Source: an uncultured Ignavibacteria bacterium | GTDB lineage: Bacteria > Bacteroidota > Ignavibacteria > SZUA-365 | Direction of reading: 5' to 3' | Assembly (NCBI GenBank): GCA_913061095.1 | Contig: CAJXVM010000032.1 | Span: 1 to 40,425, forward strand | DNA length: 40,425 bases | Program-made: the position numbers and the translations under genes | Notes under the pieces: model-generated | Seen by the model: only the letters and a program-made list of their open reading frames with translations | Database searches by the model: none | Told to the model about the DNA's origin: nothing | In this document: positions 1-40,425 of the stretch, piece by piece | Position numbering within the stretch: position 1 is the stretch's first letter | Layout of the letters: each line of letters opens with the position of its first letter

Positions 1-1436
1 TCCCAGGGATTGTCCTGCACCTGCTTGTGTCCGAGCGAGATGCGGCGCTGGTCGGTGTCGATACCGAGAATGACGACGTCGATCTTGTCGCCCTTCTTGA
101 CCAGCTCTCCCGGATGGCGGATTTTCTTCGTCCACGACAGGTCGCTGATGTGCACGAGTCCGTCCACGCCCGGCTCCAGCTCGACGAAGACGCCGAAGTT
201 GGTGAGGTTGCGCACTGTACCGGTGTGCTGCGTGCCGACGGGATACTTGGCGATGAGGTTCGACCACGGATCGGGCTCGAGCTGCTTCATGCCGAGCGAG
301 ATCTTCTTGTTCTCGACGTCGAGGTTGAGAATGACGGCGTCTACCATCTGTCCCATCGAGACGACCTGCGACGGATGCTTGATGTGCTGCGTCCAGCTCA
401 TCTCGGAGATGTGAATCAGGCCTTCGATGCCCTTTTCGATCTCGATGAATGCGCCGTAATCGGCCAGCGAAACCACCTTGCCGCGCACCTGCGTGCCGGA
501 GGGATACTTCTGGTCGATGTTCTCCCACGGATGGGGCTGCAGCTGCTTCATGCCGAGCGAGATGCGCTTCTTCTCCTCGTCGAAATCCAGCACGACGACG
601 TTGACGGTCTGATCGAGCTTGACGATTTCGGTGGGATGATTGACGCGTCCCCACGACAGGTCGGTGATATGCACGAGTCCGTCGACACCGCCGAGGTCGA
701 TGAACACACCGAAGTCGGCGATGGCCTTGACGATGCCCTCGAGGATCTGACCCTTCTCCAGGCTGTCGAGAATGGCCTTGCGCTGACCGGCGATCTGCTC
801 TTCGATGATGGCCTTGCGGCTGACGACGATGTTTTCGGCCGGCTGATTGATCTTGACGACGCGCACGTCGAGCGTCTTGCCGAGGTAGGCGTCGAAGTCG
901 CGTACCGGACGAATGTCGATCTGCGATCCCGGAAGGAAGGCGTCGACGCCCATCAGGTCCATGACAATACCACCCTTGATGCGGCGGATGCAGCGACCCT
1001 GCAGAATTTCATCGCCGTCGTAGGCTTTCTGAATGCGTTCCCAGATGCGCACGAAGTCGGCGCGCTTGCGGGAGAGAATCACATTTCCGTCTTTGTTCTC
1101 GACAGACTCGAGAAACACTTCGACGGTATCGCCGACACTGAGTTCGGATGCGTTGGCAAACTCATCGGTGTCGACGAGGCCCTCGGACTTGAATCCGATG
1201 TCAATCGTCACATAATCCTTGGTAAGATGCACGATCTTGCCCTCGATGATCTCGCCCTGCTTGAGCGAGGTCAGCGTGCCCTCGTACATCGACTTCATCT
1301 GGTCGAATTCCTTCGTACCGTATTCCTGTTCCTCGACAACGGTTCCGACGGTCTTGACGATCGCGTCGTCCTGGGCGTGCTGCTGCTCGTTCTCCGTGGA
1401 GACATCCGCAGCGGCGGTGTTGGTTTCTTCTGACAT
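1..1436 (-). CDS. rpsA: 30S ribosomal protein S1 (3' end outside window)
   Basis: Ribosomal protein S1 binds mRNA on the 30S subunit and helps load leadered or structured messages. The reverse frame from ATG at 1436 is open to the window edge and gives 478 residues. Five S1 (OB-fold) repeats are visible, at about residues 60-126, 145-210, 230-300, 315-388 and 402-475. Repeats 3 to 5 carry the typical DFGVF/DYGAF and GLVHI(S/T)-(D/E)-(L/M)-SW pattern. S1 proteins of this type normally have six repeats, so about one repeat and the C-terminus lie outside. A strong Shine-Dalgarno AAGGAG stands 6 bases before the ATG. It is the last visible gene of a cmk-ispH-rpsA operon, an arrangement known from several phyla. 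The 85 bases between ispH and rpsA show no clear promoter. Confidence 0.95.
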   Translation of the reverse strand, partial: MSEETNTAAADVSTENEQQHAQDDAIVKTVGTVVEEQEYGTKEFDQMKSMYEGTLTSLKQGEIIEGKIVHLTKDYVTIDIGFKSEGLVDTDEFANASELSVGDTVEVFLESVENKDGNVILSRKRADFVRIWERIQKAYDGDEILQGRCIRRIKGGIVMDLMGVDAFLPGSQIDIRPVRDFDAYLGKTLDVRVVKINQPAENIVVSRKAIIEEQIAGQRKAILDSLEKGQILEGIVKAIADFGVFIDLGGVDGLVHITDLSWGRVNHPTEIVKLDQTVNVVVLDFDEEKKRISLGMKQLQPHPWENIDQKYPSGTQVRGKVVSLADYGAFIEIEKGIEGLIHISEMSWTQHIKHPSQVVSMGQMVDAVILNLDVENKKISLGMKQLEPDPWSNLIAKYPVGTQHTGTVRNLTNFGVFVELEPGVDGLVHISDLSWTKKIRHPGELVKKGDKIDVVILGIDTDQRRISLGHKQVQDNPW

Positions 1437-1521
1437 TAAGACTCCTTGGTTTGAGAATCACTCCGCCGTCCGCTGTCGCATGAGCCACCGGCATGCGGGC
1501 TGCAACGGGAAGCGTGGATTA

Positions 1522-2433
1522 TCAGTTTTGTGAGACTTGCATTGATTTATGGGTGGCAATACGCTCAATATATTCCTTCACATTCTGCATCAGCCAGTGC
1601 GGCGTGCTGGTGGCGCCGCTGATGCCGACGCGTTCGGCGCCCTCGAACCACTGCGGGTCGATCTCGTCGACATCCTCGATGAAATGCGTACGCGGATTGG
1701 CATCGCTGCAGATCCCGAAAAGCACCTTGCCGTTCGAGCTCTTGCGCCCGGCCACAAAGACCATGACGTCGTTGTCCGCCGCGAATGCGCGCAGCTTTTT
1801 GTCGCGCCCCGACACCTGTCCGCAGATGGTGTCCTTGGCGTGGAAGTCAGTCGCGATTTCCTCCATGCTTCCTTCCTGGAACTCCACCACGCGCTCGCGC
1901 AGGTAGTCGCGGACGGCGTGGAAAGACGCCTTGTCCATGGTCGTCTGGGAGAACAGGACCGTCCTGCGGTCGAGCGTGACCTGCTCGCGCGCCTCGTCGA
2001 GCGTCTTGATGACGACACATTCGTCGTTGCAGACGCCGCGTAGTCCGATGACTTCGGCATGCTCCTTCTTTCCGAAAATCACGATCTGCCAGCCGTCGTC
2101 GTAGTACTTGCGGACGCGCTCCTGGAGTTTCGTGACGATCGGGCAGGTGGCGTCGATCAGCTCGATGCCCTTCTCGCGCGCGAGGCGGTAGGTCGAGGCC
2201 GGTTCGCCGTGCGCGCGAATGAGCACCTTGGTACCGTCGGGCAGGCGTTCGATTTCCGCGTGGTCGATGGTCTTCATCCCGAGCGACTCCATGCGCTCGA
2301 TTTCCTTGGGATTGTGGATGATGTCGCCCAGCGAAACGAGATCGCTGCCGCCGCGGAGTTCGTCTTCCGCGATATCTATGGTGCGGACCACACCCCAGCA
2401 GAAGCCGGCGGTGGGATCGATGCGTACATTCAT
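1522..2433 (-). CDS. ispH: 4-hydroxy-3-methylbut-2-enyl diphosphate reductase (IspH/LytB)
   Basis: IspH is the last enzyme of the MEP pathway. It reduces HMBPP to IPP and DMAPP with a [4Fe-4S] cluster. The three cluster cysteines are visible as C12 (FCWGV), C97 (ATCPIV) and C204 (DTIC). The substrate-binding HGE motif is at 75-77 and the catalytic glutamate of the HAEV segment is about E127. The length is 303 residues, normal for the family. An upstream in-frame start at 2472 exists, but the ATG at 2433 is preferred because AAAGGA lies about 8 bases upstream and because this ATG overlaps the cmk stop as ATGA, which indicates translational coupling. It shows that this organism makes isoprenoids by the MEP route; a type 2 isomerase and a polyprenyl synthase are encoded further along the window. 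Confidence 0.95.
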   Translation of the reverse strand: MNVRIDPTAGFCWGVVRTIDIAEDELRGGSDLVSLGDIIHNPKEIERMESLGMKTIDHAEIERLPDGTKVLIRAHGEPASTYRLAREKGIELIDATCPIVTKLQERVRKYYDDGWQIVIFGKKEHAEVIGLRGVCNDECVVIKTLDEAREQVTLDRRTVLFSQTTMDKASFHAVRDYLRERVVEFQEGSMEEIATDFHAKDTICGQVSGRDKKLRAFAADNDVMVFVAGRKSSNGKVLFGICSDANPRTHFIEDVDEIDPQWFEGAERVGISGATSTPHWLMQNVKEYIERIATHKSMQVSQN

Positions 2434-3146
2434 ATGCTCTGTCCTTTCTGGAACTGGTCGATTCGTTTCCATACCAAACTCAAAATCATCGAAACTTGTT
2501 CATCGATGCTGGTATTTGTGGTCTCGACCTCGATCGCATCATCCGCCTTGCGCAGCGGTGAGTGCTCGCGCGCGGCGTCGTTGCGGTCACGTTCCTCGAT
2601 CTCTCGCCGAATGGTTTCCAGATCGGCGGCAATTCCCTTCTCCTCCAGCTGCTTCTTCCGGCGCTCGGCGCGTGTCGGCGTATCGGCCACGAGGTAAATC
2701 TTGCACGGCGAATCCGGAAAGACCACCGTACCGATGTCGCGTCCCTCAAGCACCGCACCCATGGCATCCTTCGCGGCATGGCGCTGCAGGTCGACCATCG
2801 CCTCGCGCACACACGGAATCGCGGAAATATCACTCGCCGCTTTGCTCATCTCCTGCGTGCGGATATGCTGCTCGACGTCCTCGCCGTTGAGCATCGTGTG
2901 CTGCGATCCGTCCGTGCGCTCAAGACGGATATCCACATCGTCAAGCAGGGTACAGATTGCATCGCGATCGGCCATGGAGACGCCGCGCCGCTGCGCGAAA
3001 AGCGCAACCGCGCGATACATCGCGCCGGTATCCACGTATATGAAACCCAGTTCCTTCGCCAGTGCCTTCGCGGTGGTTGTCTTTCCCGATCCCGCAGGAC
3101 CGTCGATGGCGATAATGAATGGACGATGTTTCGGCGCAATCTCCAT
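2430..3146 (-). CDS. cmk: Cytidylate kinase
   Basis: Cytidylate kinase phosphorylates CMP and dCMP with ATP. The P-loop GPAGSGKTT is at residues 16-24 and is followed by the nucleotide-binding YVDTGAMYRA segment. The later GRDIGT and RAERR segments are also typical, and the 238-residue length matches the family. A TTG at 3164 would add six residues. The ATG at 3146 is chosen because a Bacteroidetes-type promoter covers the TTG region, so a transcript from it would not contain that codon. There is no Shine-Dalgarno before the ATG. The stop codon overlaps the ispH start (ATGA). It is the first gene of the cmk-ispH-rpsA operon. Confidence 0.95.
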   Translation of the reverse strand: MEIAPKHRPFIIAIDGPAGSGKTTTAKALAKELGFIYVDTGAMYRAVALFAQRRGVSMADRDAICTLLDDVDIRLERTDGSQHTMLNGEDVEQHIRTQEMSKAASDISAIPCVREAMVDLQRHAAKDAMGAVLEGRDIGTVVFPDSPCKIYLVADTPTRAERRKKQLEEKGIAADLETIRREIEERDRNDAAREHSPLRKADDAIEVETTNTSIDEQVSMILSLVWKRIDQFQKGQSI

Positions 3147-3153
3147 AAGACCG

Positions 3154-3184
3154 TAAATATACAACGCTTAGCGGGATATTGCAA
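3154..3184 (-). promoter_or_regulatory. Bacteroidetes-type promoter of cmk operon
   Basis: On the minus strand TTG (3184-3182) is followed by exactly 20 bases and then TATATTTA (3161-3154). This matches the Bacteroidetes sigma-ABfr consensus TTG-N19-21-TAnnTTTG at all positions but the last. Transcription would start at about 3147-3150, only a few bases before the cmk ATG at 3146, so the mRNA would be leaderless or nearly so. The start point is inferred from the consensus geometry. Confidence 0.5.
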
Positions 3185-3263
3185 CGGGGCCGCGAATTCG
3201 AGGGAGGATATCGCTGCGGACGACTGCCATGTTCCACGCTTCCCGTTCCCGATTAATTCCCGG

Positions 3264-3294
3264 TTGACAGGGTTGTATTTTATAAGTAACTTCA
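3264..3294 (+). promoter_or_regulatory. Candidate promoter of the large T9SS protein gene
   Basis: TTG (3264-3266) is followed by 20 bases and TAACTTCA (3287-3294), an imperfect match to the Bacteroidetes TTG-N19-21-TAnnTTTG form. The TTG lies within TTGACA, and the gene starts about 65 bases downstream. It faces away from the cmk promoter, making this 200-base gap a divergent control region. Confidence 0.35.
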
Positions 3295-3362
3295 AGCAAA
3301 CGGTGTAATGCGCCGTTATCAAAGCAGTTTCGCCTCCTTCCGTTCCACAGTCCCGGAGTCCG

Positions 3363-6300
3363 ATGATGACGCGGCCGCATCCTTCCATCACGGGACCGAC
3401 GTTCCCCGCGATCCTCGCGCTGACTTTTTTTCTTCTGATTCCATTCGCTTCCCTGCACGCGCAGCTTTCCGCAGCGTTCTCCGCGGACGCGGATTCCGGC
3501 GCCGTGCCGCTTGCGGTGCAGTTTTTCGACCAGTCAAGCCCGCAGGATTCCATCATCCTCCGCGCATGGGATCTCGACGGTGACGGCATCACCGACTCGC
3601 AGGAAAAAAATCCCCGCTTCACGTACGAGATTCCGGGCAGATACACGGTCACGCTGATCGTGGCCGACAGCAGCGGACGCGACACCGCACGTTATGCGGA
3701 TTACATCGAAGTCGCTCCCGTGCCCGATGACGAAATCGCCTGCAACATTCGCGTGGTGGAATACAGCGTCCCCATCGCGAAGTATGTGGAACTCTGGGGA
3801 TACGAAGGCAGCGGTGTTCCCGCGCCGATTGCTCCCGTCTCACTGCGCATGCCGCTCGATACGAACGGCTGCGCCTGCTTCTACCGAGGGAAATTCCTGA
3901 ACGTCCTCACGCAGAACATCACGGATCTGCTGATTCTGGATGAGAACTTCGATGTCATCGGGAAAACGGGATTCTCCTATCCCCTCAAGGATTTCATGGC
4001 GCAGCGACGCAGGGATGCCATCGTGATCGTGCACCGCGACCTGGTGTCTTTTCAGGACCATCCGCGCGAGCAGGCATCGATCGCGCAGTGGATCTATCCG
4101 AAATACGTGCGCTTCCCGTATCTGACCGACCAGCCGCTCGCGCCGCTTGCCGCCACGGGTGATGCCATTGCCGGGAAGCTGTACCAGACAACCATGCTCG
4201 TTCCACCGCAGTCCACCGACAGCGGCGCGGCCGGCATGGCGCAATTCCGGCTCGACAATGTGCGCCCGGACCGCATCCCCTTTGTGTTGCTGCACGGGCT
4301 GGGCGCCACCGACGGCGCCTGGGGCGCGGATACCGACATCATGACGCCCGCCGATACCGCAGCCGCGGATTTCAACGGCAGGCGCGACTATCCGTATACA
4401 TCCTACACCGGGCGCCTGCAGCGGTATGACCGCAATCACGCCGATCGCTTCGACGTGTGGGAGTATTATTATCCCCCGGATCAGCACTGGGAGGAAGCGG
4501 GCTATCTCTTCGCGCGCGACCTCGCGATGCTGCTCGACATGTACGACACCACGGTCGCGGCCGCCGCGGCACAGGGTCTGGGCGGACTCGTGCTGCGCTC
4601 CTATCTCGAGGGCACGGCGGAGAATTACACATCCTTCGCCGCTACCACCGGTCCGGCAGCGTATCGCGGGGACCTGTACAAAACGGTTTTCCTCGGCACA
4701 CCGCATGCGGGATGCCTCCGGGCGGGACTTGCATATGCTGCACCCGACAATGCGCCGGTGCAGGAGGTGATGGACCGGCGGGCTCCAGCGCTGCGCGCAC
4801 TGATGCCGGGCAATGATGCGTTGCTGCGTCTCGATCCCTCGGCAATGCCCGCCGGTGTTTCGGCATTGAACATCGCCGGCAGTGCGCCGGCCGTCGCGCC
4901 GCCACTGCCGGTGGAATCCGAGCTGCACGACGACGGACGCACGGCGCTGAGTTCCGCCATGCTGCCCGCTCCCCGCACGATCAATGCCGTGCTCGGCGGC
5001 TATGCGTACCGCGCCCTGCAGTCACCGGACGACCCCGGTGGAGATCTCGACGCGCCCGATCCGAATCTCATCCCCGAACTGCTGTATGCCTTCGCGCTCA
5101 GCGACACCACACTTGCGCCGTACCGGTCGCGTTTCCTCGAATACAATGCTCCGGATTCGCTGCGCTTTTCACAGGACGTCTATCAGCCGCCGTTCGCCCT
5201 GCCGCTCCGCGCCGATGTGGGGCTTCCGCTTGCACAGTTGCTCGTCCCACCCGGCGTGCCGTGGCCCGTTAACGGCGGGTTCCGGCTGAAGCTCGATCCG
5301 GTCAGCGGCACGCGCTTCCTTCTCCAGCCGTTCACGACGTTCGCGCAGCTGCAGGACGAAGGACTGTATTTCTATCCGTCGACGATGATGTTCTCCTCCG
5401 ATCCCGTTGCCGCGCAGTTCGGGACTGGCGAAACGGCATTCATCCCTGTGTCGCGGGCCGGCGCGCCACATCCGCTCCGCGCCGGCGCGGTGCAGCTGAG
5501 CGGGTACGGCTGGCAGCTGCCCCCGCAGCAGCAGACCATTCTTCCCGACCCCGTGATTGCGCGCACGGACGATCTCGGACGCCGCTTCAATCTCGCGCGC
5601 GCCGCCGGGGATCTGCGGCTTGCGTGGGGACGCGAAAAACGCAGCAGCTTCGCGCTCACCGGGCATGAGATCATGCTGCTCGATCCGTCGCAGCCGTTGC
5701 GTGCCGTACCCTCCGATCCGCAATCGCTGATACGGCTCGAGACGGACTGCCTGACGAAGGCGTTTACGTTCATCGTCGACTACAGTGGCTGCGGCGAACC
5801 CTCGCTTTCACTGCTTACACCATCGAGCGGAACGATCGATGCTTCGATGGCGAATGACAGCACGGTATTCTACACGAACAACACGAAGCTCCAAATGAAG
5901 GCGATCACGGTGATGCAGCCCGAGGAAGGATCATGGCTCGTGCTGCTTGACGGCGTCAGCAGAATGCCGTCGGGATGCCGCGCCGCGACGACCGTGGACG
6001 CCGGGCGGGAACTGCGCATCTCCCTGCAGCCGGCACAGCCGCTCAGCCGGGAGGATGTATCCGTGACGCTTCGTCTCGATCCGGGTGTCCCGCTGACGCA
6101 GGTCAATGCCAATCTCGTTCTCGTCGACAGCAGCGACACACGCACGTCGATTCCACTGCGCGATGACGGCCTCGCACCGGACACCGCGGCGGACGACGGT
6201 ATCTTTGCCGCGCGCTTCAACACTCCCCGTGCCGGACAGTACCGCCTTGAGGCAGTTTACGCGGCGCAGAGTGTGTCGTGTCCAATCCTGCGGACCGCCG

Positions 6301-8618
6301 CCATGCCGCTTGACCTCGAACCTTCGCTCGAACTCCTGCATCCCCGGGGCGGGGAGCTGTGGCAGTCGGGAACGGTGCGGCGCGTTCGCTGGCAGGGTGA
6401 GCGTCCGATGCACATCGCGCTCGACTTCAGTACGAACGGCGGAGCGAACTGGACGACCATCGCCGACTCACTGACTGCATCCGCGGGCGGCTGGGACTGG
6501 ACCATTCCCGATGTGACATCCGAACAGTGCCTCCTGCGTGTGCGCGACACCGGCGATCCCTCGCTCACGGACGTGACCCCGGAAGTATTTACGGTTTACG
6601 AAGAACCTGTCATCACGCTGCTCTCCCCCGACGGTGGGGAGTCCTGGCAGGTCGACACCGATCAGGAGATCCGCTGGGATGTCATCGCCGTATCAGCGAT
6701 CGATCTGTCGTATTCGACGGACAACGGGCGCAGCTGGCTGCCGGTCGCATCGAACGTACCGGCGGCTTCCGGCGCATATGCGTGGAGGATTCCGGTGACT
6801 CCGTCAGACAGCTGTCTCATGCGCGCCGTCAGTCACAGCGCGCCGTCGATCACGGATGCGAGTGATGCCGTCTTCCGCCTGACGCCGATTCCGGCCGTGG
6901 AGATGATCGCACCGAACGGCGGTGAGCGCTGGCAGGTCGGCACCGTGCATCGCATTTCCTGGCAGAGCGCCGCCGTCGACAGCGTGCGCATCGAGCTGAG
7001 CACCGACGGACGCACAAGCTGGCAGGTGCTTACCGCCGAAGCAGCGCTGACGCGTGAGTGGTTCTGGACAGTGCCCGATCGCGTCTCCGACAGCTGTTTC
7101 ATGCGCGTCACCGCGACCGGCGCACCGCAGCTCAGTGATGAAAGCGACGCAGCCTTTTCCATTACCCCTGAACCGTTTCTTACGCTGCTGGCGCCCGTGG
7201 GCGGGGAACGCTGGGAGATCGGGACCACCGAACAGATTCGCTGGGCCAGCGCCGGCATTACGTCGGTGGACATTGAATACTCAACGAACAACGGCCAGTT
7301 CTGGACGACGGCCGCGGTGAATATCGATGCCGGCCAGGGGCGCTATCTGTGGTCGGTCCCGCGCGAGCCGTCGGAGCAGTGCCGCGTCCGCATCAGCGAC
7401 ACCTTCGACAGCACGCGCGCCATGATCTCGCCGCAGACCTTCACAATCAGTGAATCGCTGACGCGCCCCACGCTGTACGCTCCCGTCAACCGCTCGGAAG
7501 GGGTTTCGACGCGCCCGCGTTTCCGCTGGCTGCCGTTCACCGACGCGGTGCGATACCATCTGCAGGTCACGCACGACCCGCTGTTCACGGTCTTCGTCAT
7601 CAATGACGAAAACGTGACCACCTCCACATTTCAATCCCCCGAACTGCTGCGCGAGACGAAGTATTACTGGCGCGTAAAAGCCACGCGCAATGACATGAGT
7701 GAAAGCGAATGGTCCGCCACCTGGGAATTCACCACAAGCGGCTCCTCGTTGGCCGCCCCGCGGCATCTATCTCCGCTCGACGGTTCGATTGGACTCTCGC
7801 GCGGTGTCAGCATCGCATGGGAATCTTCGGAGGGGGCCGATGCCTATCATCTGCAGATCTCCGCCGACGAGAATTTTCAGCAGCTTGTGACAGATCAGAC
7901 CGGACTGACGGGACTGACATACAGCGTGGAAGGACTGGATTACGCATCGGATTACTGGTGGAGGCTGCGTGCAGGCAACACCGGCACGACGGCATTCAGT
8001 GACTGGTCGCGCGCATGGAAATTCAGCACGGCGCCCGCTCCCCCGCGACAGCTGACGCCGCTCAACGGCTGGCCCGATCTGCCGCTGCGTCCCCTGCTGG
8101 TCTGGTATCCCGCGCCGAACGCCCGCGTATACCGCCTGCAGGTTGCCACCGACGACCGCTTCAATCCGCAGGACATCGTCTTCGATTCCAGCAATATCGC
8201 GGGAACGACCGTGCAGCTCCCCGGGCTGTGGAGTTACTGGGTGTATTACTGGCGGCTGAATGTCACGACGGCGCGCGGCACCAGCGAATGGAACGATCCG
8301 TGGATGTTCCGCACCGTCGACATCGGCACGGATGTGGAGGACAGCCCTGCGCCTCCCTCCTCCGTCCGTATCGACGGCGCATGGCCGCAGCCGGCCCGTG
8401 ATGCCGTCACCGTCGCGTACACAATTCCCGGCACCGCGGATGTTCACCTCGCGCTGTACGACCTGCTCGGCCGGCGCATCCGCGACTTCGGTCCGCAGCG
8501 CAGCGACGCGGGCGCCGTGCTGCGCACACTGGACATTTCCGGAATCAACACTGGGACATACGTTCTGCGGCTGACCTCCCCGTCAGGCAGTGCCGAGCGG
8601 ATGGTGCTTATTCGCTGA
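3363..8618 (+). CDS. Large T9SS-secreted mosaic protein with degenerate lipase-like domain
   Basis: A 1751-residue exported protein. A signal peptide (to about residue 34, ending HAQ) is followed by a PKD-like domain (35-115). An alpha/beta-hydrolase (lipase-like) region lies around 300-580, with an oxyanion-type LLHGLG segment near 308 and FLGTPHAG near 445. Next come a choice-of-anchor-X-like segment (about 895-966), four repeats of about 95 residues with the GGE(R/S/L)W...W signature (from about 988, 1083, 1178 and 1273), three fibronectin-III-like repeats (about 1368, 1465, 1559) and a T9SS type A sorting domain from about 1668 to the end. The nucleophile elbow reads AQGLGG at 403-408, so glycine 405 replaces the serine of GHSMGG. 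Catalysis is therefore doubtful and a binding or adhesion role is plausible. GGAG precedes two adjacent ATGs (3363, 3366). The protein is likely displayed on the cell surface; its partner is unknown. Confidence 0.85.
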   Translation: MMTRPHPSITGPTFPAILALTFFLLIPFASLHAQLSAAFSADADSGAVPLAVQFFDQSSPQDSIILRAWDLDGDGITDSQEKNPRFTYEIPGRYTVTLIVADSSGRDTARYADYIEVAPVPDDEIACNIRVVEYSVPIAKYVELWGYEGSGVPAPIAPVSLRMPLDTNGCACFYRGKFLNVLTQNITDLLILDENFDVIGKTGFSYPLKDFMAQRRRDAIVIVHRDLVSFQDHPREQASIAQWIYPKYVRFPYLTDQPLAPLAATGDAIAGKLYQTTMLVPPQSTDSGAAGMAQFRLDNVRPDRIPFVLLHGLGATDGAWGADTDIMTPADTAAADFNGRRDYPYTSYTGRLQRYDRNHADRFDVWEYYYPPDQHWEEAGYLFARDLAMLLDMYDTTVAAAAAQGLGGLVLRSYLEGTAENYTSFAATTGPAAYRGDLYKTVFLGTPHAGCLRAGLAYAAPDNAPVQEVMDRRAPALRALMPGNDALLRLDPSAMPAGVSALNIAGSAPAVAPPLPVESELHDDGRTALSSAMLPAPRTINAVLGGYAYRALQSPDDPGGDLDAPDPNLIPELLYAFALSDTTLAPYRSRFLEYNAPDSLRFSQDVYQPPFALPLRADVGLPLAQLLVPPGVPWPVNGGFRLKLDPVSGTRFLLQPFTTFAQLQDEGLYFYPSTMMFSSDPVAAQFGTGETAFIPVSRAGAPHPLRAGAVQLSGYGWQLPPQQQTILPDPVIARTDDLGRRFNLARAAGDLRLAWGREKRSSFALTGHEIMLLDPSQPLRAVPSDPQSLIRLETDCLTKAFTFIVDYSGCGEPSLSLLTPSSGTIDASMANDSTVFYTNNTKLQMKAITVMQPEEGSWLVLLDGVSRMPSGCRAATTVDAGRELRISLQPAQPLSREDVSVTLRLDPGVPLTQVNANLVLVDSSDTRTSIPLRDDGLAPDTAADDGIFAARFNTPRAGQYRLEAVYAAQSVSCPILRTAAMPLDLEPSLELLHPRGGELWQSGTVRRVRWQGERPMHIALDFSTNGGANWTTIADSLTASAGGWDWTIPDVTSEQCLLRVRDTGDPSLTDVTPEVFTVYEEPVITLLSPDGGESWQVDTDQEIRWDVIAVSAIDLSYSTDNGRSWLPVASNVPAASGAYAWRIPVTPSDSCLMRAVSHSAPSITDASDAVFRLTPIPAVEMIAPNGGERWQVGTVHRISWQSAAVDSVRIELSTDGRTSWQVLTAEAALTREWFWTVPDRVSDSCFMRVTATGAPQLSDESDAAFSITPEPFLTLLAPVGGERWEIGTTEQIRWASAGITSVDIEYSTNNGQFWTTAAVNIDAGQGRYLWSVPREPSEQCRVRISDTFDSTRAMISPQTFTISESLTRPTLYAPVNRSEGVSTRPRFRWLPFTDAVRYHLQVTHDPLFTVFVINDENVTTSTFQSPELLRETKYYWRVKATRNDMSESEWSATWEFTTSGSSLAAPRHLSPLDGSIGLSRGVSIAWESSEGADAYHLQISADENFQQLVTDQTGLTGLTYSVEGLDYASDYWWRLRAGNTGTTAFSDWSRAWKFSTAPAPPRQLTPLNGWPDLPLRPLLVWYPAPNARVYRLQVATDDRFNPQDIVFDSSNIAGTTVQLPGLWSYWVYYWRLNVTTARGTSEWNDPWMFRTVDIGTDVEDSPAPPSSVRIDGAWPQPARDAVTVAYTIPGTADVHLALYDLLGRRIRDFGPQRSDAGAVLRTLDISGINTGTYVLRLTSPSGSAERMVLIR

Positions 8619-8651
8619 TAAGATCAGCGACGGGATGCTGCATCAGGCAAC

Positions 8652-10889
8652 TTATTTCCTGACCACCGCCAGCTTGGCCGTCGCGGCCTGAGAACCGTTC
8701 GGTGCGGCGGCAACGATGAAGTAGATGCCCGACGGGGCGTATTCACCATTCTGTGTGCGGCCGTCCCAGAAACCGACGCGGCCGCCGGGGGATTCAAGCT
8801 CGGCGACGAGATCGCCGGAGACGGACAGTACCTTGATGATTGAACCTTCCACGAGTCCGTCAATCATCACGCGTTCGTCGATGCCCGGGTGAAAGGGATT
8901 CGGCGCGATCAGCAGTTCCTCGAATGCCGTCACGGGCTCGACGTACGGCGTCGCCAGGCTCGACAGCCCACGGTTCGTGGCGATGTACATCACGCCGGTA
9001 CCGGGATGCACGACCATTGCCTGGATTTCATCATCGAGCAGCGGACTGTTGTCCGTGTCGTATTGCGCGATGATTTCGCTGCCGTCAGGTGACAGTACGA
9101 ACACGCCCTCTTTCGTTCCGATCCACTTGTTGTTGACCGGATCCACAGCGATGCAGGTGATATACTGTCCCTCGATGTTACAGCGCGTATTGAAGCAGGT
9201 TTTCGAAATACGGTCCGGTTCGCGGGGATTGAACACCGTGCGCAGCCCCCGGTCGGTACCGACCCAAACGTCGCCGAGCAGGTCCACCGCGACGGCGGTC
9301 ACAAGCTGATAGGCATTGAGAACATTCGCATCTGTTGCCGAAAGGCGCGTCCAGCGGTCGTCGCCCGCGATGGTGGGCGTATTGTTCGGATCCAGCAGCA
9401 CGACACCGCGGAAATCACCGTCATCGATGACGGACCACACTTGTCCGAACTGATCGACATCGAGCGTGACGACCTCGAGATCCACCGCGAGCGAGGGATC
9501 GGAAAGAAACTGCCACTGCCCGCCCGGGGTACGGACACCGAGCATGTTCGCCGGACCACGTTCATGCAGCGTCCAGAGATTACCGCGCTCATCGAAATGC
9601 AGTGCCTGCACCGCGGCGAAATCGGGTCCACCGGGCACACCCGGGAAGCCCGGCACATTTTCCGTATCGAAGAATTCGACCGTCCCATCCGCGTCGCGGC
9701 GGAATACGCCGCTGCCCCAGGTCGCGCACCAGACGGCGCCGCTGTTGTCTGCAGCTACACCCGTGATGGCATTGGTGACAATTTCAGGGTGGCTGCTTTT
9801 CGTGAAGTTCGTCCAGCGCTCACCGTCGAAGGCGTACATGCCGTTGCCCCCGCTGGCGAAGCCGGAGGCCGCCCACAACACGCCGTCGGCATCCACCGTC
9901 ATGTCGCGGATGAAGTTGGAGTTGGGTCCCTCGGGCTTTTCGAAATCCCAGGGCTGTCCTTCCTCAAATGTCGCGACGCCAATGTTGGAAGCGACGGTGA
10001 GCGCATCACCGTCAGCAGAGACATCGGTGAATTCGGAACCGGCGGGATACTGACCTCCCGCGATGGATTCACCGATCATCGTGACCATCGCGGCGCCATC
10101 CACGCGATAAAGTGCCTCCGACGTCAGCAGCAGGACGTCATCGCCGTCAGACTCGAGTGTGAGCACTTCCCCGCCGGGAATGGCGGTAAGAAATTCCTCC
10201 CAGCCGCCGTTGCGAAAACGATGCAGCGCCTGCTGCGTTGCGATGACCGGCTGTCCCGCAAGCTCCGCGATGCCCTTGACATCCCCGATGGCTTCGGACG
10301 TCCAGTTCTCGGGATCCTTGAGGTTGATGTTGTCGAGGTCACCGTACGCCACGCCTTCACTGGTGGTCACGAAGATGCGGCGTCCGCTGATCAGAATGCC
10401 GGACACCGGGATCTGTGCCGAAAGGCTGCCGAATTTCTGATAGCTGTCACCGAATTCCCGCCGGAGCGGATCGTACACAACCAGTCCGAATTCCGTGCCG
10501 ATGTACGCGCGTCCTTCCTGCATGAGAATCGTCGTGATGCCGCGCTGCAGGATTTCCGTGGTGCGTGCGATGTCGGTGACCGCGTACCACCCCGCCTCCG
10601 GATCCAGCACGTTGAGCATGCCGGTACTGGCGCCGGCGAAAATCCTGCCGTCAACGTCTCTTGCGATGGCAGAATACTCGATGGCGGAGAGCCCGTCGAC
10701 GTTGGTGAACCGCGAAAATTGTCCGTCCGGGTCGCGATGAAACAGTCCTCCGCCCGTGGCGGCCCAGATGCCATCCCCGGAGACGGTGATATCGCGGACA
10801 GCTTTCATGTCAGTATAGGTACGCCACGTCCCCACCTGCGCCCCGGCGAAGAAAGGCAGGCAGAGGAGCAGCAGGATGACGCGCATCAT
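8652..10889 (-). CDS. porZ: PorZ-like beta-propeller protein (T9SS attachment complex)
   Basis: The mature N-terminus (GTWRTYTDM..., then GDGIWAATGGGLF) and the 'two-component regulator propeller' repeats match the PorZ type. In Porphyromonas, PorZ is part of the PorU-PorV-PorQ-PorZ complex, which attaches A-LPS to T9SS cargo. The length, about 745 residues, is close to that of known PorZ (about 780). A signal peptide ends at GAQ. The C-terminus has a FlgD/T9SS-like Ig fold (PNPFHPG ... NGEYAPSGIYF). An in-frame ATG at 10904 exists, but AGGAG sits between it and the ATG pair at 10889/10886, so those are preferred. It is the last gene of the 12-gene minus-strand run, 22 bases after ribH, and converges with the large T9SS gene. 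The alternative is an ordinary propeller-type T9SS cargo protein. Confidence 0.7.
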   Translation of the reverse strand: MMRVILLLLCLPFFAGAQVGTWRTYTDMKAVRDITVSGDGIWAATGGGLFHRDPDGQFSRFTNVDGLSAIEYSAIARDVDGRIFAGASTGMLNVLDPEAGWYAVTDIARTTEILQRGITTILMQEGRAYIGTEFGLVVYDPLRREFGDSYQKFGSLSAQIPVSGILISGRRIFVTTSEGVAYGDLDNINLKDPENWTSEAIGDVKGIAELAGQPVIATQQALHRFRNGGWEEFLTAIPGGEVLTLESDGDDVLLLTSEALYRVDGAAMVTMIGESIAGGQYPAGSEFTDVSADGDALTVASNIGVATFEEGQPWDFEKPEGPNSNFIRDMTVDADGVLWAASGFASGGNGMYAFDGERWTNFTKSSHPEIVTNAITGVAADNSGAVWCATWGSGVFRRDADGTVEFFDTENVPGFPGVPGGPDFAAVQALHFDERGNLWTLHERGPANMLGVRTPGGQWQFLSDPSLAVDLEVVTLDVDQFGQVWSVIDDGDFRGVVLLDPNNTPTIAGDDRWTRLSATDANVLNAYQLVTAVAVDLLGDVWVGTDRGLRTVFNPREPDRISKTCFNTRCNIEGQYITCIAVDPVNNKWIGTKEGVFVLSPDGSEIIAQYDTDNSPLLDDEIQAMVVHPGTGVMYIATNRGLSSLATPYVEPVTAFEELLIAPNPFHPGIDERVMIDGLVEGSIIKVLSVSGDLVAELESPGGRVGFWDGRTQNGEYAPSGIYFIVAAAPNGSQAATAKLAVVRK

Positions 10890-10911
10890 GGAACTCCTGA
10901 GCATTGCGTGT

Positions 10912-11385
10912 TTATTTCTCGTCGATTGCGGCGAAGAGATTCAGCATCTCGATGGCGGTCAATGCAGCCTCCCAGCCCTTGTTGCCGCTCTTGAGTCCGG
11001 CACGCTCGAGCGCCTGCTCGGTCGTATCCGTCGTCAGCACACCGAAGGAAATCGGCTTGCGGCTGTCCATCGACAGATTGGCGATGCCTTTGGTCACTTC
11101 GGCGGCGATGTAATCAAAATGCGGCGTGTCGCCGCGGATGACGGCGCCGATACAGATGACGGCGTCGTGACGGTCGGCGTCGACCAGTTTGCGCGCCACC
11201 ATGGGCAGTTCGAAGGAGCCCGGACAGAGGAACACATCGATCTGATCCTCGCCCGCACCGTGCCGGGTCAGACAGTCGATGGCGCCGTCCACCAGCCGGC
11301 GTGTGATGACGTCGTTGAATCGGCTCGCGACGATGGCGAATGAATGGGATCCGGCCTTGAGGTCACCCTGAATGGGAGTGTGCAT
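10912..11385 (-). CDS. ribH: 6,7-dimethyl-8-ribityllumazine synthase
   Basis: RibH condenses 5-amino-6-ribitylamino-uracil with dihydroxybutanone phosphate in the penultimate step of riboflavin synthesis, usually as an icosahedral or pentameric assembly. Visible family motifs are SRFN (21-24), PGSFELP (55-61), [11 protein letters not shown] (80-90) with the catalytic histidine H89, and SFGVLTTDT. The length of 157 residues is typical. GAGAAGGAT directly precedes the ATG. It lies 13 bases after the PHP-domain gene and 22 bases before the PorZ-like gene. No other riboflavin gene is in the window, so it seems to be carried in an envelope-oriented operon rather than a rib cluster. Confidence 0.95.
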
Positions 11386-11398
11386 ATCCTTCTCGAAT

Positions 11399-12226
11399 TT
11401 ATTGAATGAACAATCTGCGTTTCATGGCGCGCACGATGTCGTGGGAGACCGTGTACGTCCCGAAATTCTGATAGTCGTTCCGCTTGCCCCCGTGAAAATC
11501 CGACCCGCCGCCCTCGAGCAGGAAATACGTCGAGGCGATTCCCCGGTAGTAACGCTGCCGTGCTTCATCGTGGGCGGGATGCACGACTTCGATGCCATCG
11601 ACTCCCGCGCGGATGAGATACGACAGGTCCTGTTCCCCCACGTACCAGCCGGGATGCGCAACGATCGACACCCCGCCCGCGTTGGCGATGATTTCCACGG
11701 CATCCTCGGGGGAGATCTTGTACTTCGGTTCGAAGGCGGGACCACTGTCGCCGATATACTGGTCGAACGCTTCCGCGTATTCGCTCGTCAGTCCTTCATC
11801 CAGCATCGCCGCGGCGATATGGGGACGCCCGACAGCGCCGTGTCCGGCATGCTCGAGCACGATGTCGAAATCCAGCGGCATGTCCATGCTGTTGAGCTTG
11901 CGGACAATGCGCTCCGCACGGATGAAGCGCTCCTTGCGGAGGAATTCAAGCGTGTCGCGGAGCTGCGTATTGTCGGGATCGAACATGTAACCGAGAACGT
12001 GAATATCCTTTGTACCGAGTGTGGAACTTAGCTCCACGCCGGGAATCACTTCAATCCCAAAATCCTTCGCCGCTTCCAGGGCTTCCGGAATACCGTCGAT
12101 GTTGTCGTGATCGGTGATGCTGAGTATGGAAATGCCCACCTCGTGCGCACGCGTGACCAGCTCGCGCGGGGACAGCGCACCATCGGAGTAGTAGGTGTGC
12201 GTATGGAGATCGACTTTTCCGGTCAT
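11399..12226 (-). CDS. PHP-domain metal-dependent phosphoesterase (YciV/RNase AM-like)
   Basis: A 275-residue PHP-fold hydrolase. The metal ligands of the family are all visible: H8 and H10 (DLHTH), D15, D39 and H40 (TDHDN), E65 (GVELS), H76, a later AHPGW and the C-terminal GSDFHGG. The insertion after residue 80 and the overall size fit the branch that includes 3',5'-nucleoside bisphosphate phosphatase and the 5'-3' RNA-trimming enzyme RNase AM. The exact substrate cannot be read from the sequence. It lies 41 bases after the PEGA-domain gene and 13 bases before ribH in the same operon. Confidence 0.85.
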
Positions 12227-12267
12227 GGCTCAGGTGTTTGCGGGGATATCAGCGCGCTCGGACCTGT

Positions 12268-13077
12268 CTATTCATCAAGAATGCGATAAATGACATAGCC
12301 CAGACCCACTTGGAGCAGCGCCAGGGAAATTCCTGCGTAAATATCGTACTTTTTCGTTTGAGATAGAAGCGATTCGTCGCCCGAGGCGAGGTAATCGTCG
12401 TAGAGACCATCGGCTTTCTGTTTGAAAATGACCGCGACGACACCTGCCGCAAGTCCGATCCCGGCGGGAAGCAGCACCGACGCCGGAGGGAGACGCAGTC
12501 CCGCGCTGCGAAATTCCACCTGCGCGTCGGCCATATCCTCCAGCGGTTCCAGAACGACAAGCTTTTCCTGACGCTCCGCGTCCGCGGGGTTCCAGTCGCT
12601 GCCGGCATATCCGATCGCTTCGATGCGCAGGGGGCCGGCATCGCGCGGGACCTGCAACGGCGTCACCCCCAGCAGGGAATCTCCGCGAAACACGCGGGCG
12701 CCGTGCGGCAGGGTGCGCAGTTGCACGCGCGCATCGAAACGGACGAGCACAACTCCCTGGTCCGCACGCAGCGGATGCTGCGGCAGCGCGCGCTGCTCCG
12801 CATCCCAGGCGAGACGCGCGGGATAAAACAGCCGGACGCTGTCCGCATGCCGCGCCATGATACGCAGGGGCGTGCGACCGAGCAGAGAGTCCCCGAGATA
12901 CACTTCCGCCCTGGACGGCTCCGAGGCGAGTTCGATCATCCCGGTGAGCGGCGGCTCGATCTCCTGCGCGGATACAGGTATGACAGCCGCGGTCAGCGCC
13001 GCGGTGAATGCCAGTGCGGCAATCATCGTCGCGGTGAAATTCAGCCGCGGACCACGACATGGCGTCTTCGTGTTCAT
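12268..13077 (-). CDS. PEGA-domain membrane protein
   Basis: A 269-residue protein with an N-terminal signal or membrane segment (about 17-38, ending SAQ). Two PEGA repeats follow, each with a VYLGDSLLG(R/V)TPL-like core (about 57-70 and 129-145). At the C-terminus there are two hydrophobic segments (about 200-216 and 247-264) around a charged loop rich in D, Y and K. PEGA domains are found in surface and S-layer-associated proteins; their ligand is usually unknown. Its ATG overlaps the stop of the BamB-like gene as ATGA, so synthesis of the two is probably coupled. A role as membrane anchor or sensor for the neighbouring propeller and barrel proteins is inference. Confidence 0.75.
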   Translation of the reverse strand: MNTKTPCRGPRLNFTATMIAALAFTAALTAAVIPVSAQEIEPPLTGMIELASEPSRAEVYLGDSLLGRTPLRIMARHADSVRLFYPARLAWDAEQRALPQHPLRADQGVVLVRFDARVQLRTLPHGARVFRGDSLLGVTPLQVPRDAGPLRIEAIGYAGSDWNPADAERQEKLVVLEPLEDMADAQVEFRSAGLRLPPASVLLPAGIGLAAGVVAVIFKQKADGLYDDYLASGDESLLSQTKKYDIYAGISLALLQVGLGYVIYRILDE

Positions 13078-14231
13078 TGTATGTCAACCATGTATGAATC
13101 TCCTTCTTCATCGATGAGGAGGATGCCACGCGATGTCATGATCGGCTGGGTTTCACTGCGCTCCGGCAGCTTCTGCATGCGTGTCACGTCGCCGGTTTTC
13201 ACATCCACGCGATAGAGCGCCCCCTTGCGCGCAAGCTGCCATGCATGACGCGAACCGAGCAGCGGTGATGCGCCGGGAAGTTCGCCGATGGATATGGAAT
13301 GCAGCGGTGTTCCGTCCGCAACGCGCAGCAGAAGAAGATTGCCGGATGCCAGTGGGATCAGCAGCCGGCCGTCACGGTGTGCCGGAGCATAGTATACCGG
13401 AGACCCCGTCTCATGTTCCCACGCGACGCTTCCGTCGTGGAGATCAACGGCCGTCACGACACCGCTGCGGTTCGCCGCGACGACAAGACCGTCGGCAATG
13501 ACAGGACCCGCCTGGATGGCGGAAAATGTGGGGACACGCCAGACCGTCGCTCCGGTCTCTGCAGAAAGTGCGATGATGTCGCCCGTCTCCGTGCCGACGA
13601 CGAGCAGCGTGTCGGCAGCCGCAGGCGCGGCGCGCACACTGCCTGTCACTTCCGATTTCCACACCTCAACCGAATCTTCAGGATCGAAGCGCACGACATG
13701 CCCGCGGATACCCGCGGTATAGACACTGCCCCCGTGCACACAGAGCGCTGCCTGGACCGGCTCGAACACGCGTGACCACTGCAGGCTGCCGTCACGCAGG
13801 CTGAAGCACAGCAGCGGCGACTCGCTTCCCACGGTGGCCACAAAGAGGCGGTCATCGAGAACAGCCGGTGTCGCCTCGATGAACCACTCACAGCTGAATT
13901 CGCCGGTTTTCTCCCCGTCCGAGAGCCGCACGGCCTCGACGGTCGCGCTGACAGAAGGAAGCAGAAGCATGTCGCCGAGCATCAGCGGCGCGGCGGTGCC
14001 CGCAGCCCCATCGAGTGAGAAATCCCACTCCTCGTCACCGCTGTTGCCAGCGGACATCGTATCGTCGGCGGACTCCTTCACGGCAAAGGAGCGGTCCGCT
14101 CCCCCGCCGAGCTGCGGCCAGTCGTCGGGGGACCGCTCGAACGGCTGATCCAGCCATGTGAAGGTGCCGCAGCCGGCAAACATCCACAGGGCGATCATGC
14201 ATCCCGCCGATATGATTCGATGCGCACGCAT
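13074..14231 (-). CDS. BamB-like PQQ-repeat beta-propeller lipoprotein
   Basis: A 385-residue predicted lipoprotein. The signal sequence ends in FAGC with the lipidation cysteine at C21. The rest is a beta-propeller of PQQ/pyrrolo-quinoline-type repeats: DIIALSAETGATVW, VVTAVDLHDGSVAW and several weaker blades. This is the fold of BamB, the lipoprotein that assists BamA in outer-membrane barrel assembly. A GTG start 12 bases upstream is possible, but the ATG at 14231 shares its first base with the stop codon of the barrel gene (TGATG), a classic re-initiation arrangement. The partner directly upstream is an Omp85-like barrel, so a BamA/BamB-like pairing is suggestive. It could also be a general PQQ-like periplasmic scaffold. 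Confidence 0.75.
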   Translation of the reverse strand: MRAHRIISAGCMIALWMFAGCGTFTWLDQPFERSPDDWPQLGGGADRSFAVKESADDTMSAGNSGDEEWDFSLDGAAGTAAPLMLGDMLLLPSVSATVEAVRLSDGEKTGEFSCEWFIEATPAVLDDRLFVATVGSESPLLCFSLRDGSLQWSRVFEPVQAALCVHGGSVYTAGIRGHVVRFDPEDSVEVWKSEVTGSVRAAPAAADTLLVVGTETGDIIALSAETGATVWRVPTFSAIQAGPVIADGLVVAANRSGVVTAVDLHDGSVAWEHETGSPVYYAPAHRDGRLLIPLASGNLLLLRVADGTPLHSISIGELPGASPLLGSRHAWQLARKGALYRVDVKTGDVTRMQKLPERSETQPIMTSRGILLIDEEGDSYMVDIQ

Positions 14232-17035
14232 CAGAAATCCCACCCGAAAAAGAACTGCTGGTACAGGCCATTCTGCAGCCGCGTAAAATTATCCTCGATA
14301 CGCTTGCCGATGTCGTAGCGCAGCACGAAGGCACCGAAGAGGCTGAGACGCAGCCCCCCGCCGATGCTGCCCAGGGTACTGCCGTATTCATCGTCCCACG
14401 AATTTCCAGCGTCGAAATACAGGGCGCCGCGCAAAAGACCGAGATTGATCGATCCGAAGGGGAAATCGAGTCCCACACGATCGAGGAGCGGGAAGCGCAA
14501 CTCGTGGCTGGTCAGCCAGCGCTTGGTGCCGCGGATACTCCACCGCGGCCATCCGCGCAGGTCCCAGCTGCCGCCGAGGAAGTACCGCCGCGCCTCCTTG
14601 CCGTGATTGTAGAGGAATTCGAAGCGGGTGGCATAGGCCGAACGCAGACTCAGACGGAAGTAGCGGCGGTAGTCGACCATGACGGAATAGTAGTTGACGT
14701 TCGAATAACGCAGGTCCGTGGTGTGCGAGAGCGTGAGGTTGAAACGGTTACCGTCGATCGGCCCCGTCCAGTAATACAATGCGTTGTCCTTGACGTACGA
14801 GATGGAATTGGTCAGCAGCAGCGCCTTGCGCTGACGGATTTCCGTGATGGCCTCCTTGTCGGAATTGCTGAAGCTGACCGCGCCTTCGATGCGGCGGAAT
14901 TTCGAGAGAGGATATGCCGCCGCAAAATATCCGCCATAGGCGCGTTCATTGAAATACAGATCGGGATCCAGCAGGTCGTAACGGCGCCCGGCATAGTGAA
15001 AAACCCCGTAGCTGTAAGGTGTTTTGCGTCCGAGCGACGTGCGCGATATCGCAAAGTTGAAACTCGAGAAGAATTCGCTCGATGTCTGCGCGGTGTTGTA
15101 CACGAGGAAATAATACCGGTCGTCGCCGAGCACATCGGAGACACTCAGGACGGCGCCACCCAGCGTGCCGAATACCGGATCGGTGGAAATGGCGCTCTGC
15201 GCGATGTCGACCTGGTATTCCTTTTCATACACGAGCGGCGAAGAAACACTCTCACCCTCGAGGCGCGGGATATCCCACGGTTCCGTGCTGCGGGGCAGAC
15301 GCCGCTGAAACACGGTCTGCAGGGAATCGAGCCGCGCGGAGACATCCTTCAGACCGAGGATTTTGAAGCTGAAGCCATCGTAGGCAGAGTACAGCAGTCC
15401 GCCCTCGGGAGTCCAGACGGGATCAAACGCTGCCGTGGTGTATCGCGAAACCTGGCGCACTGGCGGCAGCGCGGCGGGCTCCTCATCGACGGCGATGACG
15501 TAGATGTTGTGCGTGCCGTCGCGATCGGATGTGCAGACAATCGTACTGCCGTCAGTGGACCACGACGGCGCGGCGTAGCTGCAGCTGTCCTGCGTGAGAT
15601 AGCGCATGCCACCGTCCTCGAGGTCCAGCAGGTAGAGGTCGTGCACGCCCCGGCTTCCCAGCGGACCGCGATCCGAAGCAAAGACGATGCGTGATCCGTC
15701 GGGCGACCAGGCGGGATTGAGATCGTGATAATAATCGTCGGTCAGGCGGTCGAGCGAACGGTCTGCAATGTCGAGGATGTACAGGTCGCTTTCGCCGGCG
15801 CTGTTGAGCGCGGAAAAGACGAGGCGCTCACCGTCAGGAGCCCATGACGGCGAACCGATCATGATGATGTCATCGAAGGCCAGCGTGGCAGTAAGACGTT
15901 CCGCCCCCAGGTCGAAGAGATGCAGAACGTCCGTCGCACCGCTTTTTGTCACGAAGGCGAGCATGCCGCTGACACTTACCGACATCCCGCTTCTGAAAAG
16001 GGAAAAAGACTCATACGTCTCGCTCTTCTCGCCCTGGATGAGCTGCCGCGGCTCTCCGCCTGAAAGGGATTTCATGTATACGCCACTGTACCCGGTATTG
16101 TTGGCGATGTACACGACGTACGAGGAATCGCCCCGCTGATAGTACACCGGTTTGGCGTTGAATCCCGACGGCACAATGCTGCGGGCAATGTCGGACGGCC
16201 GGTCATGTGTCTCCACCAGCGGATAGTAGCGTTTCTTCACATCCCGCACCCAGGCGCGGTCGAATTCCTCGTAACTCATGTCGAGGGTGAATTTCATCAC
16301 GTCACTGAAACTCTCCGACACCCAGAAATTGTCGATCAACTGAATGATCTTTTCCTCCCCCATCGTACGCGCGATGAACTCCAGCGCATCCTGTCCCTCC
16401 TTGTACATCAGGAAGCTGCCACTGATCGCCCAGATACGTGAAAGCGGCGCAAAGTACCCGCTGAGCACGGCATCGCGCAGCACCATCTCCGCCTGGCTGT
16501 CCCATGACGTCGAATAGAATTCTGCGAGTCCCTCAACGAACCACAGCGGCAGGTAGCGGTTAGCGCGCTGTCCGTGCGAGCGCAGTACGTGCTCGAGCTT
16601 GTTGTGCATGAACACGTGCACGAGTTCATGGTTGATCACATGGCGGAACTGCTCCATTGATCCCTGGCTCGGAATCACCACGCGGCCCTTGAGGAATTCA
16701 AAGAAGCCGCCCACGCCCTCGGGGATGAATCCCGGCGTGACGTTAGTCTGCTGAAAGTGAATGGGCGAACTGTAAAAGATCAGCGGGATGCGGTAGCGGA
16801 TGGTGAAGTTGAACTTCCTCTCGAGCTCATGGAAGCTCTCCTCTGCGAAATGCGCTCCCCGTTCGGCCAGCTCCTTCATTTCGGGATAATAGTAGATGTC
16901 GAAATGCTCGGTACGCAGAATGCGCCAGTCGAAATCCGTATAGGCGATCTTGTTGCGACCGAAAGGAAGGAACTGCGCACTGGCGGTCAGGGGCATCAGG
17001 AGCGAAAACAGAACAGCCATCAGAAGCATACAGCG
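14231..17035 (-). CDS. Metalloprotease / TolB propeller / Omp85-like barrel fusion
   Basis: Three parts are visible in about 934 residues (GTG-start numbering). After a signal peptide ending SAQ comes a peptidase-MA-like gluzincin domain with HELVH at 136-140 and a downstream E168 in WFVEGLAEFY. Then there is a TolB/WD40-like propeller (about 290-600) with repeated (S/N)P(A/S)W(A/S)PDG and FAS blocks. The C-terminal region (about 630-934) looks like an Omp85/BamA barrel, with an LRGW motif near the end of GGSWDLRGW and a terminal GWDF like a beta-signal. The start is uncertain. A TTG at 17125 overlaps the upstream isomerase by 11 bases but gives an over-long signal N-region, GTG at 17035 gives a normal one, and ATG at 17029 is also possible. 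It is coupled to the next gene by TGATG. Surface or outer-membrane processing is inferred. Confidence 0.8.
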   Translation of the reverse strand, partial: RCMLLMAVLFSLLMPLTASAQFLPFGRNKIAYTDFDWRILRTEHFDIYYYPEMKELAERGAHFAEESFHELERKFNFTIRYRIPLIFYSSPIHFQQTNVTPGFIPEGVGGFFEFLKGRVVIPSQGSMEQFRHVINHELVHVFMHNKLEHVLRSHGQRANRYLPLWFVEGLAEFYSTSWDSQAEMVLRDAVLSGYFAPLSRIWAISGSFLMYKEGQDALEFIARTMGEEKIIQLIDNFWVSESFSDVMKFTLDMSYEEFDRAWVRDVKKRYYPLVETHDRPSDIARSIVPSGFNAKPVYYQRGDSSYVVYIANNTGYSGVYMKSLSGGEPRQLIQGEKSETYESFSLFRSGMSVSVSGMLAFVTKSGATDVLHLFDLGAERLTATLAFDDIIMIGSPSWAPDGERLVFSALNSAGESDLYILDIADRSLDRLTDDYYHDLNPAWSPDGSRIVFASDRGPLGSRGVHDLYLLDLEDGGMRYLTQDSCSYAAPSWSTDGSTIVCTSDRDGTHNIYVIAVDEEPAALPPVRQVSRYTTAAFDPVWTPEGGLLYSAYDGFSFKILGLKDVSARLDSLQTVFQRRLPRSTEPWDIPRLEGESVSSPLVYEKEYQVDIAQSAISTDPVFGTLGGAVLSVSDVLGDDRYYFLVYNTAQTSSEFFSSFNFAISRTSLGRKTPYSYGVFHYAGRRYDLLDPDLYFNERAYGGYFAAAYPLSKFRRIEGAVSFSNSDKEAITEIRQRKALLLTNSISYVKDNALYYWTGPIDGNRFNLTLSHTTDLRYSNVNYYSVMVDYRRYFRLSLRSAYATRFEFLYNHGKEARRYFLGGSWDLRGWPRWSIRGTKRWLTSHELRFPLLDRVGLDFPFGSINLGLLRGALYFDAGNSWDDEYGSTLGSIGGGLRLSLFGAFVLRYDIGKRIEDNFTRLQNGLYQQFFFGWDF

Positions 17036-17114
17036 CACCGGAGCGGAAAGAAACGCCGCGGAAGCGGGAATGTCCGCGAACCGGCGGGGACGTGAGATGC
17101 GTGCCGTGATGAGA

Positions 17115-18176
17115 TCAGGTGTCAAGCGCGGCCTTGAGTCGGTTGATGTTTTCGATCGGATACGGGTCCACGCCCGTGGCCATGGCGAGATAAAAACTAA
17201 TCCAGTCCCCCAGGCAAATCAATCCCAAAACCCGTGCGAGCAGCGTCTCCTCGCGGGCGTAGATCTCCACGACGTCGCCGGCCATCGGACGCAAGATGTC
17301 CAGCGTCACGCTGATGCGTTTGCGGATCTGCGGCAGGTCGTCCCGATCGTGGAGCACGACGACGGCGATGCGTCGCAACAGATCGGGCTGCTGTTCCCAG
17401 CCCACGATTTCGTTGTGGTTCATCTCGGGCAGTACGTTGCTGTAGGCCAGCGTCTTCGCGTTCTCCTCGATCTGGCAGCGCCAGCGCAGCAGTACCGCTT
17501 CGAGCCCCTCCTGTGCGCCGTACAGCACCGGCAGCCGTCCGACGAGTTTTTCCGCGACCTGGATTGCCGGGTTTTCGCGGCTCAGATAGTCGGCATATTC
17601 CTTCGAGGCGGTCTCGAGCGTGCTGACGGCATCGGTGAGCGTGGACTGCTCGAGATCCAGAACATCGAGCCGCGCAGCGATCATCAGCAGCGGGAAGAAC
17701 AGATAGCCGAGTGCGCTCCGCGGCGCGAGTCCGCCGGGAATCACGGCCGCGGGGACCTCATCGGCATCCGCACGCTCCAGCAGCATCCCGCCCGAGGTTA
17801 TCACAACGCACTGTGCCCCACGATCCCGGGCATCTGCATACGCGGAGAGCGACTCCTCGGTATTCCCCGAATAGCTGAGCACAACAACAAGTGTCTGTGG
17901 TCCGGTATATGACGGCAGCCGATAGCCCCGGTTCACCGCAATCGGTACCCTGGCGAGAGACGTGGCATAGACACGGAGCACGTCGCCGCCGATCGCGGAT
18001 CCACCCATGCCGCAAACGACCACCTGCCGCACGTTCGCTGCGTCGACGGTGCCGAGATTGAGCGTGTTGCCGATATCCATGCCTGTGCGCGCCTGCTGCG
18101 GATAATCGCAGAGCACGCTGTACATGTCATGGGAATCAAGGGAAGAAACGCGGGCCGCGTAGTCGATACTGCTCAT
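17115..18176 (-). CDS. Bifunctional phosphoglucose/phosphomannose isomerase
   Basis: A 353-residue SIS-domain isomerase of the archaeal/actinobacterial PGI/PMI type, interconverting glucose-6-P or mannose-6-P with fructose-6-P. The sugar-phosphate loops are GMGGSAIGGD (56-65) and SYSGNTEE (101-108). The C-terminal family signature is NHNEIVGWE, where E and H act in catalysis. The frame is open further upstream to 18482, but that part overlaps pgi in another frame. The ATG at 18176 has GAGG 7 bases upstream and gives the normal family length. The 127 bases between pgi and this gene contain a small hairpin (18284-18299, 6-bp stem). It sits directly after a true pgi, so the mannose-6-P activity may be its non-redundant job; this is inference. 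Confidence 0.88.
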   Translation of the reverse strand: MSSIDYAARVSSLDSHDMYSVLCDYPQQARTGMDIGNTLNLGTVDAANVRQVVVCGMGGSAIGGDVLRVYATSLARVPIAVNRGYRLPSYTGPQTLVVVLSYSGNTEESLSAYADARDRGAQCVVITSGGMLLERADADEVPAAVIPGGLAPRSALGYLFFPLLMIAARLDVLDLEQSTLTDAVSTLETASKEYADYLSRENPAIQVAEKLVGRLPVLYGAQEGLEAVLLRWRCQIEENAKTLAYSNVLPEMNHNEIVGWEQQPDLLRRIAVVVLHDRDDLPQIRKRISVTLDILRPMAGDVVEIYAREETLLARVLGLICLGDWISFYLAMATGVDPYPIENINRLKAALDT

Positions 18177-18303
18177 GGACTGCCTCGAATGGATGTGATG
18201 GTCGAAAACCCGGAGGCGGATCCGGGACATGTGGTCCGGCCGATCGGATGCAGGGAGAATGTGATTCATGCGGCCCGGGGTCAGCGGTTCCGCAACCGCG
18301 GGA

Positions 18304-19653
18304 TCAACCCTCTTCGCCCAGCTGCCGTGTGAGTTTCTGCCGCAATTCCTCGTAGCCGGGCTTACGGAGAAGCGCGAACATGTTGCGCTTGTATTCCTCG
18401 ACACCGGGCTGATTAAAGGGATTGATTTCCAGCGCGTATCCGCTGAGCGCAACCGTTGTCTCGAAGAAATACAGCAGCGCACCTACCGTGGCGGCGTTGA
18501 TTTCCGGCAGCAGGATCGCGGCGTTCGGCACACCGCCGGCGTGATGGGCGAGCGCCGTGCCGCGCATGGCCTGGCGGTTGACCTCCGCGAAAGAATGACC
18601 GGCGAGGTAATTGAGTCCGTCCGCATCATCCTGCTCCTCAGGCACGACGATATCCTCGCGGGCACTTTCGGCAAACAGGAAGGTCTCGAACAGCATGCGC
18701 CGCCCGTCCTGGATGTACTGTCCCATGGAATGAAGATCCGTGGTGTTCGTCACGGCGGCGGGGAAAAGCCCCTTGCCGTCCTTCCCCTCGCTCTCTCCGA
18801 ACAGCTGCTTCCACCATTCGGTCACGTAATGCAGTTCGGGATGGAAGGATGCCAGCACTTCGATGTACCTGCCGCGGCGGTAGAGCGCATCGCGCAGCAT
18901 GGCGTACTGAAATGCAGGATTCGTCGCGGGATCGGCATCCGCACATTGATCGCGCATGGCGACCGCGCCTTCGAGCAGGGCCGACACGTCGATGCCCGCC
19001 ACCGCAATCGGCAGCAGTCCGACCGGCGTGAACACCGAGAATCGTCCACCGACGTCGTCGGGGATGACGAAACTGCGGTATCCCTCCTCGTCGGCGACGC
19101 TGCGCAGGGCGCCCTTCTCCGCATCGGTAGTGGCCACGATACGGCGCGCGGCTTCACCCGGACCGTAGCGTTCCTGCATCCACTGCCGCAGCACGCGAAA
19201 GGCGAGTGCGGGTTCGGTGGTGGTGCCCGACTTTGAGATGACATTGATGCTCACGCGTTTCCCTTCGAGGTGGCGCAGCAGACTCTGCAGATAGCTGCCG
19301 TCGATATGATTGCCGGCATAGACGACCTCGGTGCCACCGTCGCCGAAAGGCGGCGTCAACGCGTCGATCACCGCCCGCGCTCCGAGATACGACCCTCCGA
19401 TCCCGACGACAACAAGCACGTCGGATTCGGCGCGGATTTCCTCCGCGGTGTCACGCAGCGGCTGCAGCCGCTCCAGGCCTTCCGCCGGAAGGTCGATCCA
19501 GCCGAGGAAGTCATTTCCCGCGCCACTGCGATTGCGCAGGACACTCATCGCCTCACGGATTCTGTCCTGTGATGCGGCAAGCGCGGGTTCATCGAGGAAA
19601 GGCCTTGTGTTTTCGGCGTCAATGCGTATCAGTTCGTTCGTCGAATCATTCAT
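18304..19653 (-). CDS. pgi: Glucose-6-phosphate isomerase
   Basis: PGI interconverts glucose-6-P and fructose-6-P. The 449-residue length is that of the short, Bacillus-type form. Signatures seen are GIGGSYLGA (84-92), SKSGTTTE (140-147), the catalytic FGESEGKDGKG block and the C-terminal NPFNQPGVE(E/A)YK with its conserved Q and K. The ATG lies inside the end of ptsI, giving an 8-base overlap, and has GGAG 6 bases upstream. That couples its translation to enzyme I of the PTS. A second isomerase of the PGI/PMI type follows immediately. Confidence 0.95.
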   Translation of the reverse strand: MNDSTNELIRIDAENTRPFLDEPALAASQDRIREAMSVLRNRSGAGNDFLGWIDLPAEGLERLQPLRDTAEEIRAESDVLVVVGIGGSYLGARAVIDALTPPFGDGGTEVVYAGNHIDGSYLQSLLRHLEGKRVSINVISKSGTTTEPALAFRVLRQWMQERYGPGEAARRIVATTDAEKGALRSVADEEGYRSFVIPDDVGGRFSVFTPVGLLPIAVAGIDVSALLEGAVAMRDQCADADPATNPAFQYAMLRDALYRRGRYIEVLASFHPELHYVTEWWKQLFGESEGKDGKGLFPAAVTNTTDLHSMGQYIQDGRRMLFETFLFAESAREDIVVPEEQDDADGLNYLAGHSFAEVNRQAMRGTALAHHAGGVPNAAILLPEINAATVGALLYFFETTVALSGYALEINPFNQPGVEEYKRNMFALLRKPGYEELRQKLTRQLGEEG

Positions 19654-21424
19654 TCTCTGCTCCGTTCTCTCCGTTCAGCATGTTGGCAAACAGTTCGGGA
19701 TGCCTGCGCTGCATGTAATCGGTCAGATACGTGTTGATATCCCGTGCATTCGATTTCATCAGGACTTCGGCCGCGACACGGCGTGCTTCCTCGTGCGTGG
19801 TCGAACGCACGATTTTCTTCACCTCCGGAATCACCGACGGCACCATGGAAAACTCATCGAGCCCGAGTCCGAGCAGAAGCACGGTGGCCAGCGGATTACC
19901 TGCCATCTCGCCGCACATGCCGACCCAGATGTCGTGCCGGTGCCCCGTATCGATCGTGGTCTTGATCGCACGCAGCACGGCAGGATGGAACTCCTGGTAG
20001 AGATCGGCGATGAGCTCGTTGTTGCGGTCCACCGCCATCAGGTACTGCACGAGGTCGTTCGTGCCGATGCTGAAAAAATCCACCCGCTGTGCGAGTTCAT
20101 CGGCCACGAACACCGCGGAGGGGACCTCGATCATCAGCCCGATATCCATCGATGCGTCGAAGGGGATATCCTGTGCGCGCAGTTCCTCCCGCACGTCATC
20201 GAGCAGGTCGAGCACCTCCTGCAGTTCGGCCACGCCCGAGATCATCGGAAACATGATCTTGATGTTCTTCATCCGCGAGGCGCGCAGCAGCGCGCGCAGC
20301 TGCTGACGGAATATTTCGCGCTTGTCGAGCATCATGCGGATGCCGCGCCAGCCGAGAAAGGGATTGGACTCCAGCACACCCGCCTCGAGCAGCTTATCAC
20401 CGCCGATGTCGAACGTTCGGAAAATCACCGGCTGTGGATACATCATGTGCGCGATTTCACTGTACTCGATGTACTGCTCCTGCTCCGAAGGGAAATCACC
20501 TTTCTCGATATACAGATGTTCGGTGCGGTAGAGACCGATCCCCTTCGATCCCTGCGTGATCACGTATTCAAGTTCGTTGATGAACTCCGCATTCGCCGAA
20601 AGCTCCACCTTGTGCTCGTCGGGTGTGACACAGGGCAGGTCTACGAGATCCTTGAGCTCGCGTTCGAGCCGTTCGATGCGCTCGATTTTCCTGCGGTATT
20701 CCTGCAGATGCTCGTCACTGGGATTGACAATGATCAGCCCCCGCTGTCCGTCGATGATCACCTCATCACCCGTGTGGACGTGTTCGGTAATGGTGTGCAG
20801 CGCAGTGACGGCGGGAATTTTCAGCGACCGTGACAGGATGGCGGCGTGCGAGGTAATACCGCCGAGATCCGTGGCGTACCCGAGCACGTCGTTCTTGCTG
20901 AAAAGGATTGTGTCGGACGGGGTCAGCTGATTCGCGAAGATTACATGCTCACTTTCGACGGTCGAGTGCAGGCGCTTTTTCTGCAGATTTCTGATGATAC
21001 GCTGTCCCACCTCATCGATATCCACCATGCGCTCGCGCAGGAGCTCGTCGGTGTTGTGGTTGAGCATCGCACGATATTTCTGCAGTTCGTCGTATATCAG
21101 GAAGTCCGCATTTTTCTTCTCGCGCGCGAGGCGCTGTTCGAGCGCCTTGCGCATCTCAGGATCGTCGATCATCATCAACTGCCCTTCGAAAATCTGTGCG
21201 GCATCCTCGTCCAGTTTCTCGTGCGCGAACGAAGTGATTTTCCGCAGCTGATGGCGCGAACGCTCCATGGCCTCGTCGAGCAGGTGCAGTTCCGTCGCGA
21301 GTTCGCTATCGCTGAGGATGCGTTCGGTGACAAACACCTCCTCACGTTCATACACGTATGCCGGACCGATGGCAATACCGCCGGATGCGGGAAGTCCCTT
21401 GAGAATGATTTCCTGTTTCGCCAT
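19646..21424 (-). CDS. ptsI: PTS enzyme I (phosphoenolpyruvate-protein phosphotransferase)
   Basis: Enzyme I takes phosphate from PEP and passes it to HPr. The 592 residues are close to the usual 570-590. The phospho-histidine H193 lies in GGITSHAAI, and the PEP-binding C-terminal barrel shows FRTFDIGGDK, the LGWRGIRMML segment, FSIGTNDLVQY and the GMCGEMAGNP cysteine motif. All catalytic elements look intact. It lies 33 bases after HPr and overlaps pgi. No EIIA, EIIB or EIIC sugar-specific component is found in the window, which fits a regulatory rather than transport PTS, although such genes could lie elsewhere. Confidence 0.96.
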   Translation of the reverse strand: MAKQEIILKGLPASGGIAIGPAYVYEREEVFVTERILSDSELATELHLLDEAMERSRHQLRKITSFAHEKLDEDAAQIFEGQLMMIDDPEMRKALEQRLAREKKNADFLIYDELQKYRAMLNHNTDELLRERMVDIDEVGQRIIRNLQKKRLHSTVESEHVIFANQLTPSDTILFSKNDVLGYATDLGGITSHAAILSRSLKIPAVTALHTITEHVHTGDEVIIDGQRGLIIVNPSDEHLQEYRRKIERIERLERELKDLVDLPCVTPDEHKVELSANAEFINELEYVITQGSKGIGLYRTEHLYIEKGDFPSEQEQYIEYSEIAHMMYPQPVIFRTFDIGGDKLLEAGVLESNPFLGWRGIRMMLDKREIFRQQLRALLRASRMKNIKIMFPMISGVAELQEVLDLLDDVREELRAQDIPFDASMDIGLMIEVPSAVFVADELAQRVDFFSIGTNDLVQYLMAVDRNNELIADLYQEFHPAVLRAIKTTIDTGHRHDIWVGMCGEMAGNPLATVLLLGLGLDEFSMVPSVIPEVKKIVRSTTHEEARRVAAEVLMKSNARDINTYLTDYMQRRHPELFANMLNGENGAENE

Positions 21425-21457
21425 TGACAGCGCCCGTCCCTTGTGATCGATTGCGTT

Positions 21458-21724
21458 CTACAGCTCGCCGAATCCTTCTTCGAACAGACCGGTGATCGCG
21501 GCCGCCATCTCTTCTTCGTCTTCGCCTTCGAACGTGAGCACGAGCGTGGATCCCTGCTCCGCCGCCAGGGTCATCACGCCGATAATACTTTTCCCGTTGA
21601 TCTCGAAATCATCCTTCTTGATATAGAAATCCGATACATAACCGGCCGCGGTCTTGACCAGGGCGGCGGCGGGACGCGTGTGCAGACCGGTACGGTTTCT
21701 TATCGTGATCTCACGTTCGATCAT
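21458..21724 (-). CDS. ptsH: HPr phosphocarrier protein
   Basis: HPr accepts phosphate from enzyme I. At 88 residues it has the normal size. H15 lies in GLHTRPA, with T in place of the more usual A. S46 lies in NGKSIIGVMTL, the site phosphorylated by HPr kinase in bacteria that have it. Both regulatory positions fall at exactly the classical residue numbers. The gene begins 5 bases after the polyprenyl synthase stop and is followed by ptsI. No HPr kinase gene is in the window. Confidence 0.95.
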   Translation of the reverse strand: MIEREITIRNRTGLHTRPAAALVKTAAGYVSDFYIKKDDFEINGKSIIGVMTLAAEQGSTLVLTFEGEDEEEMAAAITGLFEEGFGEL

Positions 21725-21729
21725 CCGCG

Positions 21730-22710
21730 TCAGTGCTTTCGTTCAAGAAGCATGTGCGCAAGCCACGCGAGCATGCGGCGGCCTTCGTTATCTTCGAGTT
21801 CGTCCAGTGCACGAAGCGCGGCGGCTGTGTCCGCTTCAATGTTCCTGCGCGCATCGTCGAGCACGCCAAGCCGGTCATACACCGCGGTGACGCGCTCCAC
21901 GAGGTGATCGCGCCCGGCAGTCTGCGTCGCGACGGAACGGAGAAGATCCCGGTCCGCCCCCTCCGCCGCATTGAGCGCATGCACGAGGAGGAAGGTTTTC
22001 TTTCCTTCGAGGATATCACCGCCGATGGGCTTGCCGAGCTTCTCCTTGTCGGCGACGACGTCGAGCAGGTCATCCTGCACCTGGAAGGCACGTCCGACGC
22101 AGCGTGCATACTCAACCAGCGCTGCGGTCTGTGTGGCGTCCGCGCCGCCGATGATGGCACCCATTTCCGCGGAAATGGCCACCAGCCAGCCGGTTTTCTT
22201 GCTGATCATCATGAAATACTGCTCCTCGGTAACCGAGGGCAGCGCTTCGAATTCCTTGTCATAGCTCTGTCCCTCGCAGACCTCGATCACACCGTCGGTG
22301 AATACGCGGGTCAGCGCGCGCACGTCACCCCGTTCGGTATTGAGGAGCGTCTTGTAGGCGATGCCCATCAGTTCATCGCCGACGAGAATGGCGATGTTTT
22401 CATCCCACTTCCGATGCACGGTTTCGCGTCCGCGGCGCGTGTCGGCGCGGTCCATGATATCATCGTGGACAAGGGTGAAGTTATGGAGGATTTCCACTGC
22501 CGTCCCGGCTTCGACGGCATCCATCGGATCGCCGCCGGCTGCCTGGCAGGCGAGCATGACCAGCACCGGACGGATACGCTTTCCGCCGCCGCTGAGCACG
22601 TAGCGCGCGGGTTCATACATGGTGACCGGTTCGTCACGGTCGATGACCGTCGCGAGGCGCCGGTCGATGATGTTACGGTATCGTTCGTACCGCTCGATAA
22701 ACTCGTTCAT
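21730..22710 (-). CDS. Polyprenyl (probably geranylgeranyl/farnesyl) diphosphate synthase
   Basis: A 326-residue trans-isoprenyl diphosphate synthase that elongates allylic diphosphates with IPP. The first aspartate-rich motif DDIMD is at 83-87, the second DDLLD at 213-217, and GGGKRIRP is at 41-48. The fifth residue before the first motif is phenylalanine (F78) and the motif has no two-residue insertion. In characterised enzymes this pattern goes with short products such as GGPP, but product length needs an assay. It starts three bases after the type 2 isomerase and ends five bases before HPr. The substrate-supplying isomerase next to it supports the assignment. Confidence 0.92.
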   Translation of the reverse strand: MNEFIERYERYRNIIDRRLATVIDRDEPVTMYEPARYVLSGGGKRIRPVLVMLACQAAGGDPMDAVEAGTAVEILHNFTLVHDDIMDRADTRRGRETVHRKWDENIAILVGDELMGIAYKTLLNTERGDVRALTRVFTDGVIEVCEGQSYDKEFEALPSVTEEQYFMMISKKTGWLVAISAEMGAIIGGADATQTAALVEYARCVGRAFQVQDDLLDVVADKEKLGKPIGGDILEGKKTFLLVHALNAAEGADRDLLRSVATQTAGRDHLVERVTAVYDRLGVLDDARRNIEADTAAALRALDELEDNEGRRMLAWLAHMLLERKH

Positions 22711-22713
22711 ACG

Positions 22714-23748
22714 TCAGCATTCATTCCTTTTGCAGATGGGCGAGCGCCGCAGCCGGCCGAGATCGGACGCGCCCGTGAGAAACATGACACCGAGCAGATC
22801 GCGCTTCCAGCCGCAGATGCGGCCGCGGAGCGCATCCGGACCATCGTTCATGAGCGCGGTCAGCAGTGGACGCGCGGAACCGGCGATTTCAGCACCGAGC
22901 GCGAGACATTTTGCGATCATCACACCGTCGCTGATTCCGCCCGAAGCGATGACGCGCATATCCTGCGGCCTGTTGATGCGCAGTTCTTCGAGCGCCTGCG
23001 CCGTCGGAATCCCCCAGTCCCAGAATTCCTGAGAGATCTCACACCCTTCGCCGCGGCGCAGCATTTCCACACCCGCCCAGCTCGTGCCGCCCGCTCCCGC
23101 GACGTCGATCCACTGCACGCCGACCTCATGCGCCCGCATGGCCGCCTCGCGTGAGATCCCCGCGCCGACCTCCTTGAGGATCACCGGAACAGAAAGCTCC
23201 CGCACCAGCATGGCAAGGCCTTCGAGCACACCGCGGAAGCGGGCCTCGCCTTCGGGCTGCAGGAATTCCTGCAGGGGATTCGTATGCACAACGAGGGCAT
23301 CCGCCTCGATCAGCTCGACGAGGTACTGCGCGGGACGCGCGTCTTCCATCGCCGCGACCTCCACCGCGCCAATATTGGCGAGGATGGGGATGGTCGGCGC
23401 ATTGCGGCGCATGATGCGATAGGATTCATGGAAGGTGTCATTCTCCAGTGCCTGGCGCATGCTGCCGGCACCGATGGCGAGACGGAGATCTTCGGCCACC
23501 TCGGCGAGATCGCCGTTGATACGCTCCGCCTCGGCGTATCCGCCGGTCATTCCGGATATCAGCAGCGGGAAGGAGAGCGATTTCCCGAGAAAATCCGTGG
23601 ACGTGTCGATGTCCTCGACATTGAGTTCCGGCAGCGCGTTGTGCTGGAAGTACCATTCCTCGAGTCCATTGGTTTTGCCACGGAACGATACCTGTTCGTT
23701 CACGCAGAGATCGACATGGTCTTTCTTGCGGGATGATGTCCTGGACAT
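22714..23748 (-). CDS. fni: Isopentenyl-diphosphate delta-isomerase, type 2
   Basis: The type 2 isomerase is an FMN- and NADPH-dependent enzyme that interconverts IPP and DMAPP. The 344 residues have the FMN-barrel features of the family: SRKKDH near the N-terminus, ISGMTGG (66-72), the IGAGSMRQ segment, NIGA, HTNPLQEF...P(E)G, LKEVGAGIS, DVAGAGGTSWAGVE and ASGGISDG. It is the first gene of the 12-gene minus-strand run. No strong Shine-Dalgarno precedes the ATG. Since IspH already produces both IPP and DMAPP, this enzyme would serve to balance them for the synthase encoded next. Confidence 0.94.
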   Translation of the reverse strand: MSRTSSRKKDHVDLCVNEQVSFRGKTNGLEEWYFQHNALPELNVEDIDTSTDFLGKSLSFPLLISGMTGGYAEAERINGDLAEVAEDLRLAIGAGSMRQALENDTFHESYRIMRRNAPTIPILANIGAVEVAAMEDARPAQYLVELIEADALVVHTNPLQEFLQPEGEARFRGVLEGLAMLVRELSVPVILKEVGAGISREAAMRAHEVGVQWIDVAGAGGTSWAGVEMLRRGEGCEISQEFWDWGIPTAQALEELRINRPQDMRVIASGGISDGVMIAKCLALGAEIAGSARPLLTALMNDGPDALRGRICGWKRDLLGVMFLTGASDLGRLRRSPICKRNEC

Positions 23749-23880
23749 GGGCTGAAAACTCTGAAAAACCGCGAATCAGTCCCGAAATCGCCGGTGGCTG
23801 AGGGAGAATTCCGGACACACAAAGTACAAAAGAAATCGTAAAAAACCCCGCCAACCGAGGAGATGAAATGCTCTTGGCAA

Positions 23881-23999
23881 CACGAAGGGACGAAGACACA
23901 AAGCCACGAAAGGAAAATCAAAAGAAAAGCCCCGACAGTGATTGGCGGAGCTTTTTCAAAGAATCATTCGTGTCTTCGTGTCCTGGCGCCTTCGTGCCC
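23881..23999. repeat. Inverted pair of degenerate CTTCGTG-phrase repeats
   Basis: The stretch 23881-23912 is built from CACGAAG/GACGAAGACAC words. The stretch 23966-23999 is built from their reverse complements (TTCGTGTCTTCGTGTCC, CCTTCGTG). They flank the dsbD terminator hairpin. A third related unit lies at 38261-38289. They are non-coding and occur only in gene gaps here. Confidence 0.6.
23925..23956 (-). terminator. Rho-independent terminator after dsbD
   Basis: AAAAGC-C-CCG (23925-23934) pairs with CGG-A-GCTTTT (23946-23955), with one mismatch and an 11-base loop. Read on the minus strand, the stem is followed by TTTTCTTTT. It lies about 57 bases after the dsbD stop and before the fni gene. 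The symmetric A and T ends make it possibly bidirectional. Confidence 0.6.
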
Positions 24000-24012
24000 A
24001 ACATGATCAGTG

Positions 24013-26115
24013 CTATCGCATGGCGACGGACTGTGTTTCCTGGAATTTCGCGAGGCCATCCTTGAGGAAGCGCACGAATTCCTGCGGCTTGCGCGTCATG
24101 CCGGGGAAACTGCTGATCTTCTCGCCGTCGGAATCGAGGGTCACGTACAGCGGAAGGGCGACCGTGCCGAAACGCGCCTCCTGGAAGTCGCGGTTGCGTT
24201 CGTATACTTCACCCTGGCCGTCGGTATACAGACGAACAAGCACGTAATCCCGGAACAGCTCCTGTACATCCGGACGCGGGAAGATATTTGATTCCATCCA
24301 GCGGCAGTTCGTGCACGCGAAGCCGGTGAAATCCAGGAATACCGGCTTGCCCTCCTGCTGCGCCGCCTTCAGCGCCGATTCGTAATCCGAGAACCATCGT
24401 TCCTCCCCGTGCAAGGCAGCCGCATCCCCATGCGATGACGCCGTCTCCCCGCCGGTGCTCATCCCGGCGCCGGTCATGGAGCCCATCGATGCCGCCTGGA
24501 TGGCCTCCTGGTAATTCATGGGCGGCAGAAAGGCGTCAAGCTCCCCGAGCGGCTTGTCGTTGAGTCCGGTGTAGAGATACACCGAGATGCCGAGGAAGAA
24601 CACGCCCCACAGCATGCGCACGACGCCGACTTTCTCGATAGGACTGTCATGCGGCAGCTGGAACTTGCCGAGCAGGTACACGGTGATGAGGATGCCGATA
24701 CCGACCCAGAAGCTCAGGAAGAGATCGCGGCTGAGAATGCCCATGCTCCAGATCAGGTCGACGTTGGAGAGGAATTTCATCGCGGCCGCAAGCTCGAGAA
24801 AGCCCATCACAACCTTGACCGAGTTCAGCCAGCCGCCGCTCTTCGGCATGGATTTCAGCCATGACGGGAAGAGGGCCAGGAGGAAAAACGGCAGTGCGAA
24901 TACGCTGGAGAACGCCAGCATGCCCACGACGGACCACCAGATTTCGCCCTTCGCCGCGGCAACCATGACGGTGCCGACAAACGGCACGGTGCAGGTGAAG
25001 CTGGTCAGTGTGAACGTGAGACCCATCAAAAGCAGGCTCGCGATCCCCTGACCGCTGCCCGAGGCCACGGTCAGTTTCGTGAGAATGCCCGACGGCACAA
25101 CGATCTCGAACAGTCCGAAGAGGTTCAGCGCGAACACGATGAACACCAGGGCGATGAGGATGTTCATCCACGGGTTCGCCGCGAATTGATTGATCCCCGA
25201 CGCCCCGAAAAGCAGGGCAAGCAATATCCCCAGTCCGGTGAAGGTGAAGATGATGCCGAAGGAATAAATGGACGCGTCGCGCACGGACTGCAGCCGTGTC
25301 GCGGCTTCGCGCTTGGTGAAAAAGCTCACGGTGATCGGGATCATCGGGAAGACGCAGGGCGTCAGCAGCGCCAGCGCGCCGACCGACATCGCGAGCCCGA
25401 TGTAGGCCCAGAGTCCTTCCTGCTTGGCTTTCTCCACGTCGGCCTCGTCGCCGTAGCCGAGTGATTCTTCCTCGCCCTCCGCTCCGGCCTCCGCGTCCTC
25501 CGCGGCAGCCTCGTCGGCAGCACCGGCGTCGGTCCCCTCAACGGCAGCGAGATCCTCGCCATCCGTTTCGCCGTTTTCCCCGGCCGCGGCCATGGCGCTC
25601 TCATCGGCGGCCTGCTCCGCGGCAGCCGCAGACGCGGCTTCCACGGTGATGTCGATGGGAACCTCGACCGTCTTCGGCGGCAGGCACATGCGGTCGTTGC
25701 AGGCCATGAACGTCACTTCCACGACGGCCTTCTGCTTCCCGGGCTTCGCATCCTTCTTCACCGTGCCCGTCACCGTGAACGTGACATCCTCTTTGAAATA
25801 CTCCGTTTCGATACCGAATGCCTCGTCGTATTTCACCTTGGGCTTCGGCTGCCGGACGCTCCCCTTGCGGGACAGCGGCGCATCCGCGGCGAAGGTGATG
25901 TCCGTCGGCACCGGGCCCTCCTCCTTCGGAGTCGTGGAGTAGATATACCAGCCCTCATTGACATCGGCAGTGACCTTGACGTCCACCGTGCCACCGGCTT
26001 TCACCGTTGTGCTGACCGGCTTCGCGGACCAGGTCGCGGCTTCCTGCGCGTGAAGCTGCATGCTGAATATCGGAAGGAGAATTGCGAGCAGAGGGAGGGA
26101 AAGCAGTCGTTTCAT
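24013..26115 (-). CDS. dsbD: Thiol:disulfide interchange protein DsbD
   Basis: DsbD carries electrons from cytoplasmic thioredoxin to periplasmic thiol proteins. After a signal peptide (1-24) come the N-terminal DsbD domain with C139 and C144 (MACNDRMC), a highly acidic Ala/Glu/Asp/Gly linker (about 160-233), a CcdA-type membrane domain of about eight helices with C254 (LTPCVFPMIP) and its partner in SFTCTVPF, and a C-terminal thioredoxin domain with C601-T-N-C604. All three redox pairs are present. An upstream TTG at 26157 is rejected because ATG 26115 starts a normal signal peptide and a candidate promoter lies between 26159 and 26189. LptD is encoded just upstream. Confidence 0.93.
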   Translation of the reverse strand: MKRLLSLPLLAILLPIFSMQLHAQEAATWSAKPVSTTVKAGGTVDVKVTADVNEGWYIYSTTPKEEGPVPTDITFAADAPLSRKGSVRQPKPKVKYDEAFGIETEYFKEDVTFTVTGTVKKDAKPGKQKAVVEVTFMACNDRMCLPPKTVEVPIDITVEAASAAAAEQAADESAMAAAGENGETDGEDLAAVEGTDAGAADEAAAEDAEAGAEGEEESLGYGDEADVEKAKQEGLWAYIGLAMSVGALALLTPCVFPMIPITVSFFTKREAATRLQSVRDASIYSFGIIFTFTGLGILLALLFGASGINQFAANPWMNILIALVFIVFALNLFGLFEIVVPSGILTKLTVASGSGQGIASLLLMGLTFTLTSFTCTVPFVGTVMVAAAKGEIWWSVVGMLAFSSVFALPFFLLALFPSWLKSMPKSGGWLNSVKVVMGFLELAAAMKFLSNVDLIWSMGILSRDLFLSFWVGIGILITVYLLGKFQLPHDSPIEKVGVVRMLWGVFFLGISVYLYTGLNDKPLGELDAFLPPMNYQEAIQAASMGSMTGAGMSTGGETASSHGDAAALHGEERWFSDYESALKAAQQEGKPVFLDFTGFACTNCRWMESNIFPRPDVQELFRDYVLVRLYTDGQGEVYERNRDFQEARFGTVALPLYVTLDSDGEKISSFPGMTRKPQEFVRFLKDGLAKFQETQSVAMR

Positions 26116-26158
26116 GATGCTGTCGGATGGTAAGTAGCGAAAAATTCGTTCAATCAAT

Positions 26159-26189
26159 GAATAATACGAAGTTCCATCACCAGCGACAA
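26159..26189 (-). promoter_or_regulatory. Candidate promoter of dsbD
   Basis: On the minus strand TTG (26189-26187), 20 bases, then TATTATTC (26166-26159). Spacing fits the Bacteroidetes form but the downstream element matches TAnnTTTG only partly. It would give a leader of roughly 38 bases before the ATG at 26115. The gap between lptD and dsbD (26116-26262) shows nothing else. Confidence 0.3.
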
Positions 26190-26262
26190 TGACAAAACGG
26201 CGTATCGCTGTATATGATGCAGCAGGGATGCAGGATGATTCAAATTTGAAGGGTGTACGGGA

Positions 26263-29085
26263 TCAGTACACGCCACGATCACTGCCGCGCTTCTCGAGTT
26301 TGATATCCTTGAGCTGCGGCGCCTTGAGACGGATGACAAAGAAGAAGCTGCGATAGGTGCCGGCGGGCACCCACTGGAAATCCATCTCCCAGCAGTGCAG
26401 ATCCTTGCGGATATTGATCGACGGCGCCCCGAGTTCCTTGTTGACGATATCGTAATAGCCGCTGACGGTGAAATGCCATGAGGGCGTCAGACTGAAGGTC
26501 AGGTTGGTGCGGAGATTCGAGTTGCGCGACTCCCGGGAAGGATTGAAGCGCGAGACACGGTAATCATATCCGAGTGAGAGATTCCACGGGATGCTGAAAT
26601 TGTACGGGGCCTTCATGTCGATCGGACCGCTGCGAAGGCTGTCGTCTTCCGATTCGCTCTCCATGCCTTCCTCTTCATCCTCTCTGTCCTTGCTCTCGAA
26701 CATCGTACTCGACAGGCGCGTGTTGAGACTGATATCAAAGGAAGTCAGCCGCCCGAGTCCCTGCCCGGCCTCCCATGCATAGCGTGGCGTTTCCCTTCCG
26801 GTGATGACCGTGCGTTCGCCGTCGTCCCCGATTACGGCACGATCGGGAATGAATTCGTATGGAGAGAACGTGGCCCCGCCCCGCAGTTCAATCAGATTCT
26901 GGATGCTCGTGCGGTAACTGAGATTGAGATTCCCGAGCCGCATGCTGTCTTTGACGAAGTTGTAATTCGTCGAGGCATCGAGCGTGAAGAGCTGCACTTT
27001 CCGCGGCGTTTCCGTGGTATCACTTTCGAGCGGATCGAGTTTCATCTCGAAAATATTCGAAAGGCGGATGCCCATGGTCTGGGATTCGCCGGATCCGACG
27101 CCTCCAAACACTTCGCCCGGCCGGTAGCTGAGCCCGGTGTATGGATCATAGCGCACATCCTGCCCGGTGCTGTCGGTATAGCTCTGATAATATCCCCACG
27201 ATTCTTTCGAAAAATCCGGATTCCAACTGTAGCTGACCGACGGCTGCAGCGTATGGCGAAAGCCGATGATGCCGAGCGCGTTGGGCTCGAACATGCCGTA
27301 CAGCTTGGTGCTGGCACTCAGACTTGCGTTGAATGTCCGCAGAGCGAAGAACCCGCTCACGTCCCGTCCCTCGACCTCGCGCCGCTCCTCGTTGAAAAAG
27401 CGCTCGGTGCGATGATCATACCAGCGCTCGGTGTAGGTGAAGCTGGGTGAAATCGTGAAATAGCCGAACTTCGGCGTGGAAATCAGACTCAGGCGGTGCT
27501 CGAGTCCGCGGCGATCGAAACGCTCCTTGTTCGTTGACAGCGTATCGATCGCAGGATCGAAGCGCGTCACCTCATCGATATCGATGCGATTGAGAAACTG
27601 CCCGGAATAGCTGAAGCCAATCATCTCATACCAGGCCTGCTCGCCGAAACCGCCGTCGCCGCGGAAGGGATAGATCTGCGACTGGTTGAAGCGGATGTTC
27701 GGGAGCGTGGTCGTTGACGTTCCGTCGACAAGATCCTGCTCGCGTTGCAGTCCGACCGAAATGCTCCGGTTCGTTCCCTCCCAGGATTTCGAATACGAGG
27801 CGCTCGAACGCGCGGTGGTTTTCAGCAGCTCATCGATGTTGGTGCTGAAGCTGTTGTAATAGGACTGCGTGACGATGTTCACATCCGCTGTGATGCGCGA
27901 GGTCGGATCGATTTCCTGGTTGTGCTGAATCTTCAGGCTCCATTCGGTGGCGGGTTCGTCGTCAGGACGCGAGACATTGCCGATCAGGAAACGCTGACGT
28001 CCGTAACTGCCGGATATCGATCCCGAGAAATTGTAGCGCAGGGCGTAGCGCAGTTCGGCGCGCGCCAGCCAGCCGCCCTTGGAGAACCAGTCACCGGTGA
28101 GCGCGAGATCCCAGTAATCGCTCGCCGCGAGATAGTACCCGCCGTTTTTCAGATAGCGGCCGCGGCTCTGATCGAAGCCGAAGGCAGGAAAGATGATGCC
28201 GGAACTGCGTCCCCCGCTGCTCGGGATCACGGCAAACGGGAGCCACAGCAGCGGGATGTCTTCGACGTAAAAGGTGATCGGACGCGCAACGACGATCTCG
28301 TCGGGCACGAATTTCATCTGCGCGGAGCCGAAGTAATAATGTTTGTGGTCGGGATTGTCGCAGGTCGTGTACCGTCCGCCGGCGATGAAATACTCGTTCT
28401 CCGAGACGCGCTTGATGCGTTCGCCGAGGTAGAATCCGTCATCGATGGCGGTCTCTCCCTTCGTGATGACACCCTTTTTCGAGCGGAAATTGTATGTCAT
28501 CTCCTCGCCGGTGTACTCTTCGGTACCTTCCTTGAATACCGGCGTGCCGATCATGCCGCGACCCTCCGCGCTGGTATCCGCGATTCCATGCGCATCAATC
28601 GTCGATGCGTCCCAGTTGATCGTGATCCGCGCCGCACGCACGGCCGTTGCGCCGTAATCGATGCTCCCCTTCTCGTACATGTTCATTTTTTTCTCGTCGA
28701 GCAGGTATATCACCGAATCCTGCGCGCTGTAGGTGATGATGGTATCCACCTCGTTGCTGACGGGAAATATTACCGTGCTGTCTGCGGCGAGGGCGAGTGA
28801 ATCCCTCGCGAGCCGGAGAGAATCCTGCATGACGAGCAGCAGGCTGTCTTTCTGTGCCTTCGTCAGGTTGCGGCGCGTGGTATCGATCGCCGTCGCTTCA
28901 ACGGCCCCCGTTTCCCCTGCACGCTGCGCTGCCGTGTCGATGCGCGCACCGTCACCCGGCTGCGCGGTGCCGGACTGCACGGCAGCGGTATCCTGCCTCG
29001 CGGTGCTGTCGGTCACGACCTGCGCGGCCAGGACACCGGGAAGAAGAAAAAACGCGAGCAGTATGGCGCAGCGGACGGATATCAC
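26263..29085 (-). CDS. lptD: LptD-like LPS-assembly outer-membrane protein
   Basis: LptD inserts LPS into the outer leaflet. About 940 residues: a signal peptide (MISVRCAILL... to AAQ), a low-complexity segment rich in T, A, D and Q (about 23-105), a LptA/OstA-like beta domain (about 115-240) and a long beta-barrel region. The barrel region has the family's DIPLLWLPFAVIP and GRSSGIIFPAFGFDQSRG segments. The mature protein has exactly two cysteines, C242 (YTTCDNP) and C898 (LHCWEMDF), which could form one N-to-C disulfide, as the long-range disulfides do in E. coli LptD. The ORF extends upstream to a TTG at 29208. The GTG at 29085 is preferred for the signal peptide and because a TACCTTTG promoter element lies at 29161-29154. 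dsbD follows. Confidence 0.85.
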   Translation of the reverse strand: MISVRCAILLAFFLLPGVLAAQVVTDSTARQDTAAVQSGTAQPGDGARIDTAAQRAGETGAVEATAIDTTRRNLTKAQKDSLLLVMQDSLRLARDSLALAADSTVIFPVSNEVDTIITYSAQDSVIYLLDEKKMNMYEKGSIDYGATAVRAARITINWDASTIDAHGIADTSAEGRGMIGTPVFKEGTEEYTGEEMTYNFRSKKGVITKGETAIDDGFYLGERIKRVSENEYFIAGGRYTTCDNPDHKHYYFGSAQMKFVPDEIVVARPITFYVEDIPLLWLPFAVIPSSGGRSSGIIFPAFGFDQSRGRYLKNGGYYLAASDYWDLALTGDWFSKGGWLARAELRYALRYNFSGSISGSYGRQRFLIGNVSRPDDEPATEWSLKIQHNQEIDPTSRITADVNIVTQSYYNSFSTNIDELLKTTARSSASYSKSWEGTNRSISVGLQREQDLVDGTSTTTLPNIRFNQSQIYPFRGDGGFGEQAWYEMIGFSYSGQFLNRIDIDEVTRFDPAIDTLSTNKERFDRRGLEHRLSLISTPKFGYFTISPSFTYTERWYDHRTERFFNEERREVEGRDVSGFFALRTFNASLSASTKLYGMFEPNALGIIGFRHTLQPSVSYSWNPDFSKESWGYYQSYTDSTGQDVRYDPYTGLSYRPGEVFGGVGSGESQTMGIRLSNIFEMKLDPLESDTTETPRKVQLFTLDASTNYNFVKDSMRLGNLNLSYRTSIQNLIELRGGATFSPYEFIPDRAVIGDDGERTVITGRETPRYAWEAGQGLGRLTSFDISLNTRLSSTMFESKDREDEEEGMESESEDDSLRSGPIDMKAPYNFSIPWNLSLGYDYRVSRFNPSRESRNSNLRTNLTFSLTPSWHFTVSGYYDIVNKELGAPSINIRKDLHCWEMDFQWVPAGTYRSFFFVIRLKAPQLKDIKLEKRGSDRGVY

Positions 29086-29153
29086 AACCTGCTTGTACTC
29101 ATGGGTGGGAGGGCAAGTTCCGGTGGGACGGAATTTCCCGTGACAGTATCGGA

Positions 29154-29161
29154 CAAAGGTA
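29154..29161 (-). promoter_or_regulatory. Candidate -7 element upstream of lptD
   Basis: TACCTTTG on the minus strand is an exact match to TAnnTTTG and lies about 70 bases before the GTG start at 29085. No TTG is found at 19-21 bases upstream, only a TTTTC tract at about 22, so the call is weak. It also argues against the TTG start at 29208. Confidence 0.3.
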
Positions 29162-29255
29162 CGAAAACGCCGCCTGCGAGGGAAAACGCATTCCCGTGTC
29201 TCATGCAATTTGTGTATGTTTCAACCATTCGAGAACCGGGACGCTTCCTGAGCAC

Positions 29256-30662
29256 ATGCATCCATTCTATCACGTTTCACCCCTGTACCACGCCGAAGAC
29301 ACCGAACGGCTGGGCGGTACACGCAGCCGCGCGGGCGACCACCGCGATCCCTTCGAGCGCGACCGCGCCCGCATCATCCACAGCTTCTCCTTCCGGCGCC
29401 TGCAGTCGAAAACGCAGATTTTCGCTCTGGGTGAATCCGAATTCCTGCGCACGCGGCTGACGCATACGCTCGAGGTCAGCAACATCGGACGCGGACTCGC
29501 CGCCACGATCAACCGCGCCATCTGGCCGGGGTATCCTCTGGGTACGGTGAAAGAAGAATTCGAATCCCTCGGCGGACCGGTGGACACCAGCCTCATCGAG
29601 GCCGCCTGTCTCGCGCATGATCTCGGCCACCCGCCCTTCGGCCACCGCGGCGAGGAGGCGCTGAACCACTGTGTGTGGACACGCTGGCCCGGATGCGACA
29701 ACGGTTTCGAGGGCAACGGACAGACACTGCGGCTGCTCACGCAGGCCGACCTCGAGGCGCACGGCGAGCGGCACGGACTCAATCTCACTCGTGCGACACT
29801 GCAGGGTGTGCTGAAATACCCCGGGCTCTATCGCGATCTGGTCAACGGTGATCGTTATCCACAAGATGGCACGGCACCGCCGTTCAAGCCCTGGGCACCG
29901 CCGAAATGCATTCACAACGAAGAGGCGGAACTGCTCGGCTGGCTGCTCGCGCCCTTTCCCGCCGCGGACCGCGAACGTTTTCTCTCGTTCGATTCACGGC
30001 GCGGCAAGCATGCGCGCACCCGGCACAAGACACTGGAAGCCGGCATCGTCGAACTGGCGGATGATATCGCCTACGGTACGCATGATGTGGAGGACGCCTT
30101 TTTCTCGCGCCTGATCACGCCCGAGCAAATCCTCGATTACATGCAGCGCGACCGCTTCGAGGATCCCGGCGTGTATGACACCTACGAATCGCTGATCACG
30201 CGCATGGGACGCGGCGCGGGCGGATCCCGCCGTGACGCCGTCTACGAAAAGAAGGATGCCGGATCGGCACTCATCAGCCGACTGATCAGCGCGGCCCGAC
30301 TCACGGATAATCCGCTCTTCGAGCATCCGCGTCTGCGGTGGAGCGTGACATTGCCCGAGGACGATCGCATCGTGCTCGACGCGCTGAAGGATTCCGTCTA
30401 CGACATCGTCATCAACGGTCCGGGCGTCCAGAGTCTCGAATACCGCGGCGGTATTATAATAGAAAGCATTTTCAAGGCGTATGACGAGTCGCCCGAGCTG
30501 CTCGGCGGCAAACACGGACATCTGCTGCGCGAAGCCGCCTCGGAGGAGAAACGCCTGCGCGTTCTCGCCGACTACATCGCCGGCATGACAGATACCTTCT
30601 CCGAGCGCACCTACAACCGGCTCTACCAGCCCGGCAGCGGCTCGGTGTTTGATCGGATGTGA
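29256..30662 (+). CDS. dgt: dGTPase-family HD-domain triphosphohydrolase
   Basis: Family members split dGTP (or other dNTPs) to the nucleoside and tripolyphosphate. The 468 residues carry the HD metal site: H70 in RLTHTLEV, H121-D122 in AHDLGHPPFGH and a later ELADDIAYGTHDVED. The N-terminal RDPFERDRARIIHS...FRRLQSKTQIF block is typical of true Dgt proteins. The open frame extends upstream to 28854, but that part is antisense to lptD. The ATG at 29256 starts the conserved region. A TATGTTTC element at 29215-29222 may be its promoter, though without a good partner TTG. The stop is followed after two bases by a 22-bp inverted repeat. Confidence 0.9.
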   Translation: MHPFYHVSPLYHAEDTERLGGTRSRAGDHRDPFERDRARIIHSFSFRRLQSKTQIFALGESEFLRTRLTHTLEVSNIGRGLAATINRAIWPGYPLGTVKEEFESLGGPVDTSLIEAACLAHDLGHPPFGHRGEEALNHCVWTRWPGCDNGFEGNGQTLRLLTQADLEAHGERHGLNLTRATLQGVLKYPGLYRDLVNGDRYPQDGTAPPFKPWAPPKCIHNEEAELLGWLLAPFPAADRERFLSFDSRRGKHARTRHKTLEAGIVELADDIAYGTHDVEDAFFSRLITPEQILDYMQRDRFEDPGVYDTYESLITRMGRGAGGSRRDAVYEKKDAGSALISRLISAARLTDNPLFEHPRLRWSVTLPEDDRIVLDALKDSVYDIVINGPGVQSLEYRGGIIIESIFKAYDESPELLGGKHGHLLREAASEEKRLRVLADYIAGMTDTFSERTYNRLYQPGSGSVFDRM

Positions 30663-30664
30663 TC

Positions 30665-30717
30665 GTAAAGGGGTAAAGAGGTGAAGTAACCGATTCTTCA
30701 CCCCTTTACCCCTTTAC
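30665..30717. repeat. 22-bp inverted repeat (hairpin) after dgt
   Basis: The arm 30665-30686 (GTAAAGGGGTAAAGAGGTGA and two more bases) is complementary to 30696-30717 at 21 of 22 positions, with a 9-base loop. It starts two bases after the dgt stop. No T-run follows on the plus strand, so it is not a standard terminator. A further CCTTTAC-rich unit follows at 30736-30764. Confidence 0.8.
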
Positions 30718-30735
30718 CGCTTCACGAAAGGCCGC

Positions 30736-30764
30736 CTTCACCCTTTACGCCTTTACCCTTTGCG
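30736..30764. repeat. Additional CTTCACCCTTTAC-type repeat unit
   Basis: This unit (CTTCACCCTTTACGCC, then TTTACCC) repeats the wording of the right arm of the preceding hairpin in the same orientation with changes. It ends about 45 bases before the peptidase start and contains TACCCTTTG, one base longer than the promoter consensus. Confidence 0.5.
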
Positions 30765-30809
30765 AACAACCAAACCAAAAACGATACAAATCACATCGCG
30801 AACGAATCC

Positions 30810-31967
30810 ATGAAACACGCACCCCTATTCATTCTCCTGCTTCTCATACTTCCCGCCCTGACACACGCCCAGGAAACCGACACCACCGAAAGCGGCTACG
30901 AATTCACCGTGCTCAAACAGCTCCCCGCGACACCGGTGAAGAACCAGTACCGCACGAGCACCTGCTGGAGCTTCTCGGCGATTTCCATGCTGGAATCCGA
31001 ACTCCTGCGCATGGGAAAAGGCGCGTTCGATCTCTCGGAAATGTTCATCGTGCGCGACATCTACGAGCGGAAAGCGCACAAGTACGTGCGCATGCATGGC
31101 AATGTGAACTTCGCCCCCGGTGGCGCCTTCAACGACGTGACCGCCATCATGCGGGATCTCGGACTGGTGCCGGACGAGGCCTATCCGGGTCTTGAATACG
31201 ACGAGGAGAAACACATCCACGGGGAACTCGACGCCGTGCTGAAAGGCTACGTTGAAGCGCTGATCAAAAATCCCAACCGCCGTCTCACCCCTGTCTGGGA
31301 CGAAGGACTCAACGGTATCCTCGACGCCTATCTCGGCGATGAGCCGGAGCGCTTCACCTGGGAAGGCAAGGAATACACGCCGCGCAGCTTCATGGACAAC
31401 GTGCTCGAGCTGAACGCCGACGACTACGTCATGCTGTCATCCTACACCCATCATCCGTTCTACCGGCAGTTTGTGCTCGAGGTCCCCGACAACTGGGACT
31501 GCGGCCTCGTGCACAACGTCCCCCTCGCCGAGTTCATGGAAACCATCGAACACGCGATCAACACCGGCTACACCGTCGCCTGGGCCGCCGACGTCAGCGA
31601 ACACGGATTCAATTTCAAGAAAGGCATCGCCGTCCTACCCGCGAAGGAATGGACTGATATGGAAAAGAGCGAACGCGACAGCGTCTTCGTCACACCCGTG
31701 GAAGAGAAAGCCGTGACGCAGGAGCTGCGCCAGAAGGCCTTCGATAACTATACCACCACCGATGACCACGGCATGCACATCACCGGCATCGCCGAGGATC
31801 AGAACGGTACAACGTACTTCTACGTGAAAAACTCCTGGGGCGTCAAGGGAAGCAAGTACGACGGCTACTTCTACGCATCCGCACCCTACGTCGCCTGCAA
31901 AACGCTGTCAATCCTGCTGCACAGGGATGCCGTTCCGGCCGCGATCCGGGCAAAACTCGGGATCTGA
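30810..31967 (+). CDS. Secreted C1B cysteine peptidase (bleomycin hydrolase/PepC-like)
   Basis: A 385-residue papain-fold aminopeptidase. A clear signal peptide (1-20, ending THA) marks it for export, while most PepC/bleomycin hydrolases are cytoplasmic. The oxyanion glutamine is Q46 (VKNQY), the nucleophile C52 (TSTCWSF), the histidine H320 (DDHGMHITG) and the asparagine N341 (VKNSWG). All catalytic residues are in place. It ends in LGI rather than the extended tail of some family members, so autoprocessing of the C-terminus cannot be judged. It lies 147 bases after dgt, separated by the hairpin repeats, and converges with the following T9SS gene with a 20-base gap. Periplasmic or surface peptide trimming is the likely role. 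Confidence 0.88.
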   Translation: MKHAPLFILLLLILPALTHAQETDTTESGYEFTVLKQLPATPVKNQYRTSTCWSFSAISMLESELLRMGKGAFDLSEMFIVRDIYERKAHKYVRMHGNVNFAPGGAFNDVTAIMRDLGLVPDEAYPGLEYDEEKHIHGELDAVLKGYVEALIKNPNRRLTPVWDEGLNGILDAYLGDEPERFTWEGKEYTPRSFMDNVLELNADDYVMLSSYTHHPFYRQFVLEVPDNWDCGLVHNVPLAEFMETIEHAINTGYTVAWAADVSEHGFNFKKGIAVLPAKEWTDMEKSERDSVFVTPVEEKAVTQELRQKAFDNYTTTDDHGMHITGIAEDQNGTTYFYVKNSWGVKGSKYDGYFYASAPYVACKTLSILLHRDAVPAAIRAKLGI

Positions 31968-31987
31968 TCGCAGGAGTCATGAATGTC

Positions 31988-34519
31988 TCAGTTCTTGACC
32001 ATCGTCCGCTCGCCAGCGATCGTCCCGTCGACGAACAGACGCACCACGTACACGCCGCCGGCGAGGCCGCGTCCGTCGAGCGGAAAATTGTAATCGCCGG
32101 GAAACTGTCGGCCGAAGTCGCGCTCGTAGCGGAGGCGTCCCGCCATGTCGTAGAGACGCAGCGAGACAGTGCCGTCCGAGACGAGGGTGTAGGGAATGAC
32201 GGTCTCGTGTCCCGTGGCAGCGGAGAATGGATTCGGGTAGTTCTGGCCGAGACGCGCGGTCACGGGCAGTGCGGGGGCGGCATCGAGGATCGATCGGCTG
32301 GAGCGGTACATGCCGCGTCCGTGCGTGGCTGCGAAGAGGACGCCGTCGGGACGCATCTTGATATCGGCGATGATGACGTTGCCGATGCCCTCGTTGTCGG
32401 TCATCCATATCGCGCCCATGTCGGTGCTGACAAACAGGCCGACATCCGTGCCGACGTACAGCTCCTGCTCACGCTCGGGATGACGGAACACGGTGTTCGC
32501 CGGGATGTCGGGCAGCACGGCATCGCCGGTACCGGAGATGTTCTGCCAGGTGGAGCCGAGATCGGTCGTGCGGAAGACGTGACTGCCGCCGAAGCCGCTG
32601 AAGGTCACCACCGCGTCGCGCGCATCCGTGCGGCTGACCGCGAAGTCGGTGACGAAAAATGCCGGCAGGCCAGTATCCACCCGCTGCCAGTTCCCCCCAC
32701 CGTCACTGCTGACGAGCACGCGTCCGCGGGAACTCCCGGCCCAGATCACCGCGGGATCCGCGGCGGAAAGTCCGATGGCGGTAAGAAAGGCGTTGCTTCC
32801 GGCAAGGTCTCCGGAAATGCGCGTCCAGCTCTCGGCGCCGTTCGTCGTGCGGTACACGCGGTTGGTGCCGGCGTACAGTGTCTTCGGATCCGACGGCGCC
32901 ATCTCGAACGGCGCGATGAAAGCGACGGGATCGGAGGTGCCGAAATCCTGCGCGCGCGGGATGCCGTTCATCGCAAGATAAAACGTGCGGCCGAAGTTCG
33001 TGGATTTCAGGAAATGCAGGTAGTAAAGCTCGCCGTAGACGATGCGCGGCTCGGTGGGATCGATAGCGGTGTAGCCGCCGTCCCCGCCGATCACACCCGC
33101 CCAGCGGTCACCGTCATCCGTGCGCAGCGTTCCGTTGTCGATGGTGCCGCCGATGACCATGTCGGACCGCGGATGCGGCGTGCCGCTGTGAAACTGCACG
33201 GTGACCATGCCGGCGGACAGCTCAGTGAAATCCTCCCCGCCGTTGAGTGAGCGAAACAGTCCGCCATCACTGCCCGCGAGGAGCTCATCGTGGTTGTCGG
33301 GATTGAAAATCAGCACATGCAGATCGGCATGCACGTAGGTGAGATCCTGGAAGGGATACCAGTTGGTCATCTGCCGCCAGGTCGCGCCCCCGTCGGTGCT
33401 GCGGTGCAGATCGATGCCGCCGGCCCAGATGATATCGGCATTCGCGGGATGCACGGTCAGCACGCTGTTGAAACGCCCCTGTCCGCCCATGTACGTCTCT
33501 CCCGACACATCACTGCGCGGGATGGAAAGCGCGCGCCAGTTTTCTCCTCCGTCGTCGCTGCGGTAGAGGCCGGCGCAGTGCTGCGCATTGCGGTCGGTGA
33601 ACGCCGCGTAAATGATATCGCCGTCGGACGGTGCCGTGTCGATGTAGATGCGCGTGTACGACTCCTCGAGTACGCGGCCGAGTGACGTCCAGGTCTCCCC
33701 GTGATCGGTGGAACGAAGAATGCCGTGTCCCTCCAGCGCGGCGTACGCCACGCCCGGCGTAGTGGCGCTGTGATCGACCATGGCGGAAAACGGCGCACCC
33801 ACATCCGCGATGACGCGCCGCCAGCTCTCCCCGCTGTCGGTGCTGCGGAACACGCCCTGCAGCGTGGAGGCGAGGACGATGCCGGGCGTGAACGGATCGA
33901 AATCCACATCATAGACATACCAGAAATCGCGATCCTCGGTCGACGGAATCAGCGACCAGCTCCCGCCCGCGTCCGTGCTGCGGTAGATGCCGTGTCCGAA
34001 CGCGGCGTAGCCCTGCCAGGCGACGTAACCCTCGCCGCAGCCGGCGAGCACGTGCCCGCGGTCGAAGGGATCGACATCGATCGCGCCGATGCGCAGATTG
34101 GGCAGAAGGTCGTCGAGCTGCCGCCAGCTGGCACCGCTGGTCGTGCTCTTCCACACGCCGCCGCCGGCACTGCCGACGTAGATGACTGCGGCATCTTCGG
34201 GATCGATGGCCATCGAGCGGATGCGCCCGGCAACGTTGACCGGACCGAGGTTCAGCCAGCGCCAGCCGTTCTGCGTCTTGCGCAGTCCCTCGCGCTCCAT
34301 GCGCCGCACATCCCCTGCGGCGCGCTCATAGGAGCCCCGCGGAATGCCGTTCGGCCAGGCGCGCTGCTGAAGGAAGAACTGCGCGGCCTCTTCCGGTTTG
34401 TCAAAGCCGGCCTCTGGTCTGGCGTGGGTGGATGAACGATCAGGAGCCGCGATGCGCGGCAGCAGGATTGCGGTCGCGCACACGGCACAGACAAACGCGG
34501 CGGTGTGCAGCAGACGCAT
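31988..34519 (-). CDS. T9SS-secreted Asp-box (sortilin/BNR-like) propeller protein
   Basis: An 843-residue exported protein. After a signal segment (to about residue 25) there are at least eleven Asp-box repeats of the (S/T)xDxGxxW type, such as YRSTDAGGSW, FRSTDSGESW, LRSTDHGETW, YRSDDGGENW and HRSTDGGATW. This is enough for one or two beta-propellers of the sortilin/BNR/Ycf48 style. The last 80 residues form a T9SS type A sorting domain (LGQNYPNPF ... LYDMAGRL ... GGVYVVRLF). No glycosidase catalytic residues could be recognised, so a binding or structural surface role is more likely than sialidase activity. It starts 6 bases after the outer-membrane protein gene and is the last gene of the valS operon. 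Confidence 0.85.
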   Translation of the reverse strand: MRLLHTAAFVCAVCATAILLPRIAAPDRSSTHARPEAGFDKPEEAAQFFLQQRAWPNGIPRGSYERAAGDVRRMEREGLRKTQNGWRWLNLGPVNVAGRIRSMAIDPEDAAVIYVGSAGGGVWKSTTSGASWRQLDDLLPNLRIGAIDVDPFDRGHVLAGCGEGYVAWQGYAAFGHGIYRSTDAGGSWSLIPSTEDRDFWYVYDVDFDPFTPGIVLASTLQGVFRSTDSGESWRRVIADVGAPFSAMVDHSATTPGVAYAALEGHGILRSTDHGETWTSLGRVLEESYTRIYIDTAPSDGDIIYAAFTDRNAQHCAGLYRSDDGGENWRALSIPRSDVSGETYMGGQGRFNSVLTVHPANADIIWAGGIDLHRSTDGGATWRQMTNWYPFQDLTYVHADLHVLIFNPDNHDELLAGSDGGLFRSLNGGEDFTELSAGMVTVQFHSGTPHPRSDMVIGGTIDNGTLRTDDGDRWAGVIGGDGGYTAIDPTEPRIVYGELYYLHFLKSTNFGRTFYLAMNGIPRAQDFGTSDPVAFIAPFEMAPSDPKTLYAGTNRVYRTTNGAESWTRISGDLAGSNAFLTAIGLSAADPAVIWAGSSRGRVLVSSDGGGNWQRVDTGLPAFFVTDFAVSRTDARDAVVTFSGFGGSHVFRTTDLGSTWQNISGTGDAVLPDIPANTVFRHPEREQELYVGTDVGLFVSTDMGAIWMTDNEGIGNVIIADIKMRPDGVLFAATHGRGMYRSSRSILDAAPALPVTARLGQNYPNPFSAATGHETVIPYTLVSDGTVSLRLYDMAGRLRYERDFGRQFPGDYNFPLDGRGLAGGVYVVRLFVDGTIAGERTMVKN

Positions 34520-34525
34520 GGTGCA

Positions 34526-35281
34526 TCAGAACAGCTGGTAAGCGAGGGTGACGTAGAATTTGTAGAAGGTCGGACGCATACTGAAATTCGGCCGCTCACC
34601 GCGCGGCTGCAGGATCTTGTCGAAGGCGTAATCCACCTCGATGGCGGGAATCACGTACACGTTCTTGAACGGAATGAACGCGTATTCCGCCCCGATGACA
34701 AAGGAAACGCGCAGGTCGTGGTCCACCGCGAGCGGGGCATCCTCGATCAGGTAGCGTCTGCCGGTCTCCAGTTCCGTATCGATCACACGCACGTGACTGC
34801 GCTGCACGAACCCGAAACTCGGACCGAGATACACGCGCTCCCCGTCGATGTTGCCGAAAAGGCGCAGGAGCAGATCGAAGTGCAGCAGATCGTAGTCGAA
34901 CGTGAGATCCGACCCGACAAGTCCCGTCCCGGCGATGGAGCGCAGACTGTCGGTGCGGCCAGTAAACCAGTCGGTGGAAGTATGATTCCGGCCGAGTCTT
35001 AGATAGATCGAGGCATCATTGAAAATCGGGATATTGATCGAAGCCCCGTAGAACTCGTTGAAGCTGGTCACATCGCCGACGAATTCGCAGGGACATAACC
35101 CGTTGTACTCGCCGTTGATGTACACGAGATTCCCTCCGCCGAAAATGGAGAACTGATACCCGTTGTAGAGCTTCTCGGGCACGACCGGCGCTTCTGGCTC
35201 GGTCTGTGCCCGCGCGCCCGCTGTCACCAGCAGACCGAGCAGCACCGCGCCGAGCGTGATGTTCAGCGCACGTGCCGCCAT
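34526..35281 (-). CDS. Predicted outer-membrane beta-barrel protein
   Basis: A 251-residue protein with a signal peptide (1-26, ending ARAQ) and alternating aromatic/hydrophobic strands through to a terminal YVTLAYQLF, as expected for an 8- to 12-strand outer-membrane barrel. A short CPC motif lies near residue 60 in an extracellular or plug-like segment. The frame is open upstream to 35434 inside valS. The ATG at 35281 is chosen because it starts the signal peptide, has GGGA upstream and lies 13 bases after the valS stop. The specific function is not recognised; general FCB 'porin family/outer membrane beta-barrel' proteins look like this. Confidence 0.75.
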   Translation of the reverse strand: MAARALNITLGAVLLGLLVTAGARAQTEPEAPVVPEKLYNGYQFSIFGGGNLVYINGEYNGLCPCEFVGDVTSFNEFYGASINIPIFNDASIYLRLGRNHTSTDWFTGRTDSLRSIAGTGLVGSDLTFDYDLLHFDLLLRLFGNIDGERVYLGPSFGFVQRSHVRVIDTELETGRRYLIEDAPLAVDHDLRVSFVIGAEYAFIPFKNVYVIPAIEVDYAFDKILQPRGERPNFSMRPTFYKFYVTLAYQLF

Positions 35282-35294
35282 GTGTCCCAGCCGA

Positions 35295-38084
35295 TTACTC
35301 GTTTTCAAGACTGTGCAGATTCGATTGCAGTTTTTCAAGGTTTCTGCGGAAGCTGGCCTGTTTCTCGCGCTCGCGCGCGACGACATCTTCCGGGGCGTTT
35401 TCCAGAAACTTCGCATTTCCGAGCTTGGAATCAATGCCTTTCAACAGCCCCGAAACGCGGGTAATTTCCTTCTCGATGCGCGCGCGCTCCACCGCGATGT
35501 CGATGAGTCCCTCGAGGGGCACGTACACATCCGCGCCGTTGATGACGGTGCTGGCGGACAGCCGCGGACGCTGTTTCCCGATGCCCGCATCCACATGGGC
35601 GATGCGCGCGAGACGTTCGAGGAAGTGCAGGTTCTCGTTGATCGCCGCGAGCTGCTCCTCGTCGTGGCAGTTGATCACCACGTCGCACTGCTTGCCGGCG
35701 GGCACGTTCATCTCGCCCTGAATGGTGCGCACACCCTCGACGAGCGACTGCAGGAAGTTCATCTGCACGACGGCATGCTCGTCGATGTACTGCTCCTGCA
35801 GTTCCGGCAGATGCTGATTCATCAGGCTGTCGCCCTCGCGGCCGGGTTCCGTCTTGTGCCAGATTTCCTCGGTGACGAAGGGCATCACCGGATGCAGCAG
35901 CTTCAGGATGGCATCGTAGACATACAGCGCGCGCTCGAGCGTCAGGCGCTTGAGCTTTTCGTCCTGCGAGTACAGACGATCCTTGATCAGCTCGATGTAC
36001 CAGTCGCAGAAGTCATGCCAGATAAAATCGTACAGCGCTTTCGACATGTCGTTGACGCGATAGCGGTCCATGCTGTCGTGCAGCGCCTGAATCGTGCTGT
36101 GCAGGCGGCTGTAAATCCAGCGGTCCTCGAGCTCCATCTCGGGCGTGGTGACGGCGAGCGGGACGAGGGCCTCGGTCTGATGCCAGTGTCCCTCGCGGAA
36201 CTGCCATTCCCCCTGCTCCTCGATCTTCTGCCTGTTCATCAGCAGGAAGCGACCGGCGTTCCAGACCTTGTTGGCGAAGTTGCGTCCGATTTCGCATTTC
36301 TGCGTGGAGAACAGTACGTCCTGTCCCAGCGGCGCGAGATACGTGACGGTGAAGCGCAATGCGTCGGCGCCGTACTCGCCGATGACATCCAGCGGATCGG
36401 GCGAATTGCCGAGGGATTTCGACATTTTCCGCCCCTTCTCGTCGCGGATGATGCTGGTGAAATAGACGGAATGGAAGGGCACGAGATCCTTCGCCTCCGT
36501 GCGCGGCGAGCCGTCGGGCAGGGGGATGCCGGGCATGAATTCCAGCCCCGCCATGATCATGCGGGCAACCCAGAAGAAGATGATGTCGGGACCCGTCACG
36601 AGGACGCTGGTGGGATAGAAATACCGAAGGTCGGAACTGTCTTCGGGCCAGCCGTGCACGCTGAAGGGCCACAGCCAGGATGAGAACCAGGTATCAAGCA
36701 CGTCTTCATCCTGCCGCAGCTGGCCGGATTTTCCGCAGTCGGGACACGCACCCGGCATCTCGTGCATCGCATCCTGCCAGCCGCAGGCGTCGCAATAGTA
36801 GACGGGGATGCGATGTCCCCACCACAGCTGACGCGAGATCGTCCAGTCGCGGATGTTTGTCATCCAGTGCTCGTAGGTTTTCACCCAGCGTTCGGGATAG
36901 AACTTCACCGTGCCGTTGCGCACGACGTCCAGCGCAGGCTCGGCGAGGGATTTCATGGAGACGAACCACTGATCGGAGAGGTACGGTTCGATCGCCACGT
37001 CGGTGCGGTCGGAGAAACCGACACTGTGCGTGTAATCCTCGATCTTCTCGATCAATCCCTGCGCTTCGAGGTCCGCGACGATGCGCTTGCGGGCCTCGTA
37101 GCGATCGAGTCCGTTATACGCCCCGCCGAGTTCGTTGATCGAGGCGTCGACATCCATCACGTTGATCTGTTCGAGTTCGTGCCGTGCGCCGACCTCGAAG
37201 TCATTCGGGTCGTGCGCGGGAGTGATTTTCACCACGCCGGTACCGAATTCGCGGTCCACGTACGTGTCGGCCACGATGGGGATTTCGCGTTCCATGAGCG
37301 GCAGCAGCACGGTCTTGCCGATGTATTTCTGGTAGCGATCGTCTTCGGGATGCACCGCGACGGCGGTGTCGCCGAGCATGGTTTCGGGACGCGTGGTGGC
37401 GACGACGAGGAATTCGCTGTCGGATGGCGTGCCGTCGATCACGACGGGATAGCGCATGTGCCAGAGTTTGCCCTGCTGCTCCTTGTACACGACCTCCTCG
37501 TCAGAAAGTGCCGTGTGCGCGACGGGATCCCAGTTGATGATGCGCTTGCCGCGATAGATGAGTCCCTTTTTATAGAGGCGGATGAAAACCTCGCGCACGG
37601 CGCGCGAAAGTTCGGGATCCATGGTGAAGACCGTGCGCTCCCAGTCACAGGAGACGCCCAGCTTGCGCAGCTGGCGGATGATGATGTCGCCGAACTTGTC
37701 GCGCCACTGCCAGACGCGCTCGAGGAATTCTTCGCGGCCGAGGTCGTGGCGGCTTTTTCCTTCCTCGCGCTTGAGCGTTTTCTCGACGACGGTCTGTGTC
37801 GCAATGCCCGCGTGATCGGTGCCCGGGATCCAGCACGTGTGTTCTCCCTTCAGCCGGTGCCAGCGCACGAACACATCCTGCAGCGTATTGTTCAGCACAT
37901 GTCCCATGGTCAGCATGCCGGTGATATTCGGCGGCGGGATGACCACGGTGAACGGTGTTTTCTCCGGGTCGGGCTCGGCGTGGAACAGGCCGTGCTCTTC
38001 CCAGAAACGGTACCAGTCGTCTTCGACGGCGGCGGGATCGTAGGCGGATGCGAGGGATTCGTTCGCGGGTGTGGCGTCCGACAT
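35295..38084 (-). CDS. valS: Valyl-tRNA synthetase
   Basis: ValRS charges tRNA-Val. The 929 residues contain PPPNITG (50-56) before the HIGH motif, which here reads TMGH (59-62), so the first histidine is threonine. The editing (CP1) domain and the KMSKSLG motif near residue 550 follow. A zinc-finger-like CDAC...CPDC set lies around residues 430-450. The C-terminal coiled-coil arm (from about 865) is rich in R, E and K. The frame runs upstream to 38375, but ATG 38084 has AGGAG 5 bases upstream and begins the normal N-terminus (LASAYDPAAVEDDWY). The leader contains a hairpin at 38115-38132. It is followed by the barrel protein and an Asp-box T9SS cargo gene. Confidence 0.96.
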   Translation of the reverse strand: MSDATPANESLASAYDPAAVEDDWYRFWEEHGLFHAEPDPEKTPFTVVIPPPNITGMLTMGHVLNNTLQDVFVRWHRLKGEHTCWIPGTDHAGIATQTVVEKTLKREEGKSRHDLGREEFLERVWQWRDKFGDIIIRQLRKLGVSCDWERTVFTMDPELSRAVREVFIRLYKKGLIYRGKRIINWDPVAHTALSDEEVVYKEQQGKLWHMRYPVVIDGTPSDSEFLVVATTRPETMLGDTAVAVHPEDDRYQKYIGKTVLLPLMEREIPIVADTYVDREFGTGVVKITPAHDPNDFEVGARHELEQINVMDVDASINELGGAYNGLDRYEARKRIVADLEAQGLIEKIEDYTHSVGFSDRTDVAIEPYLSDQWFVSMKSLAEPALDVVRNGTVKFYPERWVKTYEHWMTNIRDWTISRQLWWGHRIPVYYCDACGWQDAMHEMPGACPDCGKSGQLRQDEDVLDTWFSSWLWPFSVHGWPEDSSDLRYFYPTSVLVTGPDIIFFWVARMIMAGLEFMPGIPLPDGSPRTEAKDLVPFHSVYFTSIIRDEKGRKMSKSLGNSPDPLDVIGEYGADALRFTVTYLAPLGQDVLFSTQKCEIGRNFANKVWNAGRFLLMNRQKIEEQGEWQFREGHWHQTEALVPLAVTTPEMELEDRWIYSRLHSTIQALHDSMDRYRVNDMSKALYDFIWHDFCDWYIELIKDRLYSQDEKLKRLTLERALYVYDAILKLLHPVMPFVTEEIWHKTEPGREGDSLMNQHLPELQEQYIDEHAVVQMNFLQSLVEGVRTIQGEMNVPAGKQCDVVINCHDEEQLAAINENLHFLERLARIAHVDAGIGKQRPRLSASTVINGADVYVPLEGLIDIAVERARIEKEITRVSGLLKGIDSKLGNAKFLENAPEDVVAREREKQASFRRNLEKLQSNLHSLENE

Positions 38085-38114
38085 GAATGCTCCTGAATCT
38101 TCGAATACATGCGC

Positions 38115-38132
38115 GCACCGCCGAGGCGGTGC
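38115..38132 (-). promoter_or_regulatory. Hairpin in the valS leader
   Basis: GCACCGCC and GGCGGTGC form an 8-bp palindromic stem with a 2-base centre (7 bp with a tetraloop), about 30 bases before the valS ATG. No run of T follows. It may affect leader folding; no T-box signature is seen. Confidence 0.35.
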
Positions 38133-38191
38133 ATTTGACGGAATTAATAGTATACGAAATACGCAGGATTCACGGAACAGATGATAAACGA

Positions 38192-38216
38192 AAGGCCGGT
38201 CCACCGGACCGGCCTT
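38192..38216 (-). terminator. Terminator hairpin after the TlpA-like gene
   Basis: A perfect 11-bp stem (AAGGCCGGTCC with GGACCGGCCTT) and a 3-base loop. On the minus strand it is followed by TTTCGTTTATC. It lies about 90 bases after the TlpA-like stop and 108 bases before the valS start, so it probably separates the two transcripts. Confidence 0.65.
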
Positions 38217-38260
38217 GTATAACCTTCGCTTCCTTCTCCCCTTCGCTGTTCCCATTCTCT

Positions 38261-38289
38261 TGGTGGCTTCGTGTTTTCCTGCCTTCGAG
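38261..38289. repeat. Third CTTCGTG-phrase repeat unit
   Basis: This unit (TGGTGGCTTCGTGTTTTCC, then TGCCTTCGAG) resembles the reverse complement of the unit at 23881-23912 over about 25 bases. It lies in the gap between the TlpA-like gene and its terminator. The preceding bases (38223-38250) are also CTTC-rich. Confidence 0.5.
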
Positions 38290-38304
38290 ACCCCAAGAGA
38301 TACA

Positions 38305-38919
38305 TCAAAGCAGTTTCTGGATTTCCTCCGCCCACGCCGACTTCGGCTGCAGGCCGACCTTCGACGACACCACATTTCCCTCGCGGTCGATCAGGAAGGT
38401 CGTCGGGATGCTGCGCACGCCTCCGTAGGCCTGGGCGATCTGCCCGTCGCCGTGCAGCACGTCGTAATTGATGTTGTACTGCTGCACGAACTGCGCAACG
38501 GCGCCTTCCTCACCCGGCTGGTCGAGCGATACGCCGACGATCTCGAAGCCGTCATCCCGGTACTCGTTCTGCAGCTCGATGAAATCGGGAATTTCACGCT
38601 TGCAGGGACCGCACCACGTCGCCCAGAAGTTCAGCATCACGACTTTGCCGCTGTAGTCGGCGAGCGACTTGCTGCCGCCGTCCACCGACGGAAGCGAGAA
38701 ATTCGGCGCGCTGCTGCCACCGCCGCCCGTCTGCGCGGCCGCCTGCTGCTGCGCCTGCGTCATCACCGACGGCTCCGGTTCGTTGAGCTTGTTGATGAGG
38801 ATGATACCAACGATCACCACGGCGAACCCCGTGATTACCCACGCGAACGGACTGATGCCCGTTTTCTCGGGCTTCCGGCCCTGCTTCTTCTTTTTATTCC
38901 TGCTGAGATCCTTCTTCAT
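38305..38919 (-). CDS. TlpA/ResA-like membrane-anchored thioredoxin
   Basis: A 204-residue thiol-disulfide protein. A lysine-rich cytoplasmic N-terminus (1-20) is followed by one membrane helix (about 23-44), a Q/A/G-rich flexible linker (about 50-70) and a periplasmic AhpC/TSA-TlpA domain with WCGPC (C103, C106) in FWATWCGPCKREIP. The conserved cis-proline region SIPTTFLID is present. The ATG at 38919 is preferred over an upstream extension to 38991 because it gives the usual K-rich start. Such proteins reduce disulfides for cytochrome c maturation or respond to extracytoplasmic redox stress; which one is not clear here. It follows the DUF1858 gene after 99 bases and precedes a terminator. 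Confidence 0.88.
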   Translation of the reverse strand: MKKDLSRNKKKKQGRKPEKTGISPFAWVITGFAVVIVGIILINKLNEPEPSVMTQAQQQAAAQTGGGGSSAPNFSLPSVDGGSKSLADYSGKVVMLNFWATWCGPCKREIPDFIELQNEYRDDGFEIVGVSLDQPGEEGAVAQFVQQYNINYDVLHGDGQIAQAYGGVRSIPTTFLIDREGNVVSSKVGLQPKSAWAEEIQKLL

Positions 38920-39018
38920 GCCTGTATGCTTTCTGTTTGTGATGAATTTCCATGCTTGGTTTTTCCGTGCGCGGGACGAACGTCCCGTCATAAAAACAGC
39001 GTTGAGTGGCGCCGGGTT

Positions 39019-39243
39019 TCAGAAAGCCTGCTCACCGGCGAGAAAGCGCTTGAGTTCGGTGACAATCTGCATCTGCCGGTCGACCGGGAAATCCTTCTCA
39101 TCCATCGCCGAGCCCAGCGTGCCCCAGATCGGCTCACCGCAGCGCAGACAGCGGATGCCCTTCTCCATCAAAAACGTCACCGCATCGGGATATTCCTCGA
39201 CGAGTTCTTCGATGACCGTGTCTCGGGTGATGTCTGCGCTCAT
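39019..39243 (-). CDS. DUF1858-domain small protein
   Basis: A 74-residue protein with the DUF1858 pattern: ITRDTVIEELVEEYPDA, then GIRCLRCGEP with cysteines C32 and C35. The C-x-x-C pair could bind metal or be redox-active. The ATG has AGGAG 5 bases upstream. Members of this family often accompany [Fe-S] or redox proteins, and here it precedes a TlpA-like thioredoxin, but the molecular function is not known. The upstream gap carries a tandem 21-base repeat. Confidence 0.8.
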   Translation of the reverse strand: MSADITRDTVIEELVEEYPDAVTFLMEKGIRCLRCGEPIWGTLGSAMDEKDFPVDRQMQIVTELKRFLAGEQAF

Positions 39244-39263
39244 GATCGCTCCTGTGCTGTTCC

Positions 39264-39305
39264 TATCGTATAGGATGCACGAAATATCGTATAGGATGCA
39301 CGAAA
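39264..39305. repeat. Perfect tandem 21-base repeat upstream of DUF1858 gene
   Basis: Two identical 21-base units (TATCGTATAGGATGCACGAA plus A) lie back to back at 39264-39284 and 39285-39305, ending about 20 bases before the DUF1858 start codon read on the minus strand. Two copies of a site in a leader or promoter region suggest a protein-binding operator or a simple duplication. Confidence 0.85.
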
Positions 39306-39336
39306 AGCGCGAAACGTTGCAAAGACAAATCTTCGC

Positions 39337-40425
39337 CTATCGGAGGATGCTGAGCAGCCGGGTGGTCTGACCGCCGCCGGCGAGGAGTTGAAGGAGGTAG
39401 TTTCCCGGAGCAAATCCATTGCCAGAAAATGTTACGTAGTATGTCCCGGGCGAGTGGTGCTGGTCATCCAGACGCAGGACCAGTCTCCCCAGCATGTCAT
39501 GCAGCGTCAGGCGAACATCCGCGGCCTCGGGAATCTCGTAGCGAATGGTTCCACTCGCAGTAACGGGATTCGGAAATACTGAGAGCGCAAGAGCATCCAC
39601 TGGTGGCGATGGATCGACCACGTCGTTCACGTGTTCGTTGAGCTGCCAGCGTTCCTCCCTTCTGCCGCCAGAACCATGTACCCAGTAGTACAGCTCCTCA
39701 ACCCCAGTGCCCAGTCTCGCGAGGATTTGACCGGAAGTATGGAGAGGTCCCCCTTCATCGCTGGCACTCGATCGGAAGCGAACCAGATCAGGCAGCGTCA
39801 TGTCTGCAGCGAAATATTCAGCTTTGATCATAGCCGCATGACGCTGACTGTATGCGTAATATCCGCTCGCGGTACCGATACCATCATCCCACAGACCGGG
39901 ATACACGCTCTCATCGATGAAGTGATGCATCGTCGTATGGAATTCAATAATCCTGCTCATGGACGTGTCCGGAGCTCTCCTCGAGTAATGCCGGATTTTT
40001 CTCACAGGATGGATACGTACTGTTGCAGTACTGTCATGAGGAGGGAGAAAAAGAAGTGAAGCTGTACCGTGAATCGTATCCATCGGGGAATAGCCAGGCG
40101 TCACTCGGACGTCATAGTTGAGCAGCATATCCTCATCGGGGATCAGGTATTCGAGCAGGTCGACCCAGGCACCCGCGAGCGGCGTGATGCTGTCACTGAC
40201 AGCGAACGCGCTGCCGTCGCCCTGAACACGCAGAGTAACACGATACCGCAATGGATGCCCGGGCGTGAACGTGCTGTCAAGGTACTGCTGTAACGGCATC
40301 CTCCCCTGCGCAATCGGAATCCAGTTCGAATCCGACGAGGAGCGTTCGATTTGCGCAACAGCTTCCTGATCGACGAATGGATCACTCCAGTGAAGGAGAA
40401 CCTGCCGGCGGCGCTGTGTGCTGAA
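39337..40425 (-). CDS. T9SS-secreted protein, N-terminus outside window
   Basis: The frame is open from the stop at 39337 to the right edge (about 362 codons), although an internal ATG at 40299 could be mistaken for the start. The first visible residues (VLLHWSDPF ... IERSSSDSNW) look like a fibronectin-III-type domain. A second, similar beta-rich domain follows. The C-terminal 80 or so residues are a T9SS type A sorting domain (LSVFPNPV ... LHDMLGRLVL ... APGNYLLQLL). It is probably a surface or secreted protein; the catalytic or binding part, if any, lies outside the window. The gap to the DUF1858 gene contains the tandem repeat. Confidence 0.85.
   Translation of the reverse strand, partial: FSTQRRRQVLLHWSDPFVDQEAVAQIERSSSDSNWIPIAQGRMPLQQYLDSTFTPGHPLRYRVTLRVQGDGSAFAVSDSITPLAGAWVDLLEYLIPDEDMLLNYDVRVTPGYSPMDTIHGTASLLFLPPHDSTATVRIHPVRKIRHYSRRAPDTSMSRIIEFHTTMHHFIDESVYPGLWDDGIGTASGYYAYSQRHAAMIKAEYFAADMTLPDLVRFRSSASDEGGPLHTSGQILARLGTGVEELYYWVHGSGGRREERWQLNEHVNDVVDPSPPVDALALSVFPNPVTASGTIRYEIPEAADVRLTLHDMLGRLVLRLDDQHHSPGTYYVTFSGNGFAPGNYLLQLLAGGGQTTRLLSILR

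Follow-up and report, generated by a model that had tools for sequence, protein, structure and literature searches.

In the building of outer membranes by Omp85 proteins, the POTRA arms are believed to be the part that receives the clients. Heinz and Lithgow introduced the name WD40-Omp85 in 2014 (PMC4104836) for a subfamily in which a TolB-like propeller replaces the POTRA domains, an arrangement that they likened to a BamA-BamB fusion. The text of that survey makes no mention of a protease domain or of operon partners for the subfamily, and its 'Metallo' Omp85 subfamily was defined by another domain, PF00149. In our literature searches for a combination of protease, propeller and Omp85 barrel, this survey was the only paper found. 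The core of the Bacteroidota BAM complex, BamADGH, was described only recently, and BamB is not mentioned in the text of that description (PMC12611786). BepA is a Zn-metallopeptidase that acts at the BAM complex (PMC8423444).

The locus studied here consists of three overlapping open reading frames, all confirmed on the minus strand of the window (the whole 40,425-nucleotide stretch of DNA that was analysed) and called the trio below. The features discussed in this paper are the following.

8652-10904, minus strand: PorZ gene (NF052228, 365 bits, cut-off 260)
12268-13077, minus strand: gene 3, with a signal peptide, two PEGA repeats and a C-terminal two-helix membrane hairpin (Pfam, alignment A3, hydropathy)
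12280-12492, minus strand: hairpin segment of gene 3 with the conserved pattern G..K..AD..Y..D (alignment A3, hydropathy)
13074-14231, minus strand: gene 2, a BamB-like lipoprotein (PQQ_2/BamB)
14171-14169, minus strand: lipobox Cys of gene 2
14231-17029, minus strand: gene 1, a protease-propeller-barrel protein of 932 aa from the ATG at 17029
14234-15217, minus strand: C-terminal 16-strand Omp85 barrel of gene 1, ending in GWDF (model, VIA, Pfam)
14552-14557, minus strand: Arg-Gly pair, invariant, in the loop-6 motif LRGW of Omp85 proteins (alignments, DSSP strands)
15329-16189, minus strand: six-bladed TolB-like beta-propeller of gene 1 (VIA match to E. coli TolB)
16190-16933, minus strand: predicted gluzincin (clan MA) domain of gene 1 (separate model, pLDDT 82.4)
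16534-16532, minus strand: Glu codon, candidate third ligand in the gluzincin domain
16630-16616, minus strand: HELVH, the zinc-peptidase motif of gene 1
24013-29208, minus strand: DsbD-like and LptD-like genes, upstream of the trio

Compared by architecture, gene 1 resembles the WD40-Omp85 proteins in that a TolB-like propeller precedes the Omp85 barrel and POTRA domains are missing, and differs from their published description in its protease domain and operon partners. The sequence-only reading had held that known systems keep TolB/BamB propellers and BamA barrels on separate chains, a claim contradicted by the 2014 subfamily. Its proposal of an undescribed machine is partly supported: the fusion of propeller and barrel was already known, whereas descriptions of the protease arm and of the co-inherited partners seem to be lacking from the searchable literature. 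With BAM (BamA and BamB) the trio shares an Omp85 barrel and a PQQ-propeller lipoprotein, but gene 1 lacks POTRA domains, has a protease and a propeller added to the chain that forms the barrel, and occurs in a genome that also holds a separate BamA candidate. The patatin-Omp85 protein PlpD likewise joins an enzyme domain to an Omp85 barrel; its enzyme is a different one, and gene 1 has in addition a propeller and conserved lipoprotein and membrane partners.

The longest frame of gene 1, taken mechanically, opens at TTG 17125. The ATG at 17029 is the likely start, because it opens a signal peptide ending in ASA/QF, and the mature chain comprises 914 residues from the Q at 16975. An earlier span reaching to 17035 thus had the gene in the right position and its start about two codons off. 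The stop codon of gene 1 and the ATG of gene 2 have one base in common (TTC-TGATG, 14233-14229), and the stop of gene 2 overlaps the ATG of gene 3 as ATGA (13077-13074), so that the coupling noted earlier can be read in the sequence at both junctions. Gene 1 was modelled with AlphaFold2 on 56 orthologues (mean pLDDT 83.5, pTM 0.79), and structure matches were obtained by VIA comparison of the gene 1 models against the PDB. Each domain was backed by this modelling and comparison; together with Pfam, they agree with the sequence-only reading that one polypeptide holds a gluzincin domain, a TolB-like propeller and an Omp85 barrel ending in GWDF.

Modelled alone, the N-terminal domain gave the M30 peptidase lugdulysin as its best match (Z 16.5, 235 residues, rmsd 4.2), followed by M9 collagenases and M1 aminopeptidases, with Z of 13-16.5 for the top matches. 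The Pfam match to Peptidase_MA_2 was below threshold in gene 1 itself (0.0036), and the same model matched 28 of 32 family members (best 2.4e-14). The predicted fold, the HExxH motif and the downstream Glu together place the domain among the gluzincins. These residues (H166, E167, H170 and E198) are intact in all 57 orthologues, which come from many families, and selection on catalysis is therefore likely, as judged from the alignment. Membership of the M48 family, alongside BepA, was dropped, since Pfam gave no M48 match in gene 1. The fold matches listed were M30, M9, M1 and M61. The resemblance to BepA is one of idea only, that of an HExxH zinc peptidase at a site of outer-membrane assembly (PMC8423444).

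The propeller aligned with E. coli TolB over 242 residues (Z 26.8, rmsd 2.3), PDB profile matches to TolB reached 5e-18, and PD40 repeats were above the Pfam cut-off (2.7e-22). Orthology to TolB was rejected, gene 1 scoring 120.6 bits against the 343.15 of the equivalog model TIGR02800; the two share six blades, but in gene 1 the propeller shares its chain with a barrel and a protease. The AlphaFold2 model revealed 16 barrel strands in mature residues 587-912, which matched D. radiodurans BamA over 303 residues (Z 22.0, rmsd 4.4), so that the barrel fold supposed for the C-terminal third was found there. Pfam Omp85 was also above its cut-off (1.5e-9, 38.3 bits against 24). The LRGW sequence fits the loop-6 motif [VIL]RG[FYW] and lies between strands 11 and 12, its Arg-Gly being invariant in alignments A1 and A4, and the last residue of the protein is an invariant Phe. 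Barrel, loop-6 motif and Pfam score assign gene 1 to the Omp85 superfamily. In the model a linker of about 30 residues joins the propeller to strand 1 and the extracellular loops are short; because of the barrel topology and these short loops, the gluzincin domain and propeller would by default be the periplasmic part.

The two partner genes also turned out as the sequence-only reading had described them, namely a BamB-like lipoprotein and a two-PEGA membrane protein. Gene 2 matched PQQ_2/BamB in Pfam (3.9e-31) and its lipobox Cys is kept throughout (51 of 51); it scored 114.8 bits with the BamB equivalog model TIGR03300, below the cut-off of 285.2, and BamB orthology was rejected on this ground. 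The PEGA domain of gene 3 (PF08308; 7.1e-7) scored 29.5 bits against a cut-off of 20.8 and was matched in 13 of 20 relatives. The hairpin segment, recognised by hydropathy, is what stays constant in gene 3 from one lineage to another, and in family f13 the PEGA repeats are absent and the hairpin alone is left.

To follow the trio across the phylum we used a sample of 148 genomes, in which a full-length orthologue was defined by an E below 1e-200. Gene 1 orthologues were present in 35 of them, one copy (G055) being split over two contigs. Gene 1 and the lipoprotein gene were same-strand neighbours in 34 of these 35 genomes, an adjacency far beyond chance; in G039 it lies on another contig than gene 1. 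Lipoprotein matches above 186 bits all came from orthologue genomes, with none in the 113 genomes without a gene 1 orthologue; the profile was built from neighbours of gene 1, which could favour co-occurrence, but unlinked lipoproteins outside the profile still matched with 331-342 bits (G039 and six genomes of a split clade). In that clade, in which gene 1 stands alone, the lipoprotein was present in all 6 genomes tested, and each time a gene-3 homologue (77-89 bits) came after the lipoprotein gene. Gene 3 was not detected in loci L047-L049, L051 and L062 or beside the lipoprotein gene of G039. The co-occurrence of the three genes in other genomes is therefore upheld, gene 3 being usual though less strict. 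Families f15 and f21 kept the trio while their flanking genes changed, and the trio is thus more conserved than its surroundings. L058 (bacterium SM23_31), with a broken gene 1 frame, gave the sole hint of a range beyond the phylum. As the three genes are inherited together in many bacteria of the Bacteroidota group, they very probably encode a genuine envelope machine, a widespread module that seems to be unstudied. We also observed, at L089:4520-6723 in G039, a BamB-like gene followed by an acyltransferase-like gene with an ATGA overlap, and then by a glycosyltransferase-like gene.

A quick tree with SH-aLRT support only divided the phylum's proteins of this three-domain architecture into four clades, one of which, with full support, is the trio type. 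The other three clades occur in many genomes without the trio. The clade of L071-L074 and L086 has lost all HExxH residues and kept the architecture, and is by its sequence a pseudo-protease branch. In the window's genome a second three-domain protein of 1109 aa is encoded at C2, while C5 holds a canonical BamA candidate, separate from these proteins and 842 aa long; no protein of this genome was above the TolB equivalog cut-off. A probable third protein of the protease-propeller-barrel type was also picked up there by the Omp85 and TolB models (G000 C21:44809-46707, a frame of 1054 aa).

Downstream of the trio in the window lie PHP, ribH and PorZ, and the order trio-PHP-ribH-PorZ was found in 17 loci, including the distant f13, outside the window's class. 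Many relatives have a CRP/FNR-type regulator gene between the trio and PHP (L040:10872-11555, L047:10195-10878), which is absent from the window. Two predicted cargo proteins of type IX secretion (T9SS) with C-terminal sorting domains are encoded at 3363-8618 (plus strand) and 39337-40299 (minus strand). We considered a linkage to LptD, which lies about 9 kb upstream and suggested an analogy to BepA and LptD, and rejected it, as the LptD gene was on other contigs or far off in 21 of 21 other genomes. The trio as an obligate part of the T9SS was rejected as well: every one of the 35 orthologue genomes has SprA, yet so do 82 genomes that lack the trio.

We tentatively prefer to regard the trio as one envelope complex that acts as an accessory factor of outer-membrane assembly and quality control, built on a POTRA-less Omp85 protein with its own proteolysis. 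The location, physical association, clients and protease role that we infer for it are these. The gene 1 barrel would sit in the outer membrane, with the gluzincin domain and propeller in the periplasm at the place of POTRA; the BamB-like lipoprotein would be anchored below the outer membrane beside the barrel, and the hairpin of gene 3 would lie in the inner membrane with the PEGA repeats reaching upward. The propellers may bind or present outer-membrane clients, the barrel seam and loop 6 may aid a subset of them, and the protease may trim or remove those that stall. The trio would then work like BamA, BamB and a BepA-type peptidase, while being made of distinct proteins. We prefer this reading because the loop-6 motif is invariant, the genome has a further BamA candidate and the lipoprotein is inherited along with gene 1; given the separate BamA candidate, the trio would be an addition to BAM. 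Counting against it are the lack of POTRA domains, and with them of the usual docking surface for BamB; the pseudo-protease clade, whose retained architecture implies that proteolysis is dispensable for some such proteins; and the loci in which gene 3 was undetected. A bolder form, possible but rather doubtful, is a dedicated outer-membrane machine apart from BAM and TAM, whose protease-propeller arm in place of POTRA would insert and proteolytically mature a set of surface proteins in bacteria of the Bacteroidota group; its own lipoprotein and inner-membrane partner, working with gene 1, belong to this same doubtful proposal.

Other explanations assign the barrel a different task. The fusion of an enzyme to an Omp85 protein recalls PlpD (discussed in PMC4104836), and with the active site intact gene 1 might be a surface protease whose barrel exports its own gluzincin-propeller part to cut surface or environmental proteins, as was proposed for PlpD; this is unlikely, given that the co-inherited lipoprotein and hairpin protein suggest a stationary complex, that the loops and the linker to strand 1 are short, and that the dead-protease clade retains the architecture. 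The barrel could instead be a mere anchor in a Tol-like trans-envelope tether, with propeller, lipoprotein and hairpin protein attaching the outer membrane or signalling across the periplasm. TolB as the best propeller match, the genome without a protein above the TolB cut-off and the membrane hairpin of gene 3 are consistent with such a role, which we nevertheless regard as quite unlikely, because a passive anchor would not need an invariant loop-6 motif and gene 1 itself misses the TolB cut-off.

The gene neighbourhood is the basis of the remaining two. An accessory role in type IX secretion, in which the trio and PorZ would serve the delivery of T9SS cargo or anionic LPS, agrees with the 17 loci that include f13 and with the presence of SprA in every orthologue genome; however, many genomes with SprA and PorZ lack the trio, PorZ is elsewhere in most sampled orthologue genomes, and G058 has the trio with no PorZ match, so we consider this role improbable. 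Least probable is that the complex moves or inserts glycolipids and not proteins. The LptD- and DsbD-like genes upstream in the window and the acyltransferase- and glycosyltransferase-like genes adjoining the unlinked lipoprotein gene of G039 point to lipid or LPS handling, against which stands the missing LptD linkage in the 21 other genomes.

In this widespread Omp85 subfamily, a propeller and a zinc-protease domain, the latter intact, stand in place of POTRA; a lipoprotein is strictly co-inherited with the subfamily, and a membrane-hairpin protein usually so. The trio is a testable candidate for a second route of outer-membrane assembly or quality control in the phylum.
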